Shown piece by piece: positions 1-64,000 of a stretch of 64,000 nt of DNA. Source of the DNA: Mesorhizobium sp. CAU 1732 (GTDB lineage: Bacteria > Pseudomonadota > Alphaproteobacteria > Rhizobiales > Rhizobiaceae); assembly GCF_039888675.1 (NCBI RefSeq), contig NZ_JBDQQR010000002.1, positions 348,001 through 412,000 on the forward strand. Direction: 5' to 3'. Within the stretch, counting starts at the first letter, position 1. Each line of letters opens with the position of its first letter. The notes beneath the pieces are model-generated. The model was not told the origin of the DNA and did no database searches. It was given only the letters and a program-made list of their open reading frames with translations. The position numbers and the translations under genes were made by a program.

Positions 1-28
1 TCATGATCGCCGTCCCAGGGAGGCGACG

Positions 29-1270
29 ATGAGCGGGCCACGGCCGGCTGCCAGATTGAACCAGTTTTTCCGCATGTCGCGGCTCCTCGCCGGACAGCTC
101 GACTTCCTGTCGGCGATCCGCTCGGTGGCCGACGAGATCGCCGACGTCGTCGCGCACGATCATCTCGACGTCTGCATCATCCGGCCCGACGGCAAGGTGC
201 ACACCGCCTACGAGACGGGTATCGACACGGCATGGGGCAGCCAACCCAACTGCCCCGTCGCGTTCAGTCCCATCCGGGCGTTGCTGATGGGCGAGGTCGA
301 CCACATGATCTCCGCGGACGCCACGTCGGACCCGCAGTTCCACTTCGCGGGCGCCTTCGTGAAACCGATCCACGATCACCAGCTTCGCTCGCGCATTCAT
401 CTGCCGATGGTGGTGCATGGCGAGGTGATCGGCGCGCTGTCCTTTTCGCTGCACGAGGCGGGCCAGTATGGCGCGGCCGACATCCGCAACGGCGGCTATG
501 TCGCGGAACTTCTCTCGCCGTATTTCTTCGCGCTTCGCGCGGCTGAGCAGGCGCGGCAATCGGCCATCGTGGAAGCGGCGGCACGGGCGCGCGAGGAAGG
601 CCTGCGCCAGGGCGCGTTGCGCCTGACGGAAGCGCTCGAAACCGAACGCCAGCGCCTCGGAATGGACCTTCACGACCAGACGCTGGCCGATCTCACCCGC
701 CTTGCGCGGCGGCTGGAGCGCCTGTCGCGGACCCAGGCCGCCGATCCGTCGGAGCTGGCCGCCGCATGCGAGGCGCTTCAGGCCAGCATGGCCGCCCTGC
801 GCAGCATCATCGACGAGGCCAAGCCGACCGTTCTCCACCTGTTCGGCTTCGCCCAGGCGGTGGAGAACCATCTCGAACGCGCCATTCGAGACAGCGGACA
901 GGCGATCGAGGCCGACCTTGTGGTCGACGGCGCGAGCGCTATCGATGCGATGCCGGCGAGTGTCTCGGTCGCGCTCCTGCGTATCGTCCAGGAGGCCGTC
1001 AACAACGCCGTCAGCCATGCCGCGGCCGGCCGTCTGGAAGTCCGGCTCGGCATGGTGGGCGGGCAGGTGGTCATCACCGTCACCGATGACGGACGAGGGC
1101 TGACGCAGGTCCATCGTCCCGGCGGCGCCGGTATCGACAACATGCGCACCCGCGCAAGGCTGATCGGCGCCCGGCTGAGCCTGGGGTCCGGGCGCGAGGG
1201 CAAGGGCACGGTCATGCGCGTCGCGCTGCCGCTGGCCGAGATGCATCCGAACGTCAGGAACGCTTCATGA
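29..1270 (+). CDS. Soluble GAF-domain sensor histidine kinase (HisKA_3/NarL-type)
   Basis: This is a two-component sensor kinase that should phosphorylate the regulator encoded immediately downstream. Residues about 20-175 look like a GAF sensory domain. A helical linker follows, then a HisKA_3 dimerisation segment (ETERQRLGMDLHDQ) with the probable phospho-acceptor His215. The ATPase region shows an N box (QEAVNN, 321-326), a G1 box (DDGRG, 353-357) and a G2-like GGAGIDNM (365-372). No signal peptide or membrane segment is visible, so it should sense a cytoplasmic signal. The ATG has a strong AGGGAGG ribosome site 5 bases upstream. The stop overlaps the regulator start as ATGA, so the pair is translationally coupled. 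The ligand is unknown. Confidence 0.9.
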   Translation: MSGPRPAARLNQFFRMSRLLAGQLDFLSAIRSVADEIADVVAHDHLDVCIIRPDGKVHTAYETGIDTAWGSQPNCPVAFSPIRALLMGEVDHMISADATSDPQFHFAGAFVKPIHDHQLRSRIHLPMVVHGEVIGALSFSLHEAGQYGAADIRNGGYVAELLSPYFFALRAAEQARQSAIVEAAARAREEGLRQGALRLTEALETERQRLGMDLHDQTLADLTRLARRLERLSRTQAADPSELAAACEALQASMAALRSIIDEAKPTVLHLFGFAQAVENHLERAIRDSGQAIEADLVVDGASAIDAMPASVSVALLRIVQEAVNNAVSHAAAGRLEVRLGMVGGQVVITVTDDGRGLTQVHRPGGAGIDNMRTRARLIGARLSLGSGREGKGTVMRVALPLAEMHPNVRNAS

Positions 1271-1995
1271 AGGTGCTCATCGTCGAGGACGACCCGCTGC
1301 ACAGGGCATATCTGCACGATTCGGTCTGCTCCGCCCTGCCGGAATGCGATGATGTGCTCGAGGCACGCGACGGCGACGAAGGCCAGACGCTGGCGCGCGA
1401 ACAGCCGCAGGCACACATCGTGATGGACCTGCAGATGCAGCCCAGGACCGGTATCGACGCTGCCCGCACGATCTGGCGCGAGCGGCCGCAGACGCGGATC
1501 CTGTTCTGGTCGAACTATGCCGACGAGGCCTATGTGCGCGGCGTCAGCCGCATCGTGCCGGCAGGCGCAGCCTATGGCTATGTGCTGAAATCGGCCTCCG
1601 ACGAGAGGTTGCGCCTGGCCCTGCGCAGCATCTTCGTCGAGAACCAGTGCGTCATCGACGGTGCGGTGCGCGGCACCCAGCAAAAGAGCCTGGCGCCCAG
1701 CGATGGCATCACGGAGACGGAGTACGAAATCCTGGTCGATATCGCGCTCGGCCTGACAGACAAGGCAATCGCCGAGCGCCGGGGCATATCGCTGCGTTCG
1801 GTGCAGAACCGGCTCCAGGCGATCTACGACAAGCTCGGCGTGCATGCGGGTGATGACGAAGCCGGCCAGTTCAACCTGCGGGGCAGAGCGGTCGCGAACG
1901 CGATGCTGCGCAAACTGCTCAACTCCGGCGCGCTCGAACGCGCCGAAACCGACCTGCGCGAATGGCTCGCCCGCCGCAAAGCGCACACGGACTGA
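1267..1995 (+). CDS. LuxR/NarL-type response regulator
   Basis: This is a DNA-binding response regulator paired with the preceding kinase. The receiver domain has the acidic patch D8/D9, the probable phosphorylation site Asp54 (VMDLQM) and the conserved Lys108 (YVLKSAS). Residues about 145-195 form a GerE-like helix-turn-helix (TETEYEILVDIALGLTDKAI then SLRSVQNRLQAIYDKLGV). It diverges from the canonical motif but keeps the spacing. A C-terminal extension of roughly 45 residues, rich in charged residues, is unusual for the family. Its target genes are unknown. It converges on the end of the acyl-CoA operon with only 36 bases between stops, so it is not obviously that operon's regulator. Confidence 0.88.
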   Translation: MKVLIVEDDPLHRAYLHDSVCSALPECDDVLEARDGDEGQTLAREQPQAHIVMDLQMQPRTGIDAARTIWRERPQTRILFWSNYADEAYVRGVSRIVPAGAAYGYVLKSASDERLRLALRSIFVENQCVIDGAVRGTQQKSLAPSDGITETEYEILVDIALGLTDKAIAERRGISLRSVQNRLQAIYDKLGVHAGDDEAGQFNLRGRAVANAMLRKLLNSGALERAETDLREWLARRKAHTD

Positions 1996-2031
1996 AAACG
2001 CGGCCACCGACACCGAAAGATCGCAACCCGC

Positions 2032-3552
2032 CTAGCCGTCTACCAGCTTGCGACGCAGCTCCGTCTTCAGCACCTTGCCATAGCTGTTCTTGGGCAGTTC
2101 GGCGCAGAGTATATAGCGCTTCGGTTTCTTGAACGAGGCCATCTCGGCGCGGCACCACGCCTCGAGCGCGGCGGCGTCGCAATCGCCGTCCGGACGGCCG
2201 ACGACGAAGGCGACGACGTCCTCGCCCCACTCGGCGCTCGGTGCGCCGATCACCGACACTTCCAGCACGCCGGGGTGGCGCGCCAGCACCTCCTCCACCT
2301 CGCGCGGATAGATGTTGGTGCCACCGGAGATGATCAGGTCCTTGGCGCGATCCGTGAGCGTCAGGAAGCCGTCCTCGTCCACCCTGCCGATATCGCCGGT
2401 ATGGAGCCAGCCGTCACGTATCGCCTCGGCGGTCGCCTTCTCGTTGCGCCAGTAACCCTTCATCACGGTCGCGCCGCGCACCAGGATCTCGCCCGGCTCG
2501 CCCGCCGGTTTTTCGTCTCCGTCGGTGGCGATCCGCAATTCCACGCAAGCCATCGCCTGTCCCACGGACGCGCGACGCTCGCGCCAGGCCGGATGCGCCG
2601 CGTCGGCGACCAGTTCGCGCCGCAGCGAGGTGATCGTCATCGGTGTCTCGCCCTGGCCGTATATCTGGACGAACCGCGGACCGAACAGCGCCAGCGCCTC
2701 GTCTATGTCGGCGGCATACATCGGCCCGCCGCCATAGATGATCGTGCGGATACCCTCGCCGCGATAGCCGGAGCGTTTCGCCGCCTCGATCATGCGCTTG
2801 ACCATCGTGGGCGCGGCGAACATCACCGTCGCGCCGAAATGGCGCGACAAGGCTTCGATCTCGTTCGGGTCGAAACCGCGCGAGGCCGGGAACACGTGCC
2901 GCCCACCCACCCGCACGAAGACGAAATTGTAGATGCCCGCGCCATGCGAGAAGGGGGCGGCATAGAGCGTCGCCTGCTCCTCGCCAGGCTGATCCACGTC
3001 CAGCGCATAGGCGAGCGTGGCGACCCGCATGTTCCAGTGAGTCAGCATCACGCCCTTGGGTCGCCCGGTCGTGCCGGAGGTGTAGAACAGCCAGGCGACG
3101 TCGTCGGATGCGACCTGCGCAGGAGTGTCGCCACCCTTGCCATGCGACGACAGCGCCCGCCATTGCGGCGAGCCGGTCGCGATCTCGACGCATCCCTGCG
3201 GCAGCTCGGCATTCGTCCCGACCTTGCCGTCATCGGACACCAGCAGTGCCGCGCCCGAATTCTCCACGATCCAGGCCGCCTCGCGCGGATGGAGCTTGTT
3301 GTTGATCGGCACGACGACGCCGCCGAACCACCAGATCGCGTAGAACAGCTCGATATAGGTGGGATCGTTCTTCATGAAGATGGCGACGCGGTCGCCTGCC
3401 TTCAGCCCATGCGCCGCCTGTAATCCCGCCGCCAGTTCCTTCGCGCGCGCGGCGAACTGCGCGTAGGTCGCGTAGAGCCGCGTCCCCTCGAAGATCGCCG
3501 GCGCATCGGGTTTCGCGCGCGCAGTCGCGTTCAGCCAGTCCGCAAGGTTCAT
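2032..3552 (-). CDS. AMP-dependent acyl-CoA synthetase
   Basis: This is an adenylate-forming acid-CoA ligase (ANL superfamily), 506 residues, about the usual length. The phosphate-binding motif YTSGTTGRPKG is at 157-167, the adenylation core GQGETPMT lies mid-protein, and the catalytic lysine in NSYGKVLK is about residue 493. It probably activates a free carboxylic acid to its CoA thioester in the cytoplasm. It is the last gene of the IclR-associated operon, 14 bases after the MaoC-like gene. The acid it prefers cannot be read from sequence. In context it may activate the substrate imported by the TRAP or MFS carriers, as an alternative to CoA transfer. Confidence 0.9.
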   Translation of the reverse strand: MNLADWLNATARAKPDAPAIFEGTRLYATYAQFAARAKELAAGLQAAHGLKAGDRVAIFMKNDPTYIELFYAIWWFGGVVVPINNKLHPREAAWIVENSGAALLVSDDGKVGTNAELPQGCVEIATGSPQWRALSSHGKGGDTPAQVASDDVAWLFYTSGTTGRPKGVMLTHWNMRVATLAYALDVDQPGEEQATLYAAPFSHGAGIYNFVFVRVGGRHVFPASRGFDPNEIEALSRHFGATVMFAAPTMVKRMIEAAKRSGYRGEGIRTIIYGGGPMYAADIDEALALFGPRFVQIYGQGETPMTITSLRRELVADAAHPAWRERRASVGQAMACVELRIATDGDEKPAGEPGEILVRGATVMKGYWRNEKATAEAIRDGWLHTGDIGRVDEDGFLTLTDRAKDLIISGGTNIYPREVEEVLARHPGVLEVSVIGAPSAEWGEDVVAFVVGRPDGDCDAAALEAWCRAEMASFKKPKRYILCAELPKNSYGKVLKTELRRKLVDG

Positions 3553-3566
3553 GCCGTCTCTCCCGA

Positions 3567-4025
3567 TCAGACTTCGCGACCTTCCATCAGCCGCAGCGGC
3601 GTGTAGGTGATGACGGTCTCTCCACGCTGATTGACCACGCTGTTGCGCGTGCGCACAAGACCTCGCCCGCCCTTGCTGGCGGGGCGAACCTCCATCACCT
3701 CGATCTCGACATGGATCGTGTCGCCCTGCAGCACCGGGCCTGACACGTTGAGTTCCATGTGCAGGAAGGCGAGGCCGGTGCCCTGCGCGGTCGCGTTCAG
3801 CGTCAGCCCCTCCGCCAGCGCGTAGACGAGGGCCGCAGGCGCGGGCCGACCCGGGATCGCCGAATGGCTGGCCCGGTATTCCGCGTCCACGAACAGCGAT
3901 TCCAGCATTCCAGCACAGGAGATGAAGTTGACGATATCGGTATCGGTGATCGTCCTCCCGAATGTGCGGAACCGCTGCCCGACCTCGAGATCGTTCCAGC
4001 GAAATCCCTCTCCAAGTAACTTCAT
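3567..4025 (-). CDS. MaoC-like hot-dog protein, catalytic His apparently replaced
   Basis: This 152-residue single hot-dog protein resembles MaoC enoyl-CoA hydratases. The hydratase motif region is recognisable (D30-IVNF then a G39 region), but the position normally holding the catalytic His of the PxHxD motif reads FVD (Phe45). It may therefore be a non-hydratase hot-dog protein, for example a thioesterase-like or accessory subunit, or use another residue. The start was chosen at MKLLGEGF, where the ATG overlaps the MFS gene stop as ATGA. A longer open frame continues upstream but is the shadow of the transporter. It belongs to the branched-dicarboxylate operon, between the MFS carrier and the acyl-CoA synthetase. 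Confidence 0.85.
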   Translation of the reverse strand: MKLLGEGFRWNDLEVGQRFRTFGRTITDTDIVNFISCAGMLESLFVDAEYRASHSAIPGRPAPAALVYALAEGLTLNATAQGTGLAFLHMELNVSGPVLQGDTIHVEIEVMEVRPASKGGRGLVRTRNSVVNQRGETVITYTPLRLMEGREV

Positions 4026-5350
4026 GTTCCTGCTCCTCGTGATGGCATGGTTGGCGGCGGCAGCGCCTGGGGGTTCTGAAGCCGGCCGGACATCCAGAAC
4101 GGCGTGCAGGCGACCAGAATGCTGACGCCCGAAAAGATGAAAGCGGCGCGGTAATCTCCCGTCAGATCGTGCAGGAACCCCGACATCCACGAGCCGAAGG
4201 CCGAGCCGAACGACATGGTCATGAAGATCGCACCAAAGATCGAGGCGACGGCACCCTGGGCGAAGATGCGTGCCGTGAGTGTCGAGATGATGGGCCCCCG
4301 CGCGCCCTGGCTGACGCCGAAGGCGATGACGTAGATCAGGATCAGAAGCGAACTCGCGACGACCGAAAAAGCCAGGAGCGCCGCCACGCCGACGAAAGTC
4401 CCGACAAACGACAAGGTGGCGGCGAAGCGGTTGCCGTAGCGCGCGCACAGCCAGCCGGAAAACACCACACCGAAGATCGACAGCATTCCCGACGCACCGA
4501 AGGTGAGCGCCGCCTCGATCGGCGGATAGCCCTGATCGACCAGATAGGCCACGGTCTGCACCACGACGCTGTAGACGCCGCAGGCGGTGAAGAAGAAGAC
4601 CTGCACCAGAAGCCAGAACTCGCGCGTCCGCAGCGCCGTGGCGATGCGCCAGCCATTGGTCCGCGACACCGCAACGGCCGGTTCCTCCGCCATGGGATCG
4701 ACCGCCGGCTTCCTGCCTTGTCCCTCGGCGATGCGGCCCCATGGCAGCAGCAGGAGCGGCGTCATGCCGATCAGCACCAGCGCGATCAGGCGATAGGTGT
4801 CGCGCCAGCCATAGGCGTCGATGCCGGCCTGCGCGAGCGGCACGATGACGAGGATGCCCGAGCCGAAGCCCGCATAGGCGATGGCGATGGCGAGGCTCAT
4901 GTTGCGATCGAACCAGCGGCCGATCAGGGCGGCTGCCGGCACCATCCCCAGCGCCGACGCGGCGACGCCGCAAAAGCCGCCGATGAACAGGTAGATATGC
5001 CAGAGCGCGGTCGTCGTCGATGCGGCCCACATCGCGCCGATCATCGTGGCGAGGCCGAGGCCGTAGGTCACGCGCGGACCCCAGCGGTCCAGCATCATGC
5101 CAGACAGCGGCGCCATCAGCCCGACGGTCAGGAGATAAACGGAGTAGACGCCTGTGAGGGTCGAGCGGCTCCAGCCGAATTCGGCCTCGAGCGGCAGCAT
5201 GAACACCATGAAGGTGTCCACGACGCCGCGCGCGACGAAATTGAACAGGAAGCCCATGGTGACGACCAGTCCGGCCATCATCAGGTGGTTCCTGGAAACC
5301 TTGTCGTCGGGTGCGGTCTGCGATGTCATGCGCGCCATGCCGGAAAGCAT
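4022..5350 (-). CDS. MFS transporter (monocarboxylate/oxalate-formate-like)
   Basis: This is a major facilitator superfamily carrier of about 440 residues with roughly 12 hydrophobic segments and a central hydrophilic loop near residues 200-225. The N-terminal half has the loop LDRWGPR between helices 2 and 3, typical of MFS motif A. The general style (FNFVARGVVDTFMVFMLPLEAEFGWSRS) resembles monocarboxylate and oxalate/formate carriers. Several starts are possible: GTG at 5362 and ATG at 5350, 5338 or 5329. I chose 5350, with GGGGCG just upstream. It lies between the TRAP binding protein and the MaoC-like gene, so it probably moves a substrate or product of this pathway. Confidence 0.88.
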   Translation of the reverse strand: MLSGMARMTSQTAPDDKVSRNHLMMAGLVVTMGFLFNFVARGVVDTFMVFMLPLEAEFGWSRSTLTGVYSVYLLTVGLMAPLSGMMLDRWGPRVTYGLGLATMIGAMWAASTTTALWHIYLFIGGFCGVAASALGMVPAAALIGRWFDRNMSLAIAIAYAGFGSGILVIVPLAQAGIDAYGWRDTYRLIALVLIGMTPLLLLPWGRIAEGQGRKPAVDPMAEEPAVAVSRTNGWRIATALRTREFWLLVQVFFFTACGVYSVVVQTVAYLVDQGYPPIEAALTFGASGMLSIFGVVFSGWLCARYGNRFAATLSFVGTFVGVAALLAFSVVASSLLILIYVIAFGVSQGARGPIISTLTARIFAQGAVASIFGAIFMTMSFGSAFGSWMSGFLHDLTGDYRAAFIFSGVSILVACTPFWMSGRLQNPQALPPPTMPSRGAGT

Positions 5351-5386
5351 CGCCCCGACCACCGGGACCAGGGCGATGCCATGGGT

Positions 5387-6424
5387 CTATTCCGCGGATC
5401 TGAGGGCTTCACGGAAAGCGTTGAGAATCTCCGTGCCCGGACGTCCGCGCCCGTCCAGTTCGGCGGCCCATTCCTCGCTGACCTCACCCATGAAGCCCAT
5501 CAGCTTCTCCTCGTCCGCCGCCGGCAGGCTGACGAAGGTCACGCCGGAATCGGCGATCGTCTGCTTGTCCTTGAGATCGAGGCCGTCGGTCGCCTCGCAT
5601 CCCTTGACGATCGCTTCCTCGCCGGCCTGCGTGAACGCCTGCTGGACGTTCTCCGGCAGCGCGTCCCAGCGTTCCTTCGAAATCACGTAGGTGACGACGA
5701 ACGAGCCGAAATTGACGTTCTGCGTGCCGTATTTCAGCAGCGGATGGATGTCGTAGGGCAGCACGCTCGAATGGGGGAAGAGCACCCCGTCGATGGTGCC
5801 GCGTGATAGCGCATCGCGCGTTTCCGGCGCGGAGATCTGCACCGGCACGGCACCGACCTTCACGGTTGCGATCTCCTTGGCTCCGCCGGTCGTGCGAAGC
5901 TTCAGATTGCGCAGGCTGGCGAGGTCGGTGATCTCCTTGGACGAGGTGAGCACCTGATAGGGTGGCAGCACCAGCACCATCAGAACGCGCACGTCGTTGG
6001 GCGCGAATTCCGCCTGGTCGAGCGCGCCGCCCGGCTTGGCGATCTCCCAGAACGCCTTGGTGCCCTGGCACGAGGTGGTGAAATTCTCCGGCAGCTCGGC
6101 CACAGAGGACAGCGGCAGCTTGTCGCTGACATAGGACGCGCCGACATAGCCGACGTCGACCACCCCGGTCTGCGTCAAGGCCAGCAAATCCTTGGCCTTG
6201 CCGAGTTGCTCTGCCGGATAATAATCGAACCCGGCCTCTCCGCCGGTTAGCTCGGTGACCCGCTCCATCCAGAACTTGGTCATGTTCTCGGGGATGTAGT
6301 GGCCGACGGGGAAGCTGTCGCCCACCCGCAGCTTGACGTCCTGCGCCTGCGCGCCGGTCACTCCCAGTATTGCCACGCCCAGAGCGGACGCGGCCATCAG
6401 TGCATGTCTGTACCCGTATTTCAT
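5387..6424 (-). CDS. dctP: TRAP transporter substrate-binding protein (DctP family)
   Basis: This periplasmic solute receptor of a TRAP importer has 345 residues. A signal peptide is clear (hydrophobic core MAASALGVAILGV, probable cleavage after AQA). The mature protein begins DVKLRVGDSFPVGHY. The segment LRNLKLRTTGG carries the conserved arginine that clamps the carboxylate of TRAP ligands, so an organic acid is expected. The start at MKYGYRH was preferred because GGAGGAGAA lies 5 bases upstream; a longer frame upstream has no ribosome site. It follows dctM by 38 bases, a common order dctQ-dctM-dctP. The ligand is likely the acid degraded by the surrounding CoA enzymes. Confidence 0.93.
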   Translation of the reverse strand: MKYGYRHALMAASALGVAILGVTGAQAQDVKLRVGDSFPVGHYIPENMTKFWMERVTELTGGEAGFDYYPAEQLGKAKDLLALTQTGVVDVGYVGASYVSDKLPLSSVAELPENFTTSCQGTKAFWEIAKPGGALDQAEFAPNDVRVLMVLVLPPYQVLTSSKEITDLASLRNLKLRTTGGAKEIATVKVGAVPVQISAPETRDALSRGTIDGVLFPHSSVLPYDIHPLLKYGTQNVNFGSFVVTYVISKERWDALPENVQQAFTQAGEEAIVKGCEATDGLDLKDKQTIADSGVTFVSLPAADEEKLMGFMGEVSEEWAAELDGRGRPGTEILNAFREALRSAE

Positions 6425-6462
6425 GACGTTCTCCTCCTTCTTCTTCAGGTTTTGCCGGCCGG

Positions 6463-7749
6463 TTACTGCATCGTGGACGGAAGCCACAGGATGATGGCCG
6501 GAAAGGCGGTGAGCAGGGCGATGACGATGAGGTGCGCCCAGACATGGGGCAGGACACCCCGGAAAAGCTCGCCCAACGGTCTTCGCGTGTATCGCGCCAC
6601 CACGAAGACGTTCATGCCCAGTGGCGGCGTCACCATGCCGACCTCTGCCGTCACCACGATGATGACGCCGAACCAGATCGGGTCGAAGCCGAGCGACATC
6701 ACCAGCGGCAGCACCACCGGCACGGTCAGGATCAGGATAGCGATCTGGTCCATGAAGAAGCCGAGCACGATGTAGCCGAGCAGGATGAAGACCATGATCG
6801 TCATCGGCGAGAACGGCAGGCCGCCGACCCAGTCGGTCAGGTCGTTGGTCACGCGTGCGAGCGTGAAATAGTAGCCGAAAATGTGCGCGCCCAGGATGAT
6901 GAACAGGATCATGCAGGTGGTCTGTGCGGCGCGGCGCAATGCGCCCGACAGCGCCGGGAACGTCAGCTTGCGTTCCTTGATCGCCAGAAGCATTGCCACG
7001 AATGCGCCGATGCCCGATGCCTCCGTCGGCGTCGCGATGCCGCTGTAGATTGTGCCGGTCACGGACATGAACAGCAGGATCATCGGGCCGATCCGCGTCA
7101 GCGAGGCGAACTTCTCACGCATCGTGTAGGCACGGCCCTTCGGCGCGGACTCAGGCCACAGCCAGACCAGCACCGCGATGGTCGCGATGATGGCGAAGGT
7201 GACGATGATGCCGGGTATGATGCCCGCGATCAGCAGCGACGAGATCGAGATGTCGGCGATAATGCCGTAGAGGATCAGCGCGATGGAGGGCGGGATCAGC
7301 ATGGCGAGCGTGCCGGAGATCGCCACCACGCCGCCGGCCAGCTTGGGTTCGTAGCCCTGCTTCATCATCTCGGGGATCGAGGTGGAGGCGAGCGTCGCGG
7401 CCGCCGCCGTGCTCGACCCGGAGATGGCTCCGAAGCCGGCGCCCGCCAAGGCGGTTGCCATGGCGACGCCGCCGCGCAGCCTGCCGACCCAGATCGTCGC
7501 GGCGCGGAAGAGGTCGTTGGCGATGCCCGAGATGATGACGAATTCCGCCATCAGGATGAACATCGGGATGGTGATGATCTCGTACGAATTGGCGGTGGAA
7601 ATCGGCGAGGTGCGCAGAATGCCCGAAAGCACCGGCATCCCACCAAACATATAGAGCCCGATGGCGCCCGAAATCGCCATCGCCAGGGCGACGGGAAGGC
7701 CGATGACGAGCAGGACGACAAGTGCGAGGACGACGAGTGTGATGGTCAT
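6463..7749 (-). CDS. dctM: TRAP transporter large permease (DctM)
   Basis: This is the large membrane subunit of the TRAP importer, 428 residues, with about 12 hydrophobic segments. Hallmarks are the N-terminal MTITLVVLALVVLLVIGLPVA, the GSGFGAISGSS-like segment (GAGFGAISGSSTAAAATLA) and the loop PPSIALILYG. Near the C-terminus are the MDQIAILILTVPVVLP and MVTPPLGMNVF signatures. The start at MTITLV overlaps the dctQ stop as ATGA, which excludes the longer upstream frame. It forms a sodium-dependent transporter in the inner membrane with DctQ and the periplasmic DctP. Confidence 0.95.
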   Translation of the reverse strand: MTITLVVLALVVLLVIGLPVALAMAISGAIGLYMFGGMPVLSGILRTSPISTANSYEIITIPMFILMAEFVIISGIANDLFRAATIWVGRLRGGVAMATALAGAGFGAISGSSTAAAATLASTSIPEMMKQGYEPKLAGGVVAISGTLAMLIPPSIALILYGIIADISISSLLIAGIIPGIIVTFAIIATIAVLVWLWPESAPKGRAYTMREKFASLTRIGPMILLFMSVTGTIYSGIATPTEASGIGAFVAMLLAIKERKLTFPALSGALRRAAQTTCMILFIILGAHIFGYYFTLARVTNDLTDWVGGLPFSPMTIMVFILLGYIVLGFFMDQIAILILTVPVVLPLVMSLGFDPIWFGVIIVVTAEVGMVTPPLGMNVFVVARYTRRPLGELFRGVLPHVWAHLIVIALLTAFPAIILWLPSTMQ

Positions 7750-8324
7750 TCCGCCAGCTCCCGGGCCGGAATTTCGGTAACGGGTGGCGGCGGTGTTTCC
7801 ACCAGGTCGTGGCCGGTGACACCGGAGGCCGCATGGCCGACCACGCGGTAGAGGCAGCGCAACGTGATGACGAAGCACCCGACCATGACGATGAAATAGG
7901 CGATCCAGGTGGGCCAGGGGATGATCGCGGCAATGCGGTCATCATTGACGTAGGCCGACTTGAAGCGCAGCCACGCCTGCCAGCCGATCAGCGCCATGAC
8001 GATGGTCGAGAGCAGATATCCGAGCGACAGCGACAAATGGCGGGCGCGATGCGGTATCCGGTGCTGGAAGATGTCGATGGCGATGTGGCCATGGTTCTGC
8101 AGCGTGTCCGACAAAGCCAGGAAAAACACCGCCACCATCAGATACAGGCCGATGAGGTTGTAGGACCACGACAGCGGCGTGCCGAAGATGTAGCGCATCA
8201 ACACGTCGGCGACGACGATCAGCATGATCGCCCCCATGGCGACGCTGGACAACACCACCAGCAGCCGTTCGACAACGGCCAGGGCCGCTGACGGCCGGTT
8301 TTCCGGCCTTTGGTTCTCGATCAT
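7746..8324 (-). CDS. dctQ: TRAP transporter small permease (DctQ)
   Basis: This is the small membrane subunit of the TRAP importer, 192 residues, with four hydrophobic segments at roughly residues 20-45, 55-75, 95-115 and 135-160. The family signature region VVADVLMRYIFGTPLSWS and the following LSDTLQNHGHIAIDIF are clear. It overlaps dctM by 4 bases (ATGA) and starts 25 bases after the CitE-like lyase stop. It carries a proline-rich cytoplasmic tail (ETPPPPVTEIP). The role is assembly of the import complex. Confidence 0.93.
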   Translation of the reverse strand: MIENQRPENRPSAALAVVERLLVVLSSVAMGAIMLIVVADVLMRYIFGTPLSWSYNLIGLYLMVAVFFLALSDTLQNHGHIAIDIFQHRIPHRARHLSLSLGYLLSTIVMALIGWQAWLRFKSAYVNDDRIAAIIPWPTWIAYFIVMVGCFVITLRCLYRVVGHAASGVTGHDLVETPPPPVTEIPARELAE

Positions 8325-8349
8325 TTCCTTACTCCTCCCAGAGTGCGGT

Positions 8350-9219
8350 TCAGGCCGCGGCCGCCCGGTTCACCATCGCCATGATCTTGCGCGCGGCGCG
8401 CTCGTGCGGCTTGTCGATCATCTTTCCGTCGATCTTGACGACACCGGCTTGCGGGTCGTCGGCGAACGCCGCGATCACCCTTTGCGCCCAGGCGACTTCA
8501 TCCGGCTTCGGTGTGAAGGCAGCGTTGACCGGATCGACATGGCTTGGATGGATGACCGCCTTGGCGGCGAAACCGTCGCGCCGCGCGGCGTTGGCTTCCG
8601 CCTCGACATAAGCGAGATCGCCGATCGTGGTGCAGACCGTGTCGATCGCCACGACTCCGGCCGCCGCCGCGCCCATCAGGCACAGATTGCGCGCCAGCCG
8701 GAACGGCTCGGAATAGACGCCGTCGGTGCTGTTTTCGGTCGCGCCGAGCGAGGCGGCGAGGTCTTCCGCTCCCCACATCAGACCCCACAGGCGCGGGCTG
8801 GCGTTTTTGTAGCCCGAAAGGCCGAAGATCGACTCCGCCGTCTCGGTCGCAACGGCGACGATGCGTGTCGAACCGTGCTCCAGCCCGGATGCCGCCTCGA
8901 AGGCATCGAGATAGGAGGCGAGCTTTTCAACGTCCGCCGCGCCAGCGCATTTCGGCAGCACGATCCCGTCCGGCCGCAGCGGCATCACCGCCGCGAGATC
9001 GGACAGCGTCATGCCTGTGTCCAGCGCGTTGACGCGGACGAACCATTTTTGCGCCGTGCGCGCGGTTTCAAGCATCGTGCGCGTGGCGATGCGCGCCGTC
9101 TCCTTCGCCTCCACCGAAACCGAATCCTCGAGATCGATGATCAGCGCATCGGCATTGCCGCCGCGCGCCTTTTCGAATTTGCGGGCGCTGTCGCCCGGCA
9201 CGAACAGGAACGACCGCAT
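8350..9219 (-). CDS. CitE/HpcH-type beta-hydroxyacyl-CoA lyase (citramalyl-, malyl- or methylmalyl-CoA lyase-like)
   Basis: This 289-residue lyase of the CitE/HpcH aldolase superfamily cleaves a beta-hydroxyacyl-CoA, typically giving acetyl-CoA or propionyl-CoA plus a keto acid. It has the N-terminal RSFLFVPGDSARKFEKA, the phosphate/metal loop ALIIDLEDSV (acidic ED), an internal ATETAESIFGL with a metal-binding Glu, and GAEDLAASLG. The start at MRSFLF overlaps the MaoC hydratase stop by one base (TGATG). MaoC plus CitE coupling is the arrangement of itaconate (Ich-Ccl, RipB-RipC) and mesaconate pathways. Which hydroxyacyl-CoA it cleaves is not determined. Confidence 0.9.
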   Translation of the reverse strand: MRSFLFVPGDSARKFEKARGGNADALIIDLEDSVSVEAKETARIATRTMLETARTAQKWFVRVNALDTGMTLSDLAAVMPLRPDGIVLPKCAGAADVEKLASYLDAFEAASGLEHGSTRIVAVATETAESIFGLSGYKNASPRLWGLMWGAEDLAASLGATENSTDGVYSEPFRLARNLCLMGAAAAGVVAIDTVCTTIGDLAYVEAEANAARRDGFAAKAVIHPSHVDPVNAAFTPKPDEVAWAQRVIAAFADDPQAGVVKIDGKMIDKPHERAARKIMAMVNRAAAA

Positions 9220-9674
9220 CAGGCGACTTCCCGCTTGCGCATCATGCCGGCACGGCGGCAGGTCGCGACGACCTCGCCATTCTGGTTTGTGCAGGTGTGC
9301 TCGAACTCGACGATGCCGACGTCGCCGCGCGATTTGCTCTCGCGTTTCGACACGATCCTGGTGTGGCTGCGTAGCGTGTCGCCATGGAAGACGGGCTTGG
9401 GAAAGCGCACGTCGGACATGCCGAGATTGCCGACCGTGGTTCCCAGCGTCGTGTCCTGCACGCTCATGCCGATCATGATGCCGAGCGTGTAGAGGCTGTT
9501 GAACAGCGGCTTGCCCCACTCCGTCTGCGCCGAGAAATGCGCATCGACATGCAGCGGCTGCGGGTTCATCGTCATCAGGCTGAACGAGATGTTGTCGTAT
9601 TCGGTCACCGTGCGCGTCAGCGCGTGGCTGAATTCCTGACCGACCTCGAACTCCTCGTAATAAAGACCTGCCAT
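9219..9674 (-). CDS. MaoC-family enoyl-CoA hydratase (itaconyl-/mesaconyl-CoA hydratase-like)
   Basis: This single hot-dog hydratase has 151 residues. Unlike the second MaoC-like protein of the operon, it retains the hydratase motif: D27 in EYDNISFS and N37-P38 with H42 and D44 in TMNPQPLHVD. The family hydrates 2-enoyl-CoA thioesters. The one-base overlap with the CitE-like lyase gene suggests it makes the lyase's hydroxyacyl-CoA substrate, as itaconyl-CoA hydratase does for citramalyl-CoA lyase. ATG is 23 bases downstream of the preceding stop, with GGGAGG upstream. The enoyl substrate is inferred from context only. Confidence 0.88.
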   Translation of the reverse strand: MAGLYYEEFEVGQEFSHALTRTVTEYDNISFSLMTMNPQPLHVDAHFSAQTEWGKPLFNSLYTLGIMIGMSVQDTTLGTTVGNLGMSDVRFPKPVFHGDTLRSHTRIVSKRESKSRGDVGIVEFEHTCTNQNGEVVATCRRAGMMRKREVA

Positions 9675-9697
9675 CTATTTCCTCCCTTTCGCGGCAG

Positions 9698-10876
9698 TCA
9701 GGCCGCGTTCTCGTCTCTGCGTCCAAGGACGCCGGTTTTTGCCAGTTCGGCGATGCGGTCGTCCGCAATCCCCCAATCGCGCAACACGGCTTCGCCGCTC
9801 TCCCCCGGCGCCTCAGGCGGCGTCGGCGTGGCTGCGGGCGTGCGGCTGAAACGCGGCGCGGGCGCTGGTTGCACCAGCCCGTCGATCGTCGAGAAGGTGT
9901 CGCGTTCGGCGTTGTGGGGGTGGGCAGGCGCCTCGGCGAGCGACAGCACCGGCGCGAAGCAGGCATCCGTGCCCTCCAGCAACGCACACCACTCCTCGCG
10001 CGTCTTCTGCGCGAAGCGCTGCGCGAGAAGCCGCCTTGCCTCTTCCCAATTGTCCCGCTCGTTCATGTCCGGGAACGTGGCCGGGTCGAACCCCATGCGG
10101 GTCAGCAGCAGCGCCTGGAACTTGCCCTCGATCGGCGCGGCCGAAACGTACTTTCCGTCGGCGCAGCAATAGACGTCGTAGTGCGGCGCGCCGCTGTCGA
10201 GGATGTTTTCGCCGCGCCCACCCGGCCAGAGACCCGCCGCCTGCAATCCCATCAGGGGCGCTGCGAGCAGCGACACTCCGTCCACGATCGCGGCGTCCAC
10301 CACCTGCCCCTGGCCCCCGCGCAACGCATTGACGATGCCGCAGACGATACCGAACGCCATCAGGAAACTGCCGCCGGCGAAATCACCCAGCAGGTTGAGC
10401 GGCGGTGTGGGCGGTTGTCCGCGCCGGCCGATGGCGTCGAGCGCGCCGGTCAGCGCGATGTAGTTGAGATCGTGGCCCGCCGCCTGCGCAAGCGGCCCTT
10501 GTTGGCCCCAGCCGGTCAGCCGACCGAAAACGAGGCGCGGATTGCGTGCGAGGCACGGTTCCGGGCCGAGGCCCAGCCGCTCCATCACGCCGGGCCGGAA
10601 ACCTTCGACCAGCGCATCCGCGCGGCCGATCAGGTCGAGCGCGCATTCCACGCCCTCCGGCCGCTTCAGGTCCAGCGCGACCGAGCGCCGGCCGCGTGCG
10701 GAAAAATTGAAACGGTCGGGCCGCTGGACGCCCAGCCCCGACGATGCCGGGCGGTCGATACGGATCACGTCCGCGCCCATGTCGGACAGAAGCATAGCCG
10801 CCAGCGGAGCGGGACCGATGCCCACCATCTCGACCACGCGCAATCCGGCGAGCGGGCCGCTTTTCGCGTCAGCCAT
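9698..10876 (-). CDS. Family III CoA-transferase fold, probable alpha-methylacyl-CoA racemase
   Basis: This is a CaiB/BaiF-fold protein of 392 residues. It resembles alpha-methylacyl-CoA racemases rather than CoA transferases: the opening is EMVGIGPAPLAAMLLSDMGADVIRID. The racemase catalytic pair is visible as His135 (AGHDLNY) and Asp165 (LLGDFAGG), the same spacing as His126/Asp156 of the mycobacterial enzyme. It would invert the 2-methyl centre of an acyl-CoA. The start at MADAKSGP overlaps the upstream CoA-hydrolase-family gene by 8 bases; the longer frame is a shadow of that gene. In a pathway for a 2-methyl-branched acid it would let both enantiomers enter. Confidence 0.86.
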   Translation of the reverse strand: MADAKSGPLAGLRVVEMVGIGPAPLAAMLLSDMGADVIRIDRPASSGLGVQRPDRFNFSARGRRSVALDLKRPEGVECALDLIGRADALVEGFRPGVMERLGLGPEPCLARNPRLVFGRLTGWGQQGPLAQAAGHDLNYIALTGALDAIGRRGQPPTPPLNLLGDFAGGSFLMAFGIVCGIVNALRGGQGQVVDAAIVDGVSLLAAPLMGLQAAGLWPGGRGENILDSGAPHYDVYCCADGKYVSAAPIEGKFQALLLTRMGFDPATFPDMNERDNWEEARRLLAQRFAQKTREEWCALLEGTDACFAPVLSLAEAPAHPHNAERDTFSTIDGLVQPAPAPRFSRTPAATPTPPEAPGESGEAVLRDWGIADDRIAELAKTGVLGRRDENAA

Positions 10877-12134
10877 GCGCCGCCCTCCCCTTGTCGTGCC
10901 AGTCACGGGCGAGGTCCTCGCGGAACTGCGGCGCGGCAATCGCGATCATGCGCTCGGCACGTTGGGACAGCGTGCAGCCACGGAGTTCCGCCACGCCCCA
11001 CTCGGTCACGACGGCATCGACGTCGCTGCGCGGGCAGGTCACCGTCGTCACCTGCGGCACGATCCGCGAGACCGTCCCGCCTCGCGCGGTCGATGGCAGC
11101 GCGATGATCGCGCGTCCGCCCGGCGAAGCGTTGGCCCCGCGCACGAAATCGAGCTGGCCGCCCACCGCGCCGACATAGCGATGTCCAACCGTCTCGGCAT
11201 TCACCTGCCCGGTGAGGTCAACCTCGACGGCTGAGTTGATGGCGCAGAAGAGCGACAGCGACGCCATGATTTCGACGGCATGGGTGTAGGATGGCGGACA
11301 CAGCCGGAATGCCGCATTGTCGTTGGCGTAGGCATAGAGCCTGCGCGTGCCGATCAGCAGGCCGGCGATGCTGACGCCGGCGTCCCGTTCCTTGGCCGCG
11401 TTGGTGACAACACCGCTCTCGATCAGGTCGACGACACCGTCGAACAGCGCACCCGAATGAATCCCGAGGTCGCGATGACCGGTCAGCTTTGCCACCACCG
11501 CCTGGGGTATCGCGCCGACACCGAGTTGCAGCACGGCCCTGTCCGGCACGAGCGACGCGACGTTTTCGGCGATCGCCAGTTCGGTCTCGCCCAGTTCGCC
11601 GGCGACAAGCTCCAGCGGCGGGTGCTGTGCTTCCACGGCAAGATCGATGCGTATGTCGGACGGCCATTCGCCGCCCCGGCACAGCGGCGCGTGCCGATTG
11701 ATTTCCGCGATCACCACGCGCGCGTTCCGCGCCGCCTCGACCACATAGTCGCTCGCGATGCCGAGGTTGAATCCCCCGTCCGGCGAGGCTGCGAGCTGCA
11801 CCATCACACAGTCTGCCCGCAACGATCCGTCGCCATAGGCGCGCGCGAGCTGCGAATAGTGCCAGGGCAGGATATCCAGCCGGTCCGCCGCAGCCAGCTT
11901 CGCCGCCTGTCCGATCGCGCCATAGCCCTCGAAAGCGAGGCCGTTCGGCTCGCCCGCCCAGGTGTCGGAATAGACCGAGCCCAGAAACACCGTGCAGCCG
12001 TGCGGCAAGCCGCGTGCATGCGCCAGCCGCCGCGTCAGCGTCAGCGGCTCCGCCGTCGCCTGGCCGACAACGATGCGGTCGCCCGGCCGCAGCATTGCGG
12101 CGAAGTCCGGATCGTCGGGGCCTGTCGGCTGCAT
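10869..12134 (-). CDS. Acetyl-CoA hydrolase/transferase family (Cat1/4-hydroxybutyrate CoA-transferase-like)
   Basis: This 421-residue CoA-transferase belongs to the family of 4-hydroxybutyrate and itaconate CoA-transferases. Visible signatures are LQLGVGAIPQAVVAKL, the catalytic-glutamate strand INSAVEVDLTGQVNAE, and VGAVGGQLDFVRGA near the C-terminus. It probably moves CoA from acetyl- or succinyl-CoA to the imported acid, through a glutamyl-CoA intermediate. The next gene overlaps it by 8 bases. RipA of the Yersinia itaconate operon belongs to this family, which with MaoC and CitE partners suggests an equivalent step here. Its true acceptor is unknown. Confidence 0.87.
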   Translation of the reverse strand: MQPTGPDDPDFAAMLRPGDRIVVGQATAEPLTLTRRLAHARGLPHGCTVFLGSVYSDTWAGEPNGLAFEGYGAIGQAAKLAAADRLDILPWHYSQLARAYGDGSLRADCVMVQLAASPDGGFNLGIASDYVVEAARNARVVIAEINRHAPLCRGGEWPSDIRIDLAVEAQHPPLELVAGELGETELAIAENVASLVPDRAVLQLGVGAIPQAVVAKLTGHRDLGIHSGALFDGVVDLIESGVVTNAAKERDAGVSIAGLLIGTRRLYAYANDNAAFRLCPPSYTHAVEIMASLSLFCAINSAVEVDLTGQVNAETVGHRYVGAVGGQLDFVRGANASPGGRAIIALPSTARGGTVSRIVPQVTTVTCPRSDVDAVVTEWGVAELRGCTLSQRAERMIAIAAPQFREDLARDWHDKGRAAHG

Positions 12135-12156
12135 TGGTCCTCCTTCTGCCGCGCCG

Positions 12157-13323
12157 TCAGTACGATTTCGGCAGGCCGAGCACGCGCTCGGCGATGTAGG
12201 ACAGGCAGAGTTGCGGGCTGATCGGCGCGATGCGCGGGATCATCACTTCGCGCAGATAGCGCTCGACGTGGTACTCCTTCGCATAGCCGAAGCCGCCATG
12301 CGTCATCACCGCCGTCTCGCAGGCGTGGAACCCGGCCTCGCCGGCAAGGTATTTCGCGGCGTTTGCCGCAGCGCCAGCCGGTTTGCCGGTGTCGTATTGC
12401 CAGGCCGCCGAAAGGACCATCATCCACGCCGCTTGCAGCTCCGCCCAGCACTTGGCCAACGGATGCTGGATGCCCTGGTTCTGGCCGATCGGGCGGTTGA
12501 AGACGACGCGCTCCTGCGCATAGCGCGCGGCGCGGTTGATCGCGGCCATGCCAAGCCCGACAGCCTCGGCGGCGATCAGGATGCGCTCGGGGTTCATGCC
12601 GTGCAGGATGTATTCGAAGCCGCGCCCTTCCTCGCCGATCAGATCGGCCTCCGGGATCTCGAAATTCTCGAAGAACAGCTCGTTGGAATCGACCGCCTTA
12701 CGGCCCATCTTCTCGATCTCGGCGACCTTGATGCGCTCGCGGTCGAACTTCGTATAGAACAGGCTCAGGCCGTGGGTGGACTTCTTCACCTCGTCCAGCG
12801 GCGTGGTACGGGCGAGCAGCAGGATGTTGTCGGCGACCTGTGCCGTCGAAATCCAGATCTTCTGGCCGTTGACGACATAGCGGTCGCCCTTCTTCTCGGC
12901 CTTCAGCTTGAGTTGGGTGGTGTTGAGGCCGGTATTCGGCTCGGTCACCGCGAAGCATGCCTTTTCGCGTCCCTCGGCCATCGGCCTGATCATGCGCTGC
13001 TTCTGCTCCTCCGTGCCGAAGACGGCGACGGGGTTGAGACCGAAGATGTTGATGTGAACAGCCGACGCCCCCGACAGGCCGGCGCCCGATTCGGCGATGG
13101 TGCGCATCACGATCGCCGCCTCGGTGATGCCGAGTCCCGCGCCGCCATAGGATTCGGCGGTGCAGATGCCCAACCACCCCTCGCGCGCCAGCGCATCGTA
13201 GAAGTCGAACGGGAAGCCGCCTTCCCTGTCGCGCTTCAGCCAGTAGGCATCGTCGAAGCCGGCGCATATCCGCGCAACGGACTCGCGGATTGCTTCCTGT
13301 TCTTCGCTCAGACCGAAATCCAT
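12157..13323 (-). CDS. Acyl-CoA dehydrogenase with G-helix catalytic Glu
   Basis: This FAD-dependent acyl-CoA dehydrogenase has 388 residues. The FAD/substrate signature CFAVTEPNTGLN is at about 123-134 and the family end motif GGFGYAKEYHVERYLRE is present. The usual YEGT catalytic glutamate near the C-terminus is absent (the stretch reads RIAPISPQ). Instead Glu246 in NPERILIAAEAVG sits where isovaleryl-type enzymes carry their base on helix G, as in branched-chain acyl-CoA dehydrogenases. The start at MDFGLSEEQ has AGAGGAAAAG just upstream. It lies 13 bases after the first CoA-transferase gene and would form the 2-enoyl-CoA for the MaoC hydratase. Confidence 0.9.
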   Translation of the reverse strand: MDFGLSEEQEAIRESVARICAGFDDAYWLKRDREGGFPFDFYDALAREGWLGICTAESYGGAGLGITEAAIVMRTIAESGAGLSGASAVHINIFGLNPVAVFGTEEQKQRMIRPMAEGREKACFAVTEPNTGLNTTQLKLKAEKKGDRYVVNGQKIWISTAQVADNILLLARTTPLDEVKKSTHGLSLFYTKFDRERIKVAEIEKMGRKAVDSNELFFENFEIPEADLIGEEGRGFEYILHGMNPERILIAAEAVGLGMAAINRAARYAQERVVFNRPIGQNQGIQHPLAKCWAELQAAWMMVLSAAWQYDTGKPAGAAANAAKYLAGEAGFHACETAVMTHGGFGYAKEYHVERYLREVMIPRIAPISPQLCLSYIAERVLGLPKSY

Positions 13324-13336
13324 TCTCTTTTCCTCT

Positions 13337-14557
13337 TCAGGCCAGCGCGGCGTTGCCGCCGGTACTCTTGCGCACGATCCCGCGTTCCAGCATGTCGTCG
13401 ATCTCCGCGTCGCTAAAACCCGCCTCGCGCAGCACCTCCTCGCTGTGCTCGCCCTGGCGCGGCGCATGGCGTGACGGGCTTGCAGGGCTGCGCGACCACT
13501 TCGCCGGCACCGCCATCGTGCGGATCGTGCCTTCGCTCGGGTGTTCCTCCAGCTTGAAGAAACCGGTCGCGGCAAGATGCGGATCCTTCAGCACGCCCTC
13601 GAAATCGTGCATCGGCATGGCCGGAACGTCTGCCTTCTCCAGCAGGTCCAGCCACTCCGCGCTGGTGCGGGTGAGAAAGATGTCCGAGAGCGCGCCATAG
13701 ACCTCGTCGACATTGGCCATGCGCGCCACGAAGGAGCGGAAGCGCGGGTCCGCAGCCGGTATGTCCGTCCGCCCGATCGCGGCGAAGAAGCGATCCCAAT
13801 GGCCGTCCGTGTAGATCAGCGCGCAGACATAGCCGTCCTTGGTCTGGTACGGCCGGCGCTCGGTGGACAACTGGCGCGGATAGCCGCCCGCATCCAGCGG
13901 CGGATCGAAGGTCAGCCCGCCCATGTGGTCGCCCATCACGAACCCCACCATCGTCTCGAACATCGGGATATCGACGCGCTGGCCGACGCCGGTGCGGTCG
14001 CGCTCCACCAGCGAGGCGAGAATGGCACCCACCGCCACCAGTCCGACGACGCGGTCGGCCATCGCCGACGGTACGTAGCGCGGCTTGCCCTCGTTCACGC
14101 GCGAGAAGAGGTAAGGGATCGTCGCGCCGCCCTGGATCAGATCATCATAGGCGGGACGCGCCGCATAGGGACCGTCCTGGCCGTAGCCGAACATGCCGGC
14201 ATAGACGAGGCGCGGGTTCACTGCCGCGACGTCCTCATAGGACAGGCCCAGCCGCGTCATCGCCTTGGCGCGCACGTTGTAGACCAGCACGTCGGCGTCG
14301 GAGCAGAGCCGCAGCAGCGCCGCGCGCCCTTCCGGCTGCTTCAGATCGAGCGTGATCGAGCGCTTGGAGCGGTTGGCGTTGAGATAGATGGGCCCCATGC
14401 CCTCATTGCGGGCCGGGCCGATCTTGCGCACGAGGTCGCCTTCCGGCGCTTCCACCTTGATCACGTCTGCGCCGAAGTCGCCCAGCATCTGGGTCGCGTA
14501 CGGCCCCATCAGCACGGTCGTCATGTCGATTATGCGGATTCCGGCCAACGGCCCCAT
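13337..14557 (-). CDS. Family III CoA-transferase (CaiB/BaiF), first gene of the operon
   Basis: This is a 406-residue CaiB/BaiF CoA-transferase. The N-terminal Rossmann part reads IRIIDMTTVLMGPYATQMLGDFGADVIKVE. The segment PSAMADRVVGLVAVGAI places an aspartate where these enzymes carry the catalytic Asp, and GYGQDGPYAARPAYDDL is typical. It probably transfers CoA to an imported (di)carboxylate; the Pseudomonas itaconate CoA-transferase is of this family. It is the promoter-proximal gene, and two near-palindromic TGTCCAT-type sites lie 47-85 bases upstream of its ATG. It differs from the racemase-like paralogue at 9698 by lacking the His/Asp racemase pair. Confidence 0.88.
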   Translation of the reverse strand: MGPLAGIRIIDMTTVLMGPYATQMLGDFGADVIKVEAPEGDLVRKIGPARNEGMGPIYLNANRSKRSITLDLKQPEGRAALLRLCSDADVLVYNVRAKAMTRLGLSYEDVAAVNPRLVYAGMFGYGQDGPYAARPAYDDLIQGGATIPYLFSRVNEGKPRYVPSAMADRVVGLVAVGAILASLVERDRTGVGQRVDIPMFETMVGFVMGDHMGGLTFDPPLDAGGYPRQLSTERRPYQTKDGYVCALIYTDGHWDRFFAAIGRTDIPAADPRFRSFVARMANVDEVYGALSDIFLTRTSAEWLDLLEKADVPAMPMHDFEGVLKDPHLAATGFFKLEEHPSEGTIRTMAVPAKWSRSPASPSRHAPRQGEHSEEVLREAGFSDAEIDDMLERGIVRKSTGGNAALA

Positions 14558-14603
14558 GCGTCTCCTCCGCAGCCACCCGTTGCCGGATGCTCCTCGCTGC
14601 TTT

Positions 14604-14621
14604 GTTCATATATATGGACAA
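14604..14621. promoter_or_regulatory. Probable IclR operator 1 for the catabolic operon
   Basis: The 18-base sequence TGTTCATATATATGGACA is an inverted repeat with a single mismatched pair (TGTTCATAT versus TGTCCATAT). It lies about 50 bases upstream of the first structural gene of the leftward operon. Its TGTCCA half-site recurs in the next site and in a perfect palindrome upstream of the iclR gene, pointing to one regulator binding all three. This is inference from sequence symmetry. Confidence 0.65.
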
Positions 14622-14626
14622 ATATT

Positions 14627-14642
14627 ATCCATACATGGACAG
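14627..14642. promoter_or_regulatory. Probable IclR operator 2 for the catabolic operon
   Basis: The 16-base sequence TATCCATACATGGACA is a second near-palindrome with half-sites TATCCAT and TGTCCAT. Its centre lies 22 bases, about two helical turns, from that of operator 1. The two sites would place two regulator dimers on one DNA face upstream of the CoA-transferase gene. The rest of 14558-14828 shows no gene; a 104-codon frame crossing it has no coding character. Confidence 0.6.
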
Positions 14643-14828
14643 TAAGGCGATAAGTCGGACTCGAGTCAAGCGGCAAAAGTCGCCGGCAAAAAAATCAACA
14701 TGCGAAGCAGGGGTATGGGAGGGGTGTAAAGTGGGGCGTGAACGGTTGCGCCACCCGCCAGACGGCGCGCCTCCCCCGAACGGTCGGAAGGTGTTTTCGA
14801 GCGCCGTTTCTATCTCATCGGGAACCGT

Positions 14829-15632
14829 TCAGGCGTCGGGATCCGACGTCCGCATGCCGGGATACAGGCTCTTGAGCCCCTTGACGTTCTTTGCCAGGTA
14901 ATCCTGGCCGAGATGCAGCGCCACGCCCTCGTGCATGAGATGCGCGAATTCCTCCAGCCGCTTGCCGACCCGGAACCACGGACCAGCAACAGTCATCGCA
15001 AACGCGCGATCGCCGAACACGATCGGCACCGCGATGCCGCCCAGATCGGGCGTAAAGGCCGATGAACTCACGAACCAGCCGCGATTGAGCGACACGCGGA
15101 TGCTGTCCTCGACCGCTTCGATGCTCATCGGGCTGCCCTCGCCATAGCGTTTGAAGACAGCCTTGCGCAGCAGCGAGGTCTGCTGCGCCGGCGGCAACTG
15201 GCTCATGATCGCCTGCCCCGTCGCCGTGCCGTGCAAGGGAACGCGGGTCCCGACCTTGGCCGTATAGCGTACCGAGGCCTTGGACTCGATCACCTCCAGA
15301 AACACAGCGTGCTGGCCACTTTGCGCCGCGATCCAGACCGTCTCACCACTCTTCTGGGCAATGTCCTTGAGCAAGCTCAGGAGCGCTTCCGGCAGCGGTT
15401 CGGCGGCTGCCACTTCCTGCGCCAGCGTCAGCCAGCGCGGTGTCGGATAAAACCGCCCGCGCGCTTCCGGCTCGTAGAGAAAGCCGCGCGACACCAGCGT
15501 CGACAGGAGGTTGAACGTGCTGGAACGCGGCCAGCCGAAATGCTGCGACACCTCCGCAAGGCTCGCCGCCTTCTTCCGTTCGGCGAAGAACTCCAACAGT
15601 TCCAGAACGTTAACGACTTGCTTCACCAACAC
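14829..15632 (-). CDS. IclR-family transcriptional regulator
   Basis: This 267-residue regulator has an N-terminal winged helix (SLAEVSQHFGWPRSSTFNLLSTLVSRGFLYE, about residues 24-54). Its C-terminal effector-binding GAF-like domain shows the typical PLHGTATGQAIMSQLP and DDSIR-like segments (about 130-250). It probably controls the 12-gene operon downstream on the same strand and itself. The start is GTG at 15632, with GGAAGG 8 bases upstream; a TTG and another GTG follow within three codons. The effector is presumably an acid or CoA ester of the pathway. Confidence 0.9.
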   Translation of the reverse strand: MLVKQVVNVLELLEFFAERKKAASLAEVSQHFGWPRSSTFNLLSTLVSRGFLYEPEARGRFYPTPRWLTLAQEVAAAEPLPEALLSLLKDIAQKSGETVWIAAQSGQHAVFLEVIESKASVRYTAKVGTRVPLHGTATGQAIMSQLPPAQQTSLLRKAVFKRYGEGSPMSIEAVEDSIRVSLNRGWFVSSSAFTPDLGGIAVPIVFGDRAFAMTVAGPWFRVGKRLEEFAHLMHEGVALHLGQDYLAKNVKGLKSLYPGMRTSDPDA

Positions 15633-15664
15633 GTCTCAAACCTTCCAGCGCTGTTTCCGAAGTG

Positions 15665-15696
15665 GGAGAAACGATATCTCTCGAGCCCGTTTCTCC
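15665..15696. repeat. 9-base inverted repeat in the iclR leader
   Basis: GGAGAAACG at 15665-15673 is matched exactly by CGTTTCTCC at 15688-15696, with 14 bases between. It lies between the iclR palindrome at 15721 and the iclR start, so it may form a stem in the leader RNA or be a second protein site. It does not resemble a terminator, because no T run follows on either strand. Confidence 0.4.
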
Positions 15697-15720
15697 TAGT
15701 TCTTTCCACAAATCCGCGCT

Positions 15721-15744
15721 TATTGTCCACCTGAGTGGACAATA
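15721..15744. promoter_or_regulatory. Perfect palindrome upstream of iclR, probable autoregulatory operator
   Basis: The arms TATTGTCCAC and GTGGACAATA pair exactly around a 4-base centre (CTGA). The palindrome lies about 90 bases upstream of the iclR GTG. The TGTCCA half-site is the same as in the two sites upstream of the CoA-transferase gene, which is the pattern expected of an autoregulated IclR protein. Confidence 0.7.
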
Positions 15745-15810
15745 TTGTTCCGACGCGCGTTGTGCAAGGCTTTGTACCGCCACAAACGCCGACGGTCGAA
15801 GTCCATCCCT

Positions 15811-16815
15811 TCATCCCGCCGGCAGGATCAATTCCCTTCCGCCATCACGAGCACGCGGAGGCTTGCGCGGCGCTATCCCGACGCGGAGAAGATTGATCAG
15901 CCTGCGCTCGTCACCGATGCGGAAATGCGCCGCGCAGGCTGCGGCGGTTTCCGGATCGTCGGCCAGTGCCGCCATCGGCCAGGCCGCATAACCCAGATGG
16001 GCAAGCTCAAGCCACATGCGGTAGAATTCGCGGCCGGTCGCGATCGCAGGTTCGTCGTGGGGCCGGTGGAACAGCACGACCGCTGTCGATGACAGGGTCT
16101 TGCCGCGCTCGCCCAGCATCAATCCGGCGATGCGGGTTGCGTCAAGGATGCGGAAGAGCGGACCCGCCCCGAGCGCCAGCCGGGCCGCATGGCCCTCAAA
16201 CGTACTCAGACCCAGGGCCTCCAGATTGAGGCCGTCGCGGTCATAGTCAGGGTGAGATCGGATAAGCCGCATCCAGCCGACGAGCTCGGCGCGATAGTCG
16301 TCGTTGCGATAGAAGCGCAGGCTTGCTTCGTCATTGAGCCCGGCCAGCATCTCCAGATCGGCGCGTTCCGTGGCGAGCGCGACGTCGTCGCGGGCGGCCG
16401 CCCACGCCGCAAGCCCTTTCTTGGCGCTATCGCCTGCAGCTTCAAAACCAGCGCGCCATGTGAACCGGGCATCGACGGCCCACGAGAGCGAAGATGGCTC
16501 ACCGCCGTCGCGCGGGACGATGCTGGCGGCGGGTCGGAGGCCTTTCGCCGATGCCGATTGCCAGAGGTCTTCCACATGGATCGCGGAGACGCCGAGCTCA
16601 GCCAGCGCGATGATCGTGCCTTCGACCGCCGCGCCACAGGACACACCCGCGTCACGCCCGTGCGGATCGCCCACTTTCAGGAAGCGGCTTTCATCCGCAA
16701 GCACGGTGATCGTTCCGTCAGCCTCGAAACGCCAGCGCGCCGGCTGGGTGTTGTGCACCGAGGGCGCCAGATTGGCACGGCTGACGATGCGCTCCCGCGT
16801 CGCCTCATCCAGCAT
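15811..16815 (-). CDS. Acg-type nitroreductase-family flavoprotein
   Basis: This 334-residue protein of the nitroreductase fold resembles the large Acg/Rv2032-like branch. The opening RIVSRANLAPSVHNTQPARWRF carries the conserved APSxHNxQPW-like FMN-binding segment, but with Ala in place of the usual Trp. GAGVSCGAAVEG-like sequence (DAGVSCGAAVEGTIIALAELG) follows. The C-terminal half contains GLMLGERGKTLSSTAVVLF and REFYRMWLELAHLGYA. Acg-type proteins may sequester or use FMN; activity here is not known. It is the last gene of the six-gene operon and overlaps the preceding GNAT-like gene by 11 bases. Nitroreductase-like proteins recur near ThiF-like adenylating enzymes in peptide-modification clusters. 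Confidence 0.8.
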   Translation of the reverse strand: MLDEATRERIVSRANLAPSVHNTQPARWRFEADGTITVLADESRFLKVGDPHGRDAGVSCGAAVEGTIIALAELGVSAIHVEDLWQSASAKGLRPAASIVPRDGGEPSSLSWAVDARFTWRAGFEAAGDSAKKGLAAWAAARDDVALATERADLEMLAGLNDEASLRFYRNDDYRAELVGWMRLIRSHPDYDRDGLNLEALGLSTFEGHAARLALGAGPLFRILDATRIAGLMLGERGKTLSSTAVVLFHRPHDEPAIATGREFYRMWLELAHLGYAAWPMAALADDPETAAACAAHFRIGDERRLINLLRVGIAPRKPPRARDGGRELILPAG

Positions 16816-17923
16816 GGCGGAGGTCCTTGCGATAGAGATGGAGGCGATGCAGCGGACGCGCGCCGGCTTTCTCCGCCTGCCTGAGGCTCGCCTTGTTCAC
16901 ATCCGCGATCCATGTGCCGCCGACGGTCCTGTAGCCGGCTTTCTTCATCGCAGAGGCGACGTGCCAGAGCATCAGCGGATTGACGCCTTCGCCCTGATGC
17001 TCGGGCAGGACGCCCTGGAAGATGATCACCGCGCGGCGACGCGTCAGCCGGTATTTCAGATAGTGCCACGGGGTCGAAAGCCGCAGCCGCGCCCCGGTCG
17101 CCCGCACCAGCGGGTTCAGATCGGGTATGGCGATGATCGCGCCGATCGCCTCGCCCTTCCTTTCGAGGACCACCGAAATGCGCGGATCGATGATCGTCTT
17201 CATCTCGTTCGCCTGGAAGTCGAATTCCTCCTTCGTGACCGGCACGAACATCGGATTGTCGATGAAGGAGGCGTTGAGGATCGTCCGGGCATCCTCCATG
17301 CGCCGTTCCAGCGAACGGCGGTTGACGGGTGCAAAGGCATAGTCGCCGCTGGCGAGCAACGCCCGCTGCCTCGGGCCGAGAAGCATCTCGGGATCGGTCG
17401 TCGTCAGGTCGATCTCGATCGTGGTCATGGGAAATTCCGCGGTGTAGCCGGCTGTCTCGAGCAGCCGCTTCAGGTGCGGCGGGCTGTAGATCTGGTCGGT
17501 ATAGGGAGGATGCTCGTAGCCGTCGGTCAGCACACCCGCCTGCTGCATCGCCGTGAGGTTGAAATTGCCGGCGATCTCGCTGAAGCCGCGACTGCGCGCC
17601 CAATCTTCAGCGCTGGAAAGCAAGGCATTGGCCGCTTCCTGGTCGTCGGCACAGTCGAAATAGCCGAAGCAGGCGCGGCTCGTCCCATGAAGCTTGTTCG
17701 AGGCCGCATGGACATGGGCGGTTATTCTCCCGACCGGTCGGCCGTCGCGATGCGCCGTGAAGACGCTGATCTCGTCCCTGCTCGAAAACAGCGGGTTGGC
17801 GTCTGCCGAGAGGAAGCGTTGCAGATCGTTGCGCATCGGCGAGACGTAGAGCGTATCGGGACCATAAGCGACGAAGGGTGCCTCGAAGAACGCATCGAAA
17901 TCGCCTTTCCTAATGTCGATCAT
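16805..17923 (-). CDS. GNAT-like (YghO-type) protein, possible acyltransferase
   Basis: This 372-residue protein resembles the YghO-like group of large GNAT-fold proteins. The first module contains SVFTAHRDGRPVGRITAHVH followed by FGYFDCADDQEAANALLSSAEDWARSRG, with a likely substrate pocket GNFNLT. A second GNAT-like module at about 255-370 has AIGAIIAIPDLNP, then IFQGVLPEHQGEGVNPLMLWH, a degenerate acetyl-CoA-binding loop, and WIADVNKASLRQAEKAGARPLHRLHLYRK. The donor and acceptor are unknown. It overlaps the membrane-protein gene by 14 bases and the nitroreductase gene by 11, so all three must be made together. Confidence 0.72.
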   Translation of the reverse strand: MIDIRKGDFDAFFEAPFVAYGPDTLYVSPMRNDLQRFLSADANPLFSSRDEISVFTAHRDGRPVGRITAHVHAASNKLHGTSRACFGYFDCADDQEAANALLSSAEDWARSRGFSEIAGNFNLTAMQQAGVLTDGYEHPPYTDQIYSPPHLKRLLETAGYTAEFPMTTIEIDLTTTDPEMLLGPRQRALLASGDYAFAPVNRRSLERRMEDARTILNASFIDNPMFVPVTKEEFDFQANEMKTIIDPRISVVLERKGEAIGAIIAIPDLNPLVRATGARLRLSTPWHYLKYRLTRRRAVIIFQGVLPEHQGEGVNPLMLWHVASAMKKAGYRTVGGTWIADVNKASLRQAEKAGARPLHRLHLYRKDLRHAG

Positions 17924-19118
17924 GGCCTCTCTCCGAGATCAGCAGCGCCACGCGCTGGACCGCGCGCAGCTCGGTTTCCGCGCCGGGCGTGGCGGCGAGC
18001 GCGGGCATGTTCAGCGCCACCAGCGTCAAGGGTTCGCGCGAGACCAGCATCAGATGCGTTACCTCGTAACGCTCGAAGATCGCCTGAAGCTGCTCGATCC
18101 CCGGCTGTTTCGGCGTCTGCTTGCGTATCTCCCCGACATGGCGCACCGGATCGGCGGCGAAGACGGTTTCGAGTTCCGCCGTGTCGAATTCTGAGAGGTC
18201 GGAGGGCTCCAGCATCAGCGCGCCTTCCACCAGCATATGCTCGCGCAGACCGCTCAGGAACGCGGCGGCGTCGGTCTCGCTGCCATAGGCGATGTGGGTG
18301 AGCAGGCTGTCGCGACGCTCTTCCGCGCCGAGATTCATGGCGTCGATGAAGATCGCCGCGACCAGCGCGGCGCACAGGGCGAGCGCGACCGATTGCACCA
18401 TGCCGGCGAAATCCAGCCCCGCAATCGCGCCGATGCCGATGCCGCCGATGACGGCCGAAACGACCAGCACCGCGAACGCCTTCACCGTATCGCGGTGGCC
18501 GAGGCTGCTGCGGCCCGCGCCCACCACGAGCCAGCAGATGAAGAGGATGGCGATGCCCGCCATGCGAACCGGCAATTGCGATCCGTCGAAGCGGAAATCG
18601 GTGACGAGAAACGGCAGGATCAGAAGCAGCGACAGCGCGATCCGATCGGTCAGCCAGTTCTCGCGCGGGGACAGCGAGGCACGGTCGCGCGTCACCACCA
18701 TCCAGCCAGCGGCAAGGAAACCGGCAAACTGGAAGGCGAGCAGCCCATAGGAGCGAAATGGCTCCACCAGCGCGATCGGCAGGAAGGCCAGCACGGTAAA
18801 CAGTGCGGTTCCGGCCAGGAGCCCGTATTTGACGAGAGGCGGCGCGTGGCGGCGCAAAAGCCCCTCCGCGAGCACGACGGCCGCGAGCGGGATCAGCCCT
18901 GCCGAGATGTACATCACCGGCAGGAAGAGGGAGTTCTCCGTGATCCACCACAGGAGCCGCCCAGTCAGAAGCACGATCAGCACGATGAGGCCGAGCTGGA
19001 AGCGTCCCGTCAGAGCGTCAGCGGGGCCGGAACGGCGCAGCACGCCGAACAGAACCAGCAGCCCGACGATCGCCGCCAGCGTCACGAGGCTGTCCGCGAT
19101 GAGATGAGCCTGCGTCAT
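17910..19118 (-). CDS. Polytopic membrane protein with soluble C-terminal domain, function unknown
   Basis: This 402-residue protein is not one I recognise. Residues about 5-265 contain eight or nine hydrophobic segments, for example LVTLAAIVGLLVLFGVL, LGLIVLIVLLTG, YGLLAFQFAGFLAAGWMVV and FAVLVVSAVIGGIGIGAIAG. The remaining 135 residues are soluble and acidic, with LQAIFERYEVTHLMLVSREPLTLVALNMPAL. It would anchor or transport for the operon in the inner membrane. It starts 3 bases after the ThiF-like gene stop and overlaps the next gene by 14 bases. Confidence 0.75.
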   Translation of the reverse strand: MTQAHLIADSLVTLAAIVGLLVLFGVLRRSGPADALTGRFQLGLIVLIVLLTGRLLWWITENSLFLPVMYISAGLIPLAAVVLAEGLLRRHAPPLVKYGLLAGTALFTVLAFLPIALVEPFRSYGLLAFQFAGFLAAGWMVVTRDRASLSPRENWLTDRIALSLLLILPFLVTDFRFDGSQLPVRMAGIAILFICWLVVGAGRSSLGHRDTVKAFAVLVVSAVIGGIGIGAIAGLDFAGMVQSVALALCAALVAAIFIDAMNLGAEERRDSLLTHIAYGSETDAAAFLSGLREHMLVEGALMLEPSDLSEFDTAELETVFAADPVRHVGEIRKQTPKQPGIEQLQAIFERYEVTHLMLVSREPLTLVALNMPALAATPGAETELRAVQRVALLISERGHDRH

Positions 19119-19121
19119 CGC

Positions 19122-20006
19122 TCAGGCCGTCAGCTTCGTAAGGAAGCGCCGCACGACCGGGCGCAGCAGAGCGGCTGTCAGGACATTGCGGGGTCGCTCC
19201 ACGCGGCCGCGATACGGGTTGAAGAACCAGCCCCGTTCGTCCGTATCGGTTTTCTCGCCAAGCAACAGCGCGATCGTCTCATAGGCCATCAGCATGCCGG
19301 TCGTGATGACCATCGGCGCGAACGACATGCGGCTGCGCTTGCCAGCCGCGACCTCACCCGCGAGTTCGAGGTTCACATGATGACGCGAAGAGGAATGAAG
19401 GACCACATGCTCGGCCTCGCGGAGGAAAGCTTCCTTCCGCTGTGCGTCCGAAACGGCGTTCCACGCAGTGCCGATCGTGGGGTAGCCGAGGCGCTCCTCC
19501 GGCATCGGCCGGCCGGGCCGTGTGACATAGACCGACGGCAGCGGCGAAGCGTAGGCGTCGATCACCGGTTTTCCGAGCCGGCGCGCGGTGCGGTAGAGCA
19601 ACAGCGAGGCCGCGAGGTCGTCGGTGCCGTTCACCACCACGTCGCATTGCCCGACGATTACGTCGACATGGTCCGCCCACTGGTCCTTGTGGACCGTGAT
19701 ATCCAGCTCCGGATTGATGGTGAGGCACTGGTCGCGCGTCGCCTCGGCCTTGTGCTGCCCTACCGTATCCAGATTGGCGAAGACCTGCCGGTTGAGATTG
19801 GAGATCTCGAACGCGTCGAGATCGGCCAGCACCAGATGCCCGACGCCAGCGCGTGCAAGCGCCAGCACGCAGGCCCCGCCCATTCCGCCCGTGCCACAGA
19901 CGAAGACGCGCGCACCGCGCAGCCTCTCCTGCTGCTCGGCGGTGATGAAGCCGATGTTGCGCGTCGTGAACTCGGCATAGCTGAACGCCTGCTTCACCGC
20001 CCCCAT
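19122..20006 (-). CDS. ThiF/MoeB/E1-like adenylating enzyme without visible catalytic Cys or zinc knuckle
   Basis: This is a 294-residue E1-superfamily protein. The ATP-binding loop CGTGGMGG is at 37-44 and the acidic/arginine motif DLDAFEISNLNRQ at 62-74 includes D62, D64, N70, R73 and Q74. Lys86 and the pair Asp129-Asp130 (NGTDD) follow. These are the adenylation residues of ThiF, MoeB and MccB. The four cysteines all lie at or before residue 121, so neither the downstream thioester cysteine nor the CxxC zinc pairs of many E1 relatives are present. It probably adenylates a carboxylate, perhaps a peptide or carrier-protein C-terminus, but no ubiquitin-like partner is encoded nearby. ATG at 20006 was chosen for its GGGGAGGG site; an ATG at 20024 lacks one. 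Confidence 0.83.
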   Translation of the reverse strand: MGAVKQAFSYAEFTTRNIGFITAEQQERLRGARVFVCGTGGMGGACVLALARAGVGHLVLADLDAFEISNLNRQVFANLDTVGQHKAEATRDQCLTINPELDITVHKDQWADHVDVIVGQCDVVVNGTDDLAASLLLYRTARRLGKPVIDAYASPLPSVYVTRPGRPMPEERLGYPTIGTAWNAVSDAQRKEAFLREAEHVVLHSSSRHHVNLELAGEVAAGKRSRMSFAPMVITTGMLMAYETIALLLGEKTDTDERGWFFNPYRGRVERPRNVLTAALLRPVVRRFLTKLTA

Positions 20007-20944
20007 GGTCGCAGCCCTCCCCATTGCCGGCTGGAATCCAGCCAGTAGATCAGCGGCAGAATCAGGCCCTGAAGACCGATCAGCCCCGCCGACAAAAGCA
20101 GATGGCGCAGGGATTCGCGCGGTACCGATTCCGTCAGATATTTGCGCGCCGCGTTGAGATCCATCTGCCCAAGCTGGAGCAGGTCGTCGCCCCGCTCGTA
20201 ATCGAGCATGTCGCGGCAGAACGCGTTGTAGCTTTCGTCGCGATGCCCGGCCGCTTCCTCGAAACTCTTCTTCAGCCCGTCCGAGCCGCCCGTATAGGCG
20301 TTGGTGATGACGAAGCGATCTTCCTCGAAGCCGGCATCCTCTCCGACGCCGAAGACGTGGCGGTGGCCGCGCATGATCTGCCGCGCCAGCAGCACATGGG
20401 CGAAGCTGCGCCGATCCTGCGCCTGCGGCGCGGGATAGACGTTGGAGAAATTCTGCGTGACGAGGCCGATGACGGCCGGCACTTGCGTGACGTTCGATAT
20501 CCAGAAAGGCCGAAGCTGGTTGCGGATGAAGATGAGTAAGCAGGTCAGGCCGTAGAGAACCCAGGAAAGCCCCTGGCTGCGCTGTCCCGGATCGACCATG
20601 ACCAGCCCAAGATGCACCACCTCCTGCGGCCTGCCGTTAAGCGAGAGGTTCATCACCGCGAGCGCGTTGAACGCGATCGGAACCTGCTCCTTGCGGCTGT
20701 AGACGATCGTGACGATGCTGTCCTTCAGCCGCGAGCGGTCGGCCGAGAAGATGCCGTAGGTCAGGTCCTCGCCCGACAGGCTGGCCGAGGCGACGCGCTT
20801 CAGGTCCTCCCTCAGCGCCTCGATGTCGCGATCCTCCATCCATATGCCCGGCCGCTCGACGATGCGCGTCTCGATACCCTTGCCGACGCGCATCCTGACG
20901 TCGAGATGGTCCTGGGTCAGCGATTTCAGCCAGACGCCGAGCAT
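19994..20944 (-). CDS. GNAT-like protein with C-terminal membrane anchor
   Basis: This 316-residue protein is of uncertain family. The region 88-135 resembles a GNAT core: a strand (PIAFNALAVMNLSL), then VHLGLVMVDPGQRSQGLSWVLYG, where VDPGQRSQGLS looks like the acetyl-CoA pyrophosphate loop. A single strongly hydrophobic segment near 281-302 (LLSAGLIGLQGLILPLIYWL) suggests tail anchoring to the membrane. It could be an N-acyl- or N-acetyltransferase. It starts 4 bases after the P450 stop and overlaps the ThiF-like gene by 13 bases. I do not recognise a characterised homologue. Confidence 0.68.
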   Translation of the reverse strand: MLGVWLKSLTQDHLDVRMRVGKGIETRIVERPGIWMEDRDIEALREDLKRVASASLSGEDLTYGIFSADRSRLKDSIVTIVYSRKEQVPIAFNALAVMNLSLNGRPQEVVHLGLVMVDPGQRSQGLSWVLYGLTCLLIFIRNQLRPFWISNVTQVPAVIGLVTQNFSNVYPAPQAQDRRSFAHVLLARQIMRGHRHVFGVGEDAGFEEDRFVITNAYTGGSDGLKKSFEEAAGHRDESYNAFCRDMLDYERGDDLLQLGQMDLNAARKYLTESVPRESLRHLLLSAGLIGLQGLILPLIYWLDSSRQWGGLRPWGR

Positions 20945-20948
20945 GTGC

Positions 20949-22313
20949 TCACCTCCGTGCCGGCTCGACGAAGAGCGGCATGCCGCCTTTCGGCCGCAGC
21001 GTGATGGAGAATTGCGGATAGATACGGTGCGCGGGATCGGGCGTGAAGCGCACGCGCCGTATCAGCGTCGCCAGCAGGATCGCCGCCTCCATCTGCGCCA
21101 GCTTCATGCCGATGCAGATGCGCCCGCCGCCGCCGAACGGCATATAGGCGAACCGGTGCCGCCCTTTCGCATTTTCTTCACGGAAGCGATCAGGATCGAA
21201 AAGGCCAGGGTCGGACCAGTGCTTGCGATGCCGGTGCAACACATAGACCGCCACCGTCACGTGATCGTCCTCGTCGATATCCATGTCACCCAGCCTCGTA
21301 TCCACGACTGCCGTCCGGCCCACTGCAGCCGCCGGGGGATAGAGCCGCATCGTTTCCTGCACGACGCGGTTGGTGAGATCGAGCTTCTCGGCATGCACCG
21401 CCGTCACGGGGCCCTCGCCGCAGATGTCGTGTGCCTCGCGGGCGAGCGCTTCCTGGAGGTCGGGCCGGTGCGCCAGGATCGACAGCGCCCAGGTGACGGC
21501 CAGAGCCGTCGTCTCGTGGCCGGCGCCGATGAAGGTGAGGATGTTGTCGATCACCTCCTCCGTCGATAGCGCTTCGCCGGTTTCGGGATCGCGCGCGAGC
21601 GTCAGCAGGGCAGCAAGGTCGGGCCGGTCCTCGCCCAGTTCGCGCGGCGCGTCGATGACGTCGCGCGCGGCCTGCCGAAGCCTGCCGATCGCGGTGCGGC
21701 CGCGATGGCGGGTCCGCGGAAACCATTCGGGAAACCCGAAATAGTCGAAGAGATCGAGATTGCCGTGCGTCTCGAAATAGGTGGTGATGTCGCGCGAGAT
21801 CGCATCGCGGTCGTAGATGTCGCCCGGATCGCCGAACAGCGCCTCCACGATGATGTCGAGCGTGCCGGCCACCAGCTCGTGCAGGATGTCGATGCGCGAA
21901 CCCGGTTCGAGCGCTGCGAGCCTTGCGGCCGTCTCCTCGCCGATCGCCGCCATCGAGGGGGCGAGCGCGGCGATCTTCTCGTGGCGGAAGACCGGCGCGG
22001 CGGCCCGGCGCTGCGCGCGCCAGCTCTCGCCTTCGGCCGTCAGCAGCCCGTTGCCCATGGCGGGCTTCAAAAGCCGATTCACGAAGCGTGACTTGATGTA
22101 GGAGCCGGCATCGTCGAGCAGCACCGTCTTGGCCAATTCCGGGTCGGTGACGGTGATGAATTTCTGTCCCGGCAGCCGCATGACGCTGAGCTGGCTGTCG
22201 AACATGTCGTCCGACCAGAGCTCGAGCGGATTGCGCACCACGGCCGCAAGCCCGCGAAGCGTACCGAGCGGTCGTGAGGGCGGTGGAACGGTTGGGGGAT
22301 AAAGAGCGATCAA
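20949..22313 (-). CDS. Cytochrome P450
   Basis: This is a soluble-type bacterial P450 of about 454 residues. The I-helix oxygen-activation motif FIGAGHETTALAV, the K-helix ETMR and the haem-binding loop FGGGGRICIG with ligand Cys400 are all present. An unusually glutamine- and arginine-rich I-helix region is absent, so it should be catalytically normal. No ATG fits the expected length. TTG at 22313 (TTG ATC GCT CTT) gives a normal proline-rich N-terminus (YPPTVPPPSRPLG), whereas the longer frame to 22622 is arginine-rich and overlaps the sortase gene antisense-like. It heads the six-gene operon. The substrate is unknown; no ferredoxin gene is adjacent. Confidence 0.88.
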   Translation of the reverse strand: MIALYPPTVPPPSRPLGTLRGLAAVVRNPLELWSDDMFDSQLSVMRLPGQKFITVTDPELAKTVLLDDAGSYIKSRFVNRLLKPAMGNGLLTAEGESWRAQRRAAAPVFRHEKIAALAPSMAAIGEETAARLAALEPGSRIDILHELVAGTLDIIVEALFGDPGDIYDRDAISRDITTYFETHGNLDLFDYFGFPEWFPRTRHRGRTAIGRLRQAARDVIDAPRELGEDRPDLAALLTLARDPETGEALSTEEVIDNILTFIGAGHETTALAVTWALSILAHRPDLQEALAREAHDICGEGPVTAVHAEKLDLTNRVVQETMRLYPPAAAVGRTAVVDTRLGDMDIDEDDHVTVAVYVLHRHRKHWSDPGLFDPDRFREENAKGRHRFAYMPFGGGGRICIGMKLAQMEAAILLATLIRRVRFTPDPAHRIYPQFSITLRPKGGMPLFVEPARR

Positions 22314-22332
22314 GCTGCCTTGCGCGTTATGG

Positions 22333-22348
22333 TGTTCGGTGCCGAACA
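22333..22348. promoter_or_regulatory. Inverted repeat upstream of the P450 operon
   Basis: TGTTCGG and CCGAACA pair perfectly around TG, 20 bases upstream of the proposed TTG start of the P450 gene, in the 118-base gap after the sortase gene. Position and symmetry suit an operator for the six-gene operon. A weak leader hairpin is the alternative. Confidence 0.45.
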
Positions 22349-22431
22349 ATGGACCTACACTATCCCGGCTTCGTCTGCACGGTGCAACCTTACGTCGCAA
22401 TCTCAAAAGGCCGGCCGTTCCATGGGGAGCG

Positions 22432-23091
22432 TCATCGCGCATCTGCCGCCTGCATGAGTTGCGCGTGGACGAGAAAGCGCAATGGGCCGGGCTGCATCGC
22501 GCCGAACGGCCAGCACGTGGCAAGCACGAGGGAACGGCCGGACGCGTAGGGATCGATCCCCGATACGTCCCAGCGCACCACCGACGTGCTGGAAACACGA
22601 TAGGAAAAGACCCGTCCGTCATCGCGCGTCACACGGATTTCGTCGCCCTCCACCACGTTGGCGAGGAATGCGAAATGGGTATCGCGGTGCGCGGCATAGA
22701 CCGCCGTTCCCGCCTCTCCCGCCGCCGGCGTGCCATCGAGGTGGCCGGGGCCGAACGCCAGCGCCTCGCCGCTCGCGCCCTTCAGAACGATCGCGCTCTC
22801 GCCAAGACGCACGGCTTCGATGCGCGCCACGGGCCAGGTGTCGGCCCATGACCATGGCTTCACCGGCTCACCCGTGGCGAGAGTGCTTGCGAAGGCCTGC
22901 TCCAGAAGATGCTGCGCGAGGAGCGCCTTCGCGTGGATCCATCCACCCTGGCCGAGGAGGACGAGCCCCACGGCCAGGAGAAGCGAAGCTGACAGCATGG
23001 CCAGCCTGCTTCGCGCGGCCGGGCTGCGCGACGGGCTTGCGGAAATGTCCGCTTCCCGCGCGCAGGCACATGGAGCCCCGAGAACCGCCAT
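22432..23091 (-). CDS. Gram-negative (marine proteobacterial-type) sortase
   Basis: This 219-residue sortase is a cysteine transpeptidase that would act at the outer face of the inner membrane. A single membrane segment lies near 30-48. The catalytic triad is visible as His135 (YAAHRDTHF), Cys193 (LVLATCWPFG) and Arg205 (GPLRFLVHA). Its start overlaps the stop of the LPxTA-tailed gene by one base (TGATG). That is the known single-sortase/single-substrate pairing of proteobacteria. The N-terminal 25 residues are polar and contain CAC, so a slightly later start is possible. Confidence 0.92.
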   Translation of the reverse strand: MAVLGAPCACAREADISASPSRSPAARSRLAMLSASLLLAVGLVLLGQGGWIHAKALLAQHLLEQAFASTLATGEPVKPWSWADTWPVARIEAVRLGESAIVLKGASGEALAFGPGHLDGTPAAGEAGTAVYAAHRDTHFAFLANVVEGDEIRVTRDDGRVFSYRVSSTSVVRWDVSGIDPYASGRSLVLATCWPFGAMQPGPLRFLVHAQLMQAADAR

Positions 23092-25340
23092 CAGCGCCGC
23101 GCCCCAAGCCTGCCGCGCGACGACAGGACGATCATGCCCGCGAAGAGGATCGTTATCCCGAGCAGCATCTTCAACTGCGCGGCGGTGGCCGTCTGCGGCA
23201 GGGACACGCCGGGCTGCGGCACTCTTGCCGCGTCGGAAGCGAGCATCCGGGTGTCGCCTTCGTCCGTCCTATCGCGCAGGTGGGCACGGTGCTTCGCGGC
23301 TTCGCCGAAGACCTTGTCGAAGTCCCAGCCCGCAGGCAGGTTCAACGGCAGGTCCGACCTCTTGAGGGACACGCCTTGCGGACGGCTGGGCGTCGCGTCC
23401 ACCGCGACGAGGCTGGTCAGGCGGGTGACAAGGCCATGCTCCAGCGCCAGGTCGAGGATGCGCCCGTCCGCCTCCGATGACGTGATCTCGCCAACCGCGC
23501 TTGCCACTTCCGCGTCGGTGATCCTGCGGTTTGCCCAAGACTTCGAGATGCCTTCGCCTTTCGCCGCATTTTCGAGAGGCAACGTCACTGTCCAGGGCCG
23601 GTCGCCTATCATGCCGTCGAGCGTCAGCATGCCGGAAAGCGAGCCAAGCCTCGCTGCCAGAACGACGGGCTCGCCCCGATAGAGATCCGGCAGCATAGAG
23701 GGCGTGACGTCGGCCTGGGTGTCGGAGAAGGATGCGCGCAGATTCGTGACGACGGGGCTTTCCAGTCTGTCGAAGAGGATGCGCATGCGCGCCTCGACCT
23801 GCTCCTCCGAGCCGATATGGGTGACGGTGCCGCGCCCCAGTTCCGCCGCGCGGCTCATGAGGTGGCTGTTCGGCGCGGAGCCGATGCCGACCATGAAGAT
23901 GCGCGAGCGTCCGAGCCGTGCTCCGATCGTGTCGAACAACTGCCGCTCATTGCCGATCGCGCCATCGGTCAGGAATACGATTTGGCGGACATGGCCGGTC
24001 TCGTCGGCCCGGGGATCGGCAAGCGCCGCCTCCAGCGGAGCCAGCATCTCGGTTCCGCCATCGGCGTCGAGCCAGCGCACGAAGCGTCGCGCCGCCGCTA
24101 CATTTTGCTGGTCGGCATCCACCGTGGCAGGGTGGAGCATCTCCATCGAATGGTCGAAGCGGATGATGTTGAAGCGGTCGGCCGGCTTCAATCGCCCGAG
24201 AGCGTAGTCGAGGCTCGCCTTGGCCTGCTCAATCGACGTGCCGGCCATCGAGCCTGACGTGTCGATAACGAAGACGATCTCGCGCGGCCGCTCAAGGACC
24301 GTCTCGTCGAGCAAGGGCGGAGTGACGTGGGCGAGAACGTAGTCGTGCCCGCCGACCGTCTCGCGGAAGAGGCCGACATCCGGCGCGTCGCCTTTCGCGG
24401 CCTGCCATGTCAGTTCGAAATCGCGGTCGGCCGGAACCGGTCCATCGAGCCTGATCGTGCGCGCCGCTTCGTCGAGTTCGTCGATCGTGACCGCGTGATG
24501 CGCGCTTTCCACCGTGCCGAGCGGGAAACCCGCCTGAAGATGGACGGCGATCGTTACCGGATTGACGGGGTCCGCCGCGCGTGGATCGAGTACAGGCGGG
24601 CTGATGCGGTCGCGATCGGGCACTGGATCGGTCACGGCGTTGCCCCAACCGGCCCCGGCCTCGAAATCGGCCGTCTGGGTCACCGGGGCAGGATTGTAGC
24701 GCGGCGCGACGACGAGCGGGATGCGCAGCGAGAACGCGTCGTTTGAGCGATGCACCGGCTGCTGATACTCGATCTGCACGATCACGCTTTCACCCGGACC
24801 GATATTCGCGACAGCGTTGGTGAAGATGTTCGGCCGCTCCTGCTCGGTCAGGGCTGCCTTTTGGCCTCGCGCCCTGGCTTCCTCGTAGATCGCGCGTGCC
24901 TCCTGCCGTTCCTTGATCTCGCCGACGATGACGCGATCGCCGACGATCATCTTCAACCCGTACACCGCGCCGTCTTCCGGCAACGGGTAGACGTAGATGG
25001 CCTCGACCCAGCCATCGGTCGGGTTGTGGAACATCTGGGTGACGCGGGCGCGGGCGGTCGGCCCGCTGACGATGACGTCGATATCCGTTCCAAGGCGTGG
25101 TGCCTCGACATGGCGCCCGGCTTCCCCGGTGCGCAGGAGGAGCGCCCCCGACCTCATCTCGCCGGGCGTGACGAACCCCGCCTGCTGGCCTTGTGCCTGC
25201 GCTGCCTGGCGCGGCAGCATCAGCGTCATGCAAGCCGCGAGCACCAGAACCGTGACATGAAGCAGAATGCCGATACGCCGGCGCAAATCCGGCGAAGCCG
25301 CTACGAAACGGGCAAGGGTGGTCGGTGGAATTGGGTACAT
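23091..25340 (-). CDS. Sortase-target protein with VIT and von Willebrand factor A domains
   Basis: This exported 749-residue protein is the substrate of the adjacent sortase. It has an N-terminal signal/membrane segment (about 22-47, ending AAQAQ). A VIT domain at about 58-195 contains FHNPTDGWVEAIYVYPLPEDGAVYGLKM and EARAIYEEARARGQKAAL. A vWA domain at about 350-530 has an intact metal-binding MIDAS start DTSGS (360-364). The C-terminus is a sorting signal: LPQTA at 714-718, a hydrophobic stretch at 724-740 and a basic tail RGRLGARR. The start at MYPIPPTT was preferred to the longer frame because the upstream residues look non-coding. It probably becomes anchored or displayed at the envelope. 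Confidence 0.92.
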   Translation of the reverse strand: MYPIPPTTLARFVAASPDLRRRIGILLHVTVLVLAACMTLMLPRQAAQAQGQQAGFVTPGEMRSGALLLRTGEAGRHVEAPRLGTDIDVIVSGPTARARVTQMFHNPTDGWVEAIYVYPLPEDGAVYGLKMIVGDRVIVGEIKERQEARAIYEEARARGQKAALTEQERPNIFTNAVANIGPGESVIVQIEYQQPVHRSNDAFSLRIPLVVAPRYNPAPVTQTADFEAGAGWGNAVTDPVPDRDRISPPVLDPRAADPVNPVTIAVHLQAGFPLGTVESAHHAVTIDELDEAARTIRLDGPVPADRDFELTWQAAKGDAPDVGLFRETVGGHDYVLAHVTPPLLDETVLERPREIVFVIDTSGSMAGTSIEQAKASLDYALGRLKPADRFNIIRFDHSMEMLHPATVDADQQNVAAARRFVRWLDADGGTEMLAPLEAALADPRADETGHVRQIVFLTDGAIGNERQLFDTIGARLGRSRIFMVGIGSAPNSHLMSRAAELGRGTVTHIGSEEQVEARMRILFDRLESPVVTNLRASFSDTQADVTPSMLPDLYRGEPVVLAARLGSLSGMLTLDGMIGDRPWTVTLPLENAAKGEGISKSWANRRITDAEVASAVGEITSSEADGRILDLALEHGLVTRLTSLVAVDATPSRPQGVSLKRSDLPLNLPAGWDFDKVFGEAAKHRAHLRDRTDEGDTRMLASDAARVPQPGVSLPQTATAAQLKMLLGITILFAGMIVLSSRGRLGARR

Positions 25341-25533
25341 CGAGAGTTCGCTCCTAATGATCGAGAAACTGCTTTTCTGATCGGCCGGCCGGAGCGCGCG
25401 GGCCAGCGTAAGGTTCCGCAATGTTCCGGTGCGGATGTCATCGCGCGTCTTGTCGAATGCAGGGGTGTGTGGATATGTGAAGGAATGTACGCACTTCCGG
25501 CATGTCATCAGTCCGGGAACGGGGGACATACGC

Positions 25534-26289
25534 ATGCCAGAACAGGACGGCGATCTCTCCGAGAGCCAGAACCGGGCCATCTCCATTCTCATTCGCGAGG
25601 AGATCGCCAGACGCCGCATCTCGCGTCAGCATCTTGCCGATCTGGCGCGCATAAGCCTCTCGACGCTCGAAAAGGCGCTGTCGGGTCATCGCCCGTTTAC
25701 GTTCGCGACCACGATCCGCCTCGAGGAAGCGCTTGGAATGCGATTGCGCGAAAATCGAGCGGCGGCGCCATCTCCGGGCGAGAACGCCCCGGACGAGCAG
25801 GGCGCGTATTCGCGCGCATCGGTGTCGTGGATCGAGGGTGACTATGTGACCCTGCGCCCCTCCTTCGGCGAGAGCGGGACGATCTTCGCCTATCTCACGC
25901 GGATCGCCTGGGACGAGGCAAGCTCATACCTCGCATTCCGCGAAGGTGAGCGGCTGGACGCAGCCTTCACCCAGGCCGGCGCGGTATCGATCCCGAACAT
26001 GTCGGGGCATGTCTATCTCACGACGAACAAATCCGGCCAGCATCGGCTGATCGTCGTGTCGCGCCCGACCATAAGCGGCGAGATGTACGGCATCATCACG
26101 ACCCTGCTCGCCGGGCGCGGCGCACTGTTAACGCCGGTATCGGCCCCGATCGCCCTGGTGCCCGTCTCAAAACTCGAACGGATCGAGTTCGGTCGGATAA
26201 GCCCGGACACCCCTTGCCACGAAGCCTACGCGGCGCATCTGCGGCGCACCGTTGAAGAGCCGTTCGCAATCCTGCTGAAAGACGGGTGA
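25534..26289 (+). CDS. XRE-type helix-turn-helix regulator divergent from the sortase locus
   Basis: This 251-residue protein has an N-terminal HTH at about 15-70 (ISILIREEIARRRISRQHLADLARISLSTLEKALSGHRPFT). The C-terminal domain of about 165 residues is one I do not recognise; it starts ASVSWIEGDYVTLRPSFGESGTIFAYLTRIAWDE. That arrangement suggests ligand-controlled repression. ATG at 25534 has GGGGGA at 25521-25526. It is divergent from the sortase-target gene with 193 bases between starts, so it may control the sortase pair. The gap holds GTTCCG repeated 10 bases apart at 25413 and 25423, a candidate site. Confidence 0.82.
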   Translation: MPEQDGDLSESQNRAISILIREEIARRRISRQHLADLARISLSTLEKALSGHRPFTFATTIRLEEALGMRLRENRAAAPSPGENAPDEQGAYSRASVSWIEGDYVTLRPSFGESGTIFAYLTRIAWDEASSYLAFREGERLDAAFTQAGAVSIPNMSGHVYLTTNKSGQHRLIVVSRPTISGEMYGIITTLLAGRGALLTPVSAPIALVPVSKLERIEFGRISPDTPCHEAYAAHLRRTVEEPFAILLKDG

Positions 26290-26328
26290 GGAGCGTGTCC
26301 GCCAGAAGCGCCGCACCGCCGGTCCATC

Positions 26329-27207
26329 CTAAGCGGCGAAGGTTATCTGCTCCTGGGAGGAATTGATGACCTCGAGATTGTCGATGAGACGGGTATCGCC
26401 GAGCCAGGCCGCGACGAGCAGGCGCGCGGGCCGATCCAGCCCGCCGAGTGGCGCGAGGTCGTCCGCAGCCCGCAATTCCAGATACTCGACGCTGTCGAAG
26501 CCCGCCGCCAGGATGGCGGCCTTCGCTTCGTCGAGCGTAGCCGTCACGGGCGCGTGGTTCGCGAGACGGCGCGCCGTCGCAACCAGCACGTCCGCGAGCC
26601 TCGGCGCGATGACGCGCTCTGAGGGCGACAGCCGCACATTGCGCGACGAAAGCGCCAGCCCGTCCGCCTCGCGCACGGTCGGGCAGGCGACGATCTCGAC
26701 GGACAAGTCGAGATCGCACGCCATGCGCCGGACCACCTGGAGCTGCTGGAAATCCTTCTCGCCGAAGAAGGCCATGTCCGCGCCTGTCTGGAGGAACAGC
26801 TTGGCGACGACGGTCGAGACCCCGTCGAAGTGACCCGGCCGGAACGCGCCGCATAGCCCATCGCTGACTCCGGTCACGGATACGGTCGTGGCGAAGCCCT
26901 GCGGGTAGATCTGCTCCGCGTCCGGCACGTAGAGCATATGCGCACCGAGCGGAGCGAGCTTCGCCGCATCGTCGTCCTCGGTGCGGGGATAAGCGGCGAG
27001 GTCCGCCGCGCTGTTGAACTGTTTTGGGTTGACGAACAAGGTGACGATGACCCGGTCGGCGCGGCCAAGTGCTGTACGCACGAGGCTCAGATGGCCCTCA
27101 TGCAGAGCGCCCATGGTCGGCACCACTGCTATGGTGGCGCCTTCGCGCCGCCAGCCGGCGACCGTGGAGCGAAGCCCGGCCAGGGTGCGGACGATAGGAA
27201 CGCTCAT
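26329..27207 (-). CDS. panC: Pantothenate synthetase
   Basis: This enzyme condenses pantoate and beta-alanine with ATP to give pantothenate in coenzyme A synthesis. It has 292 residues, the normal length. The ATP-binding signature [14 protein letters not shown] is at 30-43 with the HIGH-like [20 protein letters not shown], the pantoate-site region [15 protein letters not shown] and [11 protein letters not shown] follow. The ATG overlaps the panB stop as ATGA, so the two are translationally coupled. All catalytic signatures appear intact. Confidence 0.97.
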
Positions 27208-28049
27208 GCCGCGCCTCCCCTGGCGACCGCCTTGGGCATATCGCCGAACACATGCTCGGCAGCGGGAAACCGACGAGCGCGCACATCGGCCGCATAGGCA
27301 GCGATCGCCTTGGCCGCCTCCGCGCCCAGTTCCGCGTAGCGCCGGACGAACTTGGGGCGGAAATCGGTGAAAGCGCCGAGCATATCGTCCACGACGAGGA
27401 TCTGGCCGTCACACGCCTGCGACGCACCGATGCCGATCGTCGGCGCTGCAATCTCGCCGGTAATCCGGCGGGCCAGCGGCTCCGGCACCTTTTCCAGCAC
27501 CACGGCGAAAGCGCCGGCCTCCGCTACGGCAGCCGCATCGCGCGCAACGCGCTCGCTGTCCTCGCCGCGTCCTTGCACGGCATAGCCGCCGAAGGCGTTG
27601 ACGGCCTGCGGGGTGAGGCCGACATGCCCCATGACCGGCACGCCACGCGTCGCGAGGAAACGAATAGTCCCGGCCATCGGCTCGCCGCCTTCGAGCTTGA
27701 CCGCAGCGCAGCCGGTCTCTGCCATGAGGCGGGCGGCGTTGCGGAACGCCTGTTCCCGGCTTTCCTCGTAGGAGCCGAACGGCATGTCGACGACCATGAG
27801 CGCGCGCTCGAGCCCGCGCCTCACCGCCTGGCCGTGCATGATCATCATGTCGAGCGTGACGCCGAGCGTGGATGGCAGGCCGTGCAGAACCATGCCGACG
27901 CTGTCGCCGACAAGCACCACGTCGCAATGCGCATCGACCAGCTTCGCCATCGGTGTCGTGTAGGCGGTCAGGCAGACCAGCGGCGTTCCGCCCTTGGACT
28001 TAGCCACCTGCGGCGGTGTCAACGCCGGATTCTTCCCGGTTACGCTCAC
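27204..28049 (-). CDS. panB: Ketopantoate hydroxymethyltransferase
   Basis: This enzyme makes ketopantoate from ketoisovalerate and methylenetetrahydrofolate, the first committed pantothenate step. It has 281 residues. Signatures are [32 protein letters not shown], with metal-binding Asp residues, [31 protein letters not shown] and the catalytic-glutamate segment [15 protein letters not shown] chose the GTG at 28049 ([10 protein letters not shown]) because GGGAGGA precedes it by 6 bases; the longer ATG frame from 28094 would bury that site. It leads the two-gene pan operon. Confidence 0.97.
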
Positions 28050-28100
28050 CTGCGATCCTCCCTCAAGCGCGCCTGCTGCATCTTTATGTGGCATACTTTC

Positions 28101-28114
28101 TTCGCAAATGCGAA
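28101..28114. promoter_or_regulatory. Inverted repeat in the panB upstream region
   Basis: TTCGCA and TGCGAA pair perfectly around AA, about 52 bases upstream of the panB GTG. A further TGCGAA lies at 28130-28135. It sits where the panBC promoter should be and could be an operator. The rest of 28050-28250 shows no gene and contains the end region of the ABC transporter operon. Confidence 0.35.
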
Positions 28115-28250
28115 CCGCAAGTGTGCATCTGCGAACAAGCCACGCCTCCGGCGGCGTCGCGCGCTTTCATCGGTCATCGGGATCACTTCTCGTGCCATCG
28201 CCGCCACCGCAGGGGGAGACAGCAAGGCCAGGCCTATCCCGGCCCAGGCA

Positions 28251-29210
28251 TCAGTCCCGCAGCAGGCGGACCTTGTGGTTCGGCCCGATATCCACGAGCT
28301 CCGACGCCTCAGGCGGCGAGAACACGTTCGGCGCCATGCTGCCATCGGAGCCGAAACGCCAGCCCGGCGGGGCGGCCGGCCGGGTCACCTCGGTCGCCTT
28401 GCGGGCGAGTCCAAGAGCGGCATCCGGATCGGGAATCGCGTCGATCAGGCGCCTTGTATAGGGGTGTTGCGGATTCTCGAATATCTCCTTCCAGCCGCCC
28501 TGTTCGACGATCTGGCTGAAGAACATCACCAACACCCGGTCGCTCATGTGCTCGACCACCGACAGATCGTGCGAGATCATCACATAGGACAGGCCGAACT
28601 CGTCCTGCAAATCCAGGAGCAGGTTGATGATCTGCGCCCGGATCGACACGTCCAGCGCGGAAACGGGCTCGTCCAGCACCACGATCTCTGGTTCGAGGAT
28701 CAGCGCCCGGGCAATGCCGATCCGCTGCCGCTGCCCCCCTGAAAATTCATGCGGATACCGCCCGCCCTGCTCGGCGGTCAGGCCAACGCTCCTGAGCATG
28801 GCGGCGATGCGGTCGGCGGCTTCGGAACCGGTTATCCCGTGCAGTTTGAGGGGCTGGGTCAGCGACGCGTTCACCGTCTGACGCGGGTTGAGGCTGGCAT
28901 AGGGGTCCTGGAAGACCATTTGCGCGGCTTTGGCGCGGGCCATGCGGCTCGGCGCGCCCGGACCCGCGATCGGCCTGCCCTTGAAGCGGATCGCGCCTTC
29001 GGTGGGCTCCTGAAGACCCATGATGGACAGCGCCGTGGTGGACTTGCCGCAGCCGGATTCACCCACGATGGACAGGCACTCGCCCTTGGCGAGCGAGAAG
29101 CTTACGTCGGTCACCGCATAAAGCGTCCGCTTTCCCGAGCCCAATATGCCGCCTCCCGAGATCGGAAAGCGGACGTGGAGGTTGTCGACCTCGAGGATTG
29201 GCGCGCTCAC
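28251..29210 (-). CDS. Dipeptide/oligopeptide ABC transporter ATP-binding protein (DppF/OppF type)
   Basis: This is the second ATPase of the peptide importer, 319 residues. Walker A is GESGCGKST, the signature is FSGGQRQRIGIARAL and Walker B with its glutamate is IVVLDEPVSALD. The C-terminal oligopeptide-transporter extension is present (NPQHPYTRRLIDAIP). The GTG start ([13 protein letters not shown]) overlaps the preceding ATPase gene stop as GTGA, and the opening matches its partner's [13 protein letters not shown]. It ends the leftward transporter operon. The extension lacks the usual CxxxC pair of iron-sulfur-binding relatives. Confidence 0.94.
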   Translation of the reverse strand: MSAPILEVDNLHVRFPISGGGILGSGKRTLYAVTDVSFSLAKGECLSIVGESGCGKSTTALSIMGLQEPTEGAIRFKGRPIAGPGAPSRMARAKAAQMVFQDPYASLNPRQTVNASLTQPLKLHGITGSEAADRIAAMLRSVGLTAEQGGRYPHEFSGGQRQRIGIARALILEPEIVVLDEPVSALDVSIRAQIINLLLDLQDEFGLSYVMISHDLSVVEHMSDRVLVMFFSQIVEQGGWKEIFENPQHPYTRRLIDAIPDPDAALGLARKATEVTRPAAPPGWRFGSDGSMAPNVFSPPEASELVDIGPNHKVRLLRD

Positions 29211-30115
29211 ACCGGCGCTCCTTCCCCGCGCGGGCTGATGAAGCGCGTCTGTGTCAGCGTCGACCGGTCGGCGACGATGCTGTCGATATCCACCAGCCGA
29301 TGCCTTCCATGGGTCGAGCGGCTGCCGAGGCGCGGCAGCGCTCCCAAGAGTCCGCGCGTGTATTCGTGCTGCGGATTGGAGAACAGCGCCTCGGTCCAGT
29401 TCTCCTCGACCAGCGCCCCGGAATACATCACGCCCACGCGCTGGCAGGTCGATGCGATGACGCCGAGATCGTGGCTGATGAACAGCACCGCAGTGCCGCG
29501 TTCGGTACAAAGCTCCTTGATCAACCGCAGCACCTCGGCCTGAACCGTCACGTCGAGCGCGGTGGTCGGCTCGTCCGCGATCAGCAGGTCAGGATCGCAG
29601 GCCATTGCCATGGCGATCATCACGCGCTGGCGCAGCCCGCCCGACATCTGGTGCGGATAGTTTTTAGCCCGCCGGTCGGGATTGGGCACGCGCACATTCG
29701 CCAGCGCCTCGATCGCCAGTTTCTCGCCTTCCGCCCACGACTTGCCCTGATGCAGGTAGAACATCTCGGCGATCTGCCGTCCTACAGTCACCAGTGGGTT
29801 GAGCGCCGTCATCGGCTCCTGGAAGATCATCGCGATGCGGTCGCCGCGCAGCTTGCGCATGTGCCGCTTCGAAAGCTTCAGCAAATCGTTTCCCTGGAAC
29901 AGGATTTCCCCCGCGGTCGCGCGCAAGGGCTTTTTCAGCAGGCCCATGGTGGCCAGCGAAGTCACAGACTTGCCCGAGCCCGACTCGCCCACGAGCCCGA
30001 ACGCCTCGCCGGGCATGATCTGGAACGAAACCCCTTGCAGGATCGGGAATGACTTGCCGCCTCCCAGGGGCAGGCCGACGTGAAGGTCTTTCACCTCGAG
30101 AAGCGGAGCACTCAT
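29207..30115 (-). CDS. Dipeptide/oligopeptide ABC transporter ATP-binding protein (DppD/OppD type)
   Basis: This is the first ATPase of the importer, 302 residues. Walker A is GESGSGKSV, the signature [15 protein letters not shown] and Walker [13 protein letters not shown], followed by [11 protein letters not shown] long open frame continues far upstream, but [13 protein letters not shown] at 30115 overlaps the permease stop as ATGA and is the real start. It pairs with the DppF-type protein to energise peptide uptake. Confidence 0.94.
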
Positions 30116-30933
30116 ACCTTGCGCGTCCTCATATGGGGGTCGAGACTGTCCCGCAGGCCGTCGCCCAGAAGGTTGAACCCCAGCACGGACAGGAAGATGG
30201 CCAGGCCGGGGAAGATGGCGACCCAGGGAGCGAGCTGGATCATTTCGCGCGCATCGGTCAGCATCGAACCCCAGGACGGGAACGGCGGCTGGATGCCGAG
30301 GCCGAGAAAGCTGAGCGCCGCCTCCGACAGCACCGCCCCGCCCATGCCGAGCGTCGCCATGACGAGGATCGGGCCCATCATGTTGGGCAATATCTGGGTG
30401 AACATGATGCGCAAATCGGAATAGCCGAGCGACTGCGCGGCCAGCACATAGCCCTGAGACTTGAGCGAGAGCGTGGATGACCGGGCGATGCGGCAGGTCC
30501 AGCTCCAGTTGGTCAGGCCGAGCGCGATCAGCAGCGACACGAGGCCGGGACCGAGAACGGCCATCACCGCCAGTGCGAAGATCAGCGAGGGGATGGCAAG
30601 CATGACGTTGGTCAGGCCGTTCACGAGGTCGTCCCACCAGCCGCCCCAATAGCCGGCCGTCATGCCGAGCGTCACGCCGATGAGCGAATTGATGACCTGC
30701 GAGACGATCCCGACAGTCAGCGAGATTTGGGCGCCGTAGAGAATGCGGGAATAGACGTCCCTGCCCTGGCTGTCGGTGCCGAACCAGAACTCGCCATCCG
30801 GCGGCAGTTCCGCGTTCATCAGGTTCGCGCCCAGGACCGGGTCGAAGGGGGCCAGCCAAGGGGCAAGGATACCGGCAAGGACGACCAGAACGGTCAGAAA
30901 GCCGCCGAAAACGAGGTTGAAGCCAAGACGCAT
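30112..30933 (-). CDS. Dipeptide ABC transporter permease (DppC type)
   Basis: This 273-residue inner-membrane permease belongs to the binding-protein-dependent type. It has an N-terminal helix (LVFGGFLTVLVVLAGILAPWLAPFDP), the periplasmic segment GTDSQGRDVYSRILYGAQISL typical of DppC/OppC, and the EAA-like coupling loop AAQSLGYSDLRIMFTQILPN. It overlaps the ATPase gene by 4 bases and lies 6 bases after the DppB-type gene. Confidence 0.95.
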   Translation of the reverse strand: MRLGFNLVFGGFLTVLVVLAGILAPWLAPFDPVLGANLMNAELPPDGEFWFGTDSQGRDVYSRILYGAQISLTVGIVSQVINSLIGVTLGMTAGYWGGWWDDLVNGLTNVMLAIPSLIFALAVMAVLGPGLVSLLIALGLTNWSWTCRIARSSTLSLKSQGYVLAAQSLGYSDLRIMFTQILPNMMGPILVMATLGMGGAVLSEAALSFLGLGIQPPFPSWGSMLTDAREMIQLAPWVAIFPGLAIFLSVLGFNLLGDGLRDSLDPHMRTRKV

Positions 30934-30939
30934 CGCCGC

Positions 30940-31875
30940 TCACTCCTGCTTGATGCGCGGATCGATGGCTGCATAGAGCAGATCGACGACGGTGTTGATG
31001 ACGAGGAACCACAAAACGATGACGAGGATCGTGCCCTGGACCACGGGTATGTCGCGGATCGCCACGCTGTCGACCAGCAGCGATCCGATGCCGGGCCAGG
31101 CGAACAGCTTTTCGATGACCACGGCCTGACCGATCAGCGAACCGAATTGCAGGCCGACGGTGGTCACGATCAGCACCAGCGCGTTGCGGGCGACATGACG
31201 GCGCACGACGGCCCCCTCGCTCATGCCCTTGGAATGGGCGGTGCGGATGAAGTCCGAATTCATCACGTCCAGAACGCCGGCGCGGGTGGTGCGCGCCAAA
31301 AGAGCCAGCGGCGTCACGCCGAGAGTCACGGCGGGCAGGATCAGGTTGCGGAACGACCCGCCGCCGTAACCGAAGCTCGGCAGCCAGTTCAGGTGCAGCG
31401 CAAACAACAGCATCATCAGCAGGCCCAGCCAGAACTGCGGCAGGGACAGGCCCGAGACGGCGCCGATCATCGTGACGGTGTCGAGGATCGAGCCGGGACG
31501 CAGGGCGGCCATGAAGCCGAGCGGCACGCCGATCGCGATGGCGAAGACCATGGCGGCGGCGGCCAGTTCCAATGACGCCCAGATGCGCTCGTTGATCATC
31601 TGGATCACCGGCAGACGGGTGCGGAAGGATGTGCCGAGATCGAACCGCGCAAGGTCCCACAGATAGGTGAAGAACCGCTCGTGCAACGGCTTGTCGAGGC
31701 CGAATTCGGCTGTCAGCCGGGCGATGAGTTGCGGATCGGCACTGGTGCGGCCGTCCGAGAAGAGGCTGGCGGCGAAGCTGCCGGGAACGACACTGAAGAT
31801 CACGAAGATCAGCAGGGCGACGACGATCACTGTCGGGATGATCTGGAGAATGCGTCGAAGCGCAAAACGTAGCAT
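30940..31875 (-). CDS. Dipeptide ABC transporter permease (DppB type)
   Basis: This 311-residue permease partners the DppC-type subunit. Family features are the opening MLRFALRRILQIIPTVIVVALLIFVIFSVVPG, the periplasmic region with GLDKPLHERFFTYLWDLARFDLGTSF, and the coupling loop RTAHSKGMSEGAVVRRHVARNA. A conserved end KLFAWPGIGSLLVDSVAIRDIPVVQG is also present. It is separated from the binding-protein gene by a 111-base gap holding a long perfect hairpin. Confidence 0.95.
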   Translation of the reverse strand: MLRFALRRILQIIPTVIVVALLIFVIFSVVPGSFAASLFSDGRTSADPQLIARLTAEFGLDKPLHERFFTYLWDLARFDLGTSFRTRLPVIQMINERIWASLELAAAAMVFAIAIGVPLGFMAALRPGSILDTVTMIGAVSGLSLPQFWLGLLMMLLFALHLNWLPSFGYGGGSFRNLILPAVTLGVTPLALLARTTRAGVLDVMNSDFIRTAHSKGMSEGAVVRRHVARNALVLIVTTVGLQFGSLIGQAVVIEKLFAWPGIGSLLVDSVAIRDIPVVQGTILVIVLWFLVINTVVDLLYAAIDPRIKQE

Positions 31876-31946
31876 GGACGGGTCCCGGTTCAGGCCGCTT
31901 GGGGTGTTGGAGGCGGCGACTATCCCGCGAACGGATCCGAGGGCAG

Positions 31947-31973
31947 TCCACGAGGGGAACGTCCCCTCGTGGA
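31947..31973 (-). terminator. Strong hairpin between the binding-protein and permease genes
   Basis: A 12-base perfect stem (TCCACGAGGGGA pairing with TCCCCTCGTGGA) closes a 3-base ACG loop, 14 bases after the stop of the binding-protein gene. No T run follows, so it is more likely an RNA-stabilising or partial-termination hairpin. Such hairpins keep binding-protein mRNA more abundant than permease mRNA. Confidence 0.65.
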
Positions 31974-31986
31974 TGGTGGCGTCAGC

Positions 31987-33579
31987 CTACTTGCGGTTGG
32001 CCGGGGCCGTGTCGTCGATCCAGATATCGTCATAGGGCTGGAGCGCGAGTTCGGTCGCGTTCGGAACCAGCCCGTGAACCCAGGGCTGATAGGCCATGAC
32101 CGCCTTGTTGTAGTTGAAGAACCAGACAGGGGCCTCTTCCTGGATGAAGTTGTTGGCCTGCTTCAGCAGTTCCAGTTGCTTCGCCGGATCGCGCTCGGCG
32201 CGGGCCGCCTCGTAGATCTTGTCGTATTCAGGATTCGAGTAGGCGGTATAGTTGCAGGCCGATTGCGGGGTCTGCGACCAGAAGCAGCGCATCACCGTCA
32301 GCGGATCCGGCCCGGTCAGGTTCGACCAGATATAGGCCTGGAAGTTGTCCGCGGAGACGGTCGAGGCGAGTGCCGCCGATTCGACAGGACGCGGCCTCAC
32401 GGTGATGCCGACCTGTGCCAGCATCGGCAGGATGGCCTCGACGATCGGCACGCCCCAGCTTTCGTTCGGCGTTGCGGTCACTTCGAACTCGAAGCCGTCC
32501 TCGTAGCCGGCTTCCTTCAGCAATTCCTTCGCCTTTTCGGGATCGTAGGGATAGGGCTCGGCATCGGCGTCGAAGGCGGGCAACCCGACCGGCAGCCAGC
32601 TTACGGCGCGCACGGCCTTGCCCTTGACCAGCCGTTCGATGATCAGGTCCGTGTTGATCGCGTAGTTGATGGCCTGGCGGACGCGCTTGTCCTTGAACGC
32701 CTCGACCTGGGTCTGGCTGAAACCGATGTTGCGGGTAAAGGTTTCCGCCACCTCGAGCAGGTTGTCCTTGAGCGCGGGATCGGCCTGATAGGCGGAATAC
32801 TGCACCGGTCCCAGGATCGAGACATCGACCTCCTGGTTGCGGAAGGCCACGTCGCGCGCCGAGCCTTCGGACATGACGATGATGTTGACCCTGTCGAGAT
32901 AGGGCCTGCCTTCCTCGTAATAATCGTCGAAGCGCTCGACCACGATCTGCGAGCCGGGAATATGCTCCTTGAAGACGAAGGCGCCCAGACCGACCGGGTT
33001 GATCGCCTGCTGTTCCAGCGGCACGTCCGCCGGATAGATCGCCGTGGTCGGCTCCATGAGGTTGAAGCCCGGATTTCCGGCGGTGGTCAGGGTGATTTCC
33101 AGCGTGTGATCGTCGATCTTCTTCAGGCCTTCGATCTCGGTGGCCGCGCCCGAGCCGAATTCCGGCACGCCCTTGATGATGTTGATGTAGCTGGCACCCG
33201 ACAGCGCGTTCGCGGCGGTCGCCAGGCGCTCGAAGCTGAAGATGAAGTCATCCGCGGTCAGCGGCGTGCCGTTGTGGAAGACCGCGTTCTTCTTCAGGTG
33301 GTAGGTATAGGTGGTGCCGTCGTCGGACGTGTCGACCGAATCCGCCAACTCCAGCACCGGGGTGTTGGCGTGAGAATCCCACGAATACAGGCTGCGATGG
33401 ATCGCGAAGGCGAGGAACTGCTCCTGGATGCTCGGGCTGGCCTGAGTGTCCAGCGTCGCGAAGGCCGAGCCATAGGGCGCCGTGAAGTTGAAAGTGCCAC
33501 CATAGCGCGGCTCTTGCGCAAAAGTCATCGTCGCCATGCCGACGCTCAGCAACGCAGCGAGTGAAAGTCTCTTCAGCAT
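31987..33579 (-). CDS. Peptide-type ABC transporter substrate-binding protein (family 5)
   Basis: This periplasmic family 5 (DppA/OppA) receptor has 530 residues. A signal peptide is clear (LKRLSLAALLSVGMATMTFAQ, cleaved near AFA/Q). The mature part has EPRYGGTFNFTAPYG, YTYHLKKNAVFHNGTPLTADDFIFSFERL and VRQAINYAINTDLIIERL, the usual marks. AGAGGAGAGACGAA precedes the ATG. It lies between the amidohydrolase gene and the permeases, in the same orientation. Family 5 ligands are peptides, nickel or small amides; the surrounding peptidases favour a peptide or D-amino-acid-containing ligand. Confidence 0.94.
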   Translation of the reverse strand: MLKRLSLAALLSVGMATMTFAQEPRYGGTFNFTAPYGSAFATLDTQASPSIQEQFLAFAIHRSLYSWDSHANTPVLELADSVDTSDDGTTYTYHLKKNAVFHNGTPLTADDFIFSFERLATAANALSGASYINIIKGVPEFGSGAATEIEGLKKIDDHTLEITLTTAGNPGFNLMEPTTAIYPADVPLEQQAINPVGLGAFVFKEHIPGSQIVVERFDDYYEEGRPYLDRVNIIVMSEGSARDVAFRNQEVDVSILGPVQYSAYQADPALKDNLLEVAETFTRNIGFSQTQVEAFKDKRVRQAINYAINTDLIIERLVKGKAVRAVSWLPVGLPAFDADAEPYPYDPEKAKELLKEAGYEDGFEFEVTATPNESWGVPIVEAILPMLAQVGITVRPRPVESAALASTVSADNFQAYIWSNLTGPDPLTVMRCFWSQTPQSACNYTAYSNPEYDKIYEAARAERDPAKQLELLKQANNFIQEEAPVWFFNYNKAVMAYQPWVHGLVPNATELALQPYDDIWIDDTAPANRK

Positions 33580-33687
33580 TTCGTCTCTCCTCTGGTGGCG
33601 CGCTGGTTCTTTATGCTCCGGCGCAATTATTGTTGTTGGTCGTTGTCTCCTCCGGGAACGGCCATTGCATTCAGGCCGTCCTGTTGT

Positions 33688-35313
33688 TCATCGTGCATCA
33701 TGGACGACGCGACCCGCAAGCAGGGTCAGCATGCAGCGCGTCTCGTCCCGAAGGGTTTCGGGGGTGGCTTCCAGCAGGTTCTCGCTGAAAACCGCGATAT
33801 CGGCCCATTGTCCCGGCACCAGCCGGCCTTTGACGTCTTCGGCCTTTTGCGAATAGGCCCCGTGCTCGGTGAAGGCCTGCAAGGCCTCCTCACGGCTCAG
33901 ACACTCGGATTCGAGCAGGACGGTGCCCTTGCCGCTTCGCCGCGTGATCATCGTATAGAGGTTGGGGAAAGGGTTGGGCGAGCAGACCGGTGAATCGGAA
34001 CCGGTCGAGGGCCGCAGGCCCATGCGCATCCAGGTGCCGATCGGATAGGACCCCGCACCCCGCTCCTCGCCAAGGACCGAGACGTAGCTGTCGCCGAAAT
34101 CATACAGGAAGGCCTGTTGCGGCGCCGGCACTATGCCTGCGGCCTTCATCCGCCGGTTCTGCGCATCGCTTGGATAGCCGCAATGCTCGACACGATGCCT
34201 GCGCTCCGGGTCGGGCGAGGCCGCAAGCGTCTTCTCGTAGGCGGTGATGATCTGCTCGATGGCCCCGTCGCCGATGGCGTGGCAGGCCAGCGCATAACCT
34301 TTGTCGTGATAGTCCTGCACCAGGGCGAAGACCTGCTCGTCAGGCAGCATCTGGACGCCGAAATTCTCCGGCTCATCCCTGTAGGGCTTGGTCATCCAGG
34401 CGGTGCGGCCTCCAGCCGAACCATCGAGGAAGATTTTGACCGCGCCGACGCGCAGCATGTCGTCCCCCGCGCCTGAGACCAGACCCATCTTCCAGCAGTC
34501 CTCGACGATCGACTTGCCCGGATCGCCAAGCAGCGTCAGCCAGACGCGCACCGGCAGACGCCCCGCCAGCTTCGCGAGCTCATAGGCGCGGATCTCCGAC
34601 AGGCCGGAGACCTGCCCGACAGCCGCATCCATCGTGCTGGTGATGCCGAAGGAGAGCAAGCGCCGACCGCCGAGTTCGATCGCGTCGATCAGCCGTTCTT
34701 CCGACACCTCCGGGATGGCTGCGCTGACGAGGCCGATGGCGTTCTCGGCCAAGAGGCCGTTCAGCCGGTTTCCCGACATGCCGAGGACGCCGCCATCGGG
34801 TGTAGGCGTGGATTCCGACACGCCGGCGAGGTCCAGCGCCTTCGAATTCGCGATCGCGATATGGCCGCAGGCACGAGTCACCAGAACGGGATGATCGGGA
34901 GCGGCGCGGTCCAAATCCTCGCGGGTCGGGTGCACGCCGGTGTCCAGCTTGACCTGATCGTAACCCCGCGCCAGCACCCAACCGCCCTTCGCGGTCTGGG
35001 CAGCGCGCGCGGCAATCGCCTCGCCCATCGAAGCCAGCGTCGGCACGGCGGCCGGGGTGACGTCCACCATCCCCATCACCAGTCCGGTCGAGATCAGGTG
35101 CAGGTGGTTATCGATCAGGCCGGGACACGCAAAGCGGCCCTGCAAGTCGATCATTTCGGTCTCCGGCCCCTTGAGAGCCAGGATGTCGGCATCCGAACCC
35201 GTGGCCAGAACCTTGCCCTGCCAGACCGCGACGGCCTGACATCGGCCGTCATCGCGGCCGCGCCAGATTTGGCCGTTGTGAAGGATCAGATCAGCAAGGA
35301 TACGATTGGACAA
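33688..35313 (-). CDS. Amidohydrolase family 3 (YtcJ-like) metallohydrolase
   Basis: This 541-residue metal-dependent amidohydrolase has the family's split beta domain and barrel. FACPGLIDNHLHL carries the HxH metal motif, KIFLDGSAGGRT the bridging-lysine region, HAIGDGAIEQI and RHRVEHC further ligands, and GSDSPVCSPNPF the catalytic Asp. It would hydrolyse an amide or cyclic ureide/peptide. No ATG lies at the expected point; TTG at 35313 (SNRILADLILHNGQIW) is the best start, and the frame upstream to 35502 is not conserved-looking. It is first in the leftward transporter operon, divergent from the LysR gene. The substrate is unknown. Confidence 0.85.
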   Translation of the reverse strand: MSNRILADLILHNGQIWRGRDDGRCQAVAVWQGKVLATGSDADILALKGPETEMIDLQGRFACPGLIDNHLHLISTGLVMGMVDVTPAAVPTLASMGEAIAARAAQTAKGGWVLARGYDQVKLDTGVHPTREDLDRAAPDHPVLVTRACGHIAIANSKALDLAGVSESTPTPDGGVLGMSGNRLNGLLAENAIGLVSAAIPEVSEERLIDAIELGGRRLLSFGITSTMDAAVGQVSGLSEIRAYELAKLAGRLPVRVWLTLLGDPGKSIVEDCWKMGLVSGAGDDMLRVGAVKIFLDGSAGGRTAWMTKPYRDEPENFGVQMLPDEQVFALVQDYHDKGYALACHAIGDGAIEQIITAYEKTLAASPDPERRHRVEHCGYPSDAQNRRMKAAGIVPAPQQAFLYDFGDSYVSVLGEERGAGSYPIGTWMRMGLRPSTGSDSPVCSPNPFPNLYTMITRRSGKGTVLLESECLSREEALQAFTEHGAYSQKAEDVKGRLVPGQWADIAVFSENLLEATPETLRDETRCMLTLLAGRVVHDAR

Positions 35314-35591
35314 GGAAACCCCCGGAACTGGACGCTTGCAGCGTCGGACCACAGTCGGGGATTGCGGTGACGGACTCCCGATGCATGGCGGACCGGCTTG
35401 CGAAACTGCAAGCCCAGACGGCCAGTTGGGCCGCTGCGTGGTCGATGGCTCCGCAGCACGGTATCGCTCGACACCGGCTGGATTTCCCCGCACCCTGGGC
35501 AATCCGCCCCATGCATTCCCCTTTTCACGTTCTCGCAGGGCGTCTTCCTGCGCCCTTTCGTTGCGTCAACAGTGGAACCCCGGACTGGCGC
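35314..35591. other. Untranslated stretch between the divergent amidohydrolase and LysR genes
   Basis: This is the left part of the 391-base gap between the two divergent starts. Open frames cross it on both strands, including one in frame with the LysR gene, but they show no recognisable protein motif and no good ribosome site. I take it as a promoter region for the amidohydrolase-transporter operon. Nothing else is visible in it. Confidence 0.5.
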
Positions 35592-35636
35592 TTGGCAAAT
35601 TCGCTTTTGGCAAATGGTTATGCAAAATATGCATAA
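35592..35636. promoter_or_regulatory. Probable LysR binding region
   Basis: TTGGCAAAT occurs twice, 15 bases apart (35592 and 35607). An inverted repeat, TTATGCA and TGCATAA around AAATA, follows at 35618-35636. The inner part matches the T-N11-A pattern of LysR-type sites (T35621 to A35633). It lies 69-113 bases upstream of the LysR start, where an autoregulated divergent promoter is expected. Confidence 0.6.
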
Positions 35637-35704
35637 TCGGGAACGTGCAGCCTTGCCGTTCCCAGCAAGCAGAATTGTTCGTCCGATCAGAACGGAGCGT
35701 TGCT

Positions 35705-36643
35705 TTGGAGATCAAGTGGCTCGAAGATTTTGTGGCCCTTGCCGAGGCCTCGAGTTTTTCCCGCGCTGCGGAATTGCGCAACGTCACCCAGTCGGCCTTC
35801 AGCCGGCGGATCAAACAGCTTGAAACCTGGCTGGGTGCCACCTTGATCAGCCGGGCCACCATGCCCGCCGAATTGACCGCGGCGGGGCGCAACTTCCTGC
35901 CCGTGGCGCAGGAAACCATCCGCACCTTCCACACCATACGCGAAACGCTCCACCCCGGCACGGAGACGCGCCTCGTCCGCATCGCCGCCCTGCACACGCT
36001 TACATTGACCTTCTTTCCCGAATGGCTCCGACGGCTGGAAGCGGTGGCAGGCCCTTTCGGCACGGCGTTCATTCCAGACCGCGGCGGCATCGAAGCCAAT
36101 GTCGAGGCGATGGTCATGGACGAGGCGGATCTGTTCCTGACCTACGCCCATCCCGAGGTGCCCTTTCACCTCGACCACGACAGGTTCGAATATTTGATCA
36201 TCGGCACCGACCGCCTGATCCCGGTAGCCGCACCACAAGTGCGCATCTCAGGCGCGCTTCATCCCGGCGCGGGCATCCTGGACCGGGCGGTCTCCGGCGA
36301 TTTGGTCGTGCCCTGCCTCTCCTACGGCCCTTCGTCCTTCTTCGGGGTGGCGCTGGGGCAGCTTCTGGCCAAACGCCCATCATTTGGCCGACGGACGGTG
36401 CACGAGAACACCATCAGCGCCGGCCTGAAGACCGTCGCCGTCACCGGATCCGGCCTGTGCTGGCTGCCCGAAAGCCTCGTCGCCGACGAATTGGCCGATG
36501 GCAGGCTGGTCATCGCCAGCGCCTCGCGGAACTGGCTGATGGACCTGGAAATCCGGCTCTACCGTCACGCGGCCAACCGGGTGAAGCCGGTCGAAACGAT
36601 GTGGGATGCCGCCGCGCAGATCCGGGCGTGCCTCACCCCTTGA
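35705..36643 (+). CDS. LysR-family transcriptional regulator
   Basis: This 312-residue LysR-type activator or repressor has an N-terminal winged helix at about 1-60 (EIKWLEDFVALAEASSFSRAAELRNVTQSAFSRRIKQLE). The effector domain of about 220 residues has the usual IRIAALHTL-type opening (VRIAALHTLTLTFFPEWL). The start is TTG with GGAG at 35694-35697, 7 bases upstream; the longer frame from 35306 would add 133 unconserved residues. It converges on the M55 peptidase gene with an 11-base overlap of the 3' ends. It probably controls the amidohydrolase/dipeptide transporter operon and perhaps the peptidases. Confidence 0.9.
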   Translation: MEIKWLEDFVALAEASSFSRAAELRNVTQSAFSRRIKQLETWLGATLISRATMPAELTAAGRNFLPVAQETIRTFHTIRETLHPGTETRLVRIAALHTLTLTFFPEWLRRLEAVAGPFGTAFIPDRGGIEANVEAMVMDEADLFLTYAHPEVPFHLDHDRFEYLIIGTDRLIPVAAPQVRISGALHPGAGILDRAVSGDLVVPCLSYGPSSFFGVALGQLLAKRPSFGRRTVHENTISAGLKTVAVTGSGLCWLPESLVADELADGRLVIASASRNWLMDLEIRLYRHAANRVKPVETMWDAAAQIRACLTP

Positions 36644-37430
36644 TGAACCGCAGGGCACGCAGGATTTCGAAGAACTCCGCCGCCTCGAAGGCCACCGCCC
36701 GCGGGCCATGCGCGCTGGCCCCCGGATACCAGCGCGATTGATAGGCGTTGACCGGATTCACGAACTCGACCACCACCTCCCAGGGGCCATCGGTGGCGGG
36801 AATGCCGCCCGCGTCGGTCTTCAGCGCGGCCTCGACCCCTTCGCGGATCAGGCGGCAGGATCGTGTCGGCGCGATCGAATTCGAAGCGGGACCGGCGCCG
36901 AACAGCGTTTCCACCGTTCCCATGCCGGGGATCATCGTCCGCGCGTCGCCGCAGATGCCGGCATCTCCCGCCAGAAACACCGAGGGCACACCGTAAAGTG
37001 CGGCGCAGAGCGCATTGACCGTGAACTCGGACGCCACCTCGCCATTCAGCAGCAGGCGCGAGATCTTGAGGTTCGAGGTATGGGCGAGAGGATTGTCCTC
37101 GGTCCCGGCCTTGGAATGGTAGCCGGTGTAGATGGCGGCGGCGAAGCTGTCGTCCAGCCCGAACATCATTGCGTCCGGATGCCCCGACCAGTTGCGCACG
37201 ATCCGGACATAGTCCGGCAGCCGTTCGACGAGCAGGTTGCGGCCGCTGTCATGCGCGTCCTTGACGACGACCTCGGTCGCGCCGGCAGCACGCGCGCCTT
37301 CGCAGGCGGCAAGCACCTCGGCGGTCATCAGGGCGCGGTATTCCGTCCAGTCGGCATGGCCGTGGATCGTCTCGTCCCAATGGTTGATGCCGGCGGTGCC
37401 TTCGATGTCGGCGGAAATGAAGATCTTCAT
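36633..37430 (-). CDS. dppA: M55 family D-aminopeptidase (DppA-like)
   Basis: This 265-residue zinc aminopeptidase resembles Bacillus DppA, which releases D-amino acids such as D-Ala from short peptides. The metal ligands are visible: D8 and E10 in SADIEG, H60 in KDAHDSG, H105 in GYHSKAG and a Glu in NGEVASE. H117 in LAHTSN matches the catalytic histidine. The start at MKIFISADIEG overlaps the DmpA-like gene stop as ATGA; the longer frame is a shadow. In Bacillus this gene heads the dipeptide permease operon, so its place here beside a dipeptide importer supports D-peptide use. Confidence 0.92.
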   Translation of the reverse strand: MKIFISADIEGTAGINHWDETIHGHADWTEYRALMTAEVLAACEGARAAGATEVVVKDAHDSGRNLLVERLPDYVRIVRNWSGHPDAMMFGLDDSFAAAIYTGYHSKAGTEDNPLAHTSNLKISRLLLNGEVASEFTVNALCAALYGVPSVFLAGDAGICGDARTMIPGMGTVETLFGAGPASNSIAPTRSCRLIREGVEAALKTDAGGIPATDGPWEVVVEFVNPVNAYQSRWYPGASAHGPRAVAFEAAEFFEILRALRFIKG

Positions 37431-38461
37431 CGTAGGGGGTTCTCCTTGAGCCAATCGGCCAGCGCCGGATAGAGCCGGCCAGTGCGACTTCGGGTAGCGG
37501 GCGCCTCGCATAGCGCGTTCAGGACAGCCTCCTGCGTGGCCTCGGCAACCGCACGAAACGCCAGATCGATCTTGCCGTCATCCAGCCGCCGCAGCGGCGC
37601 GAAGGCTGATTTCGGGTCATGCTCGACCGGATCGGCGGTGGTGAAGCAGATCGCCAGATCGCCGCTGCCATTACCCCAGAACGCGCCAAGCCGCGCCAGC
37701 CCGGCCCCGGCCCGACGCGCCACGCGCTGCAATTGCCGGTCACCGAGCGGCAGGTCCGTGGCCAGAACGACGATCACCGAGCCTTTTTCCGCCTCGGCAT
37801 CCGCACCGGGAACGGGGCGGCGGCCATCCGGCAGGACCAGTTGCCCCGCCGACCCGAAATTCGCCAGAACCAGCGCCCCAAGCGTGAAGTCCTCGGCCCC
37901 GATGCGCATCAGCCGCGACGACGTGCCGATCCCGGCCTTGAAACCGAATGCGGTCATGCCCGTTCCCGCGCCGACCGCACCTTGCGCGAAGCGGCCGGGC
38001 CTCGCGGCATCCAGCGCAGCACCCGCATCCTCGGGTGTGACGGCCATGGCCTGAATGTCGTTGATTCCGCCGTCATTGCATTCGCAGACCAGGGCGTTGA
38101 CGGTCGCCGTCCTGCGCCCGATCGCGGGATTGGCCGCAATCGCTCTGCGGATCAGCTCCTGCGTGCAGGAGGCGACGCCGAAGGTATTCGTCAGCAGGAT
38201 CGGCGTTTCGAGCGTACCGAGCTCGGCAACCTGCATCAGCCCTGCCGACTTGCCGAAACCGTTGATGACGTCGACAGCCGCCCGCGGCTTGAGCCGAAAC
38301 GGATCGCCCCCATGCGGCAGGATCGCGGTAACCCCCGTCGCCAATCCGTCACCCGACAGAGTGCGATGGCCGACCGACACGCCGGCAACATCGGTGATCG
38401 CGTTGAGTGGGCCGACGGCCAAGCCTCCGATCATCAGTCCCAGCTCGCGTGCGGTCGCCAT
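37427..38461 (-). CDS. S58/P1 family peptidase (DmpA/beta-aminopeptidase-like)
   Basis: This 344-residue Ntn-type hydrolase cleaves itself to make its active serine. The opening GPLNAITDVAGVSVGHRTL, the region NTFGVASC and the segment CNDGGINDI match the DmpA/BapA family. The probable autoprocessing site is Gly227-Ser228 in AEKGSVIVVLATDLPL, with Ser228 as nucleophile. Family members release N-terminal L- or beta-amino acids or hydrolyse D-Ala amides and esters. It is coupled by ATGA to the M55 D-aminopeptidase, so the pair probably finishes peptides imported by the adjacent ABC system. No signal peptide is visible. Confidence 0.92.
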   Translation of the reverse strand: MATARELGLMIGGLAVGPLNAITDVAGVSVGHRTLSGDGLATGVTAILPHGGDPFRLKPRAAVDVINGFGKSAGLMQVAELGTLETPILLTNTFGVASCTQELIRRAIAANPAIGRRTATVNALVCECNDGGINDIQAMAVTPEDAGAALDAARPGRFAQGAVGAGTGMTAFGFKAGIGTSSRLMRIGAEDFTLGALVLANFGSAGQLVLPDGRRPVPGADAEAEKGSVIVVLATDLPLGDRQLQRVARRAGAGLARLGAFWGNGSGDLAICFTTADPVEHDPKSAFAPLRRLDDGKIDLAFRAVAEATQEAVLNALCEAPATRSRTGRLYPALADWLKENPLR

Positions 38462-38669
38462 CCCGTCCCGTTCCTTGTCCCTGCGGGCGCATCATGCCAG
38501 CCTGAAATTACAGCCGCTACCGGCAATGCGTCATCGGTCCAGACAACACCCGTCGCCGGATCGCGCCGTCTGGGTCTCTGGAGCAATCATATCTGAAGCG
38601 TGAAGAGTGCTTTTGACTATGCTGATGCCGACGACGCCTGAAACGATCCTGTGAAGAGGCCCTCAACAT

Positions 38670-40139
38670 ATGGCTGCACGCGTATTGATTGCCGAGTTCA
38701 TGCACGAAACGAATACGTTCAGCGTTCAGAAGACGGACCGAACCAGTTTTGAGACGTGCTCTCTTTGTCTTGAGAATGAAATCAACGCCGCCTTCCAGGG
38801 CACCCATACTTTCATGGGCGCCGGCTACGAGGCAGCCGAACGGTTCGGCTGGACGATCGCTGCGCCTCTCGTCGCCGGAGCCAATCCGGCGGGGCGGGTC
38901 ACGGACGCATGCTTCGAGGAGTTCGCGGCGATCCTTCTTGCGGCGGCCGGTGAGGTGGACGGCATCCTGCTGCATCTTCATGGTGCCATGTCCACGCAGA
39001 GCCATGACGATGGCGAGGGCGAACTGCTCGCGCGCATCCGGGCGGCTGTCGGGTCGGCGATTCCCGTTGTCGTGGTGCTCGATCTCCACGCCACCGTGAC
39101 GCAGCGCATGGCCGACAATTCCAGCGCCCTGATCTCCTATCGCACCTACCCGCATATCGACCAGTATGAGCGCGGGCATCAGGCGGCGGCGCTGCTGGAC
39201 CGCACTTTGCGGGGCGCGGTCCGACCCAAGGTCGCCATAGCCCGTCGCCCCATCCTCTACGCCATGGATGGCGGACGCACGACGTCGAAGCCGATGGTGG
39301 AGCTGCTGAAACGAGCAGACGCGCTTGAGGCGTCCGGCGAGGCGCTCGTCGTCAGTATCCAGGCCGGCTTCTCGTCGGCCGACATCCATGACATCGGCCC
39401 TTCCATCGCCGTCACCGCCGAAGATGAAACCAGGGCGCAGGCGATCGCGGAAGAGCTGATGGACTATGTCTGGCAGGAACGCCATTGGTCCACGATCTCC
39501 TTCACGCCGCTGGACGAGGCGATCGCCGAGGCGGTCTTGCCGTCACCCGACGGCAGGCCGCTCGTCATTTCGGACTATTCCGACAATCCCGGCTCAGGCG
39601 CCTATGGCGACGCAACGACCCTGCTCCGCGCGATCCTTGCAGCCAAGCTCACCAATGTCGGCTTCTACGCCATCTGCGATCCCGAAGCGGCCTTGCAGGC
39701 GCAGGAAGCCGGGGTGGGCAACATGGTGCGCCTGAAACTGGGCGGCAAGGTCGATCCCACCATCGGCGGTGCACCTCTGGAGGTCACGGCGGAAGTCGTC
39801 ACCCTCTCAAACGGCCGTTTCATCGCCTACGGCCCCATGGGCGGCGGGGCATGGCGCAACCACGGCCTCTCCGCGCTCCTGCGGGTCGACGGTGTCGAGA
39901 TCGTGGTGATCACGAACAACGGCCAGGCAACGGATCTGGCGCAATTCACGTCCCTCGGCGTGGATCCGCAGCGCAAATCCACGCTGGTCGTCAAGTCGAT
40001 GCAGCATTTCCGAGCCGCCTTCGAACCGATCGCCCGCAAGGTGATCGAGGTCGATACGGGCGCGCTTTCGACCAAGAACTTCCTTGTCCGGCCCTACAAA
40101 AACATACGTCGGCCAATCTGGCCGCTGGATGACATTTGA
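38670..40139 (+). CDS. M81 family metallopeptidase (MlrC/microcystinase C-like)
   Basis: This 489-residue zinc-dependent peptidase belongs to the MlrC family, best known for the last step of microcystin breakdown. Visible features are AEFMHETNTFS (H12), ILLHLHGAMSTQSHDDGEGE, the metal motif VVVLDLHATVT (D138, H140) and YPHIDQYERGHQAA. The C-terminal domain contains AYGPMGGGAWRNHGLSALLRV. The family cleaves short linear peptides, including ones with D- or beta-amino acids. It is divergent from the DmpA-like gene across 208 bases and transcribed alone. No cyclic-peptide opening enzyme (MlrA) is seen nearby. Confidence 0.92.
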   Translation: MAARVLIAEFMHETNTFSVQKTDRTSFETCSLCLENEINAAFQGTHTFMGAGYEAAERFGWTIAAPLVAGANPAGRVTDACFEEFAAILLAAAGEVDGILLHLHGAMSTQSHDDGEGELLARIRAAVGSAIPVVVVLDLHATVTQRMADNSSALISYRTYPHIDQYERGHQAAALLDRTLRGAVRPKVAIARRPILYAMDGGRTTSKPMVELLKRADALEASGEALVVSIQAGFSSADIHDIGPSIAVTAEDETRAQAIAEELMDYVWQERHWSTISFTPLDEAIAEAVLPSPDGRPLVISDYSDNPGSGAYGDATTLLRAILAAKLTNVGFYAICDPEAALQAQEAGVGNMVRLKLGGKVDPTIGGAPLEVTAEVVTLSNGRFIAYGPMGGGAWRNHGLSALLRVDGVEIVVITNNGQATDLAQFTSLGVDPQRKSTLVVKSMQHFRAAFEPIARKVIEVDTGALSTKNFLVRPYKNIRRPIWPLDDI

Positions 40140-40173
40140 TCGAAGCGCCGTCCGCGTTCGGGACGAAAGGACG

Positions 40174-41634
40174 TCAGCCTTCGCCGACCACTGCCTCGGC
40201 TTCGATCTCGACCTTGTAGTCGCCGATGAGCGCGTCGACGGCCAGCAGCGTATTGGCGGGACGGACATCGCCGAAGAAGCGGCCATGGGCGCGGGAGACG
40301 GCCTCCCAGTCCTGCACGTCGGCAAGATAGACGCGCGTGCGCACGACATCGTCCATCGTGCCGCCGAGCGCGCGGATCGATGCCGCGATCTTGTCGAGGC
40401 AATAGGTTGCCTGCGCGCCCGCATCGCCCGGCGCCACCACCCGGTCGGCGCCATGGGTCGCGGTCGTTCCCGACACCAGAATGCGATCGCCGGTCCTCAC
40501 CGCGCGCGAATAGCCGGCAAGCGGCTCCCAGACACTGCCTGAGGACACACGCATACGGCCGGGCTTGCCCGCGAGGGGTTCGGCCGCATAGACGCTCGGA
40601 ATGCTGTCGAGGTGATGCGACAGGTCGCCCGATGCGGTGAGAAACGGCGCCCGGCGATACTCGTCGCCGCAATCGCCGGAGATCGGGCGAGTGCCCGCAA
40701 ATGCACCCTCTAGCAGCGCGTGGTCCTGCGCATCGAGCGCGAAGGAAAACAGCCGCGCATTGTCGGCGCGATGCTCGTTCTCGCCCAGCCGCGCCCCGAT
40801 GATCACGCCTGCGACGCTGGCATGATCCAGCACCCAGCGCGTGGCGACGTTGGATACCGAGACGCCGTGCCTGTCGGCGATCGCGGACGCGGCGCGCAAA
40901 ATGGCCTGATACGCGTCCCACCCGCCGGCCGCCTCGATGAAGCGACGATATTTCATCCCGGACCAGTCGCCGATTTCGGCCGGTTCAGGCTGGCCGAGCC
41001 AGCGTGACGACAGGAAGCCGCCGCACAGGGTACCGTAGGCGAAGAGCCTGACGCCGGTGCGCGCGCACAAATCCGACAGCGCGCCGGCCGCGCGCCGGTC
41101 GATCAGCGAGAACGACACCTGGTTGGAGACGATCGGAATGCCCTCGGCAAGCGCGACAGCGAGATGGGCGGCATCGAAATTCGTGAGCCCGATCTCGCCG
41201 ATCAGCCCTTCCGCGCGCAGCTTCGTCATCTCGTGCAGCGCGTCGAGCCAGGCGGGATGCTCGAACGTCCACCAGTGGAACTGAAGGAGGTCGATCTTCG
41301 CCACGCCAAGCCGGTCGAGCCTGTCCTGCACGCCGCGGCGCACGACGTCCGGTGTCATGGGACCCGGCTCGGGGCACCATTTGGTAAAGGCGAGTGGACG
41401 CTGCGAACCGGTATGCCGCTTCAGAACCGCGCCGGCGATCAGCTCCGCGCTGCCATAATGATCGGCCATGTCGAAGGTCGTGAAGCCGTCGGTGACATAG
41501 GCTTCGAGATGGTCCGCCGCCCGTTCGACATCCAGCGGACCACCGTCCTTCTCGATGTCGGCAACCTGCCACAGCCCGGTGAGGACGCGCGAGATTTCAA
41601 GGCCTGGCGCGAGGCGAAGACGGTCGGGAATCAT
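40174..41634 (-). CDS. Aldo/keto reductase fused to a RidA-like domain
   Basis: This 486-residue two-domain protein starts with an aldo/keto reductase barrel (about 1-345). The catalytic tetrad is D56, Y60, K85 and H120 (TTFDMADHYGS, FTKWCP, LLQFHWW). Residues about 361-486 form a RidA/YjgF-like domain (GYSRAVRTGDRILVSGTTATHG through IGDYKVEIEAEAVVG). In the RidA signature, where the deaminase has Arg (PARS), this protein has Asn461 (PANT), so it probably is not an imine deaminase. The start overlaps livM as ATGA, making it the last gene of the importer operon. It may reduce or oxidise the imported sugar-like or carbonyl substrate. Confidence 0.88.
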   Translation of the reverse strand: MIPDRLRLAPGLEISRVLTGLWQVADIEKDGGPLDVERAADHLEAYVTDGFTTFDMADHYGSAELIAGAVLKRHTGSQRPLAFTKWCPEPGPMTPDVVRRGVQDRLDRLGVAKIDLLQFHWWTFEHPAWLDALHEMTKLRAEGLIGEIGLTNFDAAHLAVALAEGIPIVSNQVSFSLIDRRAAGALSDLCARTGVRLFAYGTLCGGFLSSRWLGQPEPAEIGDWSGMKYRRFIEAAGGWDAYQAILRAASAIADRHGVSVSNVATRWVLDHASVAGVIIGARLGENEHRADNARLFSFALDAQDHALLEGAFAGTRPISGDCGDEYRRAPFLTASGDLSHHLDSIPSVYAAEPLAGKPGRMRVSSGSVWEPLAGYSRAVRTGDRILVSGTTATHGADRVVAPGDAGAQATYCLDKIAASIRALGGTMDDVVRTRVYLADVQDWEAVSRAHGRFFGDVRPANTLLAVDALIGDYKVEIEAEAVVGEG

Positions 41635-42605
41635 GGCGAAGCCTCGGTTCGTTTGCGGCCCAGCGCATGGCGGGACAAGGTCCTCACCTCGCGCAGGATG
41701 CCTTGCGGACGCAGAAGAAGGATGGCGCAGAGGGCCACGCCGATCACGACGAGGCGCAGCGATGCGGCGCGCGCCTGCGACCCGGCCGGGAACGTCGCCT
41801 CGATGAGCTGGCCGGACAGCGCCCACAGCGCCCAGACGAGCACCGCGCCAAGGATCGCGCCGCGATTGTTGCCCGAGCCGCCGACGATCAGCATCGCCCA
41901 GACCTGGAAGGTGATCATCGGCAGGTAGTTTTCAGGCGCGATGAAGCCGATGAAATGGGCCTGCACCGCGCCGGCCAGCCCCATGATGGCACCGCCCAGC
42001 GTGAAGGCCTGTATTCGCAGCCATTTCGGGCTCTTGCCGAGCGCCTGCGCGGCGATCTCGTCCTCACGCACGGCACGCAGGACGCGGCCCCACGGGCTGC
42101 GGACCAGACGTTCCAGCACCAGATAGGTGACGAGCACGACGAGCGCCACGATCGCCAGGTTGGCGAGCCCGAAGGCCAGCGCATTGCCCGCCAATCCCGC
42201 AAAGGGACGCGGTATGAAGGTGATGCCGAATGGTCCGCCGGTCAGCCCGACCAAATTGAGCGCGGCAAGCTGCACCGTCACCGAAACACCGAAGGTCGTG
42301 ATGGCCAGATAATCGGCGCGCAGGCGAATCGTCAGCCAGCCGATGAAGAAGGCGAGCAATGCAGCCACCGCCATCCCGCCGGCCCAGCCGACGACGATGG
42401 GCAGGCCGAAGCCGCCGATGCGGTCGGCAGTGTCGGGCGTCGTCAGGATCGCGGATGCGTAGGCGCCCACGGCGACGAAGGCGGCGATGCCGACATTAAA
42501 CAGCCCGGTCTGGCCCCACTGGACGTTCAGGCCCAGGCAGATGATGGCGTAGGTGAGCGCGATCGTCAGGAAAAATGCGCCGTAGGCCAGAAGCTCCGGG
42601 CTCAT
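41631..42605 (-). CDS. livM: Branched-chain amino acid-type ABC transporter permease (LivM)
   Basis: This 324-residue LivM-type permease has the opening LTYAIICLGLNVQWGQTGLFNVGIAAFVAVGAY. The coupling region VRSPWGRVLRAVREDEIAAQALGKSPKWLRIQAF and the motif FSGPENYLPMITF-like APENYLPMITFQVWAMLIVGGSGNNRGAILG are present. The start at MSPELLAYG overlaps livH as ATGA. The family imports branched-chain amino acids, urea, amides and sometimes aromatic acids, so the substrate cannot be assumed to be an amino acid here. Confidence 0.94.
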   Translation of the reverse strand: MSPELLAYGAFFLTIALTYAIICLGLNVQWGQTGLFNVGIAAFVAVGAYASAILTTPDTADRIGGFGLPIVVGWAGGMAVAALLAFFIGWLTIRLRADYLAITTFGVSVTVQLAALNLVGLTGGPFGITFIPRPFAGLAGNALAFGLANLAIVALVVLVTYLVLERLVRSPWGRVLRAVREDEIAAQALGKSPKWLRIQAFTLGGAIMGLAGAVQAHFIGFIAPENYLPMITFQVWAMLIVGGSGNNRGAILGAVLVWALWALSGQLIEATFPAGSQARAASLRLVVIGVALCAILLLRPQGILREVRTLSRHALGRKRTEASP

Positions 42606-43513
42606 GCCTGCCTCCCGAACAGGCCGGTCGGACGGACCAGCAGGATAGCGACGAGGATGACGAAGGCGACGCCGGCCCGCCATTGCGCGCCCACGAACTG
42701 CACTGCAAGCGCCTCGCCGAAGCCGACGATCAACCCACCGACGATCGCGCCGGGCACCGAACCGATGCCGCCGAGAATCGCAGCCGCGAAGAGCGGGAGC
42801 AGGATGTCGAAGCCCATATAGGGGCGGATCTGGACGAGCAGCCCGGCAATGACACCGGCCGCGCAGGCAAGCGACGCACCGAGGATCCAGACGGTTCGGA
42901 TCACACGGTCGACATCGACGCCGAACAGCCCCGACAGGCTCGGGTTCTCGCTGACGGCGCGCATCGCGCGGCCGGTCGGCGTCCGCGTCAGCAGCACATG
43001 CACTGCGACCACGAGCACGCATGTCAGGCCGAGCGCGAAAAGCTGGTCCGGCGTCGCGCGGATACCACCGCCCAGCGGCATGGCGATCTGAAGCTCGCGC
43101 GTGAAGTAGCCCGGACGCGACGTGTAGATGAATTCAAGCAGGCTGCGCAGCGCCATCGATGCGCCGAAGCTTGCCATCACGACGATGATCATCGCCGACT
43201 GGCGCTTGCGGAATATGCGAAACAGCACCGCGTCGGCGAGAAGCGCGAGCAGGGCCGTCAGCCCCATGGCGAGCACGGTCGCGATCACGAGGCCCCAACC
43301 GAACGAGAACGGACCGAGCGGCGAGCCTGCACCAGCCACCACCGCGCCGATCAGAGCCGAGAGCGACATGGCGAAATAGGCGCCCCATGCGATCAGTTCG
43401 CCATGGGCGAAATTGGGAAAGCGCAGGATCGAATAGACCAATGTCAGTCCGATCGCGCCGAGCCCGATCATCGAACCGGCGATCAGCCCGTCCATCAGGA
43501 TTTGCAGGTTCAT
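42602..43513 (-). CDS. livH: Branched-chain amino acid-type ABC transporter permease (LivH)
   Basis: This 303-residue LivH-type permease has the opening MNLQILMDGLIAGSMIGLGAIGLTLVYSILRFPNFAHGELIAWGAY. The coupling loop TPTGRAMRAVSENPSLSGLFGVDVDRVIRTVWILG and the later GGIGSVPGAIVGGLIVGFGEAL follow. ATGA overlaps join it to livF upstream and livM downstream. Confidence 0.94.
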   Translation of the reverse strand: MNLQILMDGLIAGSMIGLGAIGLTLVYSILRFPNFAHGELIAWGAYFAMSLSALIGAVVAGAGSPLGPFSFGWGLVIATVLAMGLTALLALLADAVLFRIFRKRQSAMIIVVMASFGASMALRSLLEFIYTSRPGYFTRELQIAMPLGGGIRATPDQLFALGLTCVLVVAVHVLLTRTPTGRAMRAVSENPSLSGLFGVDVDRVIRTVWILGASLACAAGVIAGLLVQIRPYMGFDILLPLFAAAILGGIGSVPGAIVGGLIVGFGEALAVQFVGAQWRAGVAFVILVAILLVRPTGLFGRQA

Positions 43514-44250
43514 GACGCGGCCCTTTCCCTGGCGTGATCGAGTCCCAGGAAAAGGGCGCCTAGATCGGGATGGTCAGATAGGGCCTGCGCCGGAGCATCG
43601 AAACGAAGCCGGCCGTCGACCAGCACCACGCCGCGCTCGACGATCCTCAGGGCGGCGCGTACATTCTGTTCGACAAGGAGAATGGTCACGCCGCTCTCGC
43701 TGATCCGCTTCAGCGTCTCGAAGACGTCTGACACGAGTTTGGGCGAAAGACCGGCGGAGGGCTCGTCGAGCACCAGAACCGACGGTTCGAGCAGGAGCGC
43801 GCGCGCGACCGCCAGCATCTGGCGCTGCCCGCCCGACAGACTGCCGGCGCTGCGGCCCGTCTCCCGCGCGAGATCGGGAAACATGTCGAACATGCGCGCG
43901 ATGGCGGCTGCCTGGCCGCCCTTGGCGAGCGGCGCCGCGGCAAGCTGCAGATTCTCGCGGATCGACAGCGTGGTGAAGATGTTCTCCGTCTGCGGGACGA
44001 ATGCCATACCGCGCTTCAGGATCGCGTGCGGCTTCAGCCCGACGATCGATGCACCGTCGAGTTCCGCCGTGCCGCCGAAGATCGGCACCACACCGGCCAG
44101 CGCCTTGACGAACGTCGATTTGCCGGCGCCGTTCGGCCCGAAGATCGCAACGAACTCGCCCTTCGTCAGCGAGAAATCGATGCCCTTGACGATCGGTAGG
44201 TCGCGCTCGTAGCCGGCGACGAGACCGGTCGTGGCAATGACCGCGCTCAT
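43510..44250 (-). CDS. livF: ABC transporter ATP-binding protein (LivF)
   Basis: This 246-residue LivF-type ATPase has Walker A GPNGAGKST, signature LSGGQRQMLAVARAL and Walker B VLVLDEPSAGLSP. The start at MSAVIATTGL overlaps livG as ATGA. It energises the LivHM permease together with LivG. Confidence 0.94.
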   Translation of the reverse strand: MSAVIATTGLVAGYERDLPIVKGIDFSLTKGEFVAIFGPNGAGKSTFVKALAGVVPIFGGTAELDGASIVGLKPHAILKRGMAFVPQTENIFTTLSIRENLQLAAAPLAKGGQAAAIARMFDMFPDLARETGRSAGSLSGGQRQMLAVARALLLEPSVLVLDEPSAGLSPKLVSDVFETLKRISESGVTILLVEQNVRAALRIVERGVVLVDGRLRFDAPAQALSDHPDLGALFLGLDHARERAAS

Positions 44251-45032
44251 GCCGGTTCGCCCAGATAGGCGCCGGCCACCTCTTCGTCGCGGGCGATGTC
44301 GGCCGGCGTTCCCTCGGCGAGTCGCCTTCCCTGCGCCATCACGACCACCCGACCGCACAATCGCTGGATCATTTCCATGTTGTGCTCGATCAGCAGGATC
44401 GTCATGCCTGCCGCGTTGATTTCTGCGATGCGGTCGATGATCAGATCGAGCAAGGCGGGATTGACGCCGGCGGCGGGCTCGTCGAGCAGGATGACCTTCG
44501 GGTCCGTGATCATCACGCGGGCGAGTTCGAGCAGCTTGCGCTGGCCGCCCGACAGGATGCGCGCCGGCTCGTTCTCCAGATCGGACAACGACAAAAAGTC
44601 GAGGATCGAGCGCGCCTTGTCGACAGAACGGCGCTCTTCCTCCGCCACCTTGCGGAAGGCGAAGATGTTCGCCAGCATGCTCTCGCCGGTCTGGTTCTGG
44701 ACGGCTGTCAGGACGTTTTCCAGCACCGTCATTTCGCCGAAAGGCCGTGGAATCTGGAACGTCCGGCCCAGCCCGACGCGCAGGCGCTTTTCGGGGCCGA
44801 GATGGGTGAGATCGGCGGCGCCAAGCCTGATCGTGCCCGCATCGGGCCTGACCGACCCAGTGATCAAACCGAAAAGCGTCGTCTTTCCAGCGCCGTTTGG
44901 ACCGATCAGGCCGACGAGCTCACCGGGACGAAGCGCGATCGACATGTCGACGACGGCGCGCAGGCCGGCGAAACTTTTTGAAAGCCCCTGCGCCTCGAGA
45001 AGTGTCGCCTGTCCGGCGGTATCTTCGCTCAT
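44247..45032 (-). CDS. livG: ABC transporter ATP-binding protein (LivG)
   Basis: This 261-residue LivG-type ATPase has Walker A GPNGAGKTT, the LivG-typical LGRTFQIPRPFGEMTVLENVLTA, signature LSGGQRKLLELARVM and Walker B VILLDEPAAGVNP. It is the first gene of the leftward livGFHM-AKR/RidA operon and is divergent from the GntR gene. The shared 115-base promoter region contains repeated GATCACA sites. Confidence 0.94.
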   Translation of the reverse strand: MSEDTAGQATLLEAQGLSKSFAGLRAVVDMSIALRPGELVGLIGPNGAGKTTLFGLITGSVRPDAGTIRLGAADLTHLGPEKRLRVGLGRTFQIPRPFGEMTVLENVLTAVQNQTGESMLANIFAFRKVAEEERRSVDKARSILDFLSLSDLENEPARILSGGQRKLLELARVMITDPKVILLDEPAAGVNPALLDLIIDRIAEINAAGMTILLIEHNMEMIQRLCGRVVVMAQGRRLAEGTPADIARDEEVAGAYLGEPA

Positions 45033-45084
45033 TGTCGATCCGGCCCGCGCCCCATGCCTTGCATCACCTGGTCACCATTTGATT

Positions 45085-45112
45085 TGTGATCACACTTTAC
45101 ATGATCACACAA
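45085..45112. promoter_or_regulatory. Probable GntR operator between livG and gntR
   Basis: The perfect 10-base palindrome TGTGATCACA lies at 45085-45094. GATCACA recurs at 45103-45109 as part of TGATCACACAA, giving a repeat spaced 15 bases apart. It is midway between two divergent starts, 36-63 bases upstream of the GntR GTG, as expected for a regulator of both operons. Confidence 0.62.
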
Positions 45113-45147
45113 GAGGCCTAGCGTAAACCGTCTTCAAGGAGCCGGAT

Positions 45148-45873
45148 GTGCGCACAGCAAAGGATGGCACGGGATTGCAGAGCACGCTCGGCGTGCTTGG
45201 TCCGGTCGCGCGCCATACCGTGCAGGACCAGGTCTATGGCGAACTGCGCCGCTCTCTCATCCAGGGCCTGTTCGATGCCGGCGAAGTCCTGCGCATCCGC
45301 GATCTCGCGCAACGGATGTCGATCAGCACCATGCCCGTTCGCGAGGCGCTGGCGCGGTTAATCTCCGAAAAGGCGCTTGAGCCTCTCCCCAATCGTTCCG
45401 TGCGGGTGCCGCTGATCCGGCGCGAGACGCTGGAGGATTTGGCCCGCGCCCGCGCGCTCATCGAAGGGCGCCTCACCGAAATGGCCCTGCCCCGGCTTGG
45501 CGCCGAGGATCGCGACGCGCTGTGGCGCGACACCGACGCCTATGACAATTTGACCGGCGGACGCATCGAGACCGCCCACGAAGCGGCCGATCTCAACCAC
45601 GCCTTTCATTTCCGTATCTATCGCGCTGCCGGTTCGGCAGTGCTGATCCCGATCGTCGAGAGCCTGTGGATGCAGTCCGGGCCCTACATCCGCAAGGCAG
45701 CCGAGCTGTTCGATCATGGCAGCGACGCGCCGGCGACCAATCACCATCACCGGCTGCTTGAAGCGATCGAGGCCGGCGACGTTGCCGCCGGGCGCGCGGC
45801 GCTCGTTGCCGATATCGACCGGGCCTTCGATCTTCTGCGCCGCCGCCACACATTCGACAGGGAAGCCGCATGA
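45148..45873 (+). CDS. GntR-family (FCD domain) transcriptional regulator
   Basis: This 241-residue regulator has an N-terminal winged helix at about 20-85 (VYGELRRSLIQGLFDAGEVLRIRDLAQRMSISTMPVREALARLISEKALE). The all-helical FCD ligand domain at about 95-230 contains ARALIEGRLTEMALPRL, DLNHAFHFRIYRAAGS and the metal-site helix NHHHRLLEAIEAGD. The GTG start has AAGGAG 6 bases upstream. It overlaps the TIGR04076-like gene as ATGA. It probably controls both divergent arms of the AKR/Liv locus. Confidence 0.92.
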   Translation: MRTAKDGTGLQSTLGVLGPVARHTVQDQVYGELRRSLIQGLFDAGEVLRIRDLAQRMSISTMPVREALARLISEKALEPLPNRSVRVPLIRRETLEDLARARALIEGRLTEMALPRLGAEDRDALWRDTDAYDNLTGGRIETAHEAADLNHAFHFRIYRAAGSAVLIPIVESLWMQSGPYIRKAAELFDHGSDAPATNHHHRLLEAIEAGDVAAGRAALVADIDRAFDLLRRRHTFDREAA

Positions 45874-46220
45874 GCGCCGACGACCACTTCGAGTTGCACG
45901 ATCTGCGCGTCGAGATCGTCGCTCCGGAAGGCGCGAAGATTTACTGCGGCAAGCCCGGCGATCATTTCGAATTGCGCGGCGAGATGCTGCATCTGCCGGA
46001 AGGCCAGGGCTTCTCGATCTACTCGCTCGCAGCCGTGCTGCCGCTCCTGCCCGCCAAGCAGCGCGTCACGCATCAGAACGACTGGATGAGCACCGACGCC
46101 GAAGTCGCCTGCCCCGACCCGAACTGCCCGTCGCGGCTGCGGATCACGCGACTCGGGAAGCGCTCGTTCAGCCACGCCGACACGACGGCCGTGCCGCTGC
46201 CGCCAAAATCCAGGGACTGA
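45870..46220 (+). CDS. TIGR04076-like small protein
   Basis: This 116-residue protein resembles the TIGR04076 group. It has an N-terminal beta-rich start (LHDLRVEIVAPEGAKIYCGKPGDHFELRG) and the family's cysteine-bearing VACPDPNCPSRLRITRLGK near the C-terminus. The CPDPNC motif could bind a metal. Its function is unknown. The ATGA overlap with gntR and the one-base gap to the aldo/keto reductase gene show it is part of the catabolic unit; such proteins are often found beside aldo/keto reductases. Confidence 0.72.
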   Translation: MSADDHFELHDLRVEIVAPEGAKIYCGKPGDHFELRGEMLHLPEGQGFSIYSLAAVLPLLPAKQRVTHQNDWMSTDAEVACPDPNCPSRLRITRLGKRSFSHADTTAVPLPPKSRD

Positions 46221-46221
46221 C

Positions 46222-47271
46222 ATGGAACGCACAGAACTTGCACCAGGCTACGAAATCTCGCGGGTCATTCGCGGCGGGTGGCAGCTCGCCGGCGGTCACG
46301 GTGCGATCGCGCGCGATGCCGCGATCGAAGACCTGATCGCAACGGCGCAGGCCGGCATCACGACCTTCGACTGTGCCGACATCTACACCGGCGTCGAAGA
46401 GATCATCGGCGATTTTCGCGTCGAGTACGCCAGGCGGCACGGCACGGCGGCGCTCGATGCGATCCGTGTCCACACGAAGTTCGTGCCCGATCTCGCAATC
46501 CTGCCCACGATCTCGAAAGCCTATGTCGAGAAGGTCATCGACACGTCGCGGGCGCGGCTGAAGCTCGACCGGCTGGACCTCGTGCAGTTTCACTGGTGGG
46601 ACTACGCCGCGCCGGGCTGCCTCGACACGGCGCTATGGCTCAACGAGTTGCGCCAAGCCGGCAAGATCGCGCGCGTCAGCGGCACCAATTTCGATGCCGC
46701 TCATGTCGAGGCGATGGTCGATGCAGGCGTGCCGATCACCAGCGTGCAGGTGCAGTATTCGCTGATCGACGACCGTCCCGCCCGCCGCATGAGCGAAGCC
46801 GCCGTCGCGCATGGCTTCAAGCTCCTGTGCTACGGAACCGTGGCCGGCGGCTTTCTCTCCGACCGCTGGCTTGGCCGCAAGGAACCGGTCGAGCCGCAGG
46901 AAAACCGCTCGCTCACCAAGTACAAGCTCATCATCGACGATGCCGGCGGATGGGACTGGTTCCAGTCGCTTCTCGAAGCGCTGCGCATGATCGCCGACCG
47001 CCACGCGACAGACATCGCGACGGTCGCCAGCCGCGCCATGCTCGACACGCCGCACGTCGCCGGCGTCATCGTCGGGGCGCGCAACCGCTCTCATCTGGAC
47101 GCCAATCTGGCGATCGGCAATCTGCCGCTCGACGCTGAAGACCGCGCCGTGCTTGCCGCGGCCCTTTCCGGCCGTCGGCCGATCGAGGGCGAGGTCTACG
47201 CGCTCGAACGCGACCGGACCGGCCGGCATGGCGCCATCATGAAATACAATCTCAACGCGGAACCGGCCTGA
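46222..47271 (+). CDS. Aldo/keto reductase
   Basis: This 349-residue NAD(P)-dependent oxidoreductase has the catalytic tetrad D50, Y55, K86 and H124 (TTFDCADIYTG, VHTKFVP, LVQFHWW). The cofactor region VIVGARNRSHLDANL is present. It is clearly a paralogue of the reductase domain of the fusion at 40174: both have QFHWW, a GTxxGGFLSxRWLG segment and the same C-terminal architecture. One base separates it from the preceding stop. The substrate is unknown, probably a sugar, lactone or aldehyde imported by the Liv-type system. Confidence 0.92.
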   Translation: MERTELAPGYEISRVIRGGWQLAGGHGAIARDAAIEDLIATAQAGITTFDCADIYTGVEEIIGDFRVEYARRHGTAALDAIRVHTKFVPDLAILPTISKAYVEKVIDTSRARLKLDRLDLVQFHWWDYAAPGCLDTALWLNELRQAGKIARVSGTNFDAAHVEAMVDAGVPITSVQVQYSLIDDRPARRMSEAAVAHGFKLLCYGTVAGGFLSDRWLGRKEPVEPQENRSLTKYKLIIDDAGGWDWFQSLLEALRMIADRHATDIATVASRAMLDTPHVAGVIVGARNRSHLDANLAIGNLPLDAEDRAVLAAALSGRRPIEGEVYALERDRTGRHGAIMKYNLNAEPA

Positions 47272-47344
47272 CCGGCACGCTGACGACGAAAAAGGCACCC
47301 GGCGCCTTCGATAGCGATGCCGGCAACACAGGGGAAAAAGGCAA

Positions 47345-48610
47345 ATGAGGAACATCGTGAAGGTTTCGGCGCTGGCGCTCCTTGGGAGCGTGATTGCGCT
47401 TCCGGCGTTCGCGCAGGACAAGGACTGCAAGATCAAGATCGGCGTCGTCATGGAACTGACGGGGCCGGCGGGCCAGTACGGGCAGGCTGGCGCGAAGTCC
47501 GTCGAGATGGCGTTCCGCGACATCAACGAGGCGGGCGGCGCTGCAGGCTGCGACCTGACGATGGACGTGCGCGACTCGCAATCGCAGGGCAATGTGGCCG
47601 TCGACCAGGCGACCCAGCTCGTCAACGTCGAGAACGTGCCGGTGATCATCGGCGGCATCATCTCGTCGGTATCGATCCCGATCCTGACGTCAGTCACCGC
47701 ATCGGCCGGCGTCGTGCAGGTATCGCCCGCATCCTCGTCGCCGACGCTGACCACGATGGCCGTCGACGGTAAGACCAATGGCTATTTCTTCCGCACCATC
47801 ACGTCGGATGCGCTGCAAGGCACGGCTGCGGCGAAGTACGCGATCGACCAGGGCCTGAAGAAGCTCGCTATCGTTCACGTCAACAACGATTTCGGCGTCA
47901 ACATGATCAACGAGTTCCGGTCCTCCTTCGAGGCACTGGGCGGCGAAATCACGTCGGTCACGCCCTACAACGAGCGCCAGCCGAGCTACAGCGCCGAGGT
48001 CACCGTCGGCATGGCGGGCGAACCCGAGGCGCTTTATCTGGTCTCCTACCCGACCGACGGCGCCACGATCGCACGTGCCTGGATTTCGCAAGGCGGGCCT
48101 GCGAAGTTCCTGCTCAATGACGGCATGAACTCCGCCGAGTTCATCGAAGCAGTCGGCGCGCAATATCTCAACGACGCCTACGGCACCTCATCGGGAACCG
48201 TCGAGACGGCATCGACGAAGTATTTCTACGACAATTATACTGCGATATCCGGCGGCATCGCGCCTGACGCGCCGGCTGCCGACCGCTCTTACGACGCCGG
48301 CGCCATCGTCGGGCTGGCGATCGCCAAGGCGGGCTCGGCCAAGGCCGAAGCCATACGCGACGCGATCCGCGAGGTCGTGGACCCGGAAGGAGAGCCGATT
48401 TATGCCGGACCCGAGGAATTCACCAAGGCGCTTGGCCTTATCGCCGAAGGCAAACCCATCAAATATGAAGGCGTGATCGGCCCGGTTTCCTTCGACGAGA
48501 ATGGCGATATCAGCGGTCCGTTCCGCCTCTGGCGCATCCAGGACGGCGAGATCACCACGACCGGCGAAATCAGCGCCAAGGAAGTCGCCGACCTGAAGGA
48601 AGACGGCTGA
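47345..48610 (+). CDS. Periplasmic substrate-binding protein of the Liv-type transporter
   Basis: This 421-residue family receptor (LivK-like) has a signal peptide (VKVSALALLGSVIALPAFAQ). The mature part opens KDCKIKIGVVMELTGPAGQYGQAGAKSVEMAFRDIN, then has VPVIIGGIISSVSIPILTSVTASAGVVQVSPASSSP and LAIVHVNNDFGVNMINEFR. It has no permease beside it, so it almost certainly serves the livGFHM operon on the other side of the GntR promoter. A long perfect hairpin follows it. Confidence 0.93.
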   Translation: MRNIVKVSALALLGSVIALPAFAQDKDCKIKIGVVMELTGPAGQYGQAGAKSVEMAFRDINEAGGAAGCDLTMDVRDSQSQGNVAVDQATQLVNVENVPVIIGGIISSVSIPILTSVTASAGVVQVSPASSSPTLTTMAVDGKTNGYFFRTITSDALQGTAAAKYAIDQGLKKLAIVHVNNDFGVNMINEFRSSFEALGGEITSVTPYNERQPSYSAEVTVGMAGEPEALYLVSYPTDGATIARAWISQGGPAKFLLNDGMNSAEFIEAVGAQYLNDAYGTSSGTVETASTKYFYDNYTAISGGIAPDAPAADRSYDAGAIVGLAIAKAGSAKAEAIRDAIREVVDPEGEPIYAGPEEFTKALGLIAEGKPIKYEGVIGPVSFDENGDISGPFRLWRIQDGEITTTGEISAKEVADLKEDG

Positions 48611-48689
48611 GCCGGTCAGGGCGTAAGCACCCCACCGCGCTCACGGCCAAGCCGCGAACGAGCTTTGCTCGCGCACGTTCCTGCCAAAT

Positions 48690-48720
48690 GCCAGCCGCCG
48701 GAATCGTCCCGGCGGCTGGC
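48690..48720 (+). terminator. Hairpin terminator after the binding-protein gene
   Basis: GCCAGCCGCCGG and CCGGCGGCTGGC form a perfect 12-base stem with a 7-base loop, 80 bases after the stop. No T run follows, so it may act as a bidirectional rho-assisted or stabilising hairpin between two converging genes. Confidence 0.6.
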
Positions 48721-48802
48721 CCTCCAAAGCCCGGGATCAACCACCTAGGCAGCCTGTATCTGGGAAGGAGGAGCCACTGCCCGAGGAAACCGAACTCAAA
48801 CG

Positions 48803-49042
48803 CTACCGAACGCGAGCGGCTTCCATCACGTCGACGCGCCGTTCGAGATTGGCCTGGCGGACCATCGACGGCAGCAGGAAGAGATCGATGATCTGGCCGA
48901 TGCCGAGCAGGCCGAATGTGAACAGCCACAACAGCCCCGTCCAGAAACGGCCGACATAGATGCGGTGTATGCCGCACAAGCCTACGAGGCACAGGAGCCA
49001 GAGTATGAATGTTGCGGGGCCGGACTTCATCACCTTCACCAT
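48803..49042 (-). CDS. TM2 domain membrane protein
   Basis: This 79-residue protein has two hydrophobic helices joined by a short turn: FILWLLCLVGLCGIHRIYVGRFWTGLLWLFTFGLLGIGQIIDLFLLP spans both. That is the TM2 domain pattern (GxHRFYxG then GxGxxxDxF). The charged tail follows (RQANLERRVDVMEAARVR). Start at MVKVMKSG (49042) or MKSG (49030). Function unknown. Confidence 0.82.
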   Translation of the reverse strand: MVKVMKSGPATFILWLLCLVGLCGIHRIYVGRFWTGLLWLFTFGLLGIGQIIDLFLLPSMVRQANLERRVDVMEAARVR

Positions 49043-49118
49043 CGAACCGATATGTTGATCGACAGATAGGAACGCGCCGGCGCAATGTCGAGGAAACGTG
49101 CCCTCGCGCAGCCGCGCC

Positions 49119-49808
49119 TCAGTGCTGTTCGCGCACTTCCAGCGTGCGATAGAAGTCCTGTAGCTGCTTGCCGCGCTCCGGGCGGAACGATCGCTCGCGG
49201 TGCGCGATGAGCTTGATCCGGTCGATGCGGAAAGCACGAAAATCGTTGCGCAACTCGCACCATGCGACCAGCGTCCAGACCTTGCCCCAGAACCAGAGAC
49301 CAAGCGGGCGGATGTCGCGCTGCGATGTATTTCCGGCCTCGTCCGAATAGTCGATGCCGAGAACGGCACGTGCCTCGACTGCCCGCTCCAGGACGTCGAT
49401 CGACTTGCGCTCTGTATCGCTCACCACCCAGTTGGGCATGTGGATTTCGGTGCGTGCGATGCGGGCTTTTTCGGAGTCCGGAAGCACCGCGCCGATCTTG
49501 ACCAGCGCCTCGTCGGCAGCCCGCGCCATCTCGGCGCCACCGAAGGCACGCACCATGCGTGCGCCTGCCACCAGGGCTACGATCTCGTCACGCGTGAACA
49601 TCAGCGGCGGAAGGTCGAAACCTTCCCTCATGAGATAGCCGACACCGGCTTCCCCGTCGATCGGCACGCCGGTCGACTGCAAATCCGCGATATCGCGATA
49701 GATGGTCCGCTCGGATACTTCGAGACGCTCGCCCAGCATGCGCGCGGTGACGAGCCTGCCACCCCGCAGATGCTGGACGATCTGGAACAAACGATCTGCA
49801 CGGCGCAT
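49119..49808 (-). CDS. YafY/WYL-type transcriptional regulator
   Basis: This 229-residue regulator has an N-terminal HTH_11 domain at about 1-60 (RRADRLFQIVQHLRGGRLVTARMLGERLEVSERTIYRDIADLQ). A WYL domain follows (about 130-215), with RDIRPLGLWFWGKVWTLVAWCELRNDFRAFRIDRI. The WYL-type core reads LVAWCEL. ATG at 49808 (MRRADRL) was preferred over 49841 as the usual family start. A 26-base palindrome lies 51 bases upstream, probably its own operator. Confidence 0.9.
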   Translation of the reverse strand: MRRADRLFQIVQHLRGGRLVTARMLGERLEVSERTIYRDIADLQSTGVPIDGEAGVGYLMREGFDLPPLMFTRDEIVALVAGARMVRAFGGAEMARAADEALVKIGAVLPDSEKARIARTEIHMPNWVVSDTERKSIDVLERAVEARAVLGIDYSDEAGNTSQRDIRPLGLWFWGKVWTLVAWCELRNDFRAFRIDRIKLIAHRERSFRPERGKQLQDFYRTLEVREQH

Positions 49809-49858
49809 GGATCTGGTCCCTCTCGCGATCCGGTATGACATCGCGATAATGCCAGTAC

Positions 49859-49884
49859 CCTCCTGACAACATTGTGTCAGGAGG
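49859..49884. promoter_or_regulatory. Perfect palindrome upstream of the WYL regulator, probable operator
   Basis: CCTCCTGACA and TGTCAGGAGG pair exactly around a 6-base centre. The half-site TGACACAA of this element (on the minus strand) recurs once at 50131-50138, upstream of the DUF1127 gene. No T run follows, so an operator is likelier than a terminator. Confidence 0.6.
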
Positions 49885-49916
49885 ACGGCAGGATGAACCC
49901 ATTTCCGCGGCGCGGA

Positions 49917-50099
49917 TCATAACCACCAGTTCGCGCGGCTTGGCATCCGGTCAGGCGCAGTGTCGCGCCAGCCGATATCCTTGCGGATATGCTCCGGAAG
50001 ACTGGAAACGATGCGGCGTGTACGGACCGCCTCCCGCATCCCGCGCCACCGGGACAGCGCACTCTCGAACACGACAAGAACGGCATTTGTATCGGACAT
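49917..50099 (-). CDS. DUF1127 small protein
   Basis: This 60-residue protein has the arginine-rich DUF1127 helix pattern RWRGMREAVRTRRIVSSLPEHIRKDIGW near its middle. DUF1127 proteins are often stress-induced and have roles in RNA or phosphate-related regulation. Two frames are open here; this one carries the motif and has AGGAG at a suitable distance. The ribosome site lies in the arm of a perfect 9-base hairpin. Confidence 0.75.
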   Translation of the reverse strand: MSDTNAVLVVFESALSRWRGMREAVRTRRIVSSLPEHIRKDIGWRDTAPDRMPSRANWWL

Positions 50100-50100
50100 G

Positions 50101-50128
50101 GTCGTCTCCTCTCATCTTGGGAGACGAC
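50101..50128 (-). promoter_or_regulatory. Leader hairpin masking the DUF1127 ribosome binding site
   Basis: On the minus strand GTCGTCTCC pairs perfectly with GGAGACGAC around a 10-base loop. The second arm contains the AGGAGA ribosome site and ends one base before the ATG. Translation should be low until the stem opens, for example by heat, a protein or an RNA. Confidence 0.6.
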
Positions 50129-50170
50129 AATGACACAACCCTCCGGACAGCCTGACGTCAGCAGCCTTCG

Positions 50171-50959
50171 CTATGCCTCTGCGACGGGAACGGTGTAGTT
50201 CAACGGCAGGCGGCCGCCATCGGCATAGATGGTCTGGCCGGTGACATAGCTTGCATCGTCGGAGGCCAGGAACGACGCGATCGATGCGATCTCTTCCGGC
50301 TGTCCAATGCGCCCCAGCGGCGTGCGCGACAGGATACGCGCCTTGGCTTCCGGGTCGTGGTTCACGTTTGCAAGCATGTCCGTGTCGATCGAACCGGGGC
50401 CGATCGCGTTGACGCGGATGCCGTAGGGCGCGAGCGCCAACGCCATCACGCGCGTCAACTGGTTCACGCCACCTTTGGATACCGAGTAGGGCACCTGATT
50501 GCCTATCGCGACGAGCGCGTTGATCGACGACATGTTGACGATCGACCCGGCAGCACCGCCGGCCTTGACCTTGTCGACCATGAAGCGCGCCGCCGCCTGT
50601 CCGGTCAGGAACGAGCCCTTGAGATTGACGTTCAGCACCCGGTCGAAATCCTCCTCTTTCAGATCGAGGAAGTCGGCGGCGTGCACGATTCCGGCATTGT
50701 TGACCAGAATGTCGATGTCACCATAGGCGTCGATCGTCGCCGCAACCAGATTGTGGACGTCGAGTTTCCTGGCGACGTCGGCGCGAATGAAGCGCGCCTC
50801 GCCGAGCTTGAGGAGATCGGCCTCGGCCGCCTCGCCGCGTTCCGTGTCATTGTCGGCAATGACCACGCGCGCGCCGTCGCGCAGGAAGCGCCGCGCAATG
50901 GCAAACCCGATGCCGCCCGCGCCACCTGTCACGATCGCCGTTTTCCCGTCGAGTGCCAT
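50171..50959 (-). CDS. SDR-family oxidoreductase
   Basis: This 262-residue classical short-chain dehydrogenase has the cofactor loop TGGAGGIGFAIA, the acidic residue in VIADND (suggesting NAD preference), NNAGIV and the catalytic segment NMSSINA then YSVSKGG (Ser, Tyr, Lys). GPGSIDTDM and the family C-terminus YVTGQTIYADGG follow. Substrate unknown; it resembles glucose/3-oxoacyl-type dehydrogenases. It stands alone downstream of the Hsp70-like gene. Confidence 0.92.
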   Translation of the reverse strand: MALDGKTAIVTGGAGGIGFAIARRFLRDGARVVIADNDTERGEAAEADLLKLGEARFIRADVARKLDVHNLVAATIDAYGDIDILVNNAGIVHAADFLDLKEEDFDRVLNVNLKGSFLTGQAAARFMVDKVKAGGAAGSIVNMSSINALVAIGNQVPYSVSKGGVNQLTRVMALALAPYGIRVNAIGPGSIDTDMLANVNHDPEAKARILSRTPLGRIGQPEEIASIASFLASDDASYVTGQTIYADGGRLPLNYTVPVAEA

Positions 50960-50991
50960 TCAGGTCTCCTGATCGCAAGATTTTTATGCCA

Positions 50992-51013
50992 CCCCGACAG
51001 TGGGCGGTCGGGG
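50992..51013 (-). terminator. Hairpin between the Hsp70-like and SDR genes
   Basis: CCCCGAC and GTCGGGG form a 7-base stem with an 8-base loop, 8 bases past the Hsp70-like stop. No T run follows on the minus strand, so termination is likely weak. The SDR gene starts 32 bases further on. Confidence 0.4.
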
Positions 51014-51021
51014 AGTTCAGG

Positions 51022-52290
51022 TCAACGCGCAGCGCCGAACTTGCGCGCGGCATCGACCGCGAGCCCCAGCCCCACCGACCCGAACTGGTCGGACTGTGCG
51101 ATGCGCGCATCGGGAAACTTAGCCGTTGCCGCGGACAGCACGGCCGGCACCTGCGCGCCGCCTCCGGTCAGAATCACCGTGTCGATCGCGTCGGCACGCA
51201 CGCCTGCCTTGTTGAGTGCTTCCTCGATAGCGGCGCCGATGCGCAAGACCAGTTCCGCGGCCGCGATTTCGAATTCATCGCGCGTCACCGGTATCTTCAG
51301 CGACAGGCCGGTCTCTTTCAGCCTGATCTCGGTGGCGCTGAGCTCCGTGAGCTCGATCTTCGCCTTCTCGACCTGTGCCGCCAGCCTGTGCCCCGAACGG
51401 TTGCGCAGCAGATGCTCGTAGCGTCCCAGCTTTTCAGGCTCCGCAGCCTCGCGAGCCAGCGCCTGGATGTCGCGCAGCGTCTTCGCCGTGTAGAGCTGGT
51501 TGATCTTGTGCCAGGTCGCCATGTCGTTGAAATACCAGACCGGCAGATGGCGCTTGCCGTCGGTCGTGCGCGACCCGAGCCCCATATTCGGCATCACCTT
51601 CGCGATATTGAGCTGACGGTCGAAATCCGTGCCGCCGACATGCACGCCGGACGTGCTGAGGATATCGTCGCGCCGATCGTTCGCTCGGGCGCGGTCCGGC
51701 GAAAGGCGGAGCACGGAGAAATCCGACGTGCCGCCGCCGATATCGACCACCAGCGCAAGCTCCTCGCCATTGATGCTGCGCTCATAGTGCATTGCCGCTG
51801 CAACGGGCTCGAACTGGAACTCGATGTGCCGGAAGCCTTCGGCGCGCGCGGCCGCCTCGAGTTGATCCTGTGCTGTGCGGTCCGCCGTTTCGTCCTCGTC
51901 GACGAAATGCACCGGACGCCCGAGCACGACGGATTCCGGAATGCCCCCCGTCTCCGCCTCCAGCCGCGTGCGCAGATGGCGCAGGAAGCGACCTATGAGG
52001 CCCTGGAATGTCATCCGGTCGCGGCCGACCTGCGTCGTCTCCTTCATCAGGCTCGTGCCGAGGATCGACTTCAGCGCCCGCATGAAGCGGCCTTCCGCGC
52101 CGTCCATATATTCGAAGACGGCGGCACGGCCGAAATATGTGTTGCCGTCCTCGATGCTGAAGAACAGGGCCGACGGGATCGTCACCTGCTCGCCCTCCAG
52201 CGCGATCAGGCTGGGCATGCCGCCCGGTTCACAAAGACCAACGGTGGAATTGGTGGTGCCGAAATCGACGCCACAATACAGAGGGGGCAT
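51022..52290 (-). CDS. Hsp70/YegD-like chaperone-type ATPase
   Basis: This 422-residue actin-fold ATPase has only the nucleotide-binding half of Hsp70. The phosphate-1 loop GVDFGTTNS, the phosphate-2 region LVVDIGGGTSDFSVL and the adenosine motif VILTGGGAQVPAV are intact. The substrate-binding domain is absent, as in YegD. MPPLYCGVDFG was chosen as the start; GTG at 52326 is possible. Role unknown, perhaps a specialised chaperone. Confidence 0.88.
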   Translation of the reverse strand: MPPLYCGVDFGTTNSTVGLCEPGGMPSLIALEGEQVTIPSALFFSIEDGNTYFGRAAVFEYMDGAEGRFMRALKSILGTSLMKETTQVGRDRMTFQGLIGRFLRHLRTRLEAETGGIPESVVLGRPVHFVDEDETADRTAQDQLEAAARAEGFRHIEFQFEPVAAAMHYERSINGEELALVVDIGGGTSDFSVLRLSPDRARANDRRDDILSTSGVHVGGTDFDRQLNIAKVMPNMGLGSRTTDGKRHLPVWYFNDMATWHKINQLYTAKTLRDIQALAREAAEPEKLGRYEHLLRNRSGHRLAAQVEKAKIELTELSATEIRLKETGLSLKIPVTRDEFEIAAAELVLRIGAAIEEALNKAGVRADAIDTVILTGGGAQVPAVLSAATAKFPDARIAQSDQFGSVGLGLAVDAARKFGAAR

Positions 52291-52413
52291 GGGAAAGGCT
52301 CGCAATGCGTAGCCCATTGCGAACACGAGCGTCGCGGCCGGGCGGTTATGGGACGGAAGGGTCGTCCGTCTAACCGATCGGCGATGCGAAGGAAAGGGCG
52401 AATGTCGCGCCCG

Positions 52414-54321
52414 TTACACTCCGAGACCCTTGCCTTGCAGCGCTGTCGTGATCTCGTCGAGGATCGCCGGATCGTCGATCGTCGCCGGCATGGTCCAGTC
52501 TTCCTTGTCGGCGATTTTCTGCATCGTGCCGCGCAGGATCTTGCCCGACCGCGTCTTGGGCAGCCGCTTGACGGTGACGACAGACTTGAAAGCCGCGACC
52601 GGGCCGATGCGGTCGCGCACCAGCGCCACGACCTCGCGTTCGATCTCGCCAGGCTCGCGCGATACGCCTGCGTTGAGCACGACGAATCCGCACGGGATCT
52701 GCCCCTTCATCGCATCGGCGATGCCCACGACCGCGCATTCAGCGACGTCGGGATGTTCGGCGACCACCTCCTCCATCGCGCCGGTCGAGAGCCGGTGGCC
52801 GGCGACGTTGATGATGTCGTCGGTGCGCGCCATGATGAAGAGGTAGCCTTCGTCATCGATATAGCCTGCGTCCGCGGTCTTGTAGTAGCCGGGGAACTCG
52901 TTGAGATAAGCTTGCCGGAAGCGCTCGTCGGCATTCCACAGCGTCGGCAGGCATCCGGGTGGCAGCGGCAGCTTGATCACCACGTTGCCGAGCGTCCCGC
53001 GCGATACCGCATGGCCGGCATCGTCGAGGATTTGCACGTCGTAACCCGGCATGGACACGCCAGGCGAGCCGTATTTCACCGGCAGTTGTCCGAGCCCGAC
53101 CGGATTATGACTGATCGGTGACCCCGTCTCGGTCTGCCACCAATGGTCGATCACCGGAATCTTAAGCTGGACTTCCGCCCATTTGATCGTCTCGGGATCC
53201 GCCCGCTCGCCCGCCAGGAAAAGCGTGCGGAACTTCGAGAGATCGTATTTGCCGACGAATTCGCCCTTCGGGTCCTGCCCTTTGATCGCTCGGAAGGCGG
53301 TCGGCGCCGTGAAGAGCGCGGCGACGCCGTGCTCGGCGATCACGCGCCAGAACGTGCCGGCGTCGGGCGTGCCGACCGGCTTGCCTTCGAACAGGATCGT
53401 CGTGCACCCATGCAGAAGCGGCGCATAGACGATGTAGGAATGCCCCACCACCCAACCGACATCCGACGCCGCCCAGAACACCTCGCCCGGCTTGATGCCG
53501 AACTCGTTCCACATCGACCATTTGAGCGCGACCATGTGGCCGCCATTGTCGCGCACGACGCCCTTGGGCTGTCCGGTCGTGCCGGACGTGTAGAGCACAT
53601 AAAGCGGGTCGGTGGCGGCGACGGTCACGCATTCGATAGCGCGGCCCGCAGCCTTTGCAGCCGCGACAGCTTGCGCCATGTCGACGTCACGGCCCTCGAT
53701 CAGGTCGCAGGGCTGCTGTTCACGCTGCAGGATCACGCAATGCTGGACCTTGTGCCTCGCCATGGCAATTGCGCCGTCGAGCAGCGGCTTGTAGGCAACG
53801 ACGCGGCCCGGTTCCAATCCGCACGACGCCGACACGATGACGTTCGGCTTGGAATCGTCGATGCGGGTCGCAAGTTCCTTGGCGGCGAATCCGCCGAAGA
53901 CGACGGAATGGACAGCACCCAGCCGCGCGCAGGCGAGCATGGCGATGACCGCTTCGGGAACCATCGGCATATAGATGATGACCCGGTCGCCCGCCTCGAC
54001 GCTTCGGTCACGCAACACGGCGGCAAGCGCGACGACCTCGGCGAGAAGTTCGGCATAGGTGAATGTGCGCTGCGTGCCGGTGATCGCACTGTCATGGATC
54101 AGCGCCAACTGGTCGGCGCGGCCGGCTTCGACATGGCGGTCGAGACAGTTGAAGCACGTGTTGCAGGTCGCGTCCGTGAACCAGCGTCCATAAACGCCGT
54201 CGCCTTCGGAGTAGATGGTTGTTGGCGGCGAAACCCAGTCGATGTCGCGCGCTGCCTCCACCCAGAACGCCTCCGGGTCGGACTGCCAGCCCGCATAGGT
54301 CTCATGGTAACGCGATGCCAA
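52414..54321 (-). CDS. prpE: Propionyl-CoA synthetase
   Basis: This ADP-independent, AMP-forming enzyme activates propionate. It has 635 residues, the normal length. The N-terminal SRYHETYAGWQSDPEAFWVEAARDIDWV and CNTCFNCLDRHVEAGRADQLALI are typical of PrpE. The ATP motif YTSGTTGQPKGVVRDNGGHM and the catalytic-lysine tail KTRSGKILRG are present. The start is TTG at 54321 with GGGAGGA 8 bases upstream. It could feed propionate into the methylcitrate or methylmalonyl route. Confidence 0.94.
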   Translation of the reverse strand: MASRYHETYAGWQSDPEAFWVEAARDIDWVSPPTTIYSEGDGVYGRWFTDATCNTCFNCLDRHVEAGRADQLALIHDSAITGTQRTFTYAELLAEVVALAAVLRDRSVEAGDRVIIYMPMVPEAVIAMLACARLGAVHSVVFGGFAAKELATRIDDSKPNVIVSASCGLEPGRVVAYKPLLDGAIAMARHKVQHCVILQREQQPCDLIEGRDVDMAQAVAAAKAAGRAIECVTVAATDPLYVLYTSGTTGQPKGVVRDNGGHMVALKWSMWNEFGIKPGEVFWAASDVGWVVGHSYIVYAPLLHGCTTILFEGKPVGTPDAGTFWRVIAEHGVAALFTAPTAFRAIKGQDPKGEFVGKYDLSKFRTLFLAGERADPETIKWAEVQLKIPVIDHWWQTETGSPISHNPVGLGQLPVKYGSPGVSMPGYDVQILDDAGHAVSRGTLGNVVIKLPLPPGCLPTLWNADERFRQAYLNEFPGYYKTADAGYIDDEGYLFIMARTDDIINVAGHRLSTGAMEEVVAEHPDVAECAVVGIADAMKGQIPCGFVVLNAGVSREPGEIEREVVALVRDRIGPVAAFKSVVTVKRLPKTRSGKILRGTMQKIADKEDWTMPATIDDPAILDEITTALQGKGLGV

Positions 54322-54473
54322 GTTCGTCTTCCTCCCTAATTGCGTCCTCGCGGGCGTTCTATCCGCCTTCGTCCGGCCGCGTCCATCCGACTATCCGCCG
54401 ATGGTGATTCTTTGACAGAGGCCAAGGATGCTGATCAAACGGGCGGGCGCAACATCGGCGCGTTCGGAGTCCC

Positions 54474-54635
54474 ATGTCCAAGGTCATTTCCCTGCTGATC
54501 CTCGGCCTGATGGTCATCCAGATCATCAAGCCGCTCGGCCTGCCGGGCCTGCGCCAGCGCCGCGACGCCTGGAAGCTCGCGGTCCTCGCCCTTGCGGCAA
54601 TCTCGCTCACGGCTCTTCTGAGCCACGATATCTAG
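54474..54635 (+). CDS. Small membrane protein of 53 residues
   Basis: This 53-residue protein has two hydrophobic stretches: residues 4-19 (VISLLILGLMVIQIIK) and 35-48 (LAVLALAAISLTAL), separated by a basic loop (RQRRDAWK). GGAG precedes the ATG by about 5 bases. Its TAG overlaps the stop of the SGNH hydrolase gene: one CTAG tetranucleotide serves as the stop on both strands. I recall similar small proteins in Rhizobiales; function unknown. Confidence 0.72.
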   Translation: MSKVISLLILGLMVIQIIKPLGLPGLRQRRDAWKLAVLALAAISLTALLSHDI

Positions 54636-55375
54636 CTCGGCGACACGCCGTGCTCGGCCGGTTCGCCGGCGATCAGCAACTCCGCGACATGTTCCGCCCA
54701 TGCCTGGTATCCCGCGGCAGAGGCATGAAAGCCATCGGTCGAAAACCCCGCCTTCGCATCGATGATCGGCAGGCGCGATGCCGCGACGACGCCACGCTCC
54801 CGGCAAAGCCGCTCGCCCATGGCGTTGATCAGCGAGGCGCGGATTTCCAGCACCTTGCCAAGCGCGCGCGGCAGGGCCGGCACCAGCGTCATCTCCACGA
54901 CCGGCGACCAGACGATGCGCGCCTCAGGCCATTTGGCGCGCAGTGCGTAGAGAAGCTGGCCGAACTCTCGGTCGAAGCGGTGCACGGTATGAAAGTTCTT
55001 GGCGTCGTTGGTGCCGACGGTGAGCACGATGTGATCCCACGCCTCATGCGCGAGATTGGGTACCACATGGTCACGAAGCTGGCCGGCAGTCGCCGAATTG
55101 AAGCCTGCGCTGCGCCACACGACGCGGCGACCGGTCTTCTCGGCCGCCAGCCGTGCCAGCCGCGCCGCGAGACCGTCGTCGGTGCGATCGATCCCGACGC
55201 CAGCCGCCGACGAGTCGCCCAGCACCAGCAGGTTGATCGACGGCTCCGCGCCCTCGATCAGATGCCGGACCGGCCCCGGCGGCGGCACCATGCGCGGTGT
55301 GCGCATGCGCACGGCGACGCCCTGCCAGACATAGACGGGAAAGGCGAGCCAGGACAGGAGAGCACGGAGGACCAT
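54632..55375 (-). CDS. SGNH/GDSL-family hydrolase
   Basis: This 247-residue lipase/esterase-like protein has the nucleophile block LVLGDSSAAGVG, the block III TVGTNDAKN and the C-terminal DGFHASAAGY with the Asp-His pair. The N-terminal hydrophobic stretch LRALLSWLAFPVYVWQGVAV may be a membrane anchor or uncleaved signal. The substrate may be an acetylated sugar, lipid or cell-wall ester. Confidence 0.88.
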   Translation of the reverse strand: MVLRALLSWLAFPVYVWQGVAVRMRTPRMVPPPGPVRHLIEGAEPSINLLVLGDSSAAGVGIDRTDDGLAARLARLAAEKTGRRVVWRSAGFNSATAGQLRDHVVPNLAHEAWDHIVLTVGTNDAKNFHTVHRFDREFGQLLYALRAKWPEARIVWSPVVEMTLVPALPRALGKVLEIRASLINAMGERLCRERGVVAASRLPIIDAKAGFSTDGFHASAAGYQAWAEHVAELLIAGEPAEHGVSPS

Positions 55376-55440
55376 GCTGCTGCGTTTACAGCCCTTGCCC
55401 GCAAAGGTGAAGCATCGACGTCAAATGCATCACCCGGCGC

Positions 55441-55459
55441 TGACGGTCGGCGACCGTCA
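55441..55459 (-). terminator. Hairpin at the end of the aldolase gene
   Basis: TGACGGTC and GACCGTCA form a perfect 8-base stem with a GGC loop and the stem begins in the aldolase stop codon. No T run follows. It may stop or stabilise the fba-end transcript before the SGNH gene region. Confidence 0.45.
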
Positions 55460-56365
55460 ATTGCTGCGGGATGCCTCGAAGATGCTGTCGATCGCCGACC
55501 CCAGCGCCGCATCGAACTCGGCATCGCTCTGGCCCGCGGAAAGCCCCTCGGTCAGTGCGCGCGAGAAGCTGGCGATCATGCCCGCATTCTGTGCCAGCTT
55601 TGCATTCGCATCGTCACGCGAATATCCGCCGGACAGCGCGACCACGCGCATGACGCGCGGATCGTCGATCAGCGGCTTGTAGAGGTTTGCCTTCTCCGGC
55701 AGCGTCAGCTTCAGCATGACCTGCTTGCCGGCCGGCACGTCGTCGAGGTGCTTCTGGATTTCCGCCAGAAGAATGTCCTCTGCTTCCGCCTTGTCAGAGA
55801 TCGAGATCGTGACCTCCGGCTCGATGATCGGAACGAGGCCGTGGCCGAGAATCTGGTTGCCGACTTCGAACTGCTGCGCAACGACTGCCGCGATACCCTT
55901 TGGGTTCGCAGCATCGATCACCGAACGCATCTTGGTGCCGAAGACGCCCTTGGCAACGGCGCGTTCCAGAAGAGCGTCGAGATCCGGCATCGGCTTCATC
56001 AGCTTGACGCCGTCCTTATCGTCCGCCAGCCCCTTGTCGACCTTCAGGAACGGCACGACGCCGCGCTCTTCCCAGAGATACTGGGCCGTGGGCGTGCCGT
56101 CGATCTCGCGGTCCATCGTCTGCTCGAACAGGATGGCACCCATCACCTTGTCGCCTGTGAATGCGGGCGACTTGATGATCCTGGCGCGCATCTGATGGAT
56201 GAGGTCGAACATTTCCGTGTCATTCGACCAGGCACCCTCATCGACACCGTAGAGCTTGAGCGCCTTGGGCGTGGAGCCGCCCGACTGATCGAGCGCGGCA
56301 ATGAAGCCGTCCTTGTTTCCGGCCTGCGCCGTCATAGCCTGCACGATGTCGAGACGTTCGCTCAT
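55457..56365 (-). CDS. Class I fructose-bisphosphate aldolase (FdaB type)
   Basis: This 302-residue Schiff-base aldolase resembles the short class I aldolases of Gram-positive bacteria and Rhizobiales. Marks are [42 protein letters not shown], the catalytic-lysine region [14 protein letters not shown] and [15 protein letters not shown]. It cleaves fructose 1,6-bisphosphate in glycolysis/gluconeogenesis. It follows pgk after 124 bases. Confidence 0.95.
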
Positions 56366-56443
56366 AGTGTCACTCCGATTGCTCTTGCTGGCCGCTTACC
56401 AGATGCGGCCCGAGAACGGAATGCAGAGGGCTTTTTCGAATCG

Positions 56444-56461
56444 ATTGAAAGCAATTTCAAT
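56444..56461. promoter_or_regulatory. Inverted repeat between pgk and the aldolase gene
   Basis: ATTGAAA and TTTCAAT pair exactly around GCAA in the 124-base gap. It is AT-rich compared with the surroundings and could bind a LacI- or GntR-type regulator of sugar metabolism at an internal promoter for the aldolase gene. Confidence 0.4.
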
Positions 56462-56489
56462 TGTTTAAGAAGCGCGCTCAGCCTGCCGA

Positions 56490-57683
56490 TTACACCGACA
56501 GCGCGGTCACGCCGGGCAAATCCTTGCCTTCCATCCATTCGAGGAAGGCGCCGCCGGCGGTCGAGACATAGGTGAAATCGTCCGCTACGCCGGCATGGTT
56601 GAGCGCGGCAACCGTATCGCCGCCGCCCGCCACTGAGACGAGTTTGCCGTCCTTCGTGCGCTGCGCCGCGAATTTGGCGGCAGCCACGGTTGCCTTATCG
56701 AAGGGCTCGATCTCGAATGCGCCCAGCGGGCCGTTCCAGACCACAGTCGCGGCCCGCTCGATCCACTGGTTGATCGTCTCGATCGTCTTCGGCCCGACAT
56801 CGAGGATCATGCCGTCCGCCGGCACCTTTTCGATGTCGACCGCCTCGTTCGACGCACCGGCTTTGAACTCCTTCGCCACCACACCATCCACAGGCAGGAT
56901 GATGGCGCAGCCGGCCGTCGCCGCCTCGATCATGATCTGCTTGGCCGTGGGTGCCAGGTCGTGCTCGCAGAGCGACTTGCCGACGGCAGTGCCGCGCGCG
57001 GCGAGGAACGTGTTCGCCATACCGCCGCCGATCACCAGCGCATCGACACGCTTCACGAGGTTCATGAGCAGATCGATCTTGGTCGAGACCTTGGCGCCGC
57101 CGACAATCGCGACGACCGGCTTGACCGGCGTTCCGAGGCCCTTTTCGAGCGCTTCCAGCTCCGCCTGCATGGTACGGCCCGCATAGGCCGGAAGCACGCG
57201 CGCGAGCCCTTCGGTGGAGGCATGGGCGCGGTGCGCGGCGGAAAACGCGTCATTGACGTAGATATCGCCATTGGCGGCCAGCGCCTTGACGAAGTCCGGA
57301 TCGTTCTTCTCCTCGCCCGCGTGGAAGCGCGTGTTTTCAAGGAGCAGGATGTCGCCATCCTTCATTGCAGAAACGGCCTTGGCGGCGACATCGCCGATGC
57401 AGTCGGATGCGAAGGCGACCGGACGGCCGATGACCGAGGCCGTTTCCTTGGCAATCGGTTCAAGCGACATCGACGCATCCGGTGCGCCCTTGGGACGGCC
57501 GAAATGCGCCAGCAGGATCACCTTCGCGCCCTTCTCGGAGAGCTCGGTGATCGTCGGCGCGACACGCTCGATGCGCGTCGCGTCCGTGATGGCACCATCC
57601 TTGACGGGAACGTTGAGGTCCACGCGCACCAGCACGCGTTTGCCGGCGACATCGGCCTGGTCGAGTGTGCGGAACCCTGTCAC
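56490..57683 (-). CDS. pgk: Phosphoglycerate kinase
   Basis: This 397-residue glycolytic enzyme transfers phosphate between 1,3-bisphosphoglycerate and ADP. The N-terminal [19 protein letters not shown], the substrate segment [23 protein letters not shown], the hinge region [16 protein letters not shown] and [11 protein letters not shown] are intact. GTG at 57683 (VTGFRTLDQ) has GAGGGAGA 6 bases upstream; the longer ATG frame is not supported. It follows gap by 23 bases. Confidence 0.97.
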
Positions 57684-57706
57684 GGCGCGTCTCCCTCTGT
57701 CCGTGC

Positions 57707-58714
57707 TCAGATGGTCTTGCCGAATGCGACGGCCGTGTCGGCCATGCGGTTCGAGAAGCCCCATTCATTGTCGTACCACGACATCACGCGGACGAGATCG
57801 CCGTCGACGACCTTGGTCTGGTCGAGCGCGAATGTCGACGAGGCCGGGTTGTGGTTGAGGTCGATCGAGACGAGCGGCTCGTTCGTGTAGGCGAGGATGT
57901 TCTTCAGCTTGCCATCGGCGGCGGCAACCAGCGCTGCGTTCACCTCTTCGACGGTGACCTTGCGCTTCGGCACGAACTTGAAGTCGATGACCGAGACGTT
58001 CGGGGTCGGCACGCGAATCGAGACGCCGTCGAGCTTGCCCTTAAGCTCCGGCAGAACGAGGCCAACGGCCTTCGCGGCGCCCGTCGAGGTCGGGATCATC
58101 GACATCGCCGCCGCGCGGCCGCGGTAGAGGTCCTTGTGCATCGTGTCGAGCGTCGGCTGGTCGCCCGTATAGGCGTGAACCGTCGTCATGAAGCCCTTCT
58201 CGATGCCGAACGAATCGTTCAGCACCATCGCGACGGGCGCGAGGCAGTTGGTCGTGCACGACGCATTCGAGATCACGATGTGATCCTTGGTCAGCTTGTC
58301 GTGATTGACGCCATAGACGACCGTGAGGTCGGCATTGTCGGCGGGCGCCGAGACGATGACGCGCTTGGCGCCGGCGGTCAGGTGAGCCGATGCCTTTTCT
58401 TTGGACGTGAAGATACCGGTGCATTCCAGCACGATGTCGACGCCGAGATCGCCCCAGGGGAGCTTGGACGGATCACGCTCGGCAAAGACCTTGAATGAGT
58501 CGGAGCCCACCTCGATCGTGTCGCCGACAACCTTGACTTCGCTGGGGAAGCGGCCGTGGACGCTGTCGTAGCGAAGCAGGTGCGCATTCGTCTCGACCGG
58601 ACCGAGATCGTTGATCGCAACGACGTCGATGTCCTTGCGGCCGCTCTCATAGATAGCGCGGACGATGTTTCGGCCGATGCGGCCAAATCCGTTGATGGCG
58701 ACTTTGACGGTCAT
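57707..58714 (-). CDS. gap: Glyceraldehyde-3-phosphate dehydrogenase (type I)
   Basis: This 335-residue enzyme forms 1,3-bisphosphoglycerate. The NAD loop [18 protein letters not shown], the catalytic Cys153 in [12 protein letters not shown], the catalytic His segment [12 protein letters not shown] and [16 protein letters not shown] [12 protein letters not shown] are all present. It is 160 bases after tkt and precedes pgk in one transcription unit. Confidence 0.98.
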
Positions 58715-58848
58715 GTGGCGGTCTCCCGAGGGGGCTAGAAAAGACTCGTCGGCAGCGCACCACTAGGGCTCACCGCCAAGGCAGCGTCTCCTTAGCGGCG
58801 CACTGGCCAAGAATCCAGTCAGCCTCCGGGATAAAACCGATTAGCACA

Positions 58849-58868
58849 GAGGCGGCCTTCGCCGCCTC
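58849..58868 (-). terminator. Probable terminator or attenuator after tkt
   Basis: GAGGCGGC and GCCGCCTC form a perfect 8-base stem with a CTTC-type tetraloop, 7 bases after the tkt stop. A short TTTT stretch lies about 10 bases further. It may reduce read-through from tkt into gap. Confidence 0.6.
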
Positions 58869-58874
58869 CCTGGA

Positions 58875-60869
58875 TCAGCGCTTTGCGGACAGGCGCTTTT
58901 CAGCGGCTTCGGCCGCCTTTTCCGCCGTGATGCCGAAATGCGGATAAAGGTCTTCGATCTTGCCGCTGGCGCCGAAGCCGGTCATGCCGACGAAGATGCC
59001 ATCGGACCCGATGATCGCGTCCCATCCCTGCCGGATGCCGGCTTCGATGGCGATTTTGACGGAAGCCTTGCCCACGATCGCGGCGCGATAGTCGTCGGAC
59101 TGCTTTTCGAAAAGTTCGAAGCAGGGCACGGAAACGACGCGGGTCGGATGGCCGTTCTTTTGCAGGATCGCGCGTGCAGCAACCGCGATCTCGACTTCCG
59201 AACCCGTCGCAAAGATCGTCACTTCGGCATCCCCGTCGGCGGTCTCAAGCTCGTAGGCACCGTGGGCGCTGAGGTTTTCCTCGATATGGTCGGTGCGCAG
59301 CGTCGGCAGGTTCTGGCGGGTCAGAGCGAGCGTCGACGGCGTCTTGGTCGATTCAAGCGCCACCTGCCAGCATTCCGCCGCCTCGACCGCGTCGGCGGGC
59401 CGCATCACATAGTGGTTGGGAATCGCACGCAGGGCCGCAAGATGCTCGACCGGCTGATGCGTCGGGCCGTCCTCGCCAAGACCGATCGAATCGTGCGTCA
59501 TGACGAAAACGGTGCGGATGCCCATCAGCGAAGCGAGGCGCATCGCCGGACGCGCATAGTCCGAAAAAGTCAGGAAGGTGCCGCCATAGGGAATGACGCC
59601 GCCATGCAGTGTCATGCCGTTCATGGCAGAGGCCATGCCGTGCTCGCGGATGCCGTAATAGATGTAGCGGCCGGAATAATCGTCCGGCTTGATCGGGTTC
59701 GTCTGGCTGGTCTTGGTGTTGTTCGAGCCCGTCAGATCGGCCGAACCGCCGATCGTTTCCGGCACGATCGCGTTGATGACCTCCAGTGCCATCTCGGACG
59801 ATTTGCGCGTCGCGACCTTCGGCTTGTCGGACGACAGCTTCTTCTTGTAGTCGACGATGGCTGCATCGAAGCCTGCCGGCAGATCGCCCCGAATGCGGCG
59901 TTCGAACTCGGCGCGCGTTTCCGCGTCGGCTGCTGCGAGACGCTTCTCCCACGCCTTGCGCTCTTTGGCAGACCGCAGGCCGGCAAGGCGCCAGGCGTCG
60001 AGAATGTCGGACGGCACAACGAACGGCTCGGAAGTCCAGCCCAGTGCCTTGCGCGCACCGGCGATCTCTTCGGCACCCAGCGGCGAGCCGTGGGCCTTGT
60101 TGGTGCCGGCGCGGGTCGGCGCGCCGAAACCGATCGTGGTCTTGGCTGCGATCAATGTCGGCTTGTCGGAGGCCTGTGCTGCCTCGATGGCGGCGGCAAT
60201 CGCGTCCGGATCGTGCCCGTCGATGCGCAGCGTGTTCCAGCCGGACGCTTCGAAGCGCTTGCACTGGTCGGTCGAGTCGGACAGCGAGATCGCGCCATCG
60301 ATCGAGATGTTGTTGTCGTCCCAGAAGACGATCAGCTTGTTGAGCTTCAGATGGCCTGCAAGCGACAGCGCTTCCTGGCTGATGCCTTCCATAAGGCAAC
60401 CGTCGCCGGCCAGCACATAGGTGTAGTGATCGACGAGATCATTGCCGAAGCGTGCGTTGAGAATACGCTCCGACAGCGCCATGCCGACGGAATTGGCAAG
60501 ACCCTGGCCGAGCGGGCCGGTCGTCGTCTCGATACCGGCCGCGTGGCCGTATTCGGGGTGACCGGCCGTCTTCCAGCCGAGCTGGCGGAAATGCTTGATC
60601 TGTTCGATGTCGATGTCCTCATACCCGGTCAGGTAGAGGAGCGAATAGAGCAGCATCGAGCCGTGGCCCGCCGAAAGCACGAAACGGTCGCGGTCGGCCC
60701 AGTGCGGCTGCTGCGGATCGTAAGACAGGAAGCGCGTGAACAAGACGGTCGCGATATCGGCCGCGCCCATCGGCAGGCCGGGGTGGCCCGAATTCGCCTG
60801 CTCGACCGCATCCATGGAAAGGAAGCGGATCGCATTGGCCATACGGTCGTGCATTTCGCGTGAGGTCAT
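58875..60869 (-). CDS. tkt: Transketolase
   Basis: This 664-residue thiamine-diphosphate enzyme belongs to the pentose phosphate pathway. The ThDP motif is [35 protein letters not shown] (about 152-187). [21 protein letters not shown], the catalytic-glutamate YGIREHGMA and the [22 protein letters not shown] strand are intact. The start at [10 protein letters not shown] was chosen over an upstream frame that lacks a ribosome site. It is divergent from the DUF4164/zapA genes. Confidence 0.97.
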
Positions 60870-61010
60870 GATCGCTCGCTTGTCGTTCTGACGGCAGAAA
60901 AGCCCGCAAAAAGGGGGCAAAAGGCGAGGGACACATAGCAGGCGCGGGGCATGAGTCAACGCTGCCCTTTGCGCTCTCCGCAGCCTTGTCGCGACTTTCG
61001 GAGCGTCGCA

Positions 61011-61093
61011 AACGCGTTAGAAGGGGATAGAGCGTCGAGCCTCGTTGACGCCTGCTTCACCCGGCGCCTAATGTTCCCACTATAACGCGTTAG
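61011..61093. repeat. Repeated AACGCGTTAG in the tkt/DUF4164 promoter region
   Basis: AACGCGTTAG occurs exactly twice, at 61011-61020 and 61084-61093, 73 bases apart and in the same orientation. The inner AACGCGTT is self-complementary. The second copy follows TATA and may sit at a promoter for the DUF4164-zapA genes. The rest of 60870-61146 shows no gene. Confidence 0.45.
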
Positions 61094-61146
61094 GAACGTA
61101 CGCGATTCGCCGCCGACCGGAGCCAGGCGCGGCTGGGACGGAAACC

Positions 61147-61419
61147 ATGACCGGGGAAGCGACGCTCAAGGAAGTTATCCATCGCCTCGGAAAGGCGATC
61201 GAAACGCTCGAAGACGCAGCGGCGGCGCGGCTCGAACGCGAGCAGGATTATGGTGAGGCCGAAGCCGAGGTCCAGCGCATGAACGCGGACCGTGCGCGCC
61301 TCGCGCAGGAACTCGACAGCTCCGAAGCACGCGCCGACCGGCTCGAGGAAGCCAACAAGGAAGTCTCGCGCAGGCTGGTCGCGGCGATGGAGACGATCCG
61401 CGCCGTGCTCGACAGATAG
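61147..61419 (+). CDS. DUF4164 coiled-coil protein
   Basis: This 90-residue, almost wholly alpha-helical coiled-coil protein belongs to the DUF4164 family. Heptad-like repeats run through EVIHRLGKAIETLEDAAAARLEREQ and RLAQELDSSEARADRLEEANKEVSRRL. It lies 10 bases upstream of zapA, the usual order in Hyphomicrobiales, so a role in cell division is likely but unproven. Confidence 0.88.
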   Translation: MTGEATLKEVIHRLGKAIETLEDAAAARLEREQDYGEAEAEVQRMNADRARLAQELDSSEARADRLEEANKEVSRRLVAAMETIRAVLDR

Positions 61420-61429
61420 GACGCCCTCA

Positions 61430-61801
61430 ATGGCTCAGGTTACCGTAACGATCGACGGCAAGGCCTATCGGATGGCTTGCGACGAGGGTCAGCAGGAGCA
61501 CCTGATCGACCTTGCAGGGCGTTTCGACCGCTATGTCTCGCACCTCAAGGGCTCGTTCGGCGAGATCGGCGACCAGCGTATCACCGTCATGGCCGGCATC
61601 ATGGTGATAGACGAGCTGGCCGAACTGCAAAAGCGCATGAAAGGCATGGAGAGCGAGATCGCCACCCTGCGCAAGACGCGCGACGACGCACTCACCAAGG
61701 CCGACAAGAACGATGCCGCGCTGACGGGCGCGCTCGCCAGCCTTGCCGAGCGCATGGAAGGCCTCGCGGGCCGGCTCAACGCCGACCGGGTTCCTGGCTG
61801 A
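61430..61801 (+). CDS. zapA: Cell division protein ZapA
   Basis: This 123-residue protein bundles FtsZ filaments at the division ring. The N-terminal domain VTVTIDGKAYRMACDEGQQEHLIDLAGRFDRYV matches ZapA, followed by the helix with VMAGIMVIDELAELQKRM and a coiled-coil tail. The ATG is 10 bases after the DUF4164 stop. The tail is longer than in E. coli ZapA, as in other alphaproteobacteria. Confidence 0.93.
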   Translation: MAQVTVTIDGKAYRMACDEGQQEHLIDLAGRFDRYVSHLKGSFGEIGDQRITVMAGIMVIDELAELQKRMKGMESEIATLRKTRDDALTKADKNDAALTGALASLAERMEGLAGRLNADRVPG

Positions 61802-61811
61802 GGGCCAGCAT

Positions 61812-62111
61812 TCAGAAACCGTGAAACAGCATGTCGAGCGCAACCGTGATCTCGTCGCGGTGCGCGGAGAGGCTGCCTCGCCTGCCGACGAGAATTTCAC
61901 CTGGAACGGTGGCGATCAGGTGGGTCGCCAACACATGGTCGCGTCCCTCTATCGAGAAGACGGGATGCAGGCGGCCGATCGCCCGCGGCGTGATCGAGCT
62001 TGGAAGCAATGGAATGACCACCCGAGTCTTGGCGACATCGATAAGATCGGACTGAACATCGACGAGCATTCCACTGCCGTCAGGCGCTTCAAACAGATCA
62101 AATCGCGCCAT
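61812..62111 (-). CDS. ccdB: CcdB-like toxin with altered C-terminus
   Basis: This 99-residue protein resembles the gyrase poison CcdB. It keeps LFVDVQSD-like LVDVQSDLIDVAKTRVVIPLLP and the ending region MLFHGF. In the plasmid toxin the last three residues Trp-Gly-Ile are essential for gyrase poisoning; here the tryptophan is His97 (HGF). Toxicity or target may therefore differ. The ATG overlaps the antitoxin stop by one base (TGATG). Confidence 0.88.
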   Translation of the reverse strand: MARFDLFEAPDGSGMLVDVQSDLIDVAKTRVVIPLLPSSITPRAIGRLHPVFSIEGRDHVLATHLIATVPGEILVGRRGSLSAHRDEITVALDMLFHGF

Positions 62112-62350
62112 CAGAACTGACGGTATTTGGCCAGAGGAAGCCCGTGTTCGTCGACATAGGCGTTCCAGCTCTCCAACGCTTCGCGATTCTCGATCTTCCA
62201 GAGGCGCTCCTTCTCGGCGCGCACCGCGCTGGCGATACCTTCCTCGGCCGCCCGTGAAATGTTTACCGACAGCGTCTTCGCCTCGGCAAGCAGCGTGGCG
62301 TCGATCGATAGATTCGCGGCTTTGCGGATGGAAGGGGCTTCGTTGCGCAT
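62111..62350 (-). CDS. ccdA: CcdA-like antitoxin
   Basis: This 79-residue antitoxin has an N-terminal ribbon-helix-helix-like part (AANLSIDATLLAEAKTLSVNISRAAEEGI). The toxin-binding tail matches CcdA: RLWKIENREALESWNAYVDEHGLPLAKYRQF. It would bind DNA and neutralise the downstream toxin. Four TGCGCA hexamers overlap and precede its start, a likely autoregulatory operator. Confidence 0.88.
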   Translation of the reverse strand: MRNEAPSIRKAANLSIDATLLAEAKTLSVNISRAAEEGIASAVRAEKERLWKIENREALESWNAYVDEHGLPLAKYRQF

Positions 62351-62397
62351 GGCATGCTCCTGTTAATGCGCAAATATTATGCGCATGACGATGCGCA
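62344..62397. promoter_or_regulatory. Four TGCGCA repeats, probable ccdAB operator
   Basis: TGCGCA, itself a palindrome, occurs at 62344, 62367, 62380 and 62392, the first inside the ccdA start (ATGCGCA). The middle pair is separated by an AT-rich spacer. Such clustered repeats suit cooperative binding of a CcdA-type ribbon-helix-helix dimer. Confidence 0.65.
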
Positions 62398-62505
62398 GGC
62401 AAGCAGGTTCCAGTCGAACCACCGTGTCCCGCTGCACGCAACAGTAACAACTTCGTCCGTTCCGCATTAGTGTCATGACGGGCCGAACGAAACGAGGTGG
62501 CGACG

Positions 62506-62901
62506 ATGGCAAAGCGCGGTACGAATGACGCAGAAGGTCCCTCTCCTTCTCACCTGATCGACGAGCGGATCAAGGAGCTGAACGACTGGCGTGGCGAGAC
62601 ACTCGCCCGCATCAGAGCCCTGATCAAGGCGGCCGACCCGGACATCATCGAGGAATGGAAATGGCGCGGCGTTCCGGTGTGGTCGCATGCGGGCATCATT
62701 TGCACGGGCGAAACATACAAGGCTGCCGTGAAGATGACCTTTGCCAAGGGTGCGTCGCTGGAGGACCCGTCCAATCTCTTCAACGCAAGCCTTGAAGGCA
62801 ATACGAGGCGCGCCATCGACTTCCATGAAGGCGACGAAATCGAAGAAGAGGCGCTGAAGACGCTGATCCGCGCTGCAGTAGCGCTGAACGTGGCGCGGTA
62901 G
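62506..62901 (+). CDS. DUF1801 domain protein
   Basis: This 131-residue protein of the DUF1801/YdhG-like fold contains DERIKELNDWRGETLARIRALIKAADPDIIEEWKWRGVPVWSHAGIICTGETYK, then VKMTFAKGASLEDPSNLFNASLEG. Function unknown; the family resembles iron-chaperone-like and small-molecule-binding proteins. ATG at 62506 was chosen with GAGG 8 bases upstream; GTG at 62497 overlaps that site. Confidence 0.85.
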   Translation: MAKRGTNDAEGPSPSHLIDERIKELNDWRGETLARIRALIKAADPDIIEEWKWRGVPVWSHAGIICTGETYKAAVKMTFAKGASLEDPSNLFNASLEGNTRRAIDFHEGDEIEEEALKTLIRAAVALNVAR

Positions 62902-62903
62902 TC

Positions 62904-64000
62904 CTAGCCTTCGATTTCTTCGCGCAGCATTTCCAGTTCCAGCCATTCTTCTTCCATGCCCGCGAGCTTTGCCCGCAGCGCATCGAGTTCGTCGGCCACT
63001 TTCTGGAAACCTGCCGGGTCGCGGTTGTAGAAAGCCGGATCGGCCATTCTGGTTTCGAGCGTGGCCATCTTGGCCTCTGTCTCGGCCATCTGCTTTGGCA
63101 GGTTTTCCAATGCGAACTTCTGCTTGAAGGACAGTTTTTTGGACGCAGACTTCGACTCCGCCGCCTTGATACCTGACGCCCCGGAGCCGCCATTCTGTTT
63201 TTCTGCCTGCCTGGCGCGCGGCGCACGGTCGTCGAGTTTCGCCCCACCACGCTGCGCGAGCATGTCGGAGTAGCCACCGGCATATTCCACCCAACGCCCC
63301 TCGCCTTCCGGCGCGACGACGCTGGTCACGGTGCGATCGAGAAAATCGCGATCATGGCTGACGAGGATGACAGTGCCCGCATAGCCGGACACGAGTTCCT
63401 GCAGGAGATCGAGCGTCTCCATGTCGAGATCGTTTGTCGGCTCGTCGAGCACCAAAAGGTTGGCGGGGCGCGACAGAATGCGTGCCAGCACGAGGCGTGC
63501 GCGTTCGCCGCCCGACAGTTCCCGAACCGGAGTGCGCGCCTGTTCGGGCTTGAACAGGAAGTCCTTCATGTAGGACACGACATGCTTCTGCTCACCATTG
63601 ACGACGAGGCTATCACCGCGCCCGTCCGTCAGATAATGCGCGAGCGTCTCGGTCGGGTCGAGTTCGCGCTTCTGGTCGAGTGCCGCGATGTCGAGGTTCG
63701 CGCCGAGCCGAACGCTGCCCGTATCGGGCGCAAGCTGGCCGATCAGCATCTTCAGAAGCGTCGTCTTGCCCGCACCATTGGGCCCTACCAGACCGACGCG
63801 GTCGCCGCGCTGGATACGGGTCGAGAAGTCGCTCACCACGGTGAGATCGCCGTAGCTCTTCGCGATCTTTTTCGCCTCGATGACGAGCTTGCCGGATTCC
63901 TGGCTGTCGGCCGCGGTCAGGGTCGCAAGCCCCTCGGGGCCTCGCCGCGTACGGAATTGCTGGCGCATGGAGTGGAGATCGCCCAGCCGGCGCATGTTGC
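62904..64000 (-). CDS. ABC-F family ATPase, C-terminal part (gene runs off the window)
   Basis: This is the second half of a duplicated-ATPase ABC-F protein (Uup/translation-factor type). It covers the end of the inter-domain linker and the second cassette: Walker A GPNGAGKTT, signature LSGGERARLVLARIL and Walker B LLVLDEPTNDLD. A glutamate-rich coiled-coil C-terminus (ADELDALRAKLAGMEEEWLELEMLREEIEG) follows, typical of Uup. The frame stays open to the window end, so the start lies beyond 64000. Only the stop and about 365 codons are visible. Confidence 0.92.
   Translation of the reverse strand, partial: NMRRLGDLHSMRQQFRTRRGPEGLATLTAADSQESGKLVIEAKKIAKSYGDLTVVSDFSTRIQRGDRVGLVGPNGAGKTTLLKMLIGQLAPDTGSVRLGANLDIAALDQKRELDPTETLAHYLTDGRGDSLVVNGEQKHVVSYMKDFLFKPEQARTPVRELSGGERARLVLARILSRPANLLVLDEPTNDLDMETLDLLQELVSGYAGTVILVSHDRDFLDRTVTSVVAPEGEGRWVEYAGGYSDMLAQRGGAKLDDRAPRARQAEKQNGGSGASGIKAAESKSASKKLSFKQKFALENLPKQMAETEAKMATLETRMADPAFYNRDPAGFQKVADELDALRAKLAGMEEEWLELEMLREEIEG

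Follow-up and report, generated by a model that had tools for sequence, protein, structure and literature searches.

A cluster of six leftward genes in Mesorhizobium sp. CAU 1732, termed A to F here, raises the question of which of them belong together and what they jointly make. The cluster lies in a 64-kb stretch of contig NZ_JBDQQR010000002.1 (positions 348,001 to 412,000), which was analysed as a whole and is referred to as the window. The six open reading frames of the original prediction were confirmed at their places, with gaps of 3–4 bases and overlaps of 11–14 bases, spacings that hold if C starts at position 20006 (Table 1). Of the six, A, C and E have a clear Pfam assignment and F a weak one; the window's B and D belong to no family in Pfam or NCBIfam, and both are 'hypothetical protein' in public annotations. 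The 64-kb window contains no tRNA genes, and a promoter and terminator scan gave 1 and 2 sites against 1.0 and 5.0 expected, which is uninformative.

Table 1. Genes of the cluster, in window coordinates
Gene	Assignment	Position	Strand	Family match
A	Cytochrome P450, added locally upstream of the core	20949..22313	−	PF00067, 2.3e-74
B	Core gene; GNAT-fold protein tethered to the membrane, from an unnamed family	19994..20944	−	
C	ThiF/E1-like adenylating enzyme, proposed cyclase	19122..20006	−	PF00899, 1.7e-39
D	Core gene and partner of B; membrane protein of seven to eight helices ending in an alpha/beta domain	17910..19118	−	
E	GNAT N-acyltransferase from a subfamily that is sister to bacterial ceramide synthase/YghO	16805..17923	−	
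F	Nitroreductase-superfamily flavin oxidoreductase, Acg/Rv3131 branch	15811..16815	−	NF047509, 4e-41 (below cut-off)

A homologue search found 2663 relatives of B. With a profile from 22 B proteins, 289 encoding stretches were obtained, one genome per species, and the gene content of the best 80 of these 289 loci was determined by tblastn with all six window proteins. By record title, the retained loci come from many families of Alphaproteobacteria, plus one Lysobacter. Each of these best 80 loci encodes both B and D, on the same strand and with the order B-C-D-E-F kept, in the patterns BCDEF (35 loci), BD (24), BCDF (16), BCD (3, two of them truncated by contig ends) and BDF (2). In locus L025, scored as BCDEF, C and E survive only as short remnants, and the reading frames of L041 are broken. 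Across 24 loci and the window, the distances of all ten gene pairs correlate (r 0.31–0.76, with 0 of 2000 permutations as high), a correlation that can also arise from shared species history. The conserved order in 80 of 80 loci together with the correlated distances led us to drop a random local arrangement, the objection that the original prediction had itself raised; the order of B–F, without the P450, is conserved far beyond close relatives. A P450 gene adjoins the operon in none of the best 80 of 289 loci and in none of 11 family relatives, the flanks inspected reaching up to about 9 kb and including contig ends. We thus reject the P450 as a member of the system, and the predicted six-gene unit has to be redrawn: the conserved unit is B-D or B-F. 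Among solved chains, A comes closest to a putative P450, plant LUT5 and CYP3A; CYP4B1 and CYP102 follow lower in the list, and this local add-on is perhaps a hydroxylase of an acyl chain or a ring.

The gene sets within the unit are nested. Among the best 80 of 289 loci, C and F co-occur in 51 of the 56 having either, and E is found only alongside both (35 of 35). One of the 24 genomes with B and D only has a close C elsewhere, and the other 23 have none anywhere; the next best C match in such genomes reaches 2.4e-29, against 2e-158. On a tree of 77 B proteins, from which four of the 80 loci were left out (L025, L041, L073 and L080), the B-D-only state needs six changes. C, E and F were thus gained or lost several times, with B and D staying adjacent, and the occurrence of B-D alone in 24 of 80 loci indicates that the system does not centre on the ThiF protein and the oxidase. 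The distribution is patchy: within the class B is encoded by 2 of 384 other genomes and within the family by 11 of 393, a close C is absent from all 39 relatives searched, including seven of the same genus, and ten plasmid records (Ensifer, Shinella and Rhizobium) encode C. The openly licensed PMC literature searched gave no description of the operon as a unit. The unit is therefore real, conserved and, in that literature, undescribed as such.

Sequence comparison of 25 C rows revealed that the ATP-site residues are invariant (the glycine loop, D68, D70, R79, Q80, K92 and D135, i.e. Asp135), with no invariant cysteine. All 20 C rows scored 7–32 bits better with a model of acyltransferase-linked ThiFs, a reference of seven members labelled in this analysis and without the TyzB, OxzB and TrzS sequences, than with MoeB types, for which 20 of 24 loci were kept after candidate ThiFs longer than 330 residues or without a match had been dropped. 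Asn78 is common to the C rows and the acyltransferase-linked ThiFs. C forms a clade of its own, only slightly nearer to the latter than to MoeB.

The match of F to NF047509 amounts to 141.5 bits, below the cut-off of 199, and that to the Rv1355c family to 46.5 bits; its best solved relative is Acg (2ymv). In agreement with these two scores, all 23 F rows favour an Acg/Rv3131-type (branch B) model over an oxazolone-type (FDO-A) model, the window's F by 106 to 24.5 bits, the latter set representing one subtype, 22 relatives of the oxidase at locus L130 (all 22 in the model, every second one in the tree). F is thus predicted to be an oxidoreductase of the nitroreductase/FDO family and a putative flavin enzyme outside subgroup FDO-A. 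PMC10404671 places the branch-B (Acg/Rv3131-type) oxidases of the organism studied there away from its oxazolone genes.

An acyltransferase, a ThiF-like protein and a nitroreductase-fold oxidase are the constituents of a known logic, and the original claim of no obvious counterpart does not stand. According to PMC10404671 and PMC12856293, acyl-oxazolone lipids are made by an acyltransferase, a ThiF cyclase and a nitroreductase-fold oxidase, in the TyzACB and TrzAS systems of mycobacteria and Rhodococcus and in OxzAB of Pseudoalteromonas. Rv1355c, or TrzS, fuses a ThiF part to an oxidase part; once TrzA has acylated tryptophan, it cyclises and desaturates the resulting N-acyl-tryptophan (PMC12856293), and equivalent chemistry on tyrosine is ascribed to TyzACB (PMC12856293, PMC10404671). 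In the curated ThiF-nitroreductase models NF005901 (the Rv1355c family) and NF011424, C and F cover separate portions. At the gammaproteobacterial locus L130, the genes for a FeeM-like acyltransferase, for a ThiF and for an oxidase lie in a row, and seven fetched loci with the ThiFs nearest the fusion encode an acyltransferase above the TIGR03694 cut-off in five cases, a weak one in one and none in one. A fused ThiF-oxidase was found neither above the NF011425 cut-off in 299 genomes, where the best matches cover the ThiF part, nor with NF005901 at E<=1e-30 in 200 genomes, an absence that shows little, since the NF005901 controls also gave nothing. The fusion models, the acyltransferase-ThiF-oxidase loci and the chemistry of TrzS and TyzACB together suggest a reading in which a substrate would be acylated, then adenylated and cyclised, and finally desaturated.

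By this analogy, we propose, with a probability of roughly 0.55, that the products of B-C-D-E-F act at the membrane in a pathway that operates in the manner of acyl-oxazolone synthesis and yields an N-acylated lipid derived from an amino acid. That it works in this way but with other parts is held with moderate confidence, and no claim is made that it is an oxazolone cluster. The initial idea, in which B and D tie to the membrane a unit that makes an amino-acid-like conjugate, remains the likeliest reading, shorn of its six-gene extent and of its lack of a counterpart.

B is predicted to have a GNAT fold, into which a long conserved segment is inserted and which ends in a hydrophobic helix, and D to consist of seven to eight helices followed by a small alpha/beta domain. 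PF13444/FeeM matches none of 22 B proteins, nor the window's E; FeeM and LuxI are absent from the fold lists of B, an absence compatible with kinship. The fold matches of B are protein acetyltransferases, e.g. GCN5 and NatD, and E1-like and nitroreductase-fold enzymes are known to pair in azole-peptide systems. Both points would fit a modification of a protein or peptide by the GNATs, the ThiF protein and the oxidase. We nevertheless consider such a function highly improbable: the GNAT fold matches are unspecific, among proteins of at least about 90 residues, the conserved order contains no recurring gene for YcaO, a precursor or a ubiquitin-like protein, and TrzS, the fused relative, has a free N-acyl amino acid as its substrate (PMC12856293). 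By structure comparison D resembles a GPCR-like bundle, which is weak evidence; the reading of D as an AdipoR/PAQR-like ceramidase, based on a single weak Foldseek row (AdipoR2, E 0.12), was set aside. B and D might form a synthase-receptor pair, in which B would make an acyl signal, the seven-helix D would receive or sense it, and C, F and E would diversify it, but we regard this as distinctly unlikely.

E is homologous to E. coli YghO over its full length (26% identity, 376 columns, E=6e-38). In an unrooted tree, 24 E rows and 12 YghO/bCerS rows (YghO and 11 of 13 fetched relatives, L177 and L181 being dropped as they gave no matching ORF) fall on opposite sides of one 100/100 branch. Judged from sequence, E is a distant sister of the bCerS/YghO family, outside that clade. 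PMC9386255 lists YghO together with the Caulobacter acyltransferase CC_1154, and the bCerS/YghO kin N-acylate in dihydroceramide synthesis according to PMC9386255 and PMC11087976. In an E. coli record yghO adjoins spt, acp, an epimerase and a fatty acyl-AMP ligase, and Spt lies near YghO relatives in 6 of 13 fetched loci. Near the operon, an Spt-like match (L053, 33%) and a CerR-like match were each found at only 1 of 91 loci, and neither gene occurs in the 64-kb window. Given these counts and the position of E outside the bCerS/YghO clade, a ceramide operon was rejected.

The genes around the unit favour work on membrane or envelope lipids. Among the best 80 of 289 loci, the unit adjoins PspA/IM30 in at least 24, YiaAB in at least 23, TetR in at least 23 and an LplT-Aas fusion in at least 17, these neighbours coming in two arrangements; in other loci, at least 17 of the 80, it adjoins a RoxA-like cytochrome c. 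All these counts are lower bounds from automatic gene picking, with a public annotation as confirmation. None of the five genes lies near the window's operon. The window genome has one Aas-like gene, elsewhere and beside housekeeping genes, with no counterpart in seven same-genus genomes at E<=1e-100. The two arrangements and the kinship of E with ceramide synthase would suit a remodelling of membrane lipids, in which B and E are N-acyltransferases of a structural aminolipid, D is a flippase or scaffold, the ThiF protein and the oxidase alter the head group, and one shared envelope response also includes PspA, YiaAB and LplT-Aas. This alternative appears unlikely, since these neighbours are missing from many loci (e.g. 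Rhodobacterales) and from the window, and LplT-Aas and Aas-like genes also occur without the operon. For the same reasons LplT-Aas, PspA and YiaAB were rejected as obligatory partners.

With gene content, order, nesting, folds and families established, we propose a putative model for the oxazolone-like pathway, which predicts the substrate, product and activities of B–F. Initially, B, tethered by its tail helix, would attach to a carboxylate-bearing amine a fatty acyl group supplied by acyl-CoA or acyl-ACP, and D, always with B, would bind, sense or move the product at the membrane. In loci with B and D only, the acylated amine would be the end product. Afterwards, C, as expected from its family, would adenylate the carboxylate with ATP and close a ring or couple the product, without a thioester cysteine. 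F, as an FMN oxidoreductase, would then desaturate the product. Finally, E may add a second acyl chain or serve an alternative substrate. The nested gene sets fit this scheme, in which the acyl product comes from B-D and is acted on by C and F jointly, with E depending on C and F.

The nesting, from B-D through C and F to E, lends itself to testing genetically in which order the steps occur. B and D represent two conserved families without Pfam or NCBIfam assignment. The physiological role of oxazolones is described as an open question in PMC12856293, which also indicates that these compounds hydrolyse; the natural B-D, B-C-D-F and B-C-D-E-F versions in harmless soil and marine strains would make it testable. 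More speculatively, and in our view quite improbably, B-D could be the core of an undescribed lipid-signal system, a tethered N-acyltransferase paired one-to-one with a GPCR-like, product-recognising D, while gain and loss of the C/F/E module would yield cyclic or doubly acylated variants as lineage-specific chemical dialects.

Compared with known systems, C has the superfamily and ATP site of the MoeB/ThiF sulfur-carrier enzymes, but its separate clade and missing invariant cysteine disfavour a role with a sulfur carrier. E shares with bCerS/YghO (PMC9386255, PMC11087976) 23 of 37 positions strongly conserved on both sides, whereas the other 14 are swapped and its clade sits on a long branch. 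Among the PEP-CTERM/exosortase-linked acyltransferase loci (TIGR03694, FeeM-like), the one at L130 forms a row with ThiF and oxidase genes; the acyltransferases of loci L125–L131 match PF13444/FeeM, unlike B, which matches no NCBIfam model, and E, which matches none of that kind. With the acyl-oxazolone clusters the operon has in common the clustering of a predicted N-acyltransferase, a predicted ThiF-like ATP-dependent cyclase and a predicted nitroreductase-superfamily flavin oxidase, its ThiF keeping intact adenylation residues as in the Oxz, Tyz and Trz clusters. It differs from them in its Acg/Rv3131-branch oxidase, in acyltransferases B and E that appear to come from other families and have no FeeM-type match, in the additional seven-helix protein D and second acyltransferase, and in a B-D form without cyclase and oxidase. 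Because F and both acyltransferases appear to come from other subfamilies, a plain oxazolone cluster is not accepted; the match to a characterised pathway extends to its logic and not to its parts. The oxazolone-type logic is already known, and what is most likely new here is the B-C-D-E-F unit, with its unusual seven-helix partner and its other enzymes.

On the downstream side of the operon in the window, a perfect inverted repeat with 10-base arms and a 4-base spacing lies between the gene for the flavin oxidoreductase F and an IclR-type regulator gene, upstream of the latter. The repeat is likely an operator. On the other side, the P450 gene is directly preceded by genes for a class GN sortase and for the VIT/VWA protein that it targets; each of the two scores above its own NCBIfam cut-off. 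Farther upstream are panC/panB-like and peptide ABC transporter-like genes, as judged by eye from their translations.

Coordinates of features flanking or related to the operon
Feature	Location	Coordinates	Placement
IclR-type regulator gene	window	14829-15632	
Inverted repeat	window	15721-15744	
Class GN sortase and VIT/VWA target protein	window	22432-25619	
panC/panB-like and peptide ABC transporter-like genes	window	26329-31951	
RoxA-like cytochrome c gene	loci L045-L070 and L022-L086		after F, opposite strand
Locus with short C and E pieces and partial F beside B and D	L025	9951-11876	
Divergent D-B pair with HAMP-SpoIIE phosphatase gene	L124	6828-11121	
Acyltransferase-ThiF-oxidase row	L130	198-3012	

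With automatic gene picking, a RoxA-like cytochrome c gene adjoins the operon in at least 17 of 80 loci, the best 80 of 289 stretches. Such a neighbor is also present on a Rhizobium plasmid, annotated 'c-type cytochrome'.

At a Mesorhizobium locus (L025), the ThiF protein C and the GNAT E persist only as short pieces and F is partial, beside an intact-looking membrane-tethered GNAT B and membrane protein D; the C/E/F module appears to have decayed recently there. In the genome of Yoonia sp. F2084L (L083, L182), C is absent from the B-D locus and is encoded at full length at a different site. At L124, D and B form a divergent pair in which B is 41% identical, and a HAMP-SpoIIE phosphatase gene is transcribed away from the pair.

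Among the ThiF comparison loci, L130 encodes consecutively a TIGR03694 acyltransferase, a PRK08223-type ThiF and an Rv1355c/Acg-type oxidase, a row that represents a candidate oxazolone cluster of three genes.
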